DNA of 64,000 bases from Maylandia zebra (taxonomy: Eukaryota > Chordata > Actinopteri > Cichliformes > Cichlidae), in contig NC_135173.1 of assembly GCF_041146795.1 (NCBI RefSeq), positions 57,774,865 through 57,838,864 of the forward strand, given 5' to 3'. Below, in pieces: positions 1-64,000 of this stretch. Within the stretch, counting starts at the first letter, position 1. Each line of letters opens with the position of its first letter. Under the pieces are notes generated by a model. The model worked only from the letters and a program-made list of their open reading frames with translations. It was not told where the DNA came from and searched no databases. A program made the position numbers and the translations under genes.

Positions 1-660
1 CTTCTATATCTTTTTTTACTTTGAGGAGTTGCTCACGGAGCTGTTCAATCTCCTGCTGCTGTTTCTTACATTGGATTCCAATTCAGCTTCTCCCTCCAGT
101 TATTTTCAGCTCTGGAGTCTCTGTGGTTTGTGTTGAAGCCTTCACACTCAGCTCCACAGCAGTGTTAGCTGTGTTGCTCTCTTCAACAGGAGCATCACTC
201 TCCTCAGAGAGTTCTCCTCTGTGCTGGACTCAGGCCTGTTTCTGTGAGCCTCTTCCAGCTGTTCTTGGAGCTCGAGAATGTATTTTTCTGCATTTTCTCT
301 GCAGCACTTTAACTGCAAGCGAAGCCAATCATTATGGGTTTTACACTTGGCAGCTTTGTGATTTGCAGCTACCATTTTGTAATGACTTGTTGGCTGAATG
401 TGCTGAGATTCCTGCAGTTGGAATCTTAGTGCAGCAACCTATCTCTCATATTAAATGGAGGTCTGCTATCACTGGGTATAAATTAGGCATTGGGCTACTG
501 CTGCCAAGGCCCTTCACTGGGTATAAAGTGTGGATTGGGCCAACATTGTTGCCAAGGCCCCCAATTGGGGTCCCACGCTTCTTCCTCTGGTGTTTGGGTT
601 TCCATTTTGCTGAATATATTCTGTTTATTTTTACCTCTTTAGTTTGGCTGCGCCAGATGA
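1..660 (-). pseudogene. Degenerate coiled-coil coding fossil, probably transposon-derived
   Basis: I do not recognise the family. Read on the minus strand, three frames carry consecutive stretches of protein-like sequence. The first is an N-terminal piece starting METQTPEEEAW, with two imperfect copies of a GPWQQ...PN..FIPS motif (about 480-585, a direct repeat of roughly 60 bp). The second is a 75-residue stretch at 148-375 rich in Glu, Leu and Arg with heptad character (ENAEKYILELQEQLEEA). The third is QQQEIEQLREQLLKV in the first 60 bases. The frames are separated by stops and frameshifts, so it is broken and probably continues off the left edge. A coiled-coil gag-like or transposon accessory protein is possible. 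The 233-codon plus-strand frame over the same DNA looks like an antisense artefact. Confidence 0.35.
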
Positions 661-1019
661 AGTCCCCTCATTTGGTGCCTTTAACAATATCATGCACTCT
701 TCAAACTCTCAAGCAGCTTTAAGCAGTCTGCACAGTTCTTCCATTAAAAAACAAACAAGACAAAACAGAATATAAAATGTTTTTATTACTTAGTTTTTAA
801 TATAAAGGTTTTAAATATTTTTATAACAGAAAAGGAAAACAACAAACAAACAACAAATAACAAAACAAGCAGTCGACTGAAAAACACAGCTTTTTCCCTA
901 CAAAGCAATTCTGGCAATGAGAACATGACATTATTTTCATGAATTGACAACACATATACAGATGTATGAGCAGCCTAGGAGAGGCCTGCAGAAGTTTATA
1001 TAGCTGTGAGTAGGCGCAA

Positions 1020-1083
1020 ACAGGAAAGAAAAAAAAAGGTGTGTGTGTGTGTGTGTGTGTGAGGGAGGGGGAGAGAGAGAGAG
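1020..1083. repeat. (GT)n/(GA)n microsatellite
   Basis: A run of GT dinucleotides (about 1039-1062) is followed by a GA-rich run to 1083. It has no coding content. Confidence 0.85.
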
Positions 1084-1142
1084 ACCCATACTCATTTCGG
1101 ATAGATTACACCATCTTGTGGTATAAATATTAGCTTGCAACC

Positions 1143-1207
1143 TTAACCCTTGGAGGCTTTAAGTCAAAAAAGGGTCCCTTTTTTGACTTAAAGCCTCCAA
1201 GGGTTAA
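1143..1207. mobile_element. Perfect 65-bp palindromic TTAA-bounded MITE
   Basis: Two 32-bp arms (1143-1174 and 1176-1207) are exact reverse complements around a single central T. The ends read TTAACCCTTGGAG, that is TTAA followed by CCCT. This is the layout of a piggyBac-type miniature element, in which TTAA is the target duplication. A related but imperfect element lies at 14694-14789. Confidence 0.6.
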
Positions 1208-1299
1208 TCAAAAGGTAAGTTTTTCCATTTTATGAATCTCCTCAACAACGCTCAACCAGTCATCCAGAACAGTAGGGTCAGTATATTAATTAATTAATT

Positions 1300-2270
1300 C
1301 TTCGGGTAAGTCTCCTAAATAAAATGTTATGACGGACCAATGTTTTGATTTAAAGCCTATAGTCTATTCTATCTTTGACATCTCCCCAAAATTTAGAGAG
1401 TTTTCGACAAGACCAGAATATGTTGGTATGATTTGCAACAGTTTCCCACAGCTCCCCCAGCATGAGGAATTTCCCCCTGTTTGTTGTTTTGGTGTTATGA
1501 AAAATCATACCAAGTTTTTCCAACTAAATTTTTGCCAGTTGGCAGAAGATGAGGTTGAAGTAGCAGTCTCACACATATTGTCCCATTGTTCAGAAGATAT
1601 AACAGTGGACAACTCTTTCTCCCATCTTTTTTTAATATAATCTGTTGATGTTCCCCTACTTTTTAATATACTCTGGTAGAGTTTAGAGATTATTGACTTA
1701 CATCCCTTAAAGTATGTTTGCAAAATCAGATTCATTATTTCATTAGGTTGAGTATTAATTTCTTTAGTCACTTTTGAGGACAAATATTGCTGTAATTGCA
1801 GGAATCTGAAAAAGTCACTTTTTCCTAACTCATATATATTTTTTAATATTTGAAAACTTTGAAGGCCATTCTTATCCATAATTTCACAATATACATTAAT
1901 CCCTTTATGTGACCAGTTTTTAAATTTTAAATCCATTTGGTTTGGTTTAAACTCACAGTCATAAGCCACCCACTTAAGTACTTGAAAATGTGGTTCCTTA
2001 GGTTTAGTTCTTTTACTCAATCAAACCAAATAAGCAATGTAAAAGATGCCAAGGGGTTCAGTTCTTTCTGACAAGCTGTTGTCAGTTTCTGATCTCCTAT
2101 CAGGGCTTGTATTGGAATGACCCCACACATATTATATATTTCTTTTCCATTGGGCCTCACAAGTATCATCACACCATTGTATAACTATTTTGAGTTGAGC
2201 AGCAAAGTAGCAATCTCGGAGACTTGTGTGAGAGAAGCCACCTTTATCTTTACGAATTAATAATATGCTA
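1300..2270 (-). mobile_element. L1-clade LINE fragment (ORF2 C-terminus)
   Basis: The minus strand encodes the C-terminal part of an L1-type ORF2 protein. It runs from KGGFSHTSLRDCYFAAQLK (about 2190-2270) through a 171-codon frame at 1505-2020 (IKKRWEKELS.....EQW) to the terminal FWSCRKLSKFW motif near 1420. Frameshifts separate the pieces and the endonuclease and reverse transcriptase domains are absent, so this is a dead 5'-truncated copy. Confidence 0.75.
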
Positions 2271-2699
2271 TATTTAATTCTAGGTTTGCACCCCCTCGAC
2301 AAAATATTAATTTTACAGTACAAAATAAATAAAATAAAATAATAATTTAAGTGTGTATTATTGTGTCGTTGTTTTGTCACTGACGTGTTCTATTAACCAT
2401 TCTGTCTCGTTGTGAAAATTATGTCTCTGTGTAGGTATACTGGATCTCTCTGTTGTCATACGTGTCTTTTTAGCTGTCTTTGAGAACTTTGTCATACTTT
2501 GTCCTTGATCATTTACTTTTCTTTGTACATCTAAGGAGAAATGTCAACAGTTCAAATTCCGCGCAGTTCAAAAAGCTGCCAGCTAGGACCAGTTCTCTCT
2601 GTTATTGTTGTGTTATTAGCGTGGTATTCGAAAGCACAGTATGTCTTATATTTGATTACTGTCCTGACAGCAGCAGCAGTGACACTTTATTATTATATT

Positions 2700-2951
2700 G
2701 CAGATTAAAGTGGTAGCGTCTACATGGATGAAGATCTAAACGAGCCAGCGTCAGTTTGTGGTGGCGTCAGTTTGTGTGGCGTCAGGTGAGCTGCTGCTGA
2801 ACTTCTCTTTTTTCCAACCAGGTAAACTGCTCCTCTGTGTAGTGACGTCAAAGGGATGGGCGAGTCACGTGCTTGCCTTCGAGTGAAACCTGCGGTTAAC
2901 GTTACTGAAATGGGAGAGAGAAGAACGGGAAAAGGAAGGAAAGCGAATAAG
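2700..2951 (+). other. marveld2: Putative untranslated 5' exon and promoter region of marveld2
   Basis: This CpG-containing stretch ends at a strong splice donor (AATAAG|gtaagc, after 2951). It is the best candidate I see for the first exon joined to the acceptor before 5347. An ATG at 2856 opens a small frame that would not be in phase with marveld2, so it would act as an upstream ORF. A second possible donor lies near 2787 (GTCAG|gtgagc). There is no transcript evidence. Confidence 0.4.
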
Positions 2952-5100
2952 GTAAGCGACCTCCAACGCGATGGTTCCACTACACAGAGCGCGGAGTTAT
3001 GTGTTTCGCAGAATAATAGAAGGAGTCGGTTGGCGTGTCGGAATAAAAGTTTTTATGTCGAAAAGTAGGCGGTAAACAGAAGGCTGAGTCAAATTGTTGA
3101 GTGCTCGAGTGAAGTTTACCTCCTGTTCACTCAGCCAAACATGTGAAAACAGCTGTGTTCGGAAGAAAAACTCATATCGCGGTCTCCAAACTACGTTGAA
3201 AACGATATTAGCTTAACATAGAGTCAGACCAGAATATTGGGCCGACCTGTTCTCTTGCCCGAACCCTCATGCTGTGTGCCAGCTCAAACTATGAAGTCCA
3301 CAGGTCCAGGCCTCCTTCCTTGCGCGCAGTGATATCATTTGATACGGACTACAAAGTGATCCTATTTTCTCGTTACCTGTTTATTATTAAAGCAAGTAGA
3401 GCTTGGGAACAGCTTCGTGATAACAGTAGCAGGCGTCTGTCTGACTTGAACTGGTGATAAAGTCAAAAGTGAACTAACAGTCCTCGTCGTGAGCCGCTAC
3501 TCTACAGTTTAGTCACAGCTCAAGAATTCAGGTCCTTTACTCCAGCTATGAATACCATACTAGAATTTAAAATACTACTCTACGGCTGATGATAATAATC
3601 TGTTAAATAAATTAATAAGACGGTTATTTTCATTATTGACCCTTTATGTGATATTAAAAGAATATTTTTCTCCTTGCATTGACCAGTTGTGATAAGCCTG
3701 AACCAAAGGAGACGTTTGATTGGTCAATACTCTGAGAAAGCTTAAAGTGAACCTGTTACACTTTTTATTTTACATCTTTTTCACAATGGTGAAATTAGTT
3801 GAACATTAACTAGTTAATGTGACTTCTTCCTCATTACTTATGTTGTTGCAGGGCAGAGTCAACATCTTCCCAGTGATATTGAAAATGGTATCGAATAGCA
3901 AGTCATTTCCTGGGTATGGGTATAGAGTTTGAAATTCTAGTGATGTGACAACTCTGGAGCTATGTCCACCCCAGTGTACTTTAAGGTCCTGTACCTTGGA
4001 TAGTTCTCATAGTACAACAGTAAAATTTTGATTGTTTAATAGCTTCATTAAGCATAATTAGGTCATACAAAAAACAGCCGATTCTGAGATGGTCAGGTGA
4101 AAGGCACTCACTGACTGGCAACTCAATTTATGTTAGTTTTGGCTGGAGAGGCGAGAGGGAACAGAAGTAGCTGGTTAGCAGAGACTGAACTTTCAAACTA
4201 AGGTAAGGTTAATGTGCTTGTGTGAGAAACATTGCCAGCTTTCGCCAGTTTAGCTTCAGCCTAAGTACAGTGCATTAAATGATAAGACAGTTGATCAAAG
4301 CATGGAATTTACAACTCATCTTCATATCTTCCCTTGTCTGTCTCTACAGGTGATTCATCTGTACACTGTATAGTCATACAAGGTTTGCATTCTGACCTGC
4401 AAGCCAATGTAAGTCGTGTTGAGTGACTGCGTGTAAACGAGGTATTCAAGCATACTTTTTTTAACCTCTCAAGATCAAATCTGCCACAAGAAACTGTCTT
4501 TCAAAGGCTCATTAGTTAGTAAGAATGTATTTTTGTGCTGTCTGCAGTAGCAGCTTGCAGTAAGTAAAGCATTCCTGAATAGCTTATTGAGGCAACAGGG
4601 GAATTCATGCTCCATACTTGTTTGCAGCACAAAAATACAGTCTTTATTCAGCTTGCATGGAGGAGGCTTGGATAACATCATAAATCACAAGGGCTTTTTG
4701 TATGAAGAGGGTTTTTGCTGGTGGCTTCTGGTACTCTGGGGCTTATCTTTTTTAGTTTGGTGTACTTTTTTCTCCTCGTGAATGTTGGGCTTGAGTATCA
4801 TTTATGAGATCATCATCAATCTGAGACTTAATTTGATTTTTTTCTTCCTTTTTTCTTTCTCCTTTTTTTCTTTCTTCTGTTATTTAAGTTGATAATAAGA
4901 ATGAAGCTAAAACAAATGCACACTTCATAATTACTTGATGGATCACACTTCATTGAATACTTAATTAGGGAGTGTTTATTCAACCAGTCAACTATGTTTC
5001 AAGTCTCAAAAATTAATGGACTTGCTCAGTGATGAATTGTTAAGAGAAGTTACAATTAACAGGATCAGAAGGCACTGTCTGTTAGGGACCATGTATGTTT
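2952..5100. other. First intron of marveld2, no recognised feature
   Basis: This is AT-rich non-coding sequence. I saw no convincing exon, transposon end or RNA gene. Short open frames at 3269-3457 and 4475-4781 have no protein-like composition or splice context. Confidence 0.4.
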
Positions 5101-5121
5101 AAATAGTACATGTGTATATAT

Positions 5122-5300
<179 letters not shown>

Positions 5301-5363
5301 TCACAGTACACCAAATATTTACTTATAAACATGTCTGTGCATTTAGGGACCATCACCATCCTC

Positions 5364-8300
5364 ATGTCCTATGGAGGAGGCTCTTACGGACGCACTGAGC
5401 GTGTCCGCCATGTGCCCCACTATGACCAGGTACCCAGCTCTTTACCCCAATCAGACTCCTATGATCAACAGCCCCTGAGAGAGCAGAGAGCTCCTCATCT
5501 TGCTCAGAGCACCGACCCTCTTCCACCTCCGCCTTTGCCTGCTCAGCCTCCTGTTGGCCTTGAGTTTGACCCCAGTGGAAGTGAAGACAACACTGATCTA
5601 GAGCCTGATCCTGCCATTGACATCAAACCAGTCCACCGCTTTATCCCCAACTCATGGAAGAACTTCTTCAGAGGAAGCAATCGCAGTAGTAAAAAGACGT
5701 GGTCCATGCCTACGTCTTCAAGCAATAACAACAGCACAACAGACGGAGTTCGCTGCTCCCCCCCACACTCCCCCTCTCTTCCTGCGTCATTCCAAGATAA
5801 ATATGGCGGATCAGGCGGCAGCTACAATTCACGCAAAGAGCTTCTGGAAGCAAGGGATGGGCACGACTCTGTGTCTGGGCACACCTACCATACAGGTCTG
5901 ACCTACAGTGAGCGAGTGCAGGAGTACCATCAGCGCTATGCCTACATGAAGTCCTGGGCAGGACTGCTGAGGATTCTGGGCTGTGTGGAGCTGCTGCTGG
6001 GAGCAGGTGTATTTGCCTGTGTCTGTGCTTATATCCACAAAGACAATGAGTGGTTCAACATGTTTGGATATTCGTCTCCTGGTGGAGCTTATGGAGCAGG
6101 TTACTATGGTGGCAGCATAGACGGGACCTCCTACTACACAGGCCCCAAAACCCCTTTTGTGTTGGTAGTGGCAGGGCTGGCATGGGTGGTAACTGTGATC
6201 ATGTTAGTGCTCGGGATGACCATGTACTACCGCACCATCCTGCTGGACTCCTCCTGGTGGCCTTTGACTGAGTTTATCATAAACTTGGCCTTGGCATTGC
6301 TGTACATGGCAGCAGGTAGGAAACATAGCTGCATCTTGTCAGTGAAGACAGTTCAGTGGATTATTCAGAGAATCTGTTGTTTAAAAGAATATTTTTAAAT
6401 AGTTTTTTTCAGCGTGGTAGACACCATCAATGTAATTTCATTGAAGACTTTACAGCAAGGGTTATAGAAAGTACCCAGACATCACCATAGACTGCCGTGC
6501 TAAAATCTTGGAATTTTACTGTTTTGTTTGTTTTTACTCAACCTGATAAATTTTGTTAAAGCAATTCTAGGTCTAGTTACTTGGATTTTTACCCAGACAG
6601 CTGTATGTTCTTGAAATTAGAAGAAAGTTGAACTCTTTACAGTGTGTTCTGTGGCTTGCTAACCAAGTTTGCCAAGACTCCTTTGACAACTAAGGACTTA
6701 AAAATTATGCATTAATTTCAAAATGCATAGTCCAGAAGTCAGTGGGTCACTTTTCAATGCCTACATTCATCTTTTATATACAGTGAAAGTTGTTCCGGGG
6801 ACCTAAAAACATCTTGTTTTGTGCAGACAGTGAACTGAGAAATGCACCATGGCCCAGTATGAATGATTATTTTAAACTGTGAATCATAGAAATCTTCTTT
6901 AATAGAGTCCAGAAATAAATAATATCAAGCAAGAAATTGGCACAGTACTCCCTCTTAATTAAAGCTTAAGTGGTTATGATGCATGATAGGCATGATAGAC
7001 TCATTAATAGGCAAGTCCTGTATTTCAAACCCAGTTATTGGTGGAATGCAGTTAAAAATGTAAAAGAGAAAACAATTTTCAGTTCAACTATTTTGCCATT
7101 GTAGCAAGGTTGAAGTGAAGCTATTAGGTATACTTGGGTTAATGACAACTTGGTTCTCAATATATATGTGGAGCCAGTCTGAGTTAATCAGTAACCCAAG
7201 GGTGTGTGAAAATTGACAAAGGAAAGACAAAGATAAAGGCTGTGATTTGGGGTTCTGGGTCATGTCATGTACTTCTCATACTCTCTATAGAACCAAACAC
7301 TGAATTGCAAATATAAAGAAGTCAGATATGTTAATATTAACTACAACTCTGATTAATTTGCTGTGCTTAGAAATACAGTATTGCAGAGATTGAAGCATCA
7401 AGTAAAAAAAAATAGATTCAGGTAAAACTGAGGTAATTCCAGTGCATAACTTTGTCTGGTGGTATAATGTAATGATTTTAAAATTAAAATGAATTAAATA
7501 TTCAGTCTCTTTTTAAATCAGTTTTTGATCTGCATATATAATAGAATATTTTTATTCTCCAGGCATTGTCTATGTTCGAGACACAACTCGTGGAGGTCTC
7601 TGCTCCTACCCAATGTTCAACAATGGTATTAACGGAGCGTTCTGCAGAACGGAAGCAGGCCAGATTGCTGCCATTATCTTCCTCTTTGTCACAATGCTCG
7701 TGTATCTGATTGGAGCCATTGTGTGCCTCAAGCTGTGGAGACACGAAGCTGCACGTAAATACCGGGAGAGGTACGGCCAGGAGGTAAGCTTGCTTTGTTT
7801 AGGTTTGCTCTGTTTATGAAATTGGGTCTAGGGATTCCTTACATTCAGTCAAGAGTTCTTCACTTTGATAACTTAAAAACAGTCTCAAACATGTCCACAC
7901 ATGCAGACGCAGACTGCACTGCAACAACAAACCACATAATTTGCACACAAGCTCCAGGGGAGTGAGTGAGTGGGTGGGGTCTGCCAGTCCTGCCCATGTG
8001 TTGCCAAAAGGGGTACACATAGTTCACTCTAGTTTTGCCTTGTATTCTTTCTCTTTTATTAATTGTGCAACATGCAAGTGACCGTTTTTAATTCGGAGAT
8101 TTAAAGGAGATGATTTATGCCACTGGTCATAACTACACTAGTCATTTTGCCTAGTTATGCACTAAAATTGGAAGCACTGTTAACCTACTGAAATTGTAAT
8201 TGTGAGGGAAAGTTTGTGTAGGTACTCTGTGCGCACATAGTGGGTGAAAAGAGAGAGGGAGACACCAGGGAGTTTATTTCTTAAGTCATTTGCAAGTAAG

Positions 8301-11300
8301 CGCCTAATCACAGTTAACATTGTTCACATGTAGCAAAGAACAATTAAGCCTTCCATAATTATTGTTTACAAGTGGAAGGATATCAGACAAATGGGTATTA
8401 ATGTAGTTTAATTGGTTATTAATTATTTTTTAAATTTCTTTATGGTATTTTTGTAATGGCTAATGGCAACAGTTGGTTAATAGTACAGATTAGCTAGCTT
8501 ATAGTTGTAGCTTTAGTATCCTTGCTTGCAAAACCCTGAATGAAGGTTAAATACATGTGTGCTGGATGTATAGTCCTGCTTTTCACACTAAGCCAGTGGG
8601 CTTGTGGTCCATTTGAGGGGTTTATATAAAAAATAAAATAAACATATTTGCCGTCAATTCAAGACATATGAGCTCAGTAGGCACACAAGACAACATTTTA
8701 AAAATAACAGAGCAAAAACAAAATTTACAAACTCCTATTGTTATTGTAGGGTTTAATGGCAGCTCAAAAGTAAAACATAGAGATGTAAAAAATATAAATC
8801 ACATGTTAATGAATTATATTTTTATATATCTTACATGTGCAGATGCAGCCATCAAACATACGAGCTGTGCAGTCATTGGTAAGGATTCTGTAAGAAAAGA
8901 CTTCACACATTAAAGATGGAATGCAGAAAGAATAAATGCTTGTTTGATGATTTCTCTGTAAGTATTACAGTAATGCAGTAAACATGTTGCTGTGTCTCTG
9001 CAGATGGTAACAGATTCTGCTCCTGCTCCCAGAATTCCAGAAAAGGTCCAGGGCTCTTCAGTGGTTCCCATCCATACTGCACCAAAAGCAGTTCCTGCAA
9101 AGGTTTTGCAGGGAGCTATACCTTCGGGGCACATTCCTAAACCTGTTATAGTGCCAGACTACATTGCGTAAGTGTTACCTAGAAAATAGAAAAAAAAAGT
9201 CAAGAGAGTCAGACAAAAGTAGATACAGTACACAGTCAATCTGCAGTTGTTTCTTTCAAATGTTAAATAAAAAGGCTCAGACATCACAGAAGACGAGGGA
9301 AAATCACACCTGCACACACTTAAACATATCTATTCAATTCAATTTTATTTATATAGCGCCAAATCACAACAAAAATCGCCTCAAGTAGATACAGATCATA
9401 TGACTCCCTATGAGCAAGCACTTTGGCGACAGTGGGAAGGAAAAACTCCCTTTTAACAGGAAGAAACCTCCGGCAGAACCAGGCTCAGGGAGGGGCGGCC
9501 ATCTGCTGCGACCGGTTGGGGTGAGAGAAGGAAGACAGGATAAAGACATGCTGTGGAAGAGAGACAGAGATTAATAACAGATATGATTCAATGCAGAGAG
9601 GTCTATTAATACATAGCGAGTGAGAAAGGTGACTGGAAAGGAAAAACTCAATGCATCATGGGAATCCCCGGCAGCCTACGTCTATTGCAGTATAACTAAG
9701 GGAGGATTCAGGGTCACCTGGTCCAGCCCTAACTATATGCTTTACCAAAAAGGAAAGTTTTAAGCCTAATCTTAAAAGTAGAGATAGTGTCTGTCTCCCG
9801 AATCCAAACTGGAAGCTGGTTCCACAGAAGAGTGGCCTGAAAACTGAAGGCTCTCTCTCCCATTCTACTTTTAAATACCCTAGGAATAACAAGTAGGCCT
9901 GCAGAGCAAGAGCGAAGTGCTCTAATAGGGTTATATGGTACTACAAGGTCATTAAGATAAGATGGGGCCTGATTATTTAAGACCTTGTATGTGAGGAGCA
10001 GGATTTTGAATTCAATTCTGGATTTAACAGGAAGCCAATGAAGGGAAGCCAAAACAGGAGAAATCTGCTCTCTCTTTCTAGTCCCTGTCAGGACTCTTGC
10101 TGCAGCATTTTGGATTAGCTGAAGGCTTTTCAGCGAGTTTTTTGAACATCCTGATAATAGTGAATTACAGTCGTCCAGCCTGGAAGTAATAAATGTGTGA
10201 ACTAGTTTTCCAGCATCACTCTGAGACAGGATATTTCTAACTTTAGAGATGTTGCACAAATGGAAGAAAGCAGTCTGACTCCAAGGTTCCTCACAGCGTT
10301 ACTGGAGGCCAAGGTAATGCCATCTAGAGAAAGAATCTGGTTAGATAGCATATTTCTAAGATTTTCAGGGCCGAGTACAATAACCTCAGTTTTATCTGAA
10401 TTAAGAAGCAGAAAGTTAGCGGCCATCCAGGTCTTTATGTCTTTAAGACATTCCTGCAGTTTAACTAATTGGTGTGTGTTATCTGGCTTCATGGATAGAT
10501 AGAGCTGGGTGTCATCAGCATAGTAGTGAAAATGTATGCTATGTCTTCTGATGATACTGCCTAGGGGAAGCATGTATAATGCTTTTCTAATAGGAAATTT
10601 TTTCTGTGAGTTTTCTATTTTGTTTGCACTGATTTTGTTTTTACAAAGTCAAACACACTGAAACTCAACTAGCAAATGGTTTTAATATAAACTGGCAATC
10701 ATTTTGTCAGTTACCATGAAGTGTATTATTTGTAATATAGGTGTTTCAGTAGTAGATGAATATCAGTTTGTCCACCACATCTTGTCCTCCAGCAACCAAA
10801 CAGCAATTTTTGATTAACACTGAAGTTTTTCCTTTCACAGTGTGCATTAAATACAGCTGTTTACTCGGAACACATTTGTAAATACAAAGAAAACTGATAA
10901 ACCAATATACACACATAGATGTACAAGGCAATTAAAACTCCATGAAAATAAATCGCAAATTAAAAGCTTTTCTAATTTGTCTAACTATTTACCATTTTTT
11001 TAAACACTTATGAAACTTTAAATCTTTCTCATATTTCAGACAAAAAAAATACTTATTTCATTTAATGAAATAAATGAATAGTAAAACACTATAAATAGAA
11101 AACACAACCATGATAGCATATTGGATCTTTATCTCCACTATCGCCATGTATAACTTAAATATGGTTAGGAAAAGATGTGACATTAAAACTGTGCTCTTCG
11201 TATTCCTGTTTCCTACAGTAAGTACCCAGTGATCCGGTCAGATGAGGAGCGGGACCAGTACCGGGCCGTGTTCAACGACCAGTACGCAGAGTACAAAGAG

Positions 11301-13829
11301 CTCCACTCAGAGGTGCAGGCAACCCTCAAGAAGTTTAATGAGATGGACGCTATGATGGGCAGTTTACCTCAGCACCCTACCAACCAGATGGTGATTGCTT
11401 ATATACACCTCTTAAATTTAATTTAACAAGAACTGATGTTGATTTGCTTAGCACAGCTTCACATTAAGCTTAAACTACCCATTGAGGCCTTTTTGGATGT
11501 GTATAGATGTCTACAAGACTGAGTTAGCCACCGTCAAAAAGTTCTGTTTGTACTGTTATATCTACATTGACTCCCTTAAATTTTGCTTGTTGCATTTGGC
11601 ATAAATACAGTAATTATTTTAAAAATAAAAGGCACTAATAGGTTACACTGAAACTAATAAAATGAAACTAAAATTAAACATTTTAAACTATAAAAGCTAA
11701 ACTAAAACAAGCAAACCCACTCAGGAATCAAATGAAACTAAATGGAATAAGGATGCATTTTGATTGCATGTTTGGAATATTACACTCTGTCTTTTTGTTT
11801 TGAAATTGTACCTCATTTCCTCATCCCGTAACTTCCCCTGTTTGGACTTCCTGTCCCCTCTGCATTTCCCCTCCACCCTGAAATTCCTCACTCTCATCAG
11901 AAAGCTGCTGGTACTGCGTCACTGCAACTCATTTTCATACTGAGTTTCAGTGTTTGAGTTAACTATGCCTCTCTTTCTGTTCTTGTAGGAGGTGGATCGC
12001 ATTAACAGAATCCTCCAGGAGTACCAGAGGAAGAAAAATGTGAGCTTATTGTCTTGTTACTGTTTTATACAATGGGGGGAAGTAATTATTTCCCTACCAA
12101 ATTTGTGATTTTCTTCACTTACAAAAGTATAAACAGTCTCTACTTCTTCTTAGTTTCATTTTAATGCAGAAGAGACAGATTGTCGACCACAAAATTCCAT
12201 AAAAACACATTACAGAAGTTACAAATTGATTTCCTTGTCACTGAGTGAACTAAATATTGAAACCCCTACAACCCAGCCAAAATTTTGGCGCTCACATATT
12301 AATAGTGTCCCTCTTTTGCATTGATTACAGTCAGTCAGTCATTTAAAGATATTCCTGATCTGAACTCATCATGTGTAGAAAGAAAACCTGTCCACTTTCT
12401 GCTAATGGTGATGGCTTAACTTACATGGGGAGCAGCTATGTGCTTTAAAATGGATGAGAACCATAGTCATAGATGGGTCTTTTAGCAGAATAGTGACCCG
12501 AAACTTTCCATAAAAATTTAATTACCATAAAACGCTTTTCCTTTCTTTGAAACTGTGCAACAGCAACATTAACCATAAACAAGGGAGGAGCAAAAAAAAA
12601 AAAAAACCCCCAAAGAAAAGATCAGATCATCAACAAGGATTGCATGACAAAGACTGTTTGTGACACTGCCCCCTGGTGACAGTAAACAGTTGCAACATGT
12701 AGACAATCTTTCCTTCCCACTGCTGCTATGTGCTTTTTTTTGTTTTCTCAAGGGTTTTCATTCTTACATTGTTGGGTTTTTATGAAACACCTTAAGGGGA
12801 CTTTTCTTGATTAGGTGCTATATAAATAAAGTTTAATTAAACTGAATGGAAATGTTCTCAGGTCCACAGCCCTCTGATACTTTTTTTATACCTTTATAAA
12901 GTCTTTATTGATTAAACATGGTGTAATTTTTACAGACATATCTTTTATTGCTCTTACATATTTTTTTATTGCTCCATAAATGATCAGGTTTAACAGAGCT
13001 TTGAAGGGCTAAAGGTCGACAAAGGTCCTATGCGTATACCTCGGAAAAAAACTGGAAGACTATGTCAAATACAGCTGGAAAAATGTCCAGAGAAACAAAA
13101 GTGAGCCAAAAGCTGTAGACAGAAGAACTTTTTTAAGAGTTTGCAGGAAAAGTACAGGATTCTTATTATTCCTTCAAAAAGTGACCCTCTGCAACAAATT
13201 TTTTTTGTTCAGTTATTTTGAAGCTAAATTAACTTTAGTTTCAGTGGTCACTGGGATATAATAACCTGTCAAATTTATAATCAAAATCAAAAAGATTTGC
13301 TGTCTCTGCTGTAATGTATCAGGTGTTAATGCTGGCCTGATTCCTTTTGGGAGAGGATCCACTGACATAGTATATTGTAACTTCAGCCATCATTAATTCT
13401 ACATGTGCTTTTTTTGCATTTACAAGTCAAGAGGTCTGTTATGAAAAGGTCTACTAATCTCCACGGATATTGTGTAATTTTAGAATGTAGTTATTGTTGT
13501 GTTGAGTATTTGGGATAGCAGGACTATCTATGGAGTCATCGAAAACCACAGTGTTGTAATGAAGCAACATGTTGCCTATTGCAACAGCGTTGCACATTGT
13601 TTTTGATGGACAGCAATGTCAGATTTAGGAGTTTATTTAGGCTTTGTCTTTTGGTGGTTAAATAACAGTAGACTATAATCTGATCACTGTTTCTGCCTTA
13701 CCTTTACAGGATCCCACTTTCCTAGAAAAGAAAGAGCGTTGTGAGTATCTGAAGAACAAGCTATCACACATCAAACAGAAGATCCAAGAATATGATAAAG
13801 TCATGGAATGGAATGATGGCTACAGCTGA
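5364..13829 (+). CDS. marveld2: Tricellulin (MARVEL domain-containing protein 2), complete, six coding exons
   Basis: Coding exons are 5364-6315 (exon starts 5347), 7563-7783, 9004-9167, 11219-11390, 11989-12039 and 13710-13829. All introns are GT-AG and phases join cleanly to give 559 codons plus TGA, the usual length for tricellulin. Tricellulin seals tricellular tight junctions between epithelial cells. Residues 1-195 are a cytoplasmic, Pro/Ser-rich N-terminus. The MARVEL domain follows: TM1 about 198-224, a Gly/Tyr-rich first loop, TM2 about 265-288, TM3 about 301-323, a second loop with two cysteines, and TM4 about 352-375. The C-terminal 120 residues form the occludin/ELL domain ([14 protein letters not shown] onward) and end in MEWNDGYS. 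The ATG at 5364 is the first in frame after the acceptor; longer upstream readings only translate the microsatellite. The gene lies directly upstream of its paralogue ocln. Which teleost duplicate this is cannot be told here. Confidence 0.95.
6316..7562. other. marveld2 intron, nothing recognised
   Basis: This is the AT-rich intron between coding exons 1 and 2. I found no transposon ends, repeats or RNA genes. The intron after 7783 (to 9003) is similarly plain. Confidence 0.4.
9331..10580 (-). mobile_element. 5'-truncated L2-clade LINE in marveld2 intron
   Basis: Minus-strand frames encode the end of an L2-type reverse transcriptase ([13 protein letters not shown], about 10480-10520) and its downstream domain ([44 protein letters not shown], about 9730-10180). 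A 3' untranslated tail follows, ending in a GCGCTATATAAATAAA-like sequence with ATTGA repeats near 9331-9360. The two frames are offset by a frameshift, and everything upstream of the YADD motif is missing. It lies antisense to marveld2. Related 3' ends occur at 28300-28850 and 49380-49945. Confidence 0.85.
10620..11218. other. marveld2 intron, AT-rich, nothing recognised
   Basis: No exon, repeat end or RNA gene is visible between the LINE fragment and the exon beginning at 11219. Confidence 0.35.
12075..12330. mobile_element. Degenerate Tc1-like terminal region
   Basis: The sequence GGGGAAGTAATTATTTCCCT, followed by A/T-rich and GAGAGACAGA-like segments, resembles the long terminal repeat of a teleost Tc1-like element. 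I see no transposase and no matching second end, so this is a fossil half. Confidence 0.35.
12775..12840 (+). repeat. LINE-type 3' tail remnant
   Basis: A GGTGCTATATAAATAAAG tail, common at the 3' end of teleost L2-related elements, is present without any coding part. The rest of this intron (12850-13709) shows nothing I can name. Confidence 0.35.
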
Positions 13830-14693
13830 AAACCTCTGAGAAATTCCTGTACTGCAGCACAAATACTGAACTGCTGTCGCCATCTCTACATCACCAGTGC
13901 TGAAAATGAACACTTGATGTTGCAAGTTGATGCTGAATGCAGTCAAAACCATGAGCTTATCAAGCTTTCCCTGCCTTTTGAAATCTGTTCAGCGACAATA
14001 ACTGGAAGAAAACACATCTGTCAACAATTTCTCTTTTGAATGTGTGGTTTCTTAAAGCTTTAGAGTCCAAAGCAAATGACCACAATGTTTCATCTTTAAT
14101 AGGAATACCTTATATATATGTATAGCTTGTTTTTTTTTTGGGGGGGGTTGCGTGGATGATACAAACTTGCAGCTATAGTAAATCTTAAAAAAATGTGATG
14201 CAAACTGGAAATGGAGAATGTTTGCTTTCAGAGTGAAAGTTTTCCCTGACTTCTACAACCAACACATTTCAAAATCTGCAATTTATACTTTGAAGGTGAA
14301 TTGTCTACATTTCTGGTTTGCTACTGCTTAGTGAGTAGTTTTGTGAGTGATTGCAGACAAGTTAGCGTCTTCAATGTAAACTACTAGCACACTTAGATCA
14401 ATGCTAGCAACTGAAGCAATTGCAAGTTTTCCGGTGCTGCACCATATACCCTTATGCAACCAATGTCATGCTAACAATTGTCAGCAATTTCTAGCAACTA
14501 CTTTCCAACCAGTTAAGAGTGTACACTTTTCCCTAGTGAATAGAGGTTGACAGTGTGTCATTAACATGTCTTTAGGCCTTAGTGAATAATTCTTTAGCAG
14601 TTGATTTCACAGTGACTGCCAGCAATCTTCATCACCCATGCCAGTTAGTCTCACATTGCTATATGAGTGCTCACCACTCCCTAGGCTACACTC

Positions 14694-14789
14694 TTAACCC
14701 TGGAGAACCCATGGGGTCAAATTTGACCCTATGGTTTCCCTAGAAAACCAATGGGGTCGACTCTGACCCCATTGGTTCTCCAGGGTTAA
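14694..14789. mobile_element. 96-bp imperfect palindromic TTAA-bounded MITE
   Basis: The ends are TTAACCCTGGAGAACC and its exact reverse complement. The arms contain matching GGGGTC/GACCCC blocks with several mismatches near the centre. The TTAA-CCCT termini match the 1143-1207 element in style, suggesting a piggyBac-like non-autonomous family. Confidence 0.6.
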
Positions 14790-15216
14790 ATTTGGGTGAT
14801 TAGCTTAGCTGGATATTAAGGAACTAGGATAAATAGCACGGCTAACTTTAATAAATCCCTAACTTGAATAAAAAACCCAAATACCCCTCTCCCCAGCCAG
14901 ACCACAGTTCTGTCTATGTACCACCCTTTAAGCTTGCTGTCACTTTGTAGCTTTATAATTTGATTGAATGCAAACCAAAAAATTCTATGTGTGTGATGCT
15001 GTGACTAAAAAATGTAGCTGAGGTTGTCCATTTAATTTCATATCTGACAATAGTTTCAAGTGAATGTCTGTATAATTATTGATAATGCTGCATTATTTCT
15101 GTCAGGGTTTAATCCGTTGTTTGTTTGTTTTTGTCAGTTGTCTGCGTAATTTGTTTTTTCTTACTTTTAACCTCATGAAAACCACTGTTTATATACTCTT
15201 TTAAGTGCACGTTTTC

Positions 15217-15256
15217 AGAATCAGAGTCTTTATTTATCCCCAAGGGGAAATTAGGA
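15217..15256 (-). repeat. Teleost retroelement tail fragment
   Basis: CAGAATCAGAGTCTTTATTT followed by ATCCCCAAGGGGAAATT is a very common 3' tail motif of fish retroelements, seen here in reverse orientation. It is only a short remnant. Confidence 0.4.
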
Positions 15257-15974
15257 TACATTACATTAGGATACATTTTTATGTTGCGGTGTCTGAATCT
15301 GAAAGTAAGGAATTGTAGAATTGTAGCTGTTTGCTATGTGTACTTTGGATGCAACTTGCACAGACTTTGAGTGGAAAAAAACATTTTGTACATTATAGTC
15401 ACGTAACTGCCTAAAAATCTCAATTTATTTGCTTTATAACACTGTGAACCTTTTCACTGAACAGAAAATATTTTCCAAGGTTTTTTTCTCTTTAAATGTG
15501 TATAATTTTTTCATAATTTCATGCTTTCTGTTCTCCAAATACAGTTCTGCTTATTGGACAATGGTGTAGTTATATTCTTTGTTAATCAGCAGCCAGCCAT
15601 TTTGCTTTGTGGCAAAAAGTAATAAAATATTGATGGGCAAGAACACCAAAGAAAACAAAAGGCTGGATGGGAGATGAAAGAAGTGACTGAGTAATCAACT
15701 GATTAAACAAATTTTATCTTTTGAGTTGCTTTCCCAGTAATACTTTTTCTGGCTTTTGGACTTTATAGTGCAAATGAGCCCATTGAAATACTTTTTCAAA
15801 AAAAAATATAATATTAAAGAAGCTCTTGCTTTAGATGTAGTGTTAACTTAAAAAACATTTTGTAGACAAAAATAGGACAATTCTTTAATTAATAGTAAAA
15901 ATATTAGTTGATGCAAATCTGGACTTAATCATAACATGAAAATCCTGACTCTAAAGTTAAATGTTTAACCAATT

Positions 15975-16190
15975 AGGTAGATCGACATCTGGTCACCTAC
16001 CAAATTGAAGGTAAGTGGTTCGATCGCATCTCCTCCTCTCTGCATGCCAAATATCCATAGACAAGGTGCATCCATGTGTGTAACTGTCAGAATGAAAAAA
16101 GCTCTGATGTGAATGAGAAAAGTTGTGTTAAGTGTTTTTGAGTAGAAAAGCGCTATATAAGAACCAGTCCATTTACCATTATTAAAAACA
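15975..16190 (+). mobile_element. Degenerate tRNA-derived SINE, V-SINE-like
   Basis: A B-box-like GGTTCGATCGC is followed by a conserved-core-like stretch (TGTGAATGAGAAAAG) and an AAAGCGCTATATAA...CCATTTACCATT tail. This is the expected order of a V-SINE: tRNA head, central domain, LINE-type tail. It sits between marveld2 and ocln. Confidence 0.55.
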
Positions 16191-16489
16191 TTTTGCACTG
16201 GGTTATGTGCGAACATTAACAGAAAATCAAAGCTCAGAATACATTCAAACTTGTTTCTTGTCATTTTATTCAGTTCGTGTTAATTAGTCTTCTCTTGCTT
16301 ACTTGTGTACGAGGGATACGTTTGTTGGAGTGACACTCAAAGATTGGCGAACTTCTTTATAATGTCACTCATATTAGTTTCCTTCTTTGCCAGGCGAAAT
16401 AGGTTTGCACGTAAGTTGTTGGACACGTTTGTTAAAATACATTGGTTTAACATTTGTAAGAGACATGCACAACCAACTTAAAGGCTGAC

Positions 16490-16647
16490 TTCCGCTCATG
16501 TTCTGTAATGTGACCTCTGTGATTGTGAGGCGGGGCGTGCTGTTACCGAGCGAGAGACGAACCTGTCTAGGTGTGGTCAGGATGTTTTTATTGGAAGTCG
16601 CAGTTTCACTTGAGCTGTTTCAGCTGAGGACTCTTACAAAGTAGCAG
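16490..16647 (+). other. ocln: Putative untranslated 5' exon of ocln
   Basis: A GC-richer stretch with CpGs and a GAGGCGGGGC box ends at a plausible donor (GTAGCAG|gttagt after 16647), about 500 bp upstream of the acceptor at 17153. This is inferred from composition and splice site only. Confidence 0.4.
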
Positions 16648-17178
16648 GTTAGTGTATCGATTTGAAATTGTGGGACTATCAGCAGAGGCTTCTTTCATTT
16701 TAAAATAACGATCTAAAGATAAGTGTGTCGTTGGATACTCAAATCAATTATCCTATTAACCCTATTATCTCTTCTATGAAGCAAAATTGCTAGGAGGATT
16801 GTCATGCTAGCAATTGTAATCTTGGGTTTTTATCGCTGCATACTAGCACGGTTATGCTGTGGGGAATAAGTCTCTGAAAATGTCTTACAAATATCTTACT
16901 ATGTAGGTGTTTGCAGCAGAGTAATTAATAGAGTCAATCATTGTAAATAAAAGAAATGTTCTGTTCCACTTTTTAGTTGAAATGCTGCCTTTTTTTTTTC
17001 TTGGTGAATGTCATAATAAAGTCAGCAGATCCATGGACCTTAGGAAGACTTCAGTTATCACCATTTAACAATGATGATACTTAATAGCTATGACAACACT
17101 TATGAACCCTAAATGAGATCTGCTTTAACCATAAATATTCTTGTTTTTTACAGATCAGCACCAAGTGGATCAGAAGTT

Positions 17179-20100
17179 ATGTCTTCCAGTCCCGTAGGAA
17201 GCCCTCCTCCTTACGAGGCAGATGATGACCAGTGAGTGTTTTTCGATTAATATTTCTACTGCTGATCATTTTGTATTGTAAGTGTTCATCAGAATGTTCA
17301 AGATGATAATATAGAGTATTTACGTTTTTCTTTCTGACTTTGTCATTTTTTTTAGTTTGTCTTTATTTTGGGTTGAAATCAGTTTTGTTAAGATTTTTGT
17401 TGTAGCTTTCATTTACCTTACATGCAAATAAAAAAGGTATATAATTAAAAATATTTACAAACTAATTAACTTTGACAAATCTTGGTAGAAATGTTGTTTA
17501 TCTTATTAAATAATCACTATCACTTTATATATATATGTGTATATATATAATATATATATCTCACCATAAACACTGTCTCTTTTGTCTCTCCCCCCTACAC
17601 AGTAAAATCGTTCCGCAGCCTGCCTATTCTTACTACCCAGATGATGAGTTCCAGCATTTCTACCGCTTGACGTCTCCACCAGGCATCCTCAAAATCATGG
17701 CTGTCATTTGCACTTTTTTGTGCTTGCTTATATTTGCTTGCGTTGCCTCCACACTGGCTTATGACTCTCAGGGAGCATTGTCTGGTTTTGGAGGCATTGG
17801 TGGCTATGGTGGCGGCTATGGTGGCGGCTATGGTGGCAGCTATGGTGGTGGCTACGGTGGCAGCTATGGCGGCGGCTTTGGCGGCGGCTATGGCGGTGGC
17901 TATGGATATGGAGGATATGGTTACAGTTATGTTGAACCACGTTCAGGCAAAGGGTTTATGATCGCCATGTCAGCCATTGTGTTCATCTTCGTACTCACGG
18001 TCTTCATCGTCATTGTATCCCGTCAAAGCCTATCAGAGAGCAGGAGGTTCTACCTGGCTGTGGTGATCATCTCTGCCATCCTAGCCCTGTTTATGCTTAT
18101 AGCCACCATAGTATACTTGGTGGCAGTGAACCCATCGGCACAGTCATATGGAACGCTTCAAGGCAACACCCTTACTGCATTGTGTGCTCCCTACCAACAA
18201 CCGCAGTCCTCAGCACTATTTGTTAATGAATACCTTTACCGTTACTGTGTATTTGAGCCACAAGAGGTGAGAGCACAGATTTGATTTATGTCCATTTCTG
18301 TCTTTAACTTTTTTCTGTTTCTAATGTGGTGGTTTATTTCCCATTCCAGGCCATTGCCGTTGTGTTTGGCTTCCTGGTGACAGCAGCTCTGCTTATCATG
18401 CTGGTTTTTGCACTGAAGACGCGGCAGAAAATCCAAAATTTTGGCAAAAGCAACATTTTGTGGAAGAAAGTGAAAGTCATTGATGACTTGGCACCACCTC
18501 AGGATGTAGAGGCATGGGTGAGTGACAGCTTTATATGGGCTTTTGTAAAGATACATTTTCGCAAAAACATTTGTTATTGCAATGACATAAAAAAACAAAA
18601 CAATTCGTTTCCAATGACGTAAAAACAGCTATTTTTTTGACAAGGACAGCGCATTTGAAGCCTTTATTTCATTATTTTTCATTGAGTGATCAGTTCAATT
18701 TCTTAAGATCCATTGTTAGGCCTTTATGTTTAGTGTTAATTCCACCCAGCAGTCCAAAGCATTTAGTTTACAATGATTTTGTTTTGTGGTATCACATATG
18801 AACACATATGATAAATATGATAAAGGATTGGAGCATTTTTGCCACTTTCTGAGAAGAGAAGTTATAGCCCAGAACTGTCTTTGTGATCTGATGTCATGCA
18901 GCAGTAGAGGACTGGTAAAACCAGTTTGATGGTAGTCACTTGTTTATCAGCAGAGAAGGTGAAATGTGGACCAATGAGCGCTTTCTGTCTAGCACTGTAT
19001 TTTTGGTTTCAAGGTGTGGCGTGCTCTCAGATAACAGTTTCAGTCTCACTCTGGCATGTCTTTAGTCACATGCTGGCATGTCATGAAGTAAGGAAGGAAT
19101 TTACACAGCATGAACCAGAGCTTATTATTGTTAATATGTTCAAGCATTAAAACAAAGGTATTTACATTTCACAATGAATGATGTAAAACAAGTTTCATTG
19201 GGGTTTAGCAATATATCCTAGTGAGTAGCAACGAGACAGTGAGTCATTTTGAAAGTCGTGATGATATTCACCACAGCCAAGTCCTTGCTGTACACTTCAC
19301 TTTACAGTAGTGAACAGGAAAAGCAGGTTCTACTGGTACTTTGAATTGTATTTATTAAAAAAAAGAACGAAAGAAAGGAAAAAGTCATCAGTTAGCCCAT
19401 GCGTAACTCCACATAAACAAGTTAATTCTTAGAAAGTATTTACTTTACTGGAGCTTATGGGAACCTGCCTGAAAGTGCTGAGGCAGTGTGAATGCAGCAC
19501 ACACAGTACATGTAGACAGTTAAAGTGTATCTCATTTGTGATATATAGTTAGATTTAGCTAACTAAAATGCATATCAAATGGTGAGAGAAAGTATCTGAA
19601 AGAAGAAAATGAATAGTTGGCTAAACTAAAGCTAGCTGGTGAATGGAAAAAGTGATGAGGTTTAATAGTTAATGATTTTGCTCAAACTTGCAAATGACCA
19701 GTGAGTTTTGGCTAGATGTTGGCACTGTAACCTTTACACATTCACTTGACAAATGAAAGGTTGCTGCTTTCCTGCCAGAGACACTAGTCCCCTTTGGGGT
19801 CACATGAGGAAAAGCATCTGGCGTAAATGTGCCAAAGCATGAAAGTAGCTACTTGCTGATGTGCAGTAAAAGTTTTGGATATGGGTTTTATATATTATTT
19901 AAAAATATGTTGCTAATTTGTTTACATTTTTGTGAAGGTGAACCATGTGTCTGCTGTGCCTGGAGAAGTTCCAATTTCAGACTACCCAGAAAAACTAAGG
20001 AGCTCGAGGAGTCATCTGGATGATGAAAGCACAAACTACGACAAACCACCATACAGCTACAGCCCTCAGTGAGTATGCGCCCCGATACAAGTGCATGTGT

Positions 20101-21714
20101 TTACTTCTCAATCCTAATTCAACACTGAATCTCATTTTGTAAGACTGAGGACAGCACCCTAAGACCACTGAGATGTCACAGATACGCATCACAGTTTTCC
20201 TCCCAGAATCAGTACTGAAGTCTTGATTCTGGGAGTCTAATTATCCATGTGTTTGCAGCCATGCTAGCAGTCACTGCGGTTACCGCATATAACCGTAGAG
20301 TATATAAAAAATGGACATAATGTCTGGGTTTGAAAAGTGAAGCCAGTGAGGAAGAAAGCAGGAAACCTGCTTTCTTCATAACGGCCTGCGATTATGATTC
20401 CTCTGGTTCCAAAAGATTTCCAGTTGTGTAGACGTCTGTGGGGAAACCGGCCCTGCTCCTAGGTCACAGTGCTATCAGTACAATCTGTATGATATTGGTC
20501 TGCTGCAGTGTATTGCAGACTCAGCTTGAGCCTTGTTTATGCAACCTTGTTTTGCTCCTCGAAACTGATTGAAATTTTTTCTCATGACCCAGACCTAAGC
20601 AGAATGAGCTGATTATTATATTATTATACAGAATATGAAGAAAACATGTGAGTGCTGGCCTGGTATTGATGAGGTAACACACCAAGCTATAAGGAATTAG
20701 GAAGTTATTAAAGGTTGTCTCATACAGTATGAATTTGCAGGTTATTTATGGCGGTGTTTTACTTCCTCCTACATTAGTAGAAGTTTCCTGACACTCGTCT
20801 TACATAAAATCTTCCATTGTCAAAATCTTCTATTAATGTACTAACCTTTGACATCGATTTTCTAAAGTAATTATTGTTATTATTGTCACACAGGCCTGTT
20901 GTCCAGGAACTGCCACTGCAAAGCAGGCCTCCCTACAGCAGTATCTCAGAAGTGGCAAGTTCAGCCGGATATTCCAGAACGAGACGACCAGGTCGGCCTC
21001 GCCACGTAGACGGACAGGACTACGACACAGATTACAACTCATCTGGAGACGAGCTGGATGACAACGACTTTGACAGGTAAGACATAAGTTTTAATCCTCA
21101 TAACCAGACCGCTGAAACTGATCATCTTTGAAACATTATTACCCGTCAAGTCTATCATATATCGGTCTTTTTTTCTTTTTTCTTTTAATTTTTTAAGAAT
21201 GTTTTCACATATGAACTTCTAATATTATTATAATTATTTTCATTCTTTTCTCTTCTCTTTCTTCCCATTTCCTTCCTCCAGTGAATTTCCTCCAATAGCA
21301 AATGAGCAAGAGCGCAATGACTACAAGCGTGAATTTGACCACGACCATCAGGAGTACAAAGATCTGCAGGCAGAGCTTGATGCAATTAACCAGAGCCTTT
21401 CAGCAGTGGACAGAGAGCTGGATGAACTGGAGGAGGGAAGCCCACAGTACCTGGTGAGATTTTAAAATATTTCTAGTATTTCTGACATTGATAATCTGAA
21501 AACCGAAGTTGCTGATGGATAAATGTTGGATATTGGATGTGTGATGATGAAAAAGTGCTTTTTCACTAAATTAAAGCTTTTCTAAACAAAAACAGAAAGA
21601 AAGTAATAAATCAGTAATAAATTGACTGCTACTTATGTAGCACCATTTTTCTCGGTTTTTAGCACTCAAAGCATTTTCTACTGCAAGTTTCATTTATCCA
21701 TGATGTCCATGGTG

Positions 21715-21759
<45 letters not shown>

Positions 21760-23748
21760 CATGCAGTACTTTTATCTAACATTCACACACTCGCACTCCG
21801 ATAAATGCATCGGGTACACGTATTTTGTATCAGTATCAAGGATGCTTCAACACATGGAAGGAGAGACAAGAGGCCGAGCCTTCCAGTTGGTAGACGCCCG
21901 CTCTACCACCTGTCACCCAATCAATGAAAGTTAAATGTGAGACTTTAGTAATCTGACTAAACTTGAAATGTTTGTCTGCCCTTTCAACAGGATGCTTTGG
22001 ATGAGTACAACAAGATAAAGAATATGAAAAAGGTATGTGGGGAATATTTAATCTATACTTGTCAGTTTTCATTTATTTTTTATCTATGTCCTGTCACTGT
22101 GATACATGTGACTGGACACTAATTTATCATGCTGGTGTCTTGTTAGAATCCATATCAGCTGTAGACACATTCTTGTAATAACTCAGCGCTGATGCATAGT
22201 AGGGCTGCCATGATTAGTCGACTAGTCACGATTACGTCGACTATCAAAATCGCGTCGTTTGAAGCTTTATAAGATCCCTAAAGACGCAGGAAGAAGTAGT
22301 AGGATTTAAGAGTGTAATAATGGACTGAAACAGAAGATGGCAGCACTGCGTGTACAAGGATGCCAGCTGTCGTTAAACTCCGAAGAAGCAGTGTCCAGTA
22401 TCGTACCTGTGTCCAAATTCAGGAACCGCATCCTCCTGTGCCCACATTAGTAGGCCAATTACGTTACAGCGACACGATGAAGACTGTCCAAATTCGAAGA
22501 CTCTGACAAATGCCGCTGACAAATGGGTCCTTTATTTCCCTAGATTTGAAGGATGGGTCGGGCATATACTTCGTGGCCCAACCTATCCCAGAATTCATAG
22601 CGCGGCCCAGCTCAGTTTCCAACAATGGCAGCAGCTAGTTAGTTTTAATATTACTGTTATTATTCTTTCTGGGTCACAACATAAACTTTTAACATATCTT
22701 CAGGCGAGAATGTAGCTGTGTAAACTTCAAATATCTGCTCAGTTTATCAAGACACCACATATTTTCAAAAGCGCTCCGACGTTTTCGGAGACGTCTGTTA
22801 CCCACCAGCTCGATAGCTAGCCGGGGGCAAGGCTCACTAGAGCCGGTGAGAGCACCGGACTCGCGGAAAATCATTTTCAAACCCACCGCCGTCTTTCGCT
22901 ACTCAGGTTAAACATGATATATAAGACACTTAGATAACTTAAAAATGTTATTGTTTGGCTTTTTTCAGTATTTTATTTGTTCCTGAGTAAATCGGTTTGG
23001 CTGAGATTAAAGTTATAGTTTTTTGACAGTTGAATAAACGTCAAGCAGATGACTGATTATCAGAAGTGTGAGATGCTTGTGAATATACTCAGGTGTCCTA
23101 TTATATTTTAGATAGCAAGGAGCAGACGGCTGAGTTTATTAAACTCCACCAAAACAATCTGAAATTTCATTAAAATGTAATAAACCATCATCTTGTCTTT
23201 ATTTTTAGTTAGCACATACCTTAAACACTTAAAGCTGTAAGCTAATGATAGTTATATAATTGCAGATGCATGCTGGTGCAATAAGCTGTAAGTTTTACGT
23301 CCAATGGATGCATGATCTGATTAGTCGACTATTCACAAAAATAATCAGCGACTAGTTGACTATCAAAATAATCGTTTGTGGCAGCCCTAATGGATAGCAG
23401 AAACGTTATAGACAAAATGGTGACTCTCTAAACTGACCATACGTGTGACTGTAAAAAGTTTTCTCTGGACAGATTGGTCATCTGTCCAGGGTGAACACTG
23501 CCTCTACCCTATGACAGCTGGAATAGGCCCCACCCCCACCTGCCCATACCCATCCTGAATTGGAAAAGAAAATAGTTGGATAGATGTAAGATATATAGGT
23601 GCCTTCTGCTGTATGTATAATTTACAAGCTTCACCTTTTTTATCCACAGTCTTCAGATTATCAGGTGAAGAAGCGCAGGTGTAAATATCTGAAGTCCAAA
23701 CTGAACCATATCAAGAAGATGGTCAGTGATTACGACCGCAGGACCTGA
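17179..23748 (+). CDS. ocln: Occludin, complete, eight coding exons
   Basis: Coding segments are 17179-17231, 17603-18266, 18350-18517, 19938-20068, 20894-21076, 21282-21453, 21991-22032 and 23650-23748. All introns are GT-AG, and the phases join to 503 codons plus TGA (human occludin is about 520). Occludin is a four-pass tight-junction membrane protein that binds ZO proteins through its C-terminus. TM1 is about 46-69. The first extracellular loop carries a Gly/Tyr run at about 79-127. TM2 is about 135-157 and TM3 about 168-192. The second loop has cysteines near 212 and 233, and TM4 is about 240-262. The last ~110 residues form the occludin/ELL coiled coil ([18 protein letters not shown] onward), ending [11 protein letters not shown]. 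The start is the first ATG after the acceptor and gives the typical [14 protein letters not shown]-terminus. The paralogue marveld2 lies immediately upstream. Confidence 0.96.
17800..17930 (+). repeat. ocln: In-frame 12-bp coding minisatellite in ocln
   Basis: Roughly nine imperfect copies of a GGCTATGGTGGC unit encode YGGG/YGGS repeats in the first extracellular loop. The repeats stay in frame within the exon. A His/Ser-rich antisense frame over the same region is a by-product. Confidence 0.9.
18518..19937. other. ocln intron, nothing recognised
   Basis: This is AT-rich intronic sequence between exons 3 and 4. No transposon end, RNA gene or extra exon was seen. The 20069-20893 intron is also plain. 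Confidence 0.35.
21718..21757. repeat. (CA)n microsatellite
   Basis: An uninterrupted run of about 20 CA units lies in an ocln intron. Confidence 0.95.
22200..23389. mobile_element. Non-autonomous hAT-like element in the last ocln intron
   Basis: Inverted ends TAGGGCTGCCA (22200) and TGGCAGCCCTA (ending 23389) bound 1190 bp. Subterminal GTCGACTA motifs lie at both ends. The flanks are an 8-bp near-duplication: ATGCATAG at 22192-22199 and ATGGATAG at 23390-23397 (7/8). No transposase frame is present. Confidence 0.75.
23450..23590 (+). repeat. Widespread fish SINE/LINE-type repeat, 3' part
   Basis: GTCCAGGGTGAACACTGCCT, then AGCTGGAATAGGC and a GGATAGATG tail, match the 3' part of a very common fish interspersed repeat. 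The same family occurs at 50060-50290, and at 50572-50882 with 61541-61600. Confidence 0.5.
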
Positions 23749-24303
23749 AATAAAAATGTGTGAGGACTGTACGCCTGTCTGAGACTGGATCGAGTCACTC
23801 TGGGATTAACGGCTGGATAAATCTACTGTGACTTACACTGAAAGAGATAAAACTGCCTAGCTGTTCATATTTTAGCAGAAAAAAACAACAACAACAAAAA
23901 CCCCAAATTGTATTTCTGTCTTGTATTTTGTGCTACTCTTTGTATTGGTATAAGTAAGGACTTTCATAGATTATATTGTATGTGTTTATTTAGCCCCATT
24001 TGATCAGTCCTACTACGTGGCTATAGACTGTTGAGCACAAAATCACACACAATTCCAAGTTTGAATGTTTTTTGCTCACAGTAACTTGCTTTTACTGTCT
24101 CTGAAGTTTTAAGTCCATTCTACTTTTACACGATAAACAAAAACATGTAAAGATGTAGCAAACAATGTTTTTAGCAGTTTGTGGTAATAAGTGACCTTAT
24201 GTGTTAAAGTCTGTTAATTGAAGACAGAATAGACATTTTGACTAAGCATGTTTAATGCAAAATGATGTGTTTTTAACAGTGGTTTGTGGTACATTTTTAA
24301 TAT

Positions 24304-24309
24304 AATAAA
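24304..24309 (+). promoter_or_regulatory. ocln: Candidate ocln polyadenylation signal
   Basis: AATAAA lies about 555 bp after the ocln stop codon, followed by a T-rich stretch. The 23749-24585 interval otherwise looks like 3' UTR and plain intergenic DNA. Confidence 0.45.
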
Positions 24310-24891
24310 ATCATTTTTTCCTTCCAATTCAGTGTCCTTTCCAGCTGACAGTTTTTTAACTGATGTATAATTGAAACAAGCGTAACATTCAAAGTGGTTG
24401 ATTTACCTGCAGGGAGCTATCAGCTAATTTGGCCTGTCACAGATACCTTACATAAACATATGTTACCTTACATTTGCCAATAAATATGTTTTGCATAATA
24501 AACAAAGCATAATATAAATAATGCTTAGTGCTGTTAGAAAATTGTAACATCACACAACCTATAGTGTGTCTCCAATTCTAATCTACAGGGTGGGCCATTT
24601 ATATGGATACACCGTAATAAAATGGGAATGGTTGGTGATATTAAAGTCCTGTTTGTGGCACATTAGTATATGTGAGGGCCAAACTCCTCAAGATGGGTGG
24701 TGACCATGGTGGCCATTTAGAAGTCAGCCATCTTGGATACAACTTTTGTTTTTTCAATAGGAAGAGGGCCATGTGACACATCAAACTTATTGGTAATGTC
24801 ACAAGAAAAACAATGGTGTGCTTGGTTTCAACATAACTTTATTCTTTCATGAGTTATTTACAAGTTTCTTTGTGTTCACAGCCATTGACAT

Positions 24892-25638
24892 GTCGAAGAG
24901 GTTAACACGTGAGGAGCGGATCGAAATTGTGTTAATATCTGGTGAACACAGTAACCGGGTCATTGCAGCAGATTTCAATGCAAGACACCCTACGAGACCA
25001 CCCATCTCCCATGCTACAGTTAGCAAACTGCTTGCTAAGTTTCGTGAAACTGGTTCAGTGTTGGATTTGCCAAAATGTGGACGCAAGAAAACTGTCACTA
25101 ATGAAGAAACATCAGTGGCTGTCCTAGCTTCATTCAGCAAGAGCCCACAGCGTAGCACTCACCGCATGTCACTGGAGAGTGGCATAAGTTGAACATATTA
25201 GCAAAGATGGTGGGTCCATTCTTCATCAATGGAAACCTCAAGGCCACTTGATATTTGAAATTGCTACATGATGATGTGTTTCCCTCTTTATGCACTGAAG
25301 CTGGCACGTTCTCTCAGTTTTTCCAGCAAGATAGTGCACCACCACATTATGGGTGCCAGGTCCGAGCATTCCTAGATGAACAGTTTCCTGGAAAGTGGAT
25401 TGGTCGCCGTGGGCCGGTTGAATGGCCCCCAAGGTCTCCCAATCTGACCCCCTTAGACTTTTATCTTTGGGGTCATCTGAAGGCAATTGTCTATGGTGTG
25501 AAGATACGAGATGTGCAGCGCCTAAAACTATGGATACTGGATGCCTGTGCTGGGATTTCTCCTGCGGTGTTGCTATCAGTGTGTGAAGAGTGGGAGAAGA
25601 GGGTTGCATTGACAATCCAACACAATGGGCAGCATTGA
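24892..25638 (+). pseudogene. Broken mariner-type transposase
   Basis: The N-terminal helix-turn-helix part starts MSKRLTREERIEIVLISGEH and runs about 100 residues to a stop near 25192. The C-terminal part (frame 25255-25638) has QQDSAPPHYG and WPPRSPNLTPLDFYLWGHLK. The second Asp (of QQDSAP) and the final Asp (of TPLDF) have 41 residues between them, which matches the DD41D mariner group. Roughly 90 residues between the two parts, including the first catalytic Asp, are missing. The copy therefore cannot make a working enzyme. Confidence 0.8.
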
Positions 25639-25837
25639 ACACATTTTATAAGTGGTGAGAAACTTGAAATATGAGTAAATAACTCATGAAAGAATAAAGT
25701 TACGTTGAAACCAAGCACACCATTGTTTTTCTTGTGACATTACCAATAAGTTTGATGTGTCACATGGCCCTCTTCCTATTGAAAAAACAAAAGTTGTATC
25801 CAAGATCCAAGATGGCTGACTTCTAAATGGCCACCAC

Positions 25838-26848
25838 CAGAGATGGGCAGTAACGCTGTAATCTGATGACTTTTTTAAAGTAACGAGTAAAGTAAGGGAT
25901 TACTATCGCAAAAACGGTAGATTACCGTTACTTTCCTGTAGGAATGCTGCGTTGCTTAGTTACTAAAACCGTGATTTTTTTTTGCGAGAATGTCTCATGA
26001 CAGTGACGTAAGCGAGTGCGATGTTCGTGACAACAGCTGTGTGCAGATCAACAATGGATAATATATCGAGTACGGGAGAGAGTATGAGCGTGCAGCGTTT
26101 AAAGCGTGGAAGTACTGACCTTACTTACTGAGTTTGATTCCATAAAAAGTGACAAAAACATTAGTGTCCGTTGTGCGTGGGAAGAAAACTTCTTTTTACA
26201 GCGAAAAAAACCCCCTAAACTTCCAAGCAAGCACCGAGTGCGCAACGACGTAATGGGAAATTCACAGAGAAACTCGTGGATTCTTCAACTGACCGCTGCG
26301 GCACACCTGCACCAGGGTAAACCTCCATATACCCCACTCCTGCTTTACAGGTGAAAACAGAGCAAAAGGACTGCTAGTCTTTGACTTTATTTATTTTCTG
26401 CTGTGTTTTACTTGCATCTATTTGAAAAACTGAGTGTAAACACAAAAAATATTTTATTTTATGTGCTGTAATGTGCAGAAAATAGGTTTAAATGTTAAAC
26501 TAATTTATTCAAGTCAGAGAATGGTGCATATAATTTAATATTTACTTGATGCATAAAGTTAAAAGATTAAAAGAGATAAAATTAAAAGTTAAAAAAAAGA
26601 GACTTTTCCATTTGATTACATTTTGTATGATGGATTATGCAGAAAAAGTAGAACTGGGCTGAAAGATCTATCGCTTTATCACCTATTCAGGTTGTAAATC
26701 GTTTTTAAAAAGTAACTAAGTAACTAAGTAATTAAGTAATTAATTAATTTCGAAAATAAGTAATCAGTAAAGTAACGGGATTACTTTTTTGGGAAGTAAT
26801 CAGTAATTAGTTACTGATTACTTTTTTCAAGTAACTTGACCAACACTG
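25838..26848. mobile_element. hAT-like non-autonomous element nested in the mariner-type element
   Basis: The element starts CAGAGATGGGCAGTAACG and ends CCAACACTG. Many GTAACT/AGTTAC motifs crowd both termini. The flanks GCCACCAC (25830-25837) and GTCACCAC (26849-26856) agree at 7 of 8 positions. An 82-codon frame (26106-26354) is not recognisable as a transposase. Confidence 0.65.
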
Positions 26849-27688
26849 GTCACCACCCATCTTGAGGAGTTTGCCCCCTCACATATACTAATGTGCCACA
26901 AACAGGACTTTAATATCACCAACCATTCCCATTTTATTACGGTGTATCCATATAAATGGCTCAACCTGTATATAATGCACCATCTGCAGCACATGAACAC
27001 ATTGCAGCTGAGAAGAATGTTGGATCATTTCATTGGACTTTTTTGTGAAATGTAATGAAATAAAAATGAAACTATAATCCTATCATTACCTGATTTAATT
27101 CGTACATAGATCTGGAATTATTTGAACAGTGACAGTTTTGATTCTGTACTTAACAACAAATATAAACTGAAACGATCCAGATTTTAGCTTTAAGAGGACG
27201 ATCGAGGAGATTGTATTAACTGTTTGTTACAGCCATTTTTATACACAATACCCTAATTTCAAGAGTACAAATTAACTGCAACACTTTTTTAAAAGCCATT
27301 GGTGGACAATTGCAGGGTATTGTTTCGTTATTCTAATCAATTACACAGTTGAACTCCAGAGTGTTTATTCTGGAGTTCAGTTTGCATTTTGAATCCATTT
27401 CTTTTAACACACGACACGAGCTACTGCTGCAAACTTAACAGGCAATCCTTAAACCTAAAACCAAAAAATAGCAAATCATTAGCATAGAACATAGAGAATG
27501 AAGAAAACAACTGATCTTCCAAATTCTGCAGGATCTACAGGATCATTTCCATGGTATAAAAGAATGTTTCTAAACACCCTGAAAAGGAAGGTCAACGTAT
27601 TATAACCTTACTTCTACCCAAAAAGACATTATGGGAGAAAATGTAGAGGGTTAACAACAAGGTACAAATTGTACATGAGCTATTCTAA

Positions 27689-27707
27689 AAAAAAAAAAAA
27701 AAAAAAA
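27689..27707. repeat. Poly(A) tract
   Basis: A run of 19 A residues. The surrounding 26970-27870 interval shows no gene. Confidence 0.8.
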
Positions 27708-27879
27708 GCATACTAAATCATTCAATTTAGTGTGCTTGTTTTTAGTATTCAATAGTACTGTACTGGAATCATTCAATTCCAATTGAGCCCCTGAATGTAA
27801 GGACTGTGTCTAAAAATGACTTCAATTACTCAAGATCTAACATAGTTGTTTTCTTTAACAGCCCAAATTAAAATTACAG

Positions 27880-28000
27880 TACATCTAGAAAGTATTCACA
27901 GTGCTTCACTTGGTCCACAGTTTGTCATGTTACAGCCTTATTCCAAAAATGCATTTTAGTTTTTTTTTATTTTATTTTTTTTTACAAGAATGATCTGAAA
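27880..28000. mobile_element. Solo Tc1-like terminal repeat
   Basis: ACAGTACATCTAGAAAGTAT followed by a TTGTCATGTTACAGCC segment is a typical terminal repeat of teleost Tc1-like elements. No partner end or transposase is seen nearby. Confidence 0.5.
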
Positions 28001-28299
28001 AGAAAACTATGGAGAAGGACTGTGTCACTGTGCTGTCTGAAGGATACCACATTATCTGCCAAAGATTGTGAAGGCAATGTTATGGTATGTGATAACATAC
28101 ACATGCCACAACACTGCATTGACTATACTCTGCTTAGATTCAGCCAAATGCAGCAAAACACATTTGCCAGCACTTTACGGTGCAAATACAATGCAACCCA
28201 AAGCATTACAGTAAGATCAACCTAAGAATTCCTCATGATAAAGAAATGGTATATTCTGCAGTGGCCATGCCAGTCACTTCAACTCAACTGAAAGGGAGC

Positions 28300-28850
28300 A
28301 TGCTTTTCAGAGCACTTTGCTCTCTGACTGCAGGCTTACTTGTTCCTAGAGTATTTAAAAGTAGAATGGGAGGCAGAACCTTCAGTTTCAGGCCCCTCTT
28401 ATGTGGAAACAGTTTCCAGTTTGTATTCAGGAGACAGACACTATCTCTACTTTTAAGATTAGGCTTAAAATTTTCCTTTTTGCTAAAGCATATAGTTAGG
28501 GCTGGACCAGGTGGCCCTGAATCCTCTTTTAGTTACACTTTTGGTGCAGGCTGCTCGGGATTCCCATGATGCATTGAGTATTTACTCTTCAGTCACCTTT
28601 CTCAGTCGCTATGTGTTAAATAGACCTCTCTGCATTGAATCATATGTGTTATTAATCTCTGGCTCTCTACCACAGCATGTCTTTTATCCTGTCTTTTGGT
28701 CGCAGCAGATGGCCGCCCCTCCCTGAGCCTGGTTCTGCTGGAGGTTTCTTCCTGTTAAAGAGAGTTTTCCCTTTCCACTATTGCCAAGTGCTTGCTCACA
28801 CGGGGTCATATGATGCACATAAAGATTTTAAAGCTGCATTAACTCAGCTC
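28300..28850 (+). mobile_element. L2-clade LINE 3' fragment
   Basis: The DNA matches the 3' end of the LINE at 9331-10580: [18 protein letters not shown], then [15 protein letters not shown] in a shifted frame, then the untranslated tail with CTTCCTGTTAAAG. It is frameshifted and truncated at both ends. Confidence 0.75.
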
Positions 28851-29161
28851 TTGAGTGTAGTTTAGCATTTCATTCGATTTTGAACTCACATACTCGATGT
28901 CTTGTGGAAAGAAGTTCTGGTGTGTAATAGCCTACAGCAATAAAAAGATGATTTGCAAAGATAACAAGTAATTAAATTAAGAGAGTGGAATGTCCGGCAT
29001 TTTTTTCTTTCAGCTGTTGGTGAAAGAAAAAGCTAAACTAAAAAGAACTGAATATTAAACTTAAAATTGTTAAGTAACCAGAGGCATGACTGCAAATTAG
29101 AGCTAACATTTCTTTAACTCCCCTGGATATACTTTCTACTAACTTTCTTCCACCAGAACAA

Positions 29162-29167
29162 TTTATT
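29162..29167 (-). promoter_or_regulatory. ankrd34b: Candidate ankrd34b polyadenylation signal
   Basis: AATAAA on the minus strand, about 300 bp after the stop codon of ankrd34b. Function is inferred from position only. Confidence 0.35.
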
Positions 29168-29470
29168 AAAGTCAAAGAAGCAGGTTTTTAGCTGGACTTT
29201 CTGTCATCCGAGTGACCAAAATGTCTAAATATAATTTGAGAGAAGATCTATATTTAAGAACTGCACACTAAAGCTATTTGACAAGACAGCACACCAAAGC
29301 ACAGAAAAATCTATAGTTTATATGTTGTTAAATCCATGAATGTCTGAGGATCCAATAATTTTGCATACACTCTTTGGTTTTCCTCAATTAATATGCACAC
29401 ACCATGGCTCACAGGAGAACAGAATTCACGTCAGAACACGCTTGCACTTTTCTTGCATCCTGGCTAGATT

Positions 29471-31069
29471 TCAAGCTGTGGCCTTGAACTGTTCAGTCTG
29501 CATTGAGTGTCTTCTTAGAAGCATCCGCCTAGTAAGCTCTTTCCGGGGCCCAGGAGGAGCAGAGGGAAAAAATTGCTTTTGGCCAGACTCTTTCTCAGAA
29601 AAACTACTTCCATTGCTGAGGTTACAAACATTAAGGATGGGGGTGTTAGTAAGAGGTGGGAGAGATCTTGGTCTGGCCTGTGAGTTAAGATCCAGCAAGA
29701 AGGCACCAGAACCTCTGCGCTCATATCCAGAAAGGATTCTCTGACTCGTTCCTGACACCAACTCCCTGGAACCCATTGTGCTAGAGGAATGCAAAGGCGC
29801 CAGCCTCTTGCCATCTGTCAGGTCTCTAGCTTTCTGCTCTTCAGGGACATTTTGAATGTTTACAGCTATTTGTGGGTCAGAGTTGTATATGTCTGCACCT
29901 AGCTTGCGTCTTTGAATGACATTATGAAGGCTTGATGAAGCCATGCAAGGTTGCAGTTGTGTTACAAGAATTTTACCAGTGGAAAGCGAGGAGGGGACTG
30001 AATCTGTACCAAGGTTTTCAGAATGCAGATTAGGATGGGAGGCAGAGTGAGATGAAATGAGACCTGGTAGTGGTATCTTTTGTCCAACTTGTTTGGCACT
30101 ATCATTTTTTCCATCTCTTGCTTTTTCATTACTTGCTTCACACCATTTGTAGCTGTCAGAGTTTTGGCTGTTATCCTCATCCAGTCTAGGAACTCTGAAT
30201 GAGAAGTTATCAGTCCGACTTAAATCCTGGGCTTTTTCTGAGACTGAAGCTTCAAGAGGTTGCTGGGTGAGCAGAGATGCTGGGATCTTCAGCCAGGGTT
30301 CAGAATTCAGCCTCAGTAGAGGCTGCTGCAGTCCATTTAGAGGTGCTTGGCAAAGCCCGCGAAATCTTGACGGGGAGCACGGATGGGAGCTTATGCCACA
30401 GATCTGTGCTTCTTTAAAAGAAAAGACTGGTTTTGGAGGGCACAAGGTAGAGGAGGTGCACTGGGGAGATGTGATGAGCTGGATTTCAGATGGAGATGCA
30501 GGAGCTGGTAATGTCATTTTTTCTGCCTGGTCAAGAGGACGAAGGGGAGGCATGCTGAGGTACTGCTTGGTTTGCAGTTTACCACATGGGAATTTGTCAG
30601 TTGTTATGATGATCACCTCCTTTCCCTTGTCTTTGCATGCATCAAGCAACAAGTTCAGCACCTTTAGGTCTCCAGTCATGACTGCGTAAACCAATGCTGA
30701 TGTCCCAGACTGATCCTCCAGACTGATGTCTGCCCCACTGGCCAAAAGCAGAGAGACCACCTCTGGGCCAGCCTGCTCCCGGCAGGCATGCATCAGTGCA
30801 GATCGACCTTCTTTGTCCTGGATGTTGGGGTCTGCTCCCTTCTCTAGAAGAAACTGTATCAGCTTGACTCGACTGGCACTCTGGGCATCAACATGCTGGG
30901 TACGGCAGGCCACCATCAGTGGGGTCTGGCCTTGGCTGTCACTCTCATTGATGTAGGCTCCCCCTTCCAGGAGCAGTCGTGTGAGCCGCAGGCGACGGAG
31001 AAACACTGCTTTTAGTAGTGGATTACCTGAATCTATGGTTACACCAGGATTACAGCCTTCTGCCTCCAT
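29471..31069 (-). CDS. ankrd34b: Ankyrin repeat domain-containing protein 34B, complete single coding exon
   Basis: 532 codons on the minus strand with no interruption. The N-terminus begins MEAEGCNPGVTIDSGNPLLK and carries about four ankyrin repeats to residue 150 (GGAYINESDSQGQTPLMVAC, GADPNIQDKEGRSALMHAC, GADISLEDQSGTSALVYAV). A long Ser/Pro-rich, probably disordered tail follows, ending RRMLLRRHSMQTEQFKATA. Architecture and length agree with the ANKRD34 family, and linkage to rasgrf2 to the right matches the human ANKRD34B-RASGRF2 neighbourhood, which supports the B member. Molecular function is poorly defined; ankyrin repeats imply protein binding. The start is the first ATG after a good acceptor (ttccacag|AAATC, exon base 31117), so the upstream exon is non-coding. 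A 134-codon plus-strand frame is its antisense shadow. Confidence 0.93.
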   Translation of the reverse strand: MEAEGCNPGVTIDSGNPLLKAVFLRRLRLTRLLLEGGAYINESDSQGQTPLMVACRTQHVDAQSASRVKLIQFLLEKGADPNIQDKEGRSALMHACREQAGPEVVSLLLASGADISLEDQSGTSALVYAVMTGDLKVLNLLLDACKDKGKEVIIITTDKFPCGKLQTKQYLSMPPLRPLDQAEKMTLPAPASPSEIQLITSPQCTSSTLCPPKPVFSFKEAQICGISSHPCSPSRFRGLCQAPLNGLQQPLLRLNSEPWLKIPASLLTQQPLEASVSEKAQDLSRTDNFSFRVPRLDEDNSQNSDSYKWCEASNEKARDGKNDSAKQVGQKIPLPGLISSHSASHPNLHSENLGTDSVPSSLSTGKILVTQLQPCMASSSLHNVIQRRKLGADIYNSDPQIAVNIQNVPEEQKARDLTDGKRLAPLHSSSTMGSRELVSGTSQRILSGYERRGSGAFLLDLNSQARPRSLPPLTNTPILNVCNLSNGSSFSEKESGQKQFFPSAPPGPRKELTRRMLLRRHSMQTEQFKATA

Positions 31070-32007
31070 GCTTCTTGGTCACAGATGGTGATTTTGAAGA
31101 TGTAGAAAGACAGATTTCTGTGGAAAATAACAAAACTATTTAAGGTTCTGTAGAAGAAGAGCAGTTGCTTGCCATGATGACGATATCAGCAGGAAACCTG
31201 TCGAAAAACAGTAGCAACCCACACATACAACTCTAGAAATCTTCCTTAATTCTATACCAATATGATTCTTGTTTAGTTACGTCAAGGTGCAAAAGGACAC
31301 AGTTAGAGCTTAGATAAGTGTCATGGTGTGGGTTAAAATTCCAGTCTTCGGGCTGTTGTTAGAAAAGTTGAAAAAAAAGAAAGTGCCAGGTGTCGCATGG
31401 CGACACCTGTCGCATATTATATGTATGTGCTAATGTATTTGTTATCTTTAGTCTTACTTTACAATTTGCTTTTTAATTAATTAACTTTTAATTTAATCTA
31501 CTCTGTTTATAAGTGATAATTTCAAATGAATTGCATATATTACAGTTTCTTTACCAAAGTGTGAAACAAATAGTCAGGAAAAGCAAGAAACTGATAATTG
31601 TCATCTTCATTTTCAGCAGTTCTATGTCTGCAGCACAAGCAGAGCCAGCCTCTTTCTATCCGCCTTTGTGCTGTTTGTCCTTGCCTTTTTCTATCAGGCG
31701 AGAAAAGGCTGCAGTTAACAACGTCTCAGACAGTAACACAACATTTTCTTCAGTTAGTCACAGAAACCAAAACACTACAATGAAAAACATTCCTAGACTG
31801 TTTTTTTGGTAATTCTTCTGCTTTTTGTATGTAAAGTAGCAACAGTGGGTTGTCGTGGTTCGGATTTTTGAGGAAGAGACATACGACTGAAAGTCCATAG
31901 TGAGTCAACACAAATGATTTTATTAAAGCACATATATGTGGTGAAGATGGGCTCTGCAAAACATCTGCCTCGATCTCCTGCCTGACAACAGGTGGGTGTG
32001 ATATTTA

Positions 32008-33611
32008 CAGTGGGGCAAAAAAGTATTTAGTCAGCCACCGATTGTGCAAGTTCCCCCACTTAAAATGATGACAGAGGTCAGTAATTTGCACCAGAGGTAC
32101 ACTTCAACTGTGAGAGACAGAATGTGAAAGAAAAATCCATGAATCCACATGGTAGGATTTGTAAAGAATTTATTCGTAAATCAGGGTGGAAAATAAGTAT
32201 TTGGTCACCTCAAACAAGGAAAATCTCTGGCTCTCACAGACCTGTAACGTCTTCTGTAAGAAGCTTTTCTGTCCCCCACTCGTTACCTGTGTGAATGGCA
32301 CCTGTTTGAACTCATCATCTGTTTAAAAGACACCTGTCCACAGCCTCAAACAGTCAGACTCCAAACTCCGCCATGGCCAAGACCAAAGAGCTTGCGAAGG
32401 ACACCAGGAAAAGTATTGTAGACCTGCACCAGACTGGGAAGAGTGAATCTACAATAGGCAAGCAGCTTGGTGTGAAAAAATCAACTGTGGGAGCAATCAT
32501 CAGAAAATGGAAGACATACAAGACCACTGATAATCTCCCCCGATCTGGGGCTCCACGCAAGATCTCATCCCGTGGGGTCAAAATGATCATGAGAACGGTG
32601 AGCAAAGATCCCAGAACCACACGGGGGGACCTGGTGAATGACCTGCAGAGAGCTGGGACCAAAGTAACAAAGGTCACCATCAGTAACACACTACAACGGC
32701 AGGGAATCAAATCCCGCAGTGCCAGACGTGTTCCGCTGCTGAAGCCAGTGCATGTCCAGGCCCGTCTGAAGTTTGCCAGAGAGCACATGGATGATACAGC
32801 AGAGGATTGGGAGAATGTCATGTGGTCAGATGAAACCAAAGTAGAACTTTTTGGTATAAACTCAACTCGTCGTGTTTGGAGGAAGACGAATACTGAGTTG
32901 CATCCCAAGAACACCATACCTACTGTGAAGCATGGGGGTGGAAACATCATGCTATGGGGCTGTTTTTCTGCCAAGGGGACAGGACGACTGATCCGTGTTA
33001 AGAACAGAATGAATGGGGCCATGTATCGTGAGATTTTAAGCCAAAACCTCCTTCCATCAGTGAGAACTTTGAAGATGAAACGAGGCTGGGTCTTCCAACA
33101 TGACAATGATCCAAAACACACCGCCCGGGCAACAAAGGAGTGGCTCCGTAAGAAGCATTTGAAAGTCCTGGAGTGGCCTAGCCAGTCTCCAGACCTCAAC
33201 CCCATAGAAAATCTGTGGCGGGAGTTGAAAGTCCGTGTTGCTCGGCGACAGCCCCAAAACATCACTGCTCTCGAGAAGATCTGCATGGAGGAATGGGCCA
33301 AAATACCAGCTACTGTGTGTGCAAACCTGGTAAAGACCTATAGTAAACGTTTGACCTCTGTTATTGCCAACAAAGGTTATGTTACAAAGTATTGAGTTGT
33401 ATTTTTGTTATTGACCAAAAACTTATTTTCCACCCTGATTTACGAATAAATTCTTTACAAATCCTACCATGTGGATTCATGGATTTTTTTTTCACATTCT
33501 GTCTCTCACAGTTGAAGTGTACCTCTGGTGCAAATTACTGACCTCTGTCATCATTTTAAGTGGGGGAACTTGCACAATCGGTGGCTGACTAAATACTTTT
33601 TTGCCCCACTG
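32008..33611 (+). mobile_element. Intact Tc1 transposon (DD34E), about 1.6 kb
   Basis: The element starts CAGTGGGGCAAAAAAGTATT at 32008 and ends with the complement at 33611. The inverted terminal repeats are about 200 bp (32008-32207 and 33412-33611) and differ at only a few positions. TA flanks both ends (32006-32007, 33612-33613). It encloses a full transposase frame. The near-identical ends and open frame suggest a young copy. It sits in the putative 5' intron of ankrd34b, in opposite orientation to the gene. Confidence 0.95.
32373..33395 (+). CDS. Tc1-type transposase, full length
   Basis: 340 codons without a stop or frameshift. The N-terminal 110 residues carry paired helix-turn-helix DNA-binding domains with a GRPR-like hinge (RSGAPRK). 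The catalytic triad is visible: first Asp in [12 protein letters not shown], second Asp in [11 protein letters not shown], and Glu in [11 protein letters not shown]. Exactly 34 residues lie between the second Asp and the Glu (DD34E, classic Tc1). The enzyme would cut and paste the element at TA sites. Length is normal for the family. The 315-codon minus-strand frame over it is antisense noise. Confidence 0.95.
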
Positions 33612-34142
33612 TATACTTATGATGACCAGTAACTCGCGTCACCGCAGATGAAAAACAACATGCATGTTCAGTAATTCTATGTCAGGAGATAGTCTAAAAC
33701 ATAACAGTTCCTTTCTCAGTTCCTCTACCGCCTCCCAGATGCATCCTGTTATTACACTTTTCTGGACTTGCACAACATTTGCAATCAGTTTACCCAGACA
33801 GACTATGTGTCTGTGTTGTTAACCTAAGTGCATGACCTCCCTCTACGTCATCTGTTACCAGGCAAACTCCAATGCAGCAAGCTGCTGAATGCACACAGGC
33901 AATATGTGAAAGATTATTATGTGCTTATGCTAACACCTGAAATACAGACTTTAACATAACATCACCAGTTTCAATAAATGTGTCAATGAAATGACAATAA
34001 TGATAAATCGCAAATGATGCAACAGTAATAATAAGGATTAGGAATAGTAACATAGATTATGAACGTAAAATAATATTTCATTCCGACAGGGCGTTTATGT
34101 GGGACATACAGATACCTGCTTTACCAGTCATATTAGAGCTGT

Positions 34143-34155
34143 GATGACAGTGAAA

Positions 34156-34245
<90 letters not shown>
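34143..34245. repeat. (CA)n microsatellite with short TA tail
   Basis: An almost unbroken CA run to about 34233, followed by TATATA. Confidence 0.95.
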
Positions 34246-34498
34246 CTCAGGAAAACATTACTGCTGTTGTCTAATTTTTCTGGATTTGAACTACAGAATA
34301 TAGTTATTGCGGTTTTGCATGAGAAAACAGACATCAGCTGTGCTGGGTGGGAATCACAGATGTTGTGCCACTTATGCATATAATGAACCTTACTTCTTGA
34401 TTGCATTACCATTCATATGAGCAGGCAACATGTTTTCATCTTGCAACTGATGTCAGAAGTAAAGTCTGTCTGCTGGCAGCTATTACCCATCAGAAAAA

Positions 34499-34543
34499 CA
34501 CACCACCTACACCATGTTTGACAGATGAGGTGTAGGTGGTGTG
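34499..34543. repeat. Inverted repeat, 15-bp arms and 15-bp loop
   Basis: CACACCACCTACACC (34499-34513) pairs exactly with GGTGTAGGTGGTGTG (34529-34543). Possibly a remnant of a transposon end; no other function is evident. Confidence 0.6.
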
Positions 34544-34939
34544 CATTCAGTTATCCTGTTCCGTATTTGGTCAAAACCTCTTTGCTGGTGCCCAGGTCAA
34601 TCACTTGGTTACTGAACTACAGGGAGTGCAGAATTATTAGATAAGTTGTATTTTTGAGGAATGATTTTATTATTGAACAACAACCATGTTCTCAATGAAC
34701 CCAAAAAACTCATTAATATCAAAGCTGAATGTTTTTGGAAGTAGTTTTTAGTTTGTTTTTAGTTTTAGCTATTTTAGGGGGATATCTGTGTGTGCAGGTG
34801 ACTATTACTGTGCATAATTATTAGGCAACTTAACAAAAAACAAATATATACCCATTTCAATTATTTATTTTTACCAGTGAAACCAATTCCACATTCACAA
34901 ATATACATTTCTGACATTCAAAAACAAAACAAAAACAAA

Positions 34940-36076
34940 TCAGCGACCAATATAGCCACCTTTCTTTGCAAGGACACTCAAAAGCCTGCCATCCATGGAT
35001 TCTGTCAGTGTTTTGATCTGTTCACCATCAACACTGCGTGCAGCAGCAACCACAGCCTCCCAGACACTGTTCAGAGAGGTGTACTGTTTTCCCTCCTTGT
35101 AAATCTCACATTTGATGATGGACCACAGGTTCTCAATGGGGTTCAGATCAGGTGAACAAGGTGGCCATGTCATTAGTTTTTCTTCTTTTATACCCTTTCT
35201 TGCCAGCCACGCTGTGGAGTACTTGGACGCGTGTGATGGAGCATTGTCCTGCATGAAAATCATGTTTTTCTTGAAGGATGCAGACTTCTTCCTGTACCAC
35301 TGCTTGAAGAAGGTGTCTTCCAGAAACTGGCAGTAGGACTGGGAGTTGAGCTTGACTCCATCCTCAACCCGAAAAGGCCCCACAAGCTCATCTTTGATGA
35401 TACCAGCCCAAACCAGTACTCCACCTCCACCTTGCTGGCGTCTGAGTCAGACTGGAGCTCTCTGCCCTTTACCAATCCAGCCACGGGCCCATCCATCTGG
35501 CCCATCAAGACTCACTCTCATTTCATCAGTCCATAAAACCTTAGAAAAACCAGTCTTGAGATATTTGCCTTTGGCATTGATTAGAGGGGTTGACTCAATT
35601 TGTTTTAACATGTTTCAATTAATTTTAGTTTTTTAGTTATTTATTTTATCTTATCTCATTTTAATTTTCTTTACTTATGCTATTAGCATGTACAGCACTT
35701 TGTGAACTCTGGTTTTATGTTAAAGTGCTTTATAAATAAAGGTGGTATGGTATTTCTTGGCCCAGTCTTGATGTTTCAGCTTGTGTGTCTTGTTCAGTGG
35801 TGGTCGTCTTTCAGCCTTTCTTACCTTGGCCATGTCTCTGAGTATTGCACACCTTGTGCTTTTGGGCACTCCAGTAATGTTGCAGCTCTGAAATATGGCC
35901 AAACTGGTGGCAAGTGGCATCTTGGTAGCTGCACGCTTGACTTTTCTCAGTTCATGGGCAGTTATTTGGCGCCTTGGTTTTTGCAATTTTGCAATTTTGA
36001 GACTGCTGCATCCCTCTGCAAGATATCTCACTATTTTTGACTTTTCTGAGCCTGTCAAGTCCTTCTTTTGACCCAT
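34940..36076 (-). pseudogene. Disrupted DD37E transposase
   Basis: The N-terminus (MGQKKDLTGSEKSKIVRYL) and C-terminus (MQDNAPSHAS...NPIENLWSIIK, ending GGYIGR) align closely with the intact transposase at 51950-52966. Loss of residues between KIAKL and KPRR, the inserted segment after the WAKKY motif, and a frame change near 35380 destroy the gene. Confidence 0.85.
35568..35752 (-). mobile_element. Short retroelement tail inserted in the DD37E copy
   Basis: Compared with the intact copy, the transposase is split within AAGAAATATCTC by about 180 bp whose one end reads ACCTTTATTTATAAAGCACT, a familiar 3' end of teleost LINE/SINE elements. AAATA occurs on both sides as a possible target duplication. 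Confidence 0.5.
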
Positions 36077-36936
36077 TTTGCCAAAGGAAAGGACGTTGCC
36101 TAATAATTATGCACACCTGATATAGGGTGTTGATGTCATTAGACCACACCCCTTCTCATTACAGAGATGCACATCACCTAATATGCTTAATTGGTAGTAG
36201 GCTTTCGAGCCTATACAGCTTGGAGTAAGAGAACATGCATGAAGAGGATGATGTGGACAAAATACTCATTTGCCTAATAATTCTGCACTCCCTGTATACA
36301 TGCATCTCTTGGGTTCTGGCCTTTGGCATTTGTGTCTTCATAACCTTTTCAGCCACATTATTACAGTATTAGCAGAGGAGTTTGAGCAGTATCTCACAAG
36401 CCCAGATGTGACACTGACATATATAATTTATAGTGTGCACATTATAAATGTGGATCTCTAAGGTAGCATGAAACTAGCATACAACAGATTTGGGATAACA
36501 ATTTGGGATGACAATCTACAATGTAGCTTAAAATCTTCACTCTACCCTTATGCTGTCCTTATTTTCCCTTCAAATGCTTACTAACTGCAGTGCAAACATT
36601 ACACCTTTTGTCTTCCTCTCTGCAGATCTCTAACAGTTCTGCACATTGAATATCAAAAAAATCCACCTCACCTAAACAGTATTAGCTCAACATTCATCCT
36701 GTGGAAGACCACTGTGTGTGTGTTTGTGTGTGTAGATATATGTTTACTGCAAGTGTGTTGTTCATGGTGAGGATCCTAGAGCCATATAATTACAATGCTA
36801 TCTTTGTTACTTCAAAGATTAACATCTTTTGTGCATTAAATTCCATTCAGAGTTATTAACTGGTTGTAAGATAAGCAAAATAATAAAATTAAGTTGCGAA
36901 GTTGAAGAATCGCTACTGTGTATCTGTGTGACTCAC

Positions 36937-37130
36937 CAGCCTCCAGTCAGTTAAGATTAGTCCTCTCCTGCAGACATTCACTCTCCTGTTGCAGAGCTGC
37001 GACTGGCGTGATGCTGGAAGGATTGTGTCACAATAACTGAGAGGAGAAAGAAACTGCAGCAACCAAGGTTTTCCAGAATGAGTCTGCTTCTCAGACAAAA
37101 TGTGTTATGAGCGCGAGTGATACAGACTTG
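36937..37130 (-). other. ankrd34b: Putative untranslated 5' exon of ankrd34b
   Basis: On the minus strand a GC-richer stretch ends at a consensus donor (GAGGCTG|gtgagt, exon base 36937). It would splice over a 5.8 kb intron to the acceptor before 31117. That intron houses two Tc1-type transposons. Transcript evidence is lacking. Confidence 0.45.
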
Positions 37131-37139
37131 ATTTCAGGG

Positions 37140-38090
37140 AGGTCTAAGAAATGGTTAATCCATCGCTACAGCAGCAGCAGCAGCAGTTGCAGAGAGAGAG
37201 AAAACAAGGAAGGTTGACAAAGATGAACGCACAAGGTGAAGCACTATAGCAACAACATGTTCTTTCATCAAAGGGGGTCTGATTCAGCAAAGGCTTATTA
37301 ATTGTGAAATTAGCCACAAAGGACTTTTTTTTTTTTAACTTATGTGCAGAAAGGAAACTGCATTTTCTCCACCTTATCAATGACATCTCCATGACAACCA
37401 TCAAGAAGGCTGAATGACGGCACACATTGTAATTGTGCTGGAGGAACTGTTCTTTGTCTGTATGAATGTGTGTGGGGGGAGAGTGTGTACACACCTCTGT
37501 GAGAACCAGATTCTTTGCATGTACCTTATTTTTTGTAATATGAATGCTTGAATGTGAAGGCTTGTAACAGGGACTCAAGAAAGACAAGGATTACTTACAA
37601 TTTATTCACCATAAAAAGACTTGTAGATCTTAACAAATAATTATCCTATAATTATCCTATTATTATTTTAAGTCTGATGTGTTTCCCATTAATGCAAGTA
37701 ATGTGGCTCTATAGATCATATTTACTTTGTGTTGTCCAGCCCAGCTGGACCAAATGTTCAGTTTTCCATATAGTATGTAAAAGCTGTCTGTGGTTGTGTA
37801 TGTTTTATATCTATTTTACTGTGATCCACCCAGTAGGAAAATATGCTCAGCAGGAAGCTGTCAGTAGCCTCATAACAGTTTTCAAAAGCTTCAGTTTCTC
37901 TTGTGGCTACCTTAGGCTGGCTCCAGAAGTCTCATAGTAAAATGTTAAAGCTAAATTAACTAATTAAAAGCTTTAAATGCAGATAGAAAAAAATTGTTTT
38001 AGTGTCAGTGAATAGTTCCCTCATTTAAAACTAATTTACAAATTATAAATTGGTTTTATAACATACTTTCTTTCTTCCGTTCTTTCTTTT
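37140..38090. other. Region upstream of ankrd34b, nothing recognised
   Basis: Contains a short (CAG)n run near 37168-37188. No exon, RNA gene or repeat family is identifiable. Confidence 0.3.
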
Positions 38091-38149
38091 AGTTTAGTTT
38101 TTAAGGCCTAAAGTTACAACTGCAACAGACCCAGTGCCGCTACTGCCAA

Positions 38150-38285
38150 ATATAGTCACTTCTGGCTCCAAAAAATACCATGAAGGTGGCCAGAATGAGT
38201 TTGAGGCTTCAAAATGTGAAGTTCAAAAACCATCAGGTGATATCACTGTGGCCACGTCCATCTTACATATACAGTCTATGCACAC
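38150..38285. repeat. Dispersed repeat ending TATATACAGTCTATG-like
   Basis: The segment with GGCTCCAAAAAATACC, GAGGCTTCAAAATGTGAAG and a CTTACATATACAGTCTATG end is a familiar teleost repeat. A second, diverged copy of its GAGGCTTCAAAATAC core lies at about 54145-54180. The family is not assigned. Confidence 0.45.
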
Positions 38286-39484
38286 TTAAACAAATCAGCA
38301 AGTGCAGATAAATATGCCATTTCAAGGTGACTGGGTTGGATCATCCTTAATTCACTCACTGGCTACTTTTAATCAAAAACAATAGTTTTAAATGGTTCAA
38401 TAAAAGATCATGCCAGAGATGGGGAAACAATTAACAAGTTATAATGAAATGAATGGCCATAAATAAATGCAAAACCATTAGAGCACAGTATTTATAAAAA
38501 CTGCCATGCTTCTGACTTTTTTATATTCTTTGCACATTCTGCTAAGGCTGTTTGTAACCCAGCTGTTACAGTAATTGTCCAAACAATGGTACATGGTTTT
38601 TATCACTTTGCTGTAGCCATAGAAACAAGTGTGAGGTCACCTCTGAAGTCTGAGCTAGAAGTGATGTCACTTCCGAGTTGAGCAAAGAAAACAGGGTTTT
38701 GCTGCTTACAGCAACAGTGTAGAGCAATTCATGGATTACTCGGAATAGGTATTTTTTCCTCTACCTTTCTTTTTTAATTCTATTGTTATTTAGCAAGCCA
38801 CACCCACACACTAGTGACAGTATCCATTGCAAGTTTTACTTATATTTGCAAGCCCAGTCTTATATCTTAGATTGTTAGGTAGGCTGTAAAGGGGTATTCC
38901 AGTTTGAAATCCCAAGTGGGAACTCGGAAAGAGGAACTAAGAGTGCAATATATAATCCCTCCACAAGATGTTAGCATCGGACAGCGTTTTTCCATATGAG
39001 GTCTTATTGATATTTTATGGTCATTTGGATTTTATTTATCCATAATAAAAGCAAAAAATGTAAACACGCCTTTTGTTTGTATATTAAATCAAATACTTTT
39101 ATTATTCAGTTTTTGACTTAGAATATAAATAAAGCAAATTATTTGAGTAAAATGCAATTTTACTGAGCCACTTCTGTGCTACTAAGTCTCTTGTAAAGGT
39201 TATGTCAAATTATGGTCCTTCAAAATACTTATATTTAGTTTAAAAAAACTATTTCAAAGTATATGTAAAAAGAATCCTTAAACAAGCACTTTATATTAAC
39301 TCATGCAGCTCATATTTATTATTTTTTAATTGCTTTTTTTCTCATTTTAGTTAGTAAAAGATTAAACATTCCACCCATGATTAAAAGAAAATGATAAATA
39401 CACACTTGTAAGTTATTGATATTTTTATTGTACGTGAAACAGAAATTTCTCTAAAATCTTGAGATCTTTGTATGTGTGTATATA

Positions 39485-40259
39485 CACACTAAAAAATGCT
39501 GAGTTATTTTCATAGCTCAACTTTTGGGGAAAAGTCATGGGTAAGTTGGATTAGTTTGACAAAATATTGGTTTAAAAGTCATGACTCAGGAGTTGGGTTG
39601 GCAATATGCTGGGTTCTTTAATTAACTCCCCGGTTTGAATAATTAAGTTGGGTAGCTTTGATCAAGTATTGGGTCAGAATTTTACCCAATTGTTTGCATC
39701 GAAGACAATCCTCAGAAGAAGCAACATCATTCTTCACAAACTGCCATTTTCAACTACACTGTGACCTGATCAGATATCACTGGACTTCTCCTCTACTATG
39801 AAATAAAACATGGTAAGTAAAAAGTGAATTCTAACAATTTCAAAGTCATGCGCGCTGGGGTAATGAAAGAACAATCTGCTTTGAATCTAGTTTTTGTATG
39901 CTGAATTTTTTTTTCTTAGCCTTATTAGACAGATACAGTGAAGACTGACAGAAAAGTAAAAGGGGGAGATATGCGGCAAAGGGGAACAGGTCAGACTTGA
40001 ACCCAGGCCGAACTGCTTTCAGCCATGCAGCATATGGTTAACTGCTCATCTAACTGAGCTAAACCAGCACCTAGTAAATCGAAGATTAACCCAAATGTTA
40101 ATGGTAATATAACCCTCATGGAGCGTTATGAGTTTCAACCCAATTTTTGGTCAGTTTAACCCATTTTTGGATAAATATCCTACCACAGTGTGCTGGGTCA
40201 AACCAATAACCCAGCCCTGTTACAAATTGGGTTATTTTTCACCCAGCGTTTTTGGTGTG
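39485..40259. mobile_element. CACTA-like non-autonomous element with TGGGTT subterminal repeats
   Basis: The left end CACACTAAAAAATGCTGAG and the right end's complement CACACCAAAAACGCTGGG are inverted. Several GGGTTA/ACCCAA motifs lie in the terminal 250 bp on each side. The target duplication is unclear. A tRNA-derived SINE is nested inside (39905-40071). Confidence 0.55.
39905..40071 (-). mobile_element. tRNA-derived SINE nested in the CACTA-like element
   Basis: On the minus strand the head GGTGCTGGTTTAGCTCAGTT contains an A box, and GGCCTGGGTTCAAGTC a B box. The body ends in CTGTCTAATAAGGC and an A-rich tail. Not a functional tRNA: it lacks a foldable anticodon arm and is fused to a tail. 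Confidence 0.7.
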
Positions 40260-40795
40260 TATGTGAGTGTGACTGTTCTTTGCTTTTTGACAACCTTTGC
40301 CCCATCTGCTTCAAAGCAGTAGTACTGGGAACCCGAGTATGAATTATGTTGCATTCCCAAGTTTAACCAGTAAATCCTAGTGTAACCAACTTTAGAGATG
40401 TAAAGGTGAATTACAGCGCAATAACTACTTGGGCTCGTAATAAAACCCTGGCCAGAATCAGAAGACACCAAATTCATGAGGGGACAAAGTATTGAGCAGC
40501 AATAATGACTCGGACACGGAATTAACTTTTGAGTAGCCACTGTTGTATTGTTACAAAGTGTAAAAAACAGTGTCCAATTTGTACAGGGGAAAGAAAAAGA
40601 GTATAAAATAAAATAAATAGTGTGCACACTTAAACAAAATAAAAGTACTTGTTGGGGCCCTTTAAGAATTCAAGTTATGTTGACAACAGCCAACTTCAAA
40701 GGTCCTTTTGAGTGTAATTGGAATATAAGTACGAGTGTGTGGGTGTGTATCTTCTTCAGGGTGAATTGTCCTCAAAATGGTTGGCTCACCATTAG

Positions 40796-41600
40796 CGCAG
40801 GGCGATATGACCAAAAATATTTATCACGATATACATTTGAAAATTTGCGATAACGATATAACTGACGATATAATTGACACTTGACAAAATACTTCACAAC
40901 TTTATTAGTGCAAAAAAACCCCAAAAACCCATCAATGTATTTTCACTTAAACAAGCAGCTGTTTTTTATGTCCATTAAAGTTATATAAAAATTTAACAGT
41001 GCAAATTCCTTGCTGACAGTTTAACCAAAAGGTATTTCCAGTGGAAATTGGCCGACATATCCTCAGCATAACCATGTATAATATCCACAAAACTTAAAAA
41101 GAGGTTATACACACAATACGGTAATATTATGTTGAAACACAGTACGTTTCACTCCGCGAGGCTCCTGCCTACGATAGCAGTAATGCTCCGACAATCCATC
41201 AAGCGGTGCGGGTTTGTAGCTTAGCACAGTCGTACTAAAACATTTGACAGATTTTCGAGCGCCGTGTACGATGTAAAATCATTTCGAGGTCAGTAAACAC
41301 AACCAGAATTCATACGGGATTATAAGGGGCACTGTCGATTTTCAGAAAAATCAAAGGATTGATTTTAAGTGTGCCGTATTTTCCAAACAACACGGTAATA
41401 ACGACGGCCCGCTAACATGCTCAACCAAAAGTAGTGCTTTGTTGTGTATCTGACGGACGAAAGCTAAACCAGTTCCACACCACTTAAGTTGCAGCATTTT
41501 TACAAACCAATTCTGGTTCATCCGTTTCATTCAACGATCCGCTTTTGCCCTTCTCATTCTCCATTTGCTGTCATACTTTTTCCGCCATGTGCGTATGAAA
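40796..41600. mobile_element. hAT-like fragment (GCGATATGACC type)
   Basis: Begins GCAGGGCGATATGACC with repeated CGATAT motifs, like the complete element at 58595-59972 but clearly different in sequence. Its far end is not seen; the gypsy element begins about where it stops. Confidence 0.45.
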
Positions 41601-42019
41601 AGGAATAACACTTGTCTTACCAACGTTGCTTCTCTCCTTCATCCAGCCGCTCAACTGTGGACTTCCAGCAGGTAAGTATTCTTGCTTTCCTTCCTCTCAA
41701 TTCTGGATTATTGCTCTCTTTCGTCCCTGCGTTTCTCAGTTTAAGTAGGAGATGCCTCCACTCCTGTTCCTGAGATGAGAAAAACCGGGGAGGACCACGC
41801 ACCTTCACCTCACTTCCTGGCTGACAAGGTGAATGCGGCCTGCATAGGCTCTGATTGGTCGCCGAGTTCTAGGTACCCCCACGTGGGGTGAACTGAGAGG
41901 TGCATTTAATTGTCATAGGACTTATGATGCTTTGTTGATGTGAACAGTTAAGGTAAAGGAAATAACACCTCCTCTTCCTTTATCATTGGTGTAAATATGT
42001 TTTTTTCATCTGGGCTACA
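41600..42019 (-). repeat. 3' LTR of the gypsy element
   Basis: The start is fixed by the polypurine tract and the TG dinucleotide at 42019. The 84 bp at 41936-42019 recur at 46053-46136 with a few substitutions. The left boundary (near 41600-41615) is estimated only. Confidence 0.6.
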
Positions 42020-42035
42020 CCCTCCCCTCCTGAAC

Positions 42036-45000
42036 TCATGCACATCCCTGTGCATGGTAAACAGTTAAATGATGATTATTCAGGGGGTCAAGGAAGGGGG
42101 TGGGAACAGGCTCTTCACCATCACTGATGACCTCTGCCCAAGCTAAAGACAGTCCTTGCACGAATGATTTTGCTGCTGTGATCAGGGGATTCCCTAACTC
42201 TGTATAATCAAGCTGTCGTGGCGGACGACGGTTTCTCTCAGATCTCCTGACAGAATCATTTGTATCTGTTGTTTCCCCTGTATCCATTGGGACCCTTTCC
42301 TCCATTCTTTCCTCAGGATTCGCACCTCTGGTGCCAGCCTCCTCAACTGGAAGTTGCTTTTCTTAGACGTCTGGATCATCAACGGGTGAGTCATTTTCAG
42401 TCGAGGCTGTTTCATCCACTTGTTCGATTGATGTGACTCCATCGGTGGGTAAGTACTCAGTATTATCTGTAGTACTGGCCGGCATATCAGGTATGTTGCC
42501 AAAATGAGATTGGCTGTCAAAATCAGGTGGGTTGTCAATATCAGGGACATTTAGAGGACTCTCACTGACCGTGGGGACAGGGGTGCTCAACCAAACTGGG
42601 ATGAGCAGATCATCTTCTTCATCTGAGGAGTTCTCTTCCTCTAGCACAGGACTTGCATGGGTTCTTGGCCTGCTGACACTGGATTCTGTACATGCTCACT
42701 GGTTTCCTCCACAGGTAGGTAGCCACATGATAGCAACAGATCCCAGTGTAGTGTTCTTAGGGGACCATCTTTGCTTTCAGGCTTAACTGTATATACTGGG
42801 AAGTTGCCTGCTCTACCCACCACTACATGCACAGTGTGTTCCCATTTGTCAGAAATCTTATGTTTCCCCCAGATGCAGACATTCCTGACCAATACTTGAT
42901 CTCCAGCTCCAAGTCTGAGGCAGTTACATATCTGTCAAACCTCATTTTGTTCTTGTGAGCTATCTTTGCAGCCATGTCCGTAGCTAGCCTGTAGCTTTCT
43001 TTGAGACGTGACTTGAGTTTTTGCACATATTCAGAGTGAGACGAGTGCTGTTCCTCCTGAACGCAAGGTCAACTGGTAACTGATGTTGGCGTCCGAACAT
43101 CAGTTCGTATGGGGTGAAACGAGTCACCTCATTCCTGGTGCAGTTATAAGCGTGGACCAGGGGTCTTACATGGTCACGCCAACAGGACTTATTTTGATCA
43201 CGTAGAGTGCCCAACATGTCAAGCAAGGTACAATTAAATCGTTCCACCAGGTTGCCCCTAGGATGGTATTGGGTTGTCCTCATCTTGTGGATACCAGCCA
43301 CCTGACAGAGTTCCTTGATTGTGCGGGACTCGAAATCTGGACCCTGGTCACTATGCAACTTTTCTGGGATGCCATAGTGTAACATAAAGTTTTCCCACAG
43401 ACACTTTGCCACTGTGCGGGCCTTTTATTAGGTATTGGGATAGCAACGGCAAATTTAGTGAAGTGATCTGTGATCACCAATATATCCTTGGTTACACTTT
43501 TTTCAGCTTCCAGGGAGAAGTCCATGCACAAGAGTTCAAGAGGTCGTGTTGTGGTAATGTTGACCAAGGGGGGCGCTCTTTCAGGTTGTGCCTTCCTCCA
43601 CACGCACCTGCCACATGTCTTCACTTTCCTTTCCACGTCCAGAGCCATCCTTGGCCAATAAAATCTGGTCCTTACAAGGTCCAGTGTGACCGATATGATC
43701 ATGCAGGCTGGTGAGGACTATGTTGCGAAGCTCAGCTGGAAGTACAAGCTGGTAGGTTGTCTGGGACCCCTCTTGGCGTCGCCTGTACAAGACATTGTTG
43801 CGGAGCTCGAGACAGTTAAGCTCTCGGAGGAGGAGTGGAAATTCGGGGAGCTGTGTACGCATGGTTGGAGGTGGTGTGTCTCTATGTTCGATCTGGGAAA
43901 TAACATGCTTTATACACTGATCGGCACTTTGCACGTCTGTCAGCTCTGCCTCAGTTAGATGGGGACTGGTTGGCAGACCTCCAAACTGTTCCTCTTGCCC
44001 ATAGCTATCAGGTACAGCGTTAGGAGACATTGCAAGAACCTCCACCAAGGCAACACAATCTGCATCTGCCCCTCTTTCATCGTCAGGACTGACGCTGTAG
44101 GTGAACTGCCTCTCACAGATTGCTTTCACAACAGACTGATTGACTCCATTGACGTTGTCTGGATCACAAAGGTGATCTTGAGTGAACTGTTGTATGCGTT
44201 CAATCTCTTTTTGTGATTTCAGCTCATCCGCTAGCCCTCCATGTCGTCTGCGTGATAATCCATCCGCATCTCCATTCTGCTTCCCTGGACGTAGAGGAGT
44301 TTGAAAGAGAATGTGGACAGTGCTGCTAGCCACCTATAGCTAGTTGCGCCAACTTTTGCTGAAGTCAGAATGTAAGTCAGCGGATTACTATCCGTTATCA
44401 TGGTGAAGTGGTTGCCGTAGAGATAGTGACTGAACTTTTCTGTATCTGACCACTTGAGTGCCAAAAACTCCAACTTGTGCGCTGGATAGCGATTTTCGCT
44501 CCGTGGCAGCCCTCTACTTGCGTAGCCTATGACTCTAAGTTGGCCTTCTTGCTCCTGATACAACACAGCACTGAGCCCGGTGGTACTGGCGTCGGTGTGC
44601 AGTATATAGGGTTTCTGGGGATCAGCGAAGGCAAGTACAGGGGCTGTGGTGAGCCTTTTGATGACTGACATGAAGGCTTGCTGGTAAGCTGGCGTCCAGC
44701 GACCTCCAAAGGACTCCTTTGGGTCATGGTACTGATGTGCATTTTGTCTTGAGTTTTCTTTTAATTTCTTGTGGCTAGGTGGATACCCCGAGGTTAAGTT
44801 GTGGAGAGGTTTCACAATGCTGGAATACCCTTTAACAAACCTTCTATAGTACCCACCAAAACCAAGAAACGACTTTAACGTTCGCACAGTCTGAGGGACA
44901 GGCCATGTTTTAAGAGCCGAAATTTTCTCAGGGTCAGTCTGAACACCATTTCTGGAGACCACATGTCCCAGATAACGGACTTAAGTCTGGAAGAAGACGC

Positions 45001-45150
45001 ATTTCTCTGGTGACAGCTTTAACCGAAACTCTTTCAGAAGAGTGAGAACTTTCATGAGTCTTTCTTCGTGTTCCTCAAGGGTTCGGGAGAATACTATCAC
45101 GTCATCAAGGAAGACCAACGCTTCCTTCAAATGCATATCCCCCATGCTCC
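42036..45150 (-). pseudogene. Gypsy pol remnants: reverse transcriptase, RNase H, integrase
   Basis: Reading leftwards, a partial reverse transcriptase with the FLDDVIVFS active-site motif (about 45080-45150) has a stop before YLGHVVSRNG. It continues into the connection and RNase H region (44231-44962, with HTDASTTGLSAVL). An integrase follows, with a zinc-finger spacer (43581-44333), the CMDF and DHFTKF core (43280-43702) and the SDQGPDF..TTQYHPRGN...E part (42984-43412). A basic tail with RRSERNRRPPRQLDY ends at about 42036. Several frameshifts separate these blocks. Confidence 0.85.
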
Positions 45151-45151
45151 A

Positions 45152-45508
45152 TTAACCTCTGGAATGTGCTGGGGGCGTCAGTGGTCTCGACATGTGTGGG
45201 GGAAGGATCTTCAGTGGTAGGTGGCATGGCTTCCACATCCCCCCCCCAATATGACACATCATCTCCTTCAGCACCTCACCATAGTCTTTGCTACTCAGCT
45301 TAGCTAGTTCCTTGAGCTCAGCTAAGTAGGTCTTCGTAACATTACTCCCAACCTTGGTAGTGTACACGCTACTGAGTGTCTTAATTTCATAGACAATGCT
45401 GGGGTCAATGAACTGTTCGTCTTTTTCAGATACCTGTGTTATCCCAGTGACAACAACTGCATTAGATATTTTAACAGCAGACTTTTGTATGAAATCCAAA
45501 CTGGTCAT
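45152..45508 (-). pseudogene. Gag/protease-region remnant of the gypsy element
   Basis: A frame with SLDFIQKSAVKISNAVVV and ELAKLSSKDYGEVLKEMMCH precedes the reverse transcriptase remnant in element orientation. I cannot place it in a named domain. It is cut on one side by the hAT-like sequence at 45509. Confidence 0.45.
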
Positions 45509-46052
45509 CAGTGTTGGGTAATTAACTTTAAATGAGTAACTTAGTTGCATTACTAGTTACTTCTATCAAAAGTAACTCAGTTACTTCAAGTTACTCGTTA
45601 CTTTCAAAGTAACTAGTTACTAGAGAAAGTAACTTTGGTTTTACTCAGAATTCTCTTGTTAATGTGTTGCTTCCCTAACTTCCCCAGCAAGATTGCCAGT
45701 CTTCTAGCTTGCTTACTTGCCACAAATGCACTGTACCATCTACCAACAGAAAGGAAAAAATAATGTACATATTTCCACGACAGAAATCCCACGCCTGGAC
45801 CCTCATTGACTGCCGCCATGATTCTAGCCTATGTCACAGCGTCATGTGCGCTTTTTACATTCAACACGAAAACTGCAGTCATGGTGCTTTCGATTGTACT
45901 CAGAACTCAGAACTCGGAAATTCTGCCTAGATTGATATATATATATATATCAATCTATAAATTGTTTGTTGTAAGATTCAGATAATTATTTTTTAAAAGC
46001 TAGATATTTTAAATGAGAATAAGAAAGAAAAGTATTTCTTTGTGCCCCCCTC
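45509..46052. mobile_element. hAT-like fragment (CAGTGTTGGG type)
   Basis: Begins CAGTGTTGGGTAATTAAC with dense AGTAACT motifs to about 45635, as in the nested element at 25838-26848. No second end is seen. The remainder up to the LTR remnant is of unknown origin and includes a 30-bp perfect AT-rich palindrome (45928-45957). Confidence 0.45.
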
Positions 46053-46136
46053 TGATGTGAACAGTTAAGATAAAGGAAATAATACCCTCTCTTCCTTTAT
46101 CATTGGTGTAAAAGTGTTTTTTTTATCTGGGCTACA

Positions 46137-46930
46137 CTAGTGTTTAGGAAACACATGATTTATATTCTTTTATCAATGTGTCATTTTTTAAAATTTTATT
46201 TCAGTCTAACTCTACAGTATCAGTAGTAAATGTTGTTTATCATGCATGCCTATGCAAGGATCCTCTGTGGTTCAAAAACCACAAAACTGCTGCCTGATAT
46301 AGCCATATGGAGTGTTTGAGCCCTGCACAGCAGCAAAAACAAGTGCCTATTACCTGCAGTTTCTCTACCCTGTTCTGATGAAAATCACCACTCTGAACAA
46401 GTACTCTCAGCTGGAAGCAAGAGACACCCACAGCACTGTATGTTTAGCCATCATGACTAACCAGGCACCTGCTTGATTTCCCTTTGAGGGAAAGAACACA
46501 CTTTTGAGATTTTTTTTATAGCTAACTTTATAGCTAAGTTCACTGAATAGCAGGTCTATTACTGACACTCTGCTTTGGAAGAGAAAAGAACAAAGAAATT
46601 ATGGAGGTGTACATGTATCTTTTTACATTAGCGCAACTCGCTTGTTCATTTGTAATTAAAATGCATTACAAAATTACATATTACATATTCAGAGAGAAAA
46701 AAAGATGAGGATATCCAATTCATGTGGCTAACAAGGCTCAACACCAGAACTTCTCTTTCACCGATTCCCTTTGTTTGTGTTATGTAGTATAAGAATGAGC
46801 CATATAAATCATTGTCAGCTTGGTCAGAAACTGTTGATGGATCAGTCCCAGGCTATGGAGTTATATTACATAATATTACACTGGTGGAAGAATCTTATCT
46901 TAATATCTCTTTGGCTTATGATTGCCTTTG
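46137..46930. other. Intergenic, nothing recognised
   Basis: AT-rich DNA without protein-like frames, transposon ends or RNA genes. Confidence 0.3.
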
Positions 46931-46939
46931 ATGATAATG

Positions 46940-47290
46940 AGACTTGTTTTTCCAGAAAGGAGACGCTGCTCCACATCATCACACTGTCTAAACAAAAACC
47001 TTTTACCCTAATGGTCCAGCAGTCAGAATAGCCTTCTCACCTTCTTCTCCATCCATCGAACCTATGATCCAACTGCTATAGGCAGAACCTGGACTCATCG
47101 CTGAAAACAACCTTCAGATTCCAGTGCACAAGTTGTTGACACCAGTCCAAACATTCCTGATTGTGAAAGGCACTAATAGCAGGCCTACTAACTAGCAGTC
47201 CTGTGAGACTAGTTGTGTGCAGTCTGTTCTGGATTGCCTGGGTACACAGCTAGATTGGCTGTATCTGGGTGTCAGCAGCTCAAAACAAGA
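46940..47290 (-). pseudogene. Fossil Tc1-like transposase fragment
   Basis: On the minus strand, LVHWNLKVVFSDESRFCL (around 47070-47130) is the segment with the first catalytic Asp of a Tc1-type transposase. It is followed by a decayed DHRFDGWRRR. The flanks are too degraded to define element ends. Confidence 0.65.
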
Positions 47291-47299
47291 GTGAATAAC

Positions 47300-49370
47300 A
47301 GAATAAGTTGTTTGGCATTGGCAGGGAACAGTTGGCAATTTTTTCATGGGTATAAACCACCCTTCTGCTGCTCAACACACAAATGCATTTTCATTACAAA
47401 TGTGGCACCATTTAAGCGAAAGTAAACAGGCTTTCCAACAGTATACGATTTATTGCCAAGAAGCACTGTTACAACACTTAATACATTGATCAAGCATAAA
47501 TTTCCTAACTTTTGTGTTAAGTTTAGCTATGAAATAAGAAAACAGTAATATATATTCTGCAAAACTGGAAGCTATTACACTTTTTCCCAATAACATATGG
47601 ATACAGATTATGGTCAGTAATGTTTAGAGATGTATAGTATATGTTTCAGGCATAGTGGTAGGCATGTAGTAAATAGTAATCCTCCTTAATCCTTTGCCGG
47701 CTATATCTAAAGTTGTCAGATGGAGATCTACAGAGAGTATTAAAACTCTGTATGGCCCCACTAAGGACCACCCACCATGCAATGCTGCTTGCATGGTGTA
47801 TTTTACTGCCTAAAATGTAAAAAACATTTTACTTTATTTTGACAGGCAGAAGGAAAGAAGGAACGGCACACAGAAAATTTATGGATATAGTGAAGGAGGT
47901 GCATGCAGAGGGTCTTCACAGTGCTCTTACAGTTTTGATGAAGGGAAAGCTGAAATTAAGAAATAATTTTGGCTGACAAATTTTTACCACAAATGAGCCT
48001 ACACATGGCTCTGTATACATACTCAACAGTTTTCATAACTTCAAAAGAGAAATTAAAAAGAGAGTTACTTGTGGTGAAGACTATTTTAACAGCACTTTAA
48101 CAGCTTTATTTTTTTCTGTTTGCCATCATCATTATTATCATCACTACAAAAACCCACCTCTGAACTCTAGACATCTGTTAGATGTGTAATAAAGTAACTC
48201 TTTTCTAACAATGAACAACTTCCATGCATAAACCCCCAAACAAAACAGCCATAATAAAAGTAAACAATTATTACTGTTTTATTATTTTAAGATAACGCTG
48301 TAAAACCTTGTCTTTATGAGTACATAAATGCCTCTGTTTACATTGTACATGAACACAAAGAGACATGCAATGGATTATACAGTCTTGCTACCTGTTTCAC
48401 TCTCCTTTGCTGATGGAAGGTGTAAACAATGTACAATATGAATTATCCAACAGCAGATGTTGTGTAAAGATAAAAGAACACTTTCAGTACATTTGTTAGT
48501 TATTAAGGTACCCACAGTGCATAAAAATAATTTGTTAGCTTGCCCACATAGTCTTTGCTGTATAATGTTTAGCTTTTTATTCTAAATGATACAGGTTCTT
48601 AGCCATTTAGTAGAGGAAAAGCTTCACTGATGTACATTCAAAATTGTACATTTATTACAGCATACTGCTACAGTGTATAACAAAGGTGTGTTCTGACAGT
48701 TGGTGTGATGATTATACTGCTTTTAAGCTTACAAATTCTCAGAATAAGCAGTATTCCCCTCCAAGCTAAATACAATTTAAACTGAGCACTATGTTTCTAA
48801 CGGCAGGCGCTGATGCAACATGTCCTTGTCCACTCCTTTAACCTCACAGGGTTTGTTTGCCTATTTGCTCTTCCCCTTGTAGCTCTGCTCATGATATTAA
48901 GCTGCAAAGGGACTTTTTCCCCCCAATTGTCAGCATTGCCACTGTCTGCCTGTGGACACAGTAGTCAGATGTGGCCTTTTAATGCTCTGAAACTGATCAG
49001 ACATGACAGGATGAGGTTAATCTACCTCAGGAGTTAATGGGCTAGCTCACCAGGACTTCATAGTCGGCTGTTTACAAAAGCGGGGATTATGTATGTGCAA
49101 TATCAATGCCTTACTTTCAGTCTTAACACATTCATTAATTCTCACTTTTTACCTTTTTAGGGGGAAAAGAATGTGCTTACAAAGTGCTTACTAAAACACT
49201 TCAGCATTACCAGTTGATCATTATAAACTTAGATTTAAGGAAGAGTTAAAAGGCAATACAACTAGGAGAAATTACACAAACACATACACACACACAGGTG
49301 CAAATACATAGAAAATACTTTCTACAGTTTTTCCAGTTACATTTTTCCCTTATTAGCTTCTCATTATTGG
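47300..49370. other. Intergenic, AT-rich, nothing recognised
   Basis: No exons or named repeats seen. A small hairpin lies at 47773-47798 (CACCATGCAA with TTGCATGGTG, 6-base loop). Confidence 0.3.
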
Positions 49371-49379
49371 CTTCATTCA

Positions 49380-49945
49380 GAACTGCATTTACAATCCATC
49401 TCCTCATATACTATATCTTGAATAATCAGGACCCATTATATCTTAAAGACCTTGTAGTATCTTACTATCCAAAAAGAGGACTTCATTCTCTCATTGTAGG
49501 TTTACTTGTGGTTACTAGAATTTTCAAAACCCTCACTCAGTTATGCTGCATTGTGCTTAGGCTGTTGGGAGGCCTCCCATGATATACTGTTTCTTTTTCA
49601 TTCATTTCTTTTCGCTTCTATGTATTTATAAACCTCTACTATATTTAATCAAAAATACTTATTAAACATCATAAATACTTATTAAACTATTAAACTAAGC
49701 TATTTCTTCCATAGTGTGTCTTTTGTCCTGTTTCTTTCTGCTCTCTCTCTCTTTCCCCTCACCCCCGACTGGTTGTGGGGAATGGCCGCCCCTTCGTGAG
49801 GCTGCTTCTGCCTGAGATTTTTTCTTTGTTAAAAGGGAGTTTTTCATTCACTCTATTGCCAGTAGCTTGGTTGTGGGGTTCCATGTGCTTGAGGGAGTTT
49901 CTTTCTAATATTGTAAGATCTTAGATTTATAATATAAAGCACCTT
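49380..49945 (+). mobile_element. L2-clade LINE 3' fragment
   Basis: A degraded frame YILNNQDPLYLKDLVVSYYP...GLLVVTRIFK matches the LINE domain at 9331-10580. It is followed by the same untranslated tail (TTAAAAGGGAG, then a TATAAAGCACCTTGA end). Confidence 0.7.
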
Positions 49946-50059
49946 GAACAGAGTCTTGCTGACAGTTTATGTGGGTTGTATGTAATTTTAATAGAACAAA
50001 TATGGATTAAATTAGATTTTTAATAACAAAAAAAAATCAAACAGTGGCAGTGTTTTTCT

Positions 50060-50290
50060 ACTTTTCACACTCACATTCACACCTATGGACGATTTAGAAT
50101 TATCAATTAACCTAACCTCACCTCCCCCCACTCCATGTCTTTGGACTGTGGGAGGAAGCTGAAGTACCCAGAGAGAACACGGGGACCACGGGAGAACATG
50201 CAAACTCCACATAGTAAGACCCTGATCTGATGGTAAAATTGAAGTCAGGACCTTGCTGTGAGGCAACAGTGCTAACCATAGCTGCTCCAT
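50060..50290 (-). repeat. Widespread fish SINE-type repeat, reverse orientation
   Basis: CTTTGGACTGTGGGAGGAAG, GAGAACATGCAAACTCCAC and CTTGCTGTGAGGCAACAGTG are landmark pieces of a very common fish repeat. The tRNA-like head points to the right (about 50290). Confidence 0.6.
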
Positions 50291-50571
50291 GATGTTATTC
50301 AAATTTCTATTATTTTACAGTACTATTTTGACCCCTCTCAGAATATAACCTTTTTAACAGGTCAATGCAGAGTGGAGTGGAGTGGAGTTAGACTTCATCA
50401 TGGTAACTGATACTAAGCTGCCTAACAGATTACACAGGCATTGGCTCTGTTTCACTGTGCCTTTTGATAAAATAATCTGTAATAACTGAAAGTAGACATA
50501 GATGATTAAACTAAAACTAGGTATAAAAAATATATTATTTAACTTTAAACTAACAAACAAATCCAACAAGG

Positions 50572-50882
50572 GCGGAGGTGGTGCAGTGTTTGGCACTTTT
50601 CCCTTATAGCAACTATGTCTTGGGTCCAAATTTACAATCCGACTGGGGCCTTTCTTTCTTTCTTTTCTGGTGGGCCTTTCTGCATGGAGTTTGCATGTCC
50701 TTTTTATGTCTGTGTGGGTTCTCTACAGGTACTGTGACTGCTCCCACAGTCCTGAGATATGCAGATAGTGGAGTAAGGTAAATTTGTGATTTTAAATTGG
50801 GTTTAGATATGAATGTTAGTGCGAATGGTTGTCTGTCTCTCTGTGTTAGCCCTGTCCAGGGTGTACCCTGCCTCTTGCCCCA
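50572..50882 (+). repeat. Left part of a SINE-type repeat split by the 10.66 kb element
   Basis: A tRNA-like head (GGCGGAGGTGGTGCAGTG), GGAGTTTGCATGTCC, CCCACAGTCCTGAGATATGC and GTCCAGGGTGTACCCTGCCT follow in the family's normal order, then stop at CCCCA (50882). The missing 3' part, TGGCACCAGCACCCCTGAAA and an AGATGGATGAA tail, resumes at 61541. Confidence 0.7.
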
Positions 50883-50925
50883 CACTCAGAAAAATAAAAG
50901 GTGCCAACTGGAACCAAAAGTGGTT

Positions 50926-51200
50926 CTTTAGACTGATGCCATAGAAGAACCTTTTTTGGTGCCACAAAGAACCTTTCAAACAATGGTTCTTTGAAGAACC
51001 ATTTCTTTCAGTGGTTCATTGAAGAACCTTTAAAGGTGCCCCAAAGAACCATCAAGAAATGGTTCTTTGGGGCACCTTTAATGGTTTTTCAAAGAACCTT
51101 TTTAAAAATAGTTCTTTAAAGAATCATTTTTAAAAAGGTCCTTCAAATGGTTCTTTAAAAGAACCATTTTAAAGAACCTTTTTTGAGTGGTTCTTTAAAA
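50926..51200. repeat. Left subterminal AGAACC/GGTTCTTT repeat cluster
   Basis: More than a dozen copies of GGTTCTTT or AAAGAACC in both orientations, with local hairpins such as GGTGCCCCAAAGAACC and its complement. The matching right cluster is at 61388-61530. Subterminal motif clusters of this kind are transposase-binding arrays in CACTA elements. Confidence 0.8.
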
Positions 51201-51234
51201 AAACATTTTAAATCTTTCAAAATAAAATGCATCA

Positions 51235-51729
51235 TAAATTGAATTTGAGTAGGGTAAAAATAAATACGAGCACAGCATAGACATATATTAATGGTTTATT
51301 GTCATTTTGTAGTTACCAAAAGACAAAAAGGCATTTTAACCCTCAGCACAACATCACTACTAATACATGTCACATATTAGTGTTTTAAACAGTAATAATT
51401 AAATATATTTGCTATACTATAAATAAATATATATATAAATACTATAGCTACAGATAACACAACAATACATGTATTGTTTAATTAATAAAACATCAGAAAG
51501 TGATAAAACACATTAGAAATAGCAATAGCTTCATAACAGACCAATAAATCAACACATTTTCATCAGCAGATGTTTGTATGTTCAGTAAAAATATTTCAAC
51601 AACAAGTTTATGATTAAAATGATCAATGAACTTTAGCATTACGCTATGTAATGTACGTTTCATGTTGTACTCATGGTCCTTTGTTAGTCCAGTTTAGGAT
51701 AATGTCTCTGACGTATGTTTCATATCAAA
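51235..51729. other. AT-rich cargo, nothing recognised
   Basis: No frames or repeat ends between the subterminal cluster and the DD37E element. Confidence 0.3.
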
Positions 51730-51731
51730 TA

Positions 51732-53291
51732 CAGGGAGTGCAGAATTATTAGGCAAATGAGTATTTTGTCCACATCATCCTCTTCATGCATGTTGTCTTA
51801 CTCCAAGCTGTATAGGCTCGAGAGCCTACTACCAATTAAGCATATTAGGTGATGTGCATCTCTGTAATGAGAAGGGGTGTGGTCTAATGACATCAACACT
51901 CTATATCTGGTGTGCATAATTATTAGGCAACGTCCTTTCCTTTGGCAAAATGGGTCAAAAGAAGGACTTGACAGGCTCAGAAAAGTCAAAAATAGTGAGA
52001 TATCTTGCAGAGGGATGCAGCAGTCTCAAAATTGCAAAGCTTCTGAAGCGTGATTATCGAACAATCAAGCGTTTTATTCAAAATAGTCAACAGGGTCGCA
52101 AGAAGCGTGTGGAAAAACCAAGGCGCAAAATAACTGCCCATGAACTGAGAAAAGTCAAGCGTGCAGCTGCCAAGATGCCACTTGCCACCAGTTTGGCCAT
52201 ATTTCAGAGCTGCAACATCACTGGAGTGCCCAAAAGCACAAGGTGTGCAATACTCAGAGACATGGCCAAGGTAAGAAAGGCTGAAAGACGACCACCACTG
52301 AACAAGACACACAAGCTGAAACGTCAAGACTGGGCCAAGAAATATCTCAAGACTGATTTTTCTAAGGTTTTATGGACTGATGAAATGAGAGTGAGTCTTG
52401 ATGGGCCAGATGGATGGGCCCGTGGCTGGATTGGTAAAGGGCAGAGAGCTCCAGTCCGACTCAGACGCCAGCAAGGTGGAGGTGGAGTACTGGTTTGGGC
52501 TGGTATCATCAAAGATGAGCTTGTGGGGCCTTTTCGGGTTGAGGATGGAGTCAAGCTCAACTCCCAGTCCTACTGCCAGTTTCTGGAAGACACCTTCTTC
52601 AAGCAGTGGTACAGGAAGAAGTCTGCATCCTTCAAGAAAAACATGATTTCCATGCAGGACAATGCTCCATCACACGCGTCCAAGTACTCCACAGCGTGGC
52701 TGGCAAGAAAGGGTATAAAAGAAGAAAAACTAATGACATGGCCTCCTTGTTCACCTGATCTGAACCCCATTGAGAACCTGTGGTCCATCATCAAATGTGA
52801 GATTTACAAGGAGGGAAAACAGTACTCCTCTCTGAACAGTGTCTGGGAGGCTGTGGTTGCTGCTGCACGCAATGTTGATGGTGAACAGATCAAAACACTG
52901 ACAGAATCCATGGATGGCAGGCTTTTGAGTGTCCTTGCAAAGAAAGGTGGCTATATTGGTCGCTGATTTGTTTTTGTTTTGTTTTTGAATGTCAGAAATG
53001 TATATTTGTGAATGTGGAGATGTTATATTGGTTTCGCTGGTAAAAATAAATAATTGAAATGGGTATATATTTGTTTTTTGTTAAGTTGCCTAATAATTAT
53101 GCACAGTAATAGTCACCTGCACACACAGATATCCCCCTAAAATAGCTAAAACTAAAAACAAACTAAAAACTACTTCCAAAAACATTCAGCTTTGATATTA
53201 ATGAGTTTTTTGGGTTCATTGAGAACATGGTTGTTGTTCAATAATAATATTCCTCAAAAATACAACTTGCCTAATAATTCTGCACTCCCTG
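51732..53291 (+). mobile_element. Intact Tc1/mariner-type DD37E transposon, 1.56 kb
   Basis: Ends CAGGGAGTGCAGAATTATTA (51732) and its complement (ending 53291), flanked by TA on both sides. The terminal repeats share the CCTAATAATT motif twice per end: at the tip, and about 170 bp inward on each side next to CATAATTATTAGGCAA. It encloses a complete transposase. It lies only 28 bp from the broken nesprin exon. Confidence 0.93.
51950..52966 (+). CDS. DD37E transposase, full length
   Basis: 338 codons without interruption. The N-terminus MGQKKDLTGSEKSKIVRYL begins a helix-turn-helix DNA-binding region. Catalytic residues are the Asp of LWTDEMRVSL, the Asp of SMQDNAPSHAS and the Glu of LNPIENLW, with 37 residues between the last two. 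That spacing, length and sequence style fit the DD37E (TRT-like) group known from teleosts. The enzyme would move the element at TA targets and could also mobilise the broken copy at 34620-36294. Confidence 0.93.
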   Translation: MGQKKDLTGSEKSKIVRYLAEGCSSLKIAKLLKRDYRTIKRFIQNSQQGRKKRVEKPRRKITAHELRKVKRAAAKMPLATSLAIFQSCNITGVPKSTRCAILRDMAKVRKAERRPPLNKTHKLKRQDWAKKYLKTDFSKVLWTDEMRVSLDGPDGWARGWIGKGQRAPVRLRRQQGGGGVLVWAGIIKDELVGPFRVEDGVKLNSQSYCQFLEDTFFKQWYRKKSASFKKNMISMQDNAPSHASKYSTAWLARKGIKEEKLMTWPPCSPDLNPIENLWSIIKCEIYKEGKQYSSLNSVWEAVVAAARNVDGEQIKTLTESMDGRLLSVLAKKGGYIGR

Positions 53292-53319
53292 TATATGTCA
53301 TATCAAAACAAGCCCACAC

Positions 53320-53686
53320 CTGCAGTTGTTTCAGTTTTTCACTGGTGTTTCCTGTCAGCTGGTCAACCTCACATCCATATCAGCCAACCAAATGACAAGT
53401 TCCTCCCTTTGTGCTTCAAATCCCTCCCACTCTGAGACAAGGAGCTGAAAGAGATCGAGAAAAGAGTCAATTATAAAGAAGAGAAAAGTGAAACCCTCCT
53501 CAGAAGGTCTGACTCGCATACCTGCAGTTGACCTGTGATGGACTCCAGTTTGGCGTTCACGTCATCCCTCGCCGATGCCAGCAGCCGAGTCTGCAGGGTG
53601 CCCTGGAAGAGCTCAGTTAATGTTCGACTCCTCCTGGTCAGGCTCTCCAGCTGGATGAGCCGAGGTCTCCCCTCTCGCCGCTGCCT
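53320..53686 (-). pseudogene. Nesprin (syne) gene fragment, two exons, second one frameshifted
   Basis: Exon A (53522-53686) has an acceptor (tgttcag) and a donor (gtatgc) and encodes 55 residues from RQRREGRPRL to AKLESITGQLQ in phase 0. Exon B (53320-53444) has an acceptor (ctctttcag) and a donor (CTGCAG|gtgtgg). It begins LLVSEWEGFEAQREELVIWL and continues ADMDVRLT. This is a spectrin repeat of the nesprin type (KASH-linker proteins that tether the nucleus to the cytoskeleton). After RLT about 13 bp are lost: the frame then hits a stop, while TGNTSEKLKQLQ continues in the next frame. Neighbouring nesprin exons are absent. I infer a captured or duplicated fragment, not a working gene. Assignment to syne1, syne2 or another member is not possible here. 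Confidence 0.75.
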
Positions 53687-53699
53687 CTGAACACAGAAA

Positions 53700-54534
53700 C
53701 ACAAATTGCATCTGAAGCAGGAGGTGCAGATTTTTTTGCTATTCTTTTCTAAATCCAGGCTAGATCACGTGGAGGTATTTGGAAAACTTTTTTGGCCAGC
53801 GGACAACTGTTGTCTTGCAGAAAGTCAAATCAAACATATGCGATACACAATCAATTCACAAGAGCACATAAAAAAATAAGTCCAGTTCTTGCCTGATTTC
53901 AAGTGAAATCTGCATCAAAACAGGGTGACAGAAGTAAAACGAGAGCACAAAGCCTCACTTTTTACAAGCCTGCTATTACAGTTCTCCTCTATGCAGACGA
54001 CTTTCCTGTTTTCAAGGCGCAACTTGGATCTGCTGTACGAATCTTATGGATACACACTAAATGAAACAATAGTGTGCATGACTCCAGATTCTGATCCCTC
54101 ATCCTAATATGGTCCCAACATAGCAACAGCAAGAAAGCAAATGTTGAGGCTTCAAAATACAAAGTCCATAAACCAATGGCTGACATGGGTTTTATCATAA
54201 GGGTGATAAATATACAAATTTCAGTCTGTCTTAGAGATTTGATGTTCATTTACCTGCAGATGCACTATACGTACCTGCTCCATGGTTTTTCACAACATTT
54301 TGCACATCACTATTTAATACAGGAAGTAGGTGAACTAAAACAAGTCATCGTTCTTTGTGAGAGGACCATATTAATGAAACCAACCTCAATGACATCATAG
54401 GGATCCCTAAAGATGCTCCTGCTGCTTTTCTTCCTCCTCATCCTAAGCTTCCTTCTCCTTGTCCTCGCCTTCCATCCAATTGTAATTCAACCTAATTGTG
54501 TTTCTCCCCCTCCTCTTCCTCATTTTGTTACTTG
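53700..54534. other. Cargo between nesprin exons and the palindrome
   Basis: No further nesprin exon is visible. About 54130-54200 is a diverged copy of the dispersed repeat at 38150-38285. A pyrimidine-rich stretch lies at 54410-54540. Confidence 0.35.
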
Positions 54535-57500
54535 TGTCAAGCCAGCCTCCAATTCGAGACTTGCAGTCAAGCCAGCCTCCAGTTTGTTTTACGTTCCCTG
54601 TGTATTCAAAGTATTACGGGAATGGATGTGGAAACCGGATTTCAAAATAAAAGCCAACTTCGAGTGAATTAACAGATATGTTAAGAACATAATAACATAT
54701 AATTTAGGCTTTTTTTTTTTTTACAAACTCTAATGTTAGATCTATATGACACAGCCTTGTACCCTAATTGTGCCCTGTCACTATCAAGGCCATCTTATTT
54801 TGGATTTCAAAGTAAAAGCCCTGTGAATCTTCATTTTTGAACTACTCTTTCAATGACTTAATAATGCTCTTAAAAGCAAAAGTCGTATTTCCAAATACTA
54901 TTTGAACTTTATATCAACACTTTCCAACCACAGTCTTTTTACAGTGATACCATATCAATATCAAGTCAGTCTGATTTTGCCTTTCATAGTAATGGCCCTT
55001 TGAAATTGTCCACAATTGACCTAACTTTCAGTGATTTCAAAATGCTCTAAAATGGCACATTCCTGTTTCCACAGGGTAATTCCACCTTAGATCAACAGTA
55101 TACAGCCCCACAGTGATACCATATCAATATCAAGTCATTCTGATTATGCCTTCCAAAATAAATGCCCTTTCAAATTGAGCATATACGGCCTACTTTTTTG
55201 ACGATTTCAAAATGTTCTTAAACAGAATTTTGCTGTTTCCACAGGATAATTTCACTTTAGGTCAACAGTATACAACCTCACGATGTTACCATATCAATTT
55301 CAAGTAATTCTGATTATGCCTTCCAAAATAATGGCCTGTTGAAAATGCCCATAATTGACCTAACTTTCAGTGATTTCAGAATGCTCTAAAAAGGAAGATT
55401 TCAGTTTCCACAGGATAATTCCACTTTAGATCAACAGTATCCAACCCGACAGTAAAACCATGTAAATTTCATGTTGGTCTGATTTCGCCTTTCAAATTAA
55501 TGGCCCGTCGAATTTGTCCATATGTGATATACTCTTTCAATTATTTCAGAATGTTTTAAAAATGAAAATTGCTGTTTCAACACATATTGGGTTTTCATTT
55601 TGAAAAGCAAAATCAGACTCAATTGATTATGACAGAATTGAATCATAAAGATGATGTAAAAGGAAGCTGAAATTGCCACTAGGTTGTAATTGATAGTACG
55701 TTTATATTTTAAGTCTGTGGAAAGATGTCATTCTAAATAAAGAAATTACAAAACAGCTTGCAAACCAACCATGACATCTTTCCACAGACTTAAAATATAA
55801 ACGTACTATCAATTACAACCTAGTGGCAATTTCAGCTTCCTTTTACATCATCTTTATGATTCAATTCTGTCATAATCAATTGAGTCTGATTTTGCTTTTC
55901 AAAATGAAAACCCAATATGTGTTGAAACAGCAATTTTCATTTTTAAAACATTCTGAAATAATTGAAAGAGTATATCACATATGGACAAATTCGACGGGCC
56001 ATTAATTTGAAAGGCGAAATCAGACCAACATGAAATTTACATGGTTTTACTGTCGGGTTGGATACTGTTGATCTAAAGTGGAATTATCCTGTGGAAACTG
56101 AAATCTTCCTTTTTAGAGCATTCTGAAATCACTGAAAGTTAGGTCAATTATGGGCATTTTCAACAGGCCATTATTTTGGAAGGCATAATCAGAATTACTT
56201 GAAATTGATATGGTAACATCGTGAGGTTGTATACTGTTGACCTAAAGTGAAATTATCCTGTGGAAACAGCAAAATTATGTTTAAGAACATTTTGAAATCG
56301 TCAAAAAAGTAGGCCGTATATGCTCAATTTGAAAGGGCATTTATTTTGGAAGGCATAATCAGAATGACTTGATATTGATATGGTATCACTGTGGGGCTGT
56401 ATACTGTTGATTTAAGGTGGAATTACCCTGTGGAAACAGGAATTTTCCATTTTAGAGCATTTTGAAATTGTTCCAGGATCAAGTCAGATATGGGCAGTTT
56501 GAAAATGCTTTTATTTTTGAAAGCAAAATCAGAATGACTTGATATTGATATGGTAACATCGTCAGGTTGTATACTGTTGAACTAAAGTGAAATTATCCTG
56601 TGGAAACAGCAAAATTCTGTTTAAGAACATTTTGAAATCGTCAAAAAAGTAGGCCGTATATGCTCAATTTGAAAGGGCATTTATTTTGGAAGGCATAATC
56701 AGAATGACTTGATATTGATATGGTATCACTGTGGGGCTGTATACTGTTGATCTGGAGTGGAATTACCCTGTGGAAACAGGAAATTTCCATTTTAGAGCAT
56801 TTTGAAATCACTGAAAGTTAGGTCAATTATGGACAATTTAAAAAGTCTTTTACTTTGGAAGGCATAATCAGAATGACTTGACATTGATATGGTATCACTG
56901 TGGGGCTGTATACTGTTGATCTAAGGTGGAATTACCCTGTGGAAACAGGAATTTTCCATTTTAGAGCATTTTGAAATTGTTCCAGGATCAAGTCAGATAT
57001 GGGCATTTTGAAAATGCTTTTATTTTTGAAAGCAAAATCAGAATGACTTGATATTGATGTGGTAACATCGTGAGGTTGTATACTGTTGACCTAAAGTGAA
57101 ATTATCCTGTGGAAACAGCAATTTTCACTTTTAGAGCATTTTGAAATCTTTAAAAGAGTAGGTCGTATCTTGGCAATTTGAAAAGTCTTTTATTTTGGAA
57201 GGCATAATCAGAATGACTTGATATTGATATGGTAACATCGTGAGGTTGTATACTGTTGACCTAAAGTGAAATTATCCTGTGGAAACAGCAAAATTCTGTT
57301 TAAGAACATTTTGAAATCGTTAAAAAAGTAGGTCGTATATATGCTCAATTTGAAAGGGCATTTATTTTGGAAGGCATAATCAGAATGACTTGATATTGAT
57401 ATGGTATCACTGTGGGGCTGTATACTGTTGATCTAAGGTGGAATTACCCTGTGGAAACAGGAATTTTCCATTTTAGAGCATTTTGAAATTGTTCCAGGAT

Positions 57501-58328
57501 CAAGTCAGATATGGGCAGTTTGAAAATGCTTTTATTTTTGAAAGCAAAATCAGAATGACTTGATATTGATATGGTAACATCGTCAGGTTGTATACTGTTG
57601 AACTAAAGTGAAATTATCCTGTGGAAACAGCAAAATTCTGTTTAAGAACATTTTGAAATCGTCAAAAAAGTAGGCCGTATATGCTCAATTTGAAAGGGCA
57701 TTTATTTTGGAAGGCATAATCAGAATGACTTGATATTGATATGGTATCACTGTGGGGCTGTATACTGTTGATCTAAGGTGGAATTACCCTGTGGAAACAG
57801 GAATGTGCCATTTTAGAGCATTTTGAAATCACTGAAAGTTAGGTCAATTGTGGACAATTTCAAAGGGCCATTACTATGAAAGGCAAAATCAGACTGACTT
57901 GATATTGATATGGTATCACTGTAAAAAGACTGTGGTTGGAAAGTGTTGATATAAAGTTCAAATAGTATTTGGAAATACGACTTTTGCTTTTAAGAGCATT
58001 ATTAAGTCATTGAAAGAGTAGTTCAAAAATGAAGATTCACAGGGCTTTTACTTTGAAATCCAAAATAAGATGGCCTTGATAGTGACAGGGCACAATTAGG
58101 GTACAAGGCTGTGTCATATAGATCTAACATTAGAGTTTGTAAAAAAAAAAAAAGCCTAAATTATATGTTATTATGTTCTTAACATATCTGTTAATTCACT
58201 CGAAGTTGGCTTTTATTTTGAAATCCGGTTTCCACATCCATTCCCGTAATACTTTGAATACACAGGGAACGTAAGACAAACTGGAGGCTGGCTTGACTGC
58301 AAGTCTCGAATTGGAGGCTGGCTTGACA
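54535..58328. repeat. Foldback-type giant inverted repeat with ~170-bp tandem units
   Basis: The left arm 54535-55731 (1197 bp) and right arm 55771-58328 (2558 bp) are inverted copies around a 39-bp spacer (55732-55770). They begin and end TGTCAAGCCAGCC / GGCTGGCTTGACA. Each arm is built from ~170-bp tandem monomers with the landmark ATACTGTTGA or its complement: 4 in the left arm and 12 in the right. The arm lengths differ by 1361 bp, that is 8 units of 170. Flanks show no clear target duplication. Twin 60-codon frames at 55497-55679 and 55823-56005 are mirror images and not genes. Confidence 0.9.
55990..57960 (+). repeat. ~170-bp tandem repeat array, right arm
   Basis: Landmark TATACTGTTGA recurs near 56229, 56400, 56570, 56740, 56908, 57079, 57249, 57420, 57591 and 57761, with weaker copies near 56062 and 57937. 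Two monomer types (GTATCACTGTGGGG and GTAACATCGT) are interspersed. The block near 56520-56860 recurs almost unchanged 1021 bp later (six monomers), so there is higher-order structure. Confidence 0.9.
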
Positions 58329-58594
58329 CCAGTATTTTGTTGGAGCTGTGAACACAATTAATGTGAATCTGGATTAATTTGTGCAAACAAGAAAAATCTA
58401 CAGCTTTTTGGTCAGAGGTGCTCTTGTGATTTAAGCCGGGTAGAGTAGATTTATGTGTTGATGCTACCTGCTTCAGCTCTGGCTGCTGAGTGATATTTAC
58501 ACCCTGGCTGGACTACAAACTTTAACCATGTGCTGAACTTTGGCCCGGCGTTGATACCTCTTGTTAGTATAACGACCTCTTCTTAGCTTGTATG

Positions 58595-59972
58595 TAGAGC
58601 TGGGCGATATGAGATTTTTTCATATCACGATATGTTTTTTTCATTTCAGGCGATAACGATATCTATCACGATATAAGCCAAATAACTATATTTGTAAGAT
58701 TTAAATGTGCCGTTGCTCACAAGTAAAATGTGAAATAATCAGCAGCTTGTTTTTAAATATTTATTTCCCATAATAAGTTCAACAGGGTAGATGTACTTAA
58801 GGAACATGAGACTTTTTCAGATAAATAAAGGCAAATATTGCAAACTACACAAAAGGCAGCCGCTAAAGCGTTTAAGTTTCAAAATAGAACAAACGAAACA
58901 GACTAAATTGTCAATTCCACTTAGAAATAAAGTATTAATTCTAAAAATAAATCTTAGTTTGTTTTACAGAAGAACAGACAAAACTGACTAACTTTTGTCA
59001 ATATCAAGTAAACTGAGAACTAAAAGGAAATTCTCAATCTCTCCTTGTTGTATAGCTGAGCTTTTCAAACAGTTGTAACAGTTACTTTAGTCTGACAAAA
59101 GCCGAATGATGAATTAGCGCTTTCAGTCAGAGACTGAGGCTACGTCCACACGTACACGGGTATTTTTGAAAACGGAGATTTTCCGTTTTCGTTTTAAAAA
59201 ATAATCCCGTCCACACATAAAGGGAGAAATGAAAGAAAACGCTGCTATGAACATGCCAAAGCAGCAGGTGGCGCTAGATTCCTAACCGTGCAGAAATGTT
59301 GGCCAATCAGAAGTCTAGAAGCCTCGGTGGGAAAAAGTAAACAAAGCTGGGGCATAGAAGCAGAACCGAGTCGTATGTGTGGAGGGACAGTAACTGTGTG
59401 TATATGTAAGCATTTAAACACTGCAGAGAGTAGAATTAACAGTATTGTAGAAATTCATTTCACCGAAACAATAACGTGGCGCACAGTGTGACGCATGCAC
59501 CAGTTTATTGTATTTCCAGACTTGCTTTCGGCACAATTTACAGTGCACGCTACTCTGTTTTTTGTCAGACTTGAAATAGCCGAAATACCTTCACACTACG
59601 GAACTTCTATGGCTCTTCCGTTCGACAATCTCTCTGGCATTGGAACCATCATCTGTTTTCTCTTCGGTCACGCTCGGTTGATTTTTCTAGTCGGCACACT
59701 CATTTCCTCCATTATGCGCTGGCTCCATTACCCGCTGGCTGCTTCCCAAACAAACACAGTGCGGCTTGGCACTTGTGCTGTACGTAACAAGTCACGCGAC
59801 GTGACGCTGCGGCTGTGATTGGTTCGGCTCTGCGCTACTGAATTTGGATCGGCTGACCTTTTTTTTTTTTAAGAGGACAAGAGCGGCGAGGTCTATCGCG
59901 ATAGCTTAATTTCTCTATCGAGTAAAAGTTATATCGCGATACATATCGTTATCGTTCTATCGCCCAGCTCTA
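58595..59972. mobile_element. hAT-like non-autonomous element with perfect 8-bp target duplication
   Basis: Inverted ends TAGAGCTGGGCGATA and TATCGCCCAGCTCTA bound 1378 bp. CTTGTATG occurs directly before (58587-58594) and after (59973-59980). Subterminal CGATAT motifs lie at both ends. Inside, about 59145-59230 (CGTCCACACGTACACGGG) is a piece of another familiar fish repeat. The 107-codon frame at 59495-59818 has no transposase motifs. Confidence 0.85.
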
Positions 59973-59980
59973 CTTGTATG

Positions 59981-60655
59981 TATGATGTATGATGGTGGAT
60001 AAATGAAATATACAAAAAAATTAACTATATTACAAAAGAACATCTACCTTGGAAACATCAAATGACCGGAGCATAACTTGTCAACTAGTCCGAAACTAAG
60101 TTATGCAGGAACAGTCAAAGACTCATGTCACATTTCTATTCATTTCTATATAATTCGATTAGACAATAAAGAGTCATCTAATCTAATTATTCATTCAAAA
60201 CACTTATGCATAGCTGTATTTTATACAGCTCATACAGAATTCAAAGTACAGGTTCATGTGAGTATTTAATGTACGGCTCAGATCTACAGAATTTCAAGAG
60301 TTTCTAGAGCAGACACAGAGCTCACGTCACAACAGGCTTCAGGCGCCATTTTAGTGACTTTAACAATATATTACATTTTAATTTCGGTCTAGCTGACATT
60401 AGGTTATGTACGCAGCACGCAATTGAGCCACATATTTTAGAAGCCAAAGGTTCAAATTAGCTGGGAGCAGCTTCACTTAATTATAACAGTGGTTTTGTTA
60501 GGAAAACCGTTGGATACTAAATTGCGTTGACCTCAACGGCTAACGTATCTAGCTAATCGCTACTGTTAGCACAACATTAACAGCAAGCTACAATGACGAG
60601 TAACAAAAACAAAACAGTAATAAGGTTTTAATGAAAATGTTTTACATTTTTTTAC
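59981..60655. other. Cargo right of the hAT-like element, nothing recognised
   Basis: AT-rich with one GGCGCCATTTT stretch near 60340-60352, which resembles a YY1-type site. No gene seen. Confidence 0.3.
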
Positions 60656-60850
60656 AGTCCCACAATCCACAGCTTCAAAGTCCAGCAGGTACTGAAGACT
60701 GTTATCCGTTTCGCTGTCACCGTCCGTGAGTTTTTTTTCCCGAAGGTCAAGGCCCGCCGCTCGCACACTCTGCCTGCGCATACGCATCCCAACGACTGAC
60801 CCCCTCCGTCCGCTCCCGGGAGGTTACAGTATGACCTGTTCTGACGTCAC
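60656..60850 (-). promoter_or_regulatory. CpG-containing possible promoter and first exon on the minus strand
   Basis: This is the most CpG-rich stretch inside the 10.66 kb element, with TGACGTCA-like (CRE) and GCGTATGCGCAGG (NRF1-like) motifs. A minus-strand frame from an ATG at 60787 (MRMRRQSVRAAGLDLREKKL) runs to DCGT and a possible donor (GGGACT|gtaaaa, exon base 60656). I do not recognise the protein. The donor is weak and the exon is conjectural. Confidence 0.3.
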
Positions 60851-61387
60851 TCTCTCTCTCCCTGTCATTTATTTGGCTCGAAACACATATTAACAAATTG
60901 ATCAGTGATGAACAACTACTCAGATCATTTACCTAAGCAGTGTGCTTTGTCAAAACGAAGTCTGTGTCCATTACACTGACATTCTGTTCTGCAATTGTTA
61001 TTTACTTGTATTTTATAATTTGACTTTACATACTGCTGGGTGGTTTGTAAAGTTTACAATAACTAGTATTATCATTATGCTATATTTTCAAAAATATATA
61101 ATAATCTCAAAAGTAATGCCTTGGAGTAGAAAATAGTAATGCTTTATTAAAATTTAAAACTAAAGTACAGTATTTGAATGTGTGTATTGTGTCTATTGTT
61201 TGCAAATATTTCTAACTTTTATTTGAATATTCAGTTTCCTACCATCTTCTCTTAAAGGGTAATTGCCAGGTATCCCGCCCTTCCCCTTCGCACACACATG
61301 CACACAAAGAAAACACACAGTATAATTCACAGCCTCATTATAGTGAATAAATATTTATGCCATTTACACCATCAAACTTAGATTGCT

Positions 61388-61530
61388 AAGGATAAAGAAC
61401 CTTTTGTTCTTTAAAGAACCATTTGTAATAGCTGAAGAACCATCCACAAAATAAAAAGGTTCTTTGACGTATGATGGTTCTTTAAAGAACCATGAAGACA
61501 TCTGAAGAACCATTTAAGAACCATAATTTT
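61388..61530. repeat. Right subterminal AGAACC/GGTTCTTT repeat cluster
   Basis: About ten AAAGAACC/GGTTCTTT motifs, including the palindrome GGTTCTTTAAAGAACC, lie just inside the right terminus at 61538. They mirror the left cluster. Confidence 0.8.
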
Positions 61531-61540
61531 TCTGAGTGCA

Positions 61541-61600
61541 TGGCACCAGCACCCCTGAAACCAGAAGAAGATGGATGAAATAAAAATAAAAAATAGACAA
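61541..61600 (+). repeat. Right part of the split SINE-type repeat
   Basis: TGGCACCAGCACCCCTGAAA followed by AGAAGATGGATGAA and an A-rich tail completes the repeat that stops at 50882. Confidence 0.6.
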
Positions 61601-62735
61601 GAGCTAGCTGAAATTATACAGTGTGCTTACAAAACTATCCTAAATAAAAGAAATTTAAAAAAATAAAATACAGGAACTGCTTTTTACTTTTTGTCAGTCT
61701 GACATAAAGAAGAGGTTTCCTAAGAGGTTTTGAACAGAGATCTACGCACACAAGTGAAATGCAAAGTCTGTGGCACCTTAACTCCGTCAGTCATTTGTCT
61801 CTGCATGTGTGCGACACATACAAACACTGACTACTAAAGCATTACAACATCTGTTTCAGGCTGGATGGGACTTTCAACAGCCATCTTTTGATGCAAATAA
61901 CCACTTTATAAAAATAGAAACTTCTGCTTTTGTCCACCTTACAAATGTGTGTTAGAAATGGACACACAGAGACACACACACACTTATTAGTGCTGAAGGC
62001 ATATCTACTCTAAAGGGAACTTCCATAAGAGTGATAAATATTTATTTTGTTATATTTTAAGACTCCTTGAGAACACAAGTGCTCAAAGTGATATGTTGAT
62101 TTTAAAGGTCAAATCTTGATACAAATACACTTATGCTTAGACATCACTTAGTATAACAACTTATTTTGTAAAAGAAATAATCTGAGAAATAAGTAAGTAG
62201 GTTTGCTTTTGATTTAGGTGATTTGGAGTCTGAAATGTATATCAGTCAGACTATCAGTCAGACCTTTGAAAAGTCACTGCAATACTTGCTATTTCATGGA
62301 ACAAATTTCACCAAATGTTTTGGAGGACTGCAATTAACATTACTCATAGAGCCACATGACTAAGTTGAAATAAATCACCAGAGTTGTTTATCATGCTATT
62401 GTGATTTGCACATATCCATTTCTCTGGCCACTTTGTTAGGTATACCTGATCAACTGCTCCCTAACATAAACATCAATCAGCCACACATGGCACTAGTTTA
62501 GGTAGGAACCACAGACATGGTCAAAATGAACTGAAGTTCAAACTGACATGGGTTTTTAACGTGTGCTGTTTGTCTCAAAAACCCCAATACAGCCTGGTTT
62601 GAAACTGTTGGCCTGCTGGAATTTTTGTTACACAACCAACTCTAGGTTCCTTGCTGATTTCAGAGGTCAGGGAATAATGCTCATGTAAATGTAACAAAAT
62701 TAGGCTGAAATAGCTGGTAACGGACCCCCACCTCC
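61601..62735. other. Intergenic, nothing recognised
   Basis: AT-rich DNA upstream of rasgrf2 without identifiable exons, transposons or RNA genes. Confidence 0.3.
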
Positions 62736-62740
62736 CCCCC

Positions 62741-62741
<1 letters not shown>

Positions 62742-62779
<38 letters not shown>

Positions 62780-62860
62780 AATAGCAATACACCTTACATA
62801 TACTTTGTAAGGTGTATTGCACACACACACTTAATAGCAATACACCTTACATATACTTTG
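62742..62860. repeat. (CA)n microsatellite with duplicated hairpin-forming flank
   Basis: A CA run (about 62742-62776) is followed by TTAATAGCAATACACCTTAC. A perfect 14-bp inverted repeat (62784-62797 with 62807-62820) comes next, and then a second copy of CACACACACTTAATAGCAATAC. Confidence 0.85.
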
Positions 62861-63149
62861 GTCTCTTGTTTTGACAAAATTGCTTGCTTTTGGTCATCAA
62901 AAACCAAAAAGAGGCATTTGGAGAAAAAAGTAGGCTACAAGATTTATCCGGTTTAATATGGGCACCAATATCCAAACTGCTGAGTAAAAAAAAATCCCCA
63001 AGTTTGATGTCAACAAACCTGCGAACAATTTTATACCAAACCTCTAAAGGAGGCAGATTTCATGAAAAATATCACTATCCACCTGAGAGAACCAACAAAC
63101 TGGACCTGAGCAAAGCGGGAACCAGCCCTCCTCAGCAGGGACGTCTTTT

Positions 63150-63740
63150 TTTTGTTTTTTCACAGCGAAACGTGTGCTGTGTAAAACTGTGGGTGTGTAA
63201 ACTTTGGTGCACTTTGGTTTGCGCTGCTTAAATGGAACTCCTGCGAGGCTCCGCGCTCAGAGAGCAGCGCGCGGGCTGCGGCGATCTAAGTTGATGTCAA
63301 AGCCGATTAGCGCTGATGTCCGTCGTGATTCTGTTTTCACCGTCTGTTCACTGAGTCTATTTCTGTGTGCTGTTGTTGGCGGTACTACACACTCCGTCGT
63401 TTTCCTCATTTTTTTAACCACCAGGACAGAAACACACTGGCTTTCTAGGTCATGTCCGAACTTTGCAGCATGGAGATGTGTTGAAGCGGTGCTGCTTTTC
63501 AACGGTTCAGCTGACACTGGAGCGTGTATTTGACAGTCTGGTAAGAGTGATGCACTCTCCAACTTTTTATGCCATGGTAAACCTGGATTACCTTTTTCTG
63601 CAGTTGAGATGTTAACCACTTTCTCTTCAGTATCCATCCGGTAGAGATAACGGTAGCGATATCGAGGATGCGTGATGTGATACATATGTTTGCTCTTTGA
63701 AGTTGGGACCAAAATAAGGACAGGACTCAGTGTAAACATA
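63150..63740 (+). promoter_or_regulatory. rasgrf2: Probable rasgrf2 promoter and 5' UTR
   Basis: GC and CpG content rises at about 63230-63320 (CTCCGCGCTCAGAGAGCAGC, GCGCGCGGGC). The transcript start probably lies in this range. No upstream exon can be fixed. The frames at 63204-63533 and 63257-63814 appear non-coding. Confidence 0.4.
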
Positions 63741-64000
63741 ATGCAGAAGAGCGTGCGGTACAATGAGGGCCACGCTCTGTATCTGTCAGTGGTTGCGCGC
63801 AAAGAGGGGACCAAGCGCGGCTACCTGAGCAAGAAGACCACAGAGAACAGTCGCTGGGCTGAGAAGTACTTCGCCCTCTACCAGAATGTGCTCTTCTACT
63901 TCGAGAACGACCAGAGCGCACGGCCCTCAGGTATATACCTGCTGGAGGGATGCACATGCGAGAGGGCGCCGGCGTCCAAAGTGTCCGCCATCAGCAAGGA
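63741..64000 (+). CDS. rasgrf2: Ras-specific guanine nucleotide-releasing factor 2, first coding exon (partial, runs off window)
   Basis: 86 codons from the ATG at 63741 to the window end. The N-terminus [15 protein letters not shown] is the RASGRF2 signature; the paralogue RASGRF1 begins differently (MQKGIRL). The start of the first PH domain follows: [34 protein letters not shown] and [15 protein letters not shown]. RasGRF2 is a calcium/calmodulin-regulated exchange factor for Ras and Rac at membranes, mainly in neurons. IQ, DH, REM and CDC25 domains would lie in exons to the right. The neighbourhood of ankrd34b and rasgrf2 matches mammals, although the mammalian DHFR-MSH3 pair is not found in the gap here. 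Confidence 0.94.

Follow-up and report, generated by a model that had tools for sequence, protein, structure and literature searches.

We found that a block of 10.66 kb (50883-61538) in a 64-kb stretch of Maylandia zebra DNA, hereafter the window, is very probably a member of a young, multi-copy family of Pack-CACTA elements, swollen to this length by later insertions. Its core is a non-autonomous CACTA/EnSpm-type element, and the mobile unit measures about 3.9 kb, with a Tc1 element present or absent. The features of the window copy are listed in Table 1.

The block is bounded by exact 13-bp inverted ends, CACTCAGAAAAAT, whose sole sites in the 64-kb window at 0-1 mismatch are 50883 on the plus strand and, inverted, 61526-61538. 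The motif AGAACC/GGTTCT occurs at 48 sites in the window, 13 of them in the left and 8 in the right subterminal cluster. A sequence-only reading of this DNA had named the identical ends, the paired clusters and the CA on both sides, and all three were confirmed. The traits of CACTA/EnSpm (CMC) elements are thus present: terminal inverted repeats starting with CACT in the window and its relatives, short subterminal repeats, and a target duplication within the expected 2-3 bp (2 bp in 18/18 readable relatives, and CA in the window). That reading had also seen no CACTA transposase in the block. In agreement, the ORF list, with Pfam run on some of its ORFs, holds no frame longer than 110 aa inside the block outside Tc1. 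A scan of IMG/VR with the block ends returned 9 contigs, none similar to the window by blastn at E 0.001, and we took these as chance matches.

Table 1. Features of the probable Pack-CACTA copy in the window
Feature	Position	Strand	Basis
Target duplication CA, left	50881..50882	.	Compare 2-bp duplications in 18/18 readable relatives
Left 13-bp terminal inverted repeat CACTCAGAAAAAT	50883..50895	+	Same in relatives
CACTA-own 3' end; AATAAA on minus strand, 51295-51300	50883..51706	-	83% over 825 bp with the relative holding the 817-aa frame
Left subterminal AGAACC/GGTTCT cluster, 13 sites	50922..51194	.	Site count
Captured (non-CACTA) segment, part 1	51707..51731	-	Relative without match
Tc1/mariner element nested at TA	51732..53291	+	Transposase ORF open from 51920 to stop at 52966
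Captured segment, part 2, both exons	53292..54529	-	Genome matches 95-100%
Exon B, spectrin-repeat-like, 10-bp deletion in window copy	53320..53444	-	Copy alignment and Pfam
Exon A, spectrin-repeat-like, 165 nt, phase 0	53522..53686	-	Copy alignment and Pfam
3.8-kb foldback palindrome, 170-bp tandem units	54530..58333	.	8-bp duplication ATTTTGTT (54522-54529 / 58334-58341)
Captured segment, part 3	58342..58558	-	Comparison with relatives and with the 817-aa-frame element
CACTA-own promoter-side sequence, inner edge; ends in hAT target site CTTGTATG	58559..58594	-	Relative comparison
hAT-like element	58595..59972	.	8-bp duplication CTTGTATG (58587-58594 / 59973-59980)
CACTA-own 5'/promoter side	59981..61538	-	Against relative: 75% inner, 95% terminal 240 bp
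Right subterminal AGAACC/GGTTCT cluster, 8 sites	61396..61522	.	Site count
Right 13-bp terminal inverted repeat	61526..61538	-	Inverse of left end
Target duplication CA, right	61539..61540	.	Flank comparison

The interior of the element was found at no fewer than 58 loci on 23 contigs of the M. zebra genome, the window copy included. This number is the union of 40 scored left ends (the best 40 of 167 first-look candidates, 98-100% identity) and 40 scored captured-segment matches (the best 40 of 157 candidates, 95-100% identity; 38 nearly full length and 2 partial). CACTA sequence is joined to the interior in 51 of the 58 loci, made up of all 40 that have a left end plus 11 of the 18 others; in the remaining 7 of those 18, the junction is seen to Tc1 only. 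The sequence-only reading had proposed a search for same-ended copies, and had named many solo copies of each end as grounds for refuting one unit. Of the 40 scored left ends, 31 lead into the captured segment (21 including the window, and 10 of 19 in a later batch), and the other 9 have Tc1 at that place, with a captured-segment match a few kb inward.

We read 20 relatives over 10 kb each, and all of them hold the common core of about 3.9 kb and the exons. The right inverted repeat is visible in 18, each with matching 2-bp flanks (8 TG, 7 TA, 2 CA and 1 AA). Adjacent pairs of small elements can mimic one element, which would favor two separate small CACTA-ended elements flanking unrelated host DNA. 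This reading is refuted because the same core, bounded by both ends, recurs at these 18 other sites with 2-bp duplications, and we give it practically no weight. The same holds for the proposal that the exons are part of a host gene spanning the window. The splice borders do look intact, but the same exons lie in the 20 relatives read, the captured segment is at 58 or more loci, and the neighboring ORFs tested encode MARVEL, ankyrin and PH domains; a spanning host gene is likewise refuted, and its probability is negligible.

The nested elements differ in their distribution. The Tc1 lies at the identical site in 22 of the 58 loci found and travelled along with the core. The palindrome (arms of 831 nt, 98%) and the hAT-like element were seen in none of the 20 relatives examined, which together with the window copy make up 21 of the 58 loci. 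Because of this absence and their own 8-bp duplications, both are, as far as copy comparison can tell, most likely later private insertions into the window copy. Alternatively, the 10.66-kb block might be mobile as a whole, with a progenitor that already carried both inserts. The entire block splits a single repeat and is flanked by CA at either end, and the order of events is not readable from the window alone, but the nearest relative (L019, 0.72% apart) and the other 19 lack both. We therefore rejected the whole block as the mobile unit and consider such a progenitor very improbable. The earlier claim of one 10.66-kb composite holds for a single CACTA-like unit that carries exon-like DNA, with Tc1 present or absent, and is not supported for the palindrome and the hAT-like element; the giant foldback is real, but it is no part of the element in any relative read. 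The wording of that claim, "or grew inside one", had allowed for such later insertions.

In a tree of 21 cores, the six Tc1-bearing copies cluster with support of 0.84, and L022 and L025, which share one LINE-like insert, pair with support of 1.00. Terminal branches are below 0.1% for L029, L032 and L033. L028, L031 and L036, which carry another LINE-like insert, fall in a clade with the insert-free L021 and L027, a grouping that counts the other way.

The claim that the block interrupts an older SINE-type repeat was borne out in part. The joined flanks match 38 other repeat copies in the genome, of which 29 continue past the junction; 16 of the 38 cross it by at least 5 bases, and just one reaches beyond those 5. 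Two copies were read past the junction: the tail of L042 resembles the right flank (CCTGAA...AGAAGAAAATGGAT), but that of L041 does not. Aligned to one repeat copy at 23.4 kb, the right flank alone was equalled or surpassed by 177 of 1729 control stretches, and the interruption was not shown by this single-copy comparison. The status of the element as one unit is better proven by the recurrence of the same core and both ends at other sites than by the repeat.

We also identified a CACTA relative of 9.74 kb in the same genome (L028 extended by L038, 4053-13792), with exact 13-bp ends, CA on both sides and a frame of 817 aa. The Pack element matches its DNA near both ends and nowhere in the middle, where about 1.5 kb stands in place of about 7.4 kb of the relative. 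No DNA similarity links the Pack middle to the 817-aa region, in line with a Pack-type element that has no transposase of its own. The 817-aa frame is probably a transposase. In Pfam, Transposase_21 was reported at E 0.12, behind three other weak matches that include zf_Hakai (0.019) and a capsid family (0.037), all below cut-off, and NCBIfam gave no match to this frame. For six other ORFs of the relative, the matches were all weak, for example SAM_1 at E 0.11. Since the relative is 74-95% similar to the Pack element, a closer transposase source may exist.

In L032, the captured segment is 1,505 bp long and includes two exon-like stretches, and it places non-TE sequence between intact ends as in other Pack-TIRs. 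Both spectrin-repeat-like exons are in phase 0 and oriented as the 817-aa frame of the relative. Canonical splice borders of both exons were found in 19/19 aligned copies, phase-0 lengths in L032, and an exon B of 135 nt in 12 of the 19. In 7 of the 19 copies, both exons keep the frame and are open, and the variable sites of exon A fall on codon positions 1/2/3 as 12/9/3; on these two counts we rejected coding constraint on the exons.

The exons probably derive from a host gene, nesprin or another. The sequence-only reading had called them nesprin exons; exon-like spectrin-repeat-like DNA is indeed present in 20/20 relatives, but the label is a lead only, given a sub-threshold Pfam match. Nesprin was the sole family reported in Pfam (E = 0.0075, at 16.4 bits where the cut-off is 35), and the window copy's own version reached E 0.08. 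One PDB search with the exons returned nothing, and another returned 5 weak matches up to E 10, the best a WD-40 repeat protein at 0.012. A search with PF25034 gave 10 matches, which form four nesprin loci by position. In 9 kb read at each of these loci, there was no parent exon and no DNA match to the captured segment longer than 20 bases, and no parent gene copy was recognized among the best 40 of the 157 captured-segment candidates.

These results bear on the possibility that the middle segment is the CACTA family's own gene, from an unread autonomous lineage, and not host DNA. No host parent was found in the searches made, and the relative read represents one lineage. The canonical splice borders, the phase-0 lengths and the spectrin repeat as sole Pfam family argue against it, as does the 9.74-kb relative, which holds the 817-aa frame and other ORFs at that place. 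Spectrin repeats are not known to occur as a CACTA gene. We consider an own CACTA gene unlikely, and retain capture by a Pack-CACTA.

For the origin of the Pack-CACTA, we propose the following model. A CACTA/EnSpm element would have lost an inner portion of about 7.4 kb, comprising the probable transposase and the sequence after it, and taken up about 1.5 kb of genomic DNA, oriented like the lost frame, that contains two spectrin-repeat-like exons along with intron sequence. The shrunken element would have retained its two termini together with the promoter side and the AATAAA-bearing end. It would then have spread by cut-and-paste to dozens of sites, with transposase supplied in trans by same-ended relatives; we infer that the CACTA family's own transposase moves it. 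Tc1 would have entered one lineage and moved with the core, and the window copy would later have received the foldback and hAT-like elements, reaching 10.66 kb. We observed the same ends and core at different sites with 2-bp duplications, inserts at shared and private sites, and a same-ended relative that encloses the 817-aa frame. Multiplication by transposition, a trait of Pack-TYPE and Pack-TIR elements, is seen in the 58 or more loci and in the duplications at 18 other sites.

The layout would consist of the promoter side of the CACTA, a putative first exon, two spectrin-type exons with intact splice borders and the element's own AATAAA end, and the donor-like site of that first exon is conserved with the 9.74-kb relative. 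A chimeric transcript may be made from the Pack element. It is a tentative and rather doubtful reading that these parts form a single transcription unit, present in copies at dozens of sites, and act as a functional exon-shuttling cassette. If true, the unit could yield a chimeric spectrin-type RNA, either coding where both exons are open or giving rise to silencing RNA directed at the parent gene, or exons A and B could splice into host genes.

In plants, the CACTA target duplication is 3 bp, and Catoni et al. reportedly described Pack-TYPE elements in Arabidopsis. The present element differs from plant Pack-CACTA and Pack-TYPE elements in its animal host and its 2-bp duplications. The likeness to plant gene-capturing transposons, already suspected from the window, is upheld by related copies with captured exons between CACTA ends. 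Like the plant elements, as described in the accessible part of PMC8903248, ours is a non-autonomous CACTA with putative host coding DNA.

The available text of PMC8277862 describes TIR elements that captured genes in animals, with zebrafish among them, and the supposed rarity in a teleost therefore stands mainly for copy number. That survey of 100 animal genomes, in the same text, counts 370 cases, 87% of them hAT or Tc/Mariner, with a median of 224 bp captured; multi-copy cases are four (1.4%) in reference genomes plus one fly family, and the frog family given as an example lies on three chromosomes. In its main text as available, "CACTA" stands in a reference title only. Our element resembles these Pack-TIRs in its non-TE, sometimes exonic, DNA between TIR ends and its multi-copy spread with distinct TSDs, and differs in being a CACTA with about 1.5 kb, two exons and at least 58 loci (PMC8277862, available text).

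Other animal elements share single traits, as far as the accessible portions of their descriptions go. The zebrafish CMC-EnSpm (PMC11202377) has a TIR of the same 13-bp length, CACTCAAAAAAAT, agreeing in 12/13 bases, but it is large, encodes two full proteins and exists in three full copies, whereas ours is non-autonomous. SmTRC1 and animal CACTA elements (PMC1636069) have 2-bp flanking repeats, there in 7/14 copies, but carry transposase and other TIRs. A platyfish Helitron with an SGNH hydrolase gene (PMC4021074) is also a fish transposon that captured and mobilized a host gene, unlike ours a Helitron and not of TIR type. Among the literature matches listed, in the parts available and with repeat databases and most subscription papers outside this scope, none described CACTA gene capture in animals.

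Gene capture by cut-and-paste elements is best known in plants, and multi-copy gene-capturing TIR elements are rare in animals by the available text of PMC8277862. Here, a young family at 58 or more loci, a relative that bears the inner genes within the same genome, and nested insertions whose order can be worked out make the birth and spread of such elements testable in a vertebrate. The Pack-CACTA family also allows tests of the transcription of captured exons or their splicing into host genes.

The sequence-only reading had taken window 50883-61538 to be a 10.66-kb composite CACTA-like transposon that entered as one unit or grew inside one. We searched the 64-kb window allowing up to one mismatch, and found the proposed 13-bp inverted end, CACTCAGAAAAAT, at the two block ends only. 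The paired AGAACC clusters were also as described: of the 48 AGAACC/GGTTCT sites in the window, a 0.27-kb stretch at the left end holds 13 and a 0.13-kb stretch at the right end holds 8. The flank sequences (left ...CCCCA/CACTCAG, right CTGAGTG/CATGGC) bear out the CA on each side.

Copies elsewhere, the check that reading had suggested for the terminal 300 bp, were sought in the window's own genome (962 Mb, 63 contigs). With the left 301 bases as query, the best 40 of 167 candidates were all full-length matches, 39 of them besides the window (98-99% identity). Twenty of these relatives were read 10 kb inward from the left end, and all contained the same core in the same order (table). In L026 much of the last core part is missing. 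An insert interrupts the same part in L028, where its extreme end lies outside the pieces read. Excluding nested elements, the core measures 3,898 bp in the window and 3,897-4,106 bp in the nine relatives without large inserts. The right inverted repeat was located in 18/20 relatives (L023 lacks the last bases, L028 extends past its piece). In each of the 18, the same 2 bp stand on both sides of the element: TG in 8, TA in 7, CA in 2 and AA in 1.

The other 19 left-end copies, read for 900 bases each, showed the captured segment (the ~1.5-kb non-CACTA middle) in 10 cases and a Tc1 in nine, all nine with a captured-segment match a few kb inward. When the captured segment was the query, the best 40 of 157 candidates matched at 95-100%, 38 nearly over the full length. 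Together, the two lists give at least 58 loci on 23 contigs. At the 18 loci known through the captured segment alone (80 bases read each), the CACTA left part adjoined in 11 and the Tc1 in 7, so that CACTA sequence was seen joined in 51/58 loci. No recognisable copy of a parent gene occurs among the 58 loci, including the best 40 of 157 captured-segment candidates. The scored copies are the closest by construction, and older or broken copies are thus under-represented. The copies at other loci prove that the element is one unit. This holds for the core with both ends, but not for all 10.66 kb, because the palindrome and the hAT-like element are absent from the 20/20 relatives read.

Coordinates of features in the block and its surroundings (window positions unless a locus is named)
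Feature	Position	Strand or orientation	Duplication	Description
CACTA core, four parts	50883-51731, 53292-54529, 58334-58596, 59973/59985-61538
Exon A		-		165 nt; phase 0 in L032
Exon B		-		135 nt; phase 0 in L032
AATAAA	51295-51300
Tc1 in block	51732-53291	opposite to 34664-36297	TA	open transposase frame, DDE_3 at 2e-15
Tc1/mariner, same family	34664-36297	opposite to 51732-53291		shorter frames only
Different Tc1	32310-33392			Sleeping-Beauty-type HTH; open 361-aa frame
Foldback element	54530-58333		ATTTTGTT (8 bp)	inverted ends ACTKGTGTCAAGCC; 3.8 kb, arms ~831 nt, 170-bp tandem units
hAT-like element	58595-59972		CTTGTATG
LINE-like insert 1	L022 1391-3818			also in L025; single site
LINE-like insert 2	L031 3592-5514			also in L028, L036; single site
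Retroelement	44234-44980	-		RNase H-like reverse transcriptase domains
Neighbouring genes	5103-6395, 17514-18281, 29474-31078, 63681-63998	+, +, -, +		by Pfam two MARVEL-domain frames, an ankyrin-repeat frame, a PH-domain exon

An older repeat was said to break off at the left end and resume at the right. Against one window copy the resumption was not significant, as 177/1729 control stretches scored equally well. In the genome, the joined flanks match 38 other repeat copies and 29 extend beyond the junction, 16 by at least 5 bases and just one further. Two copies were read onward: the tail of L042 resembles the right flank, while that of L041 does not. The interrupted repeat supports a single insertion at this site.

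For the make-up of the core, we compared L032, a 3,906-bp pack element oriented promoter side first, with a 9,740-bp CACTA relative (L028 extended by L038, 4053-13792). The relative carries the 13-bp ends without mismatch, is flanked by CA on either side and contains an open frame of 817 aa. This relative lies in opposite orientation inside the LINE-like insert of L028's own pack element, giving three nesting levels on contig C33. L032 matches it in pieces within 1-1592, with 95% identity over the terminal 240 bp and 88-89% and 75% in the more internal pieces, and at 83% over 3098-3906. No match to the relative was found for L032 1593-3097, and nothing in L032 corresponds to relative 1615-8999, where the 817-aa frame lies. 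The unmatched middles indicate that ~7.4 kb was replaced by ~1.5 kb. EnSpm elements of fish encode a zinc-finger transposase and, as a second product, a SAM protein. The 817-aa frame matches Pfam Transposase_21 below cut-off (E = 0.12, residues 261-397), behind zf_Hakai (E = 0.019) and a capsid family (E = 0.037), both also below cut-off, and a following frame weakly matches SAM_1 (E = 0.11). A zebrafish CMC-EnSpm element is described with two proteins (PMC11202377), and its 13-bp TIR differs from that of the window element at a single base.

The block is thus very probably a copy of a multi-copy Pack-CACTA element, later enlarged by nested elements. Host DNA would have been taken up by a CACTA element in place of its inner genes; for animal gene-capture cases, gap filling or template switching is proposed in PMC8277862. 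With its ends left intact, the element could be moved by the transposase of relatives with the same ends. Copies would then have collected nested transposons, some carried onward. From the shared ends and the copy number, we infer transposition in trans.

The captured exons had been called nesprin exons. The sole Pfam family reported for them was Spectrin_SYNE1 (nesprin-1), at E = 0.0075 and 16.4 bits vs a cut-off of 35. A PF25034 search of the genome gave 10 matches, four loci by position; the captured segment had no DNA match above 20 bases to the 9 kb at each, and these stretches showed distant repeat similarity only (~26%). We therefore call the exons spectrin-repeat-like, with nesprin as a lead only. 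Together they encode 100 aa in L032. Without L022 and L025, where a LINE-like insert splits the region, the four splice borders were intact in 19/19 aligned rows (the window and 18 relatives). Exon B is 135 nt long in 12 of the 19, and both exons are open and in frame in 7. Four of the relatives with the Tc1 share a 10-bp deletion in exon B with the window; L034, which also bears the Tc1, lacks it. Across 21 copies, exon A varies at 12/9/3 sites in codon positions 1/2/3, and four copies have a stop within it. These counts, with the few open copies, indicate that exons A and B drift free of coding constraint.

The exons run in the direction of the relative's 817-aa frame. A donor-like AAAAG/GTAAAAC of a likely first exon occurs in the relative and in 17/21 pack copies; the window has AAAAT/GTAAAAC, and 3/21 copies were unmatched by the script. 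Near the opposite end, AATAAA is present in L032 and the relative. These motifs may act as first exon and poly(A) signal. It seems improbable that CACTA promoter side, first exon, two spectrin-type exons and AATAAA form one transcription unit, a working exon-shuttling cassette. That both exons are open in so few copies counts slightly against this reading and against that of an enlarged Pack-CACTA copy.

Within the enlarged Pack-CACTA copy, the Tc1 occupies a site shared by 22/58 loci (6/21 read through, 9/19 and 7/18), so it travelled along with the CACTA. In a tree of 21 cores, the six Tc1 copies cluster (support 0.84). Terminal branches below 0.1% in L029, L032 and L033 point to very recent jumps. 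Reading across their sites covered 21 of the 58 loci, the window included, and showed neither the foldback element, hAT-like by duplication length, nor the hAT-like element in any of the 20 relatives. The nearest of these, L019, is 0.72% from the window core. Both elements are thus most likely private additions of the window copy.

Outside the block, long frames suggest a larger retroelement around 42-45 kb. The neighbouring genes may correspond to ones such as occludin, ANKRD34 and RASGRF.

Two different LINE-like inserts, so named from frames resembling reverse transcriptase by eye, are each shared by several pack copies at a single position. Retrotransposons, too, may therefore be carried along by this CACTA family. 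L022 and L025 cluster with support 1.00. L028, L031 and L036 fall in a clade of support 1.00 with a weak inner node (0.18), which also contains L021 and L027, both without that insert.

Pack-CACTA elements are known in plants. For animals, a survey (PMC8277862) lists 370 gene-carrying TIR elements in 100 genomes, eight of them in zebrafish; 87% are hAT or Tc/Mariner, only four cases (1.4%) are multi-copy, and the median captured size is 224 bp. Compared with those cases, the window family is CACTA and carries two whole exons at at least 58 loci. Gene-carrying TIR elements of animals were already known; what sets this case apart is a CACTA family in a fish with two whole exons in such numbers.
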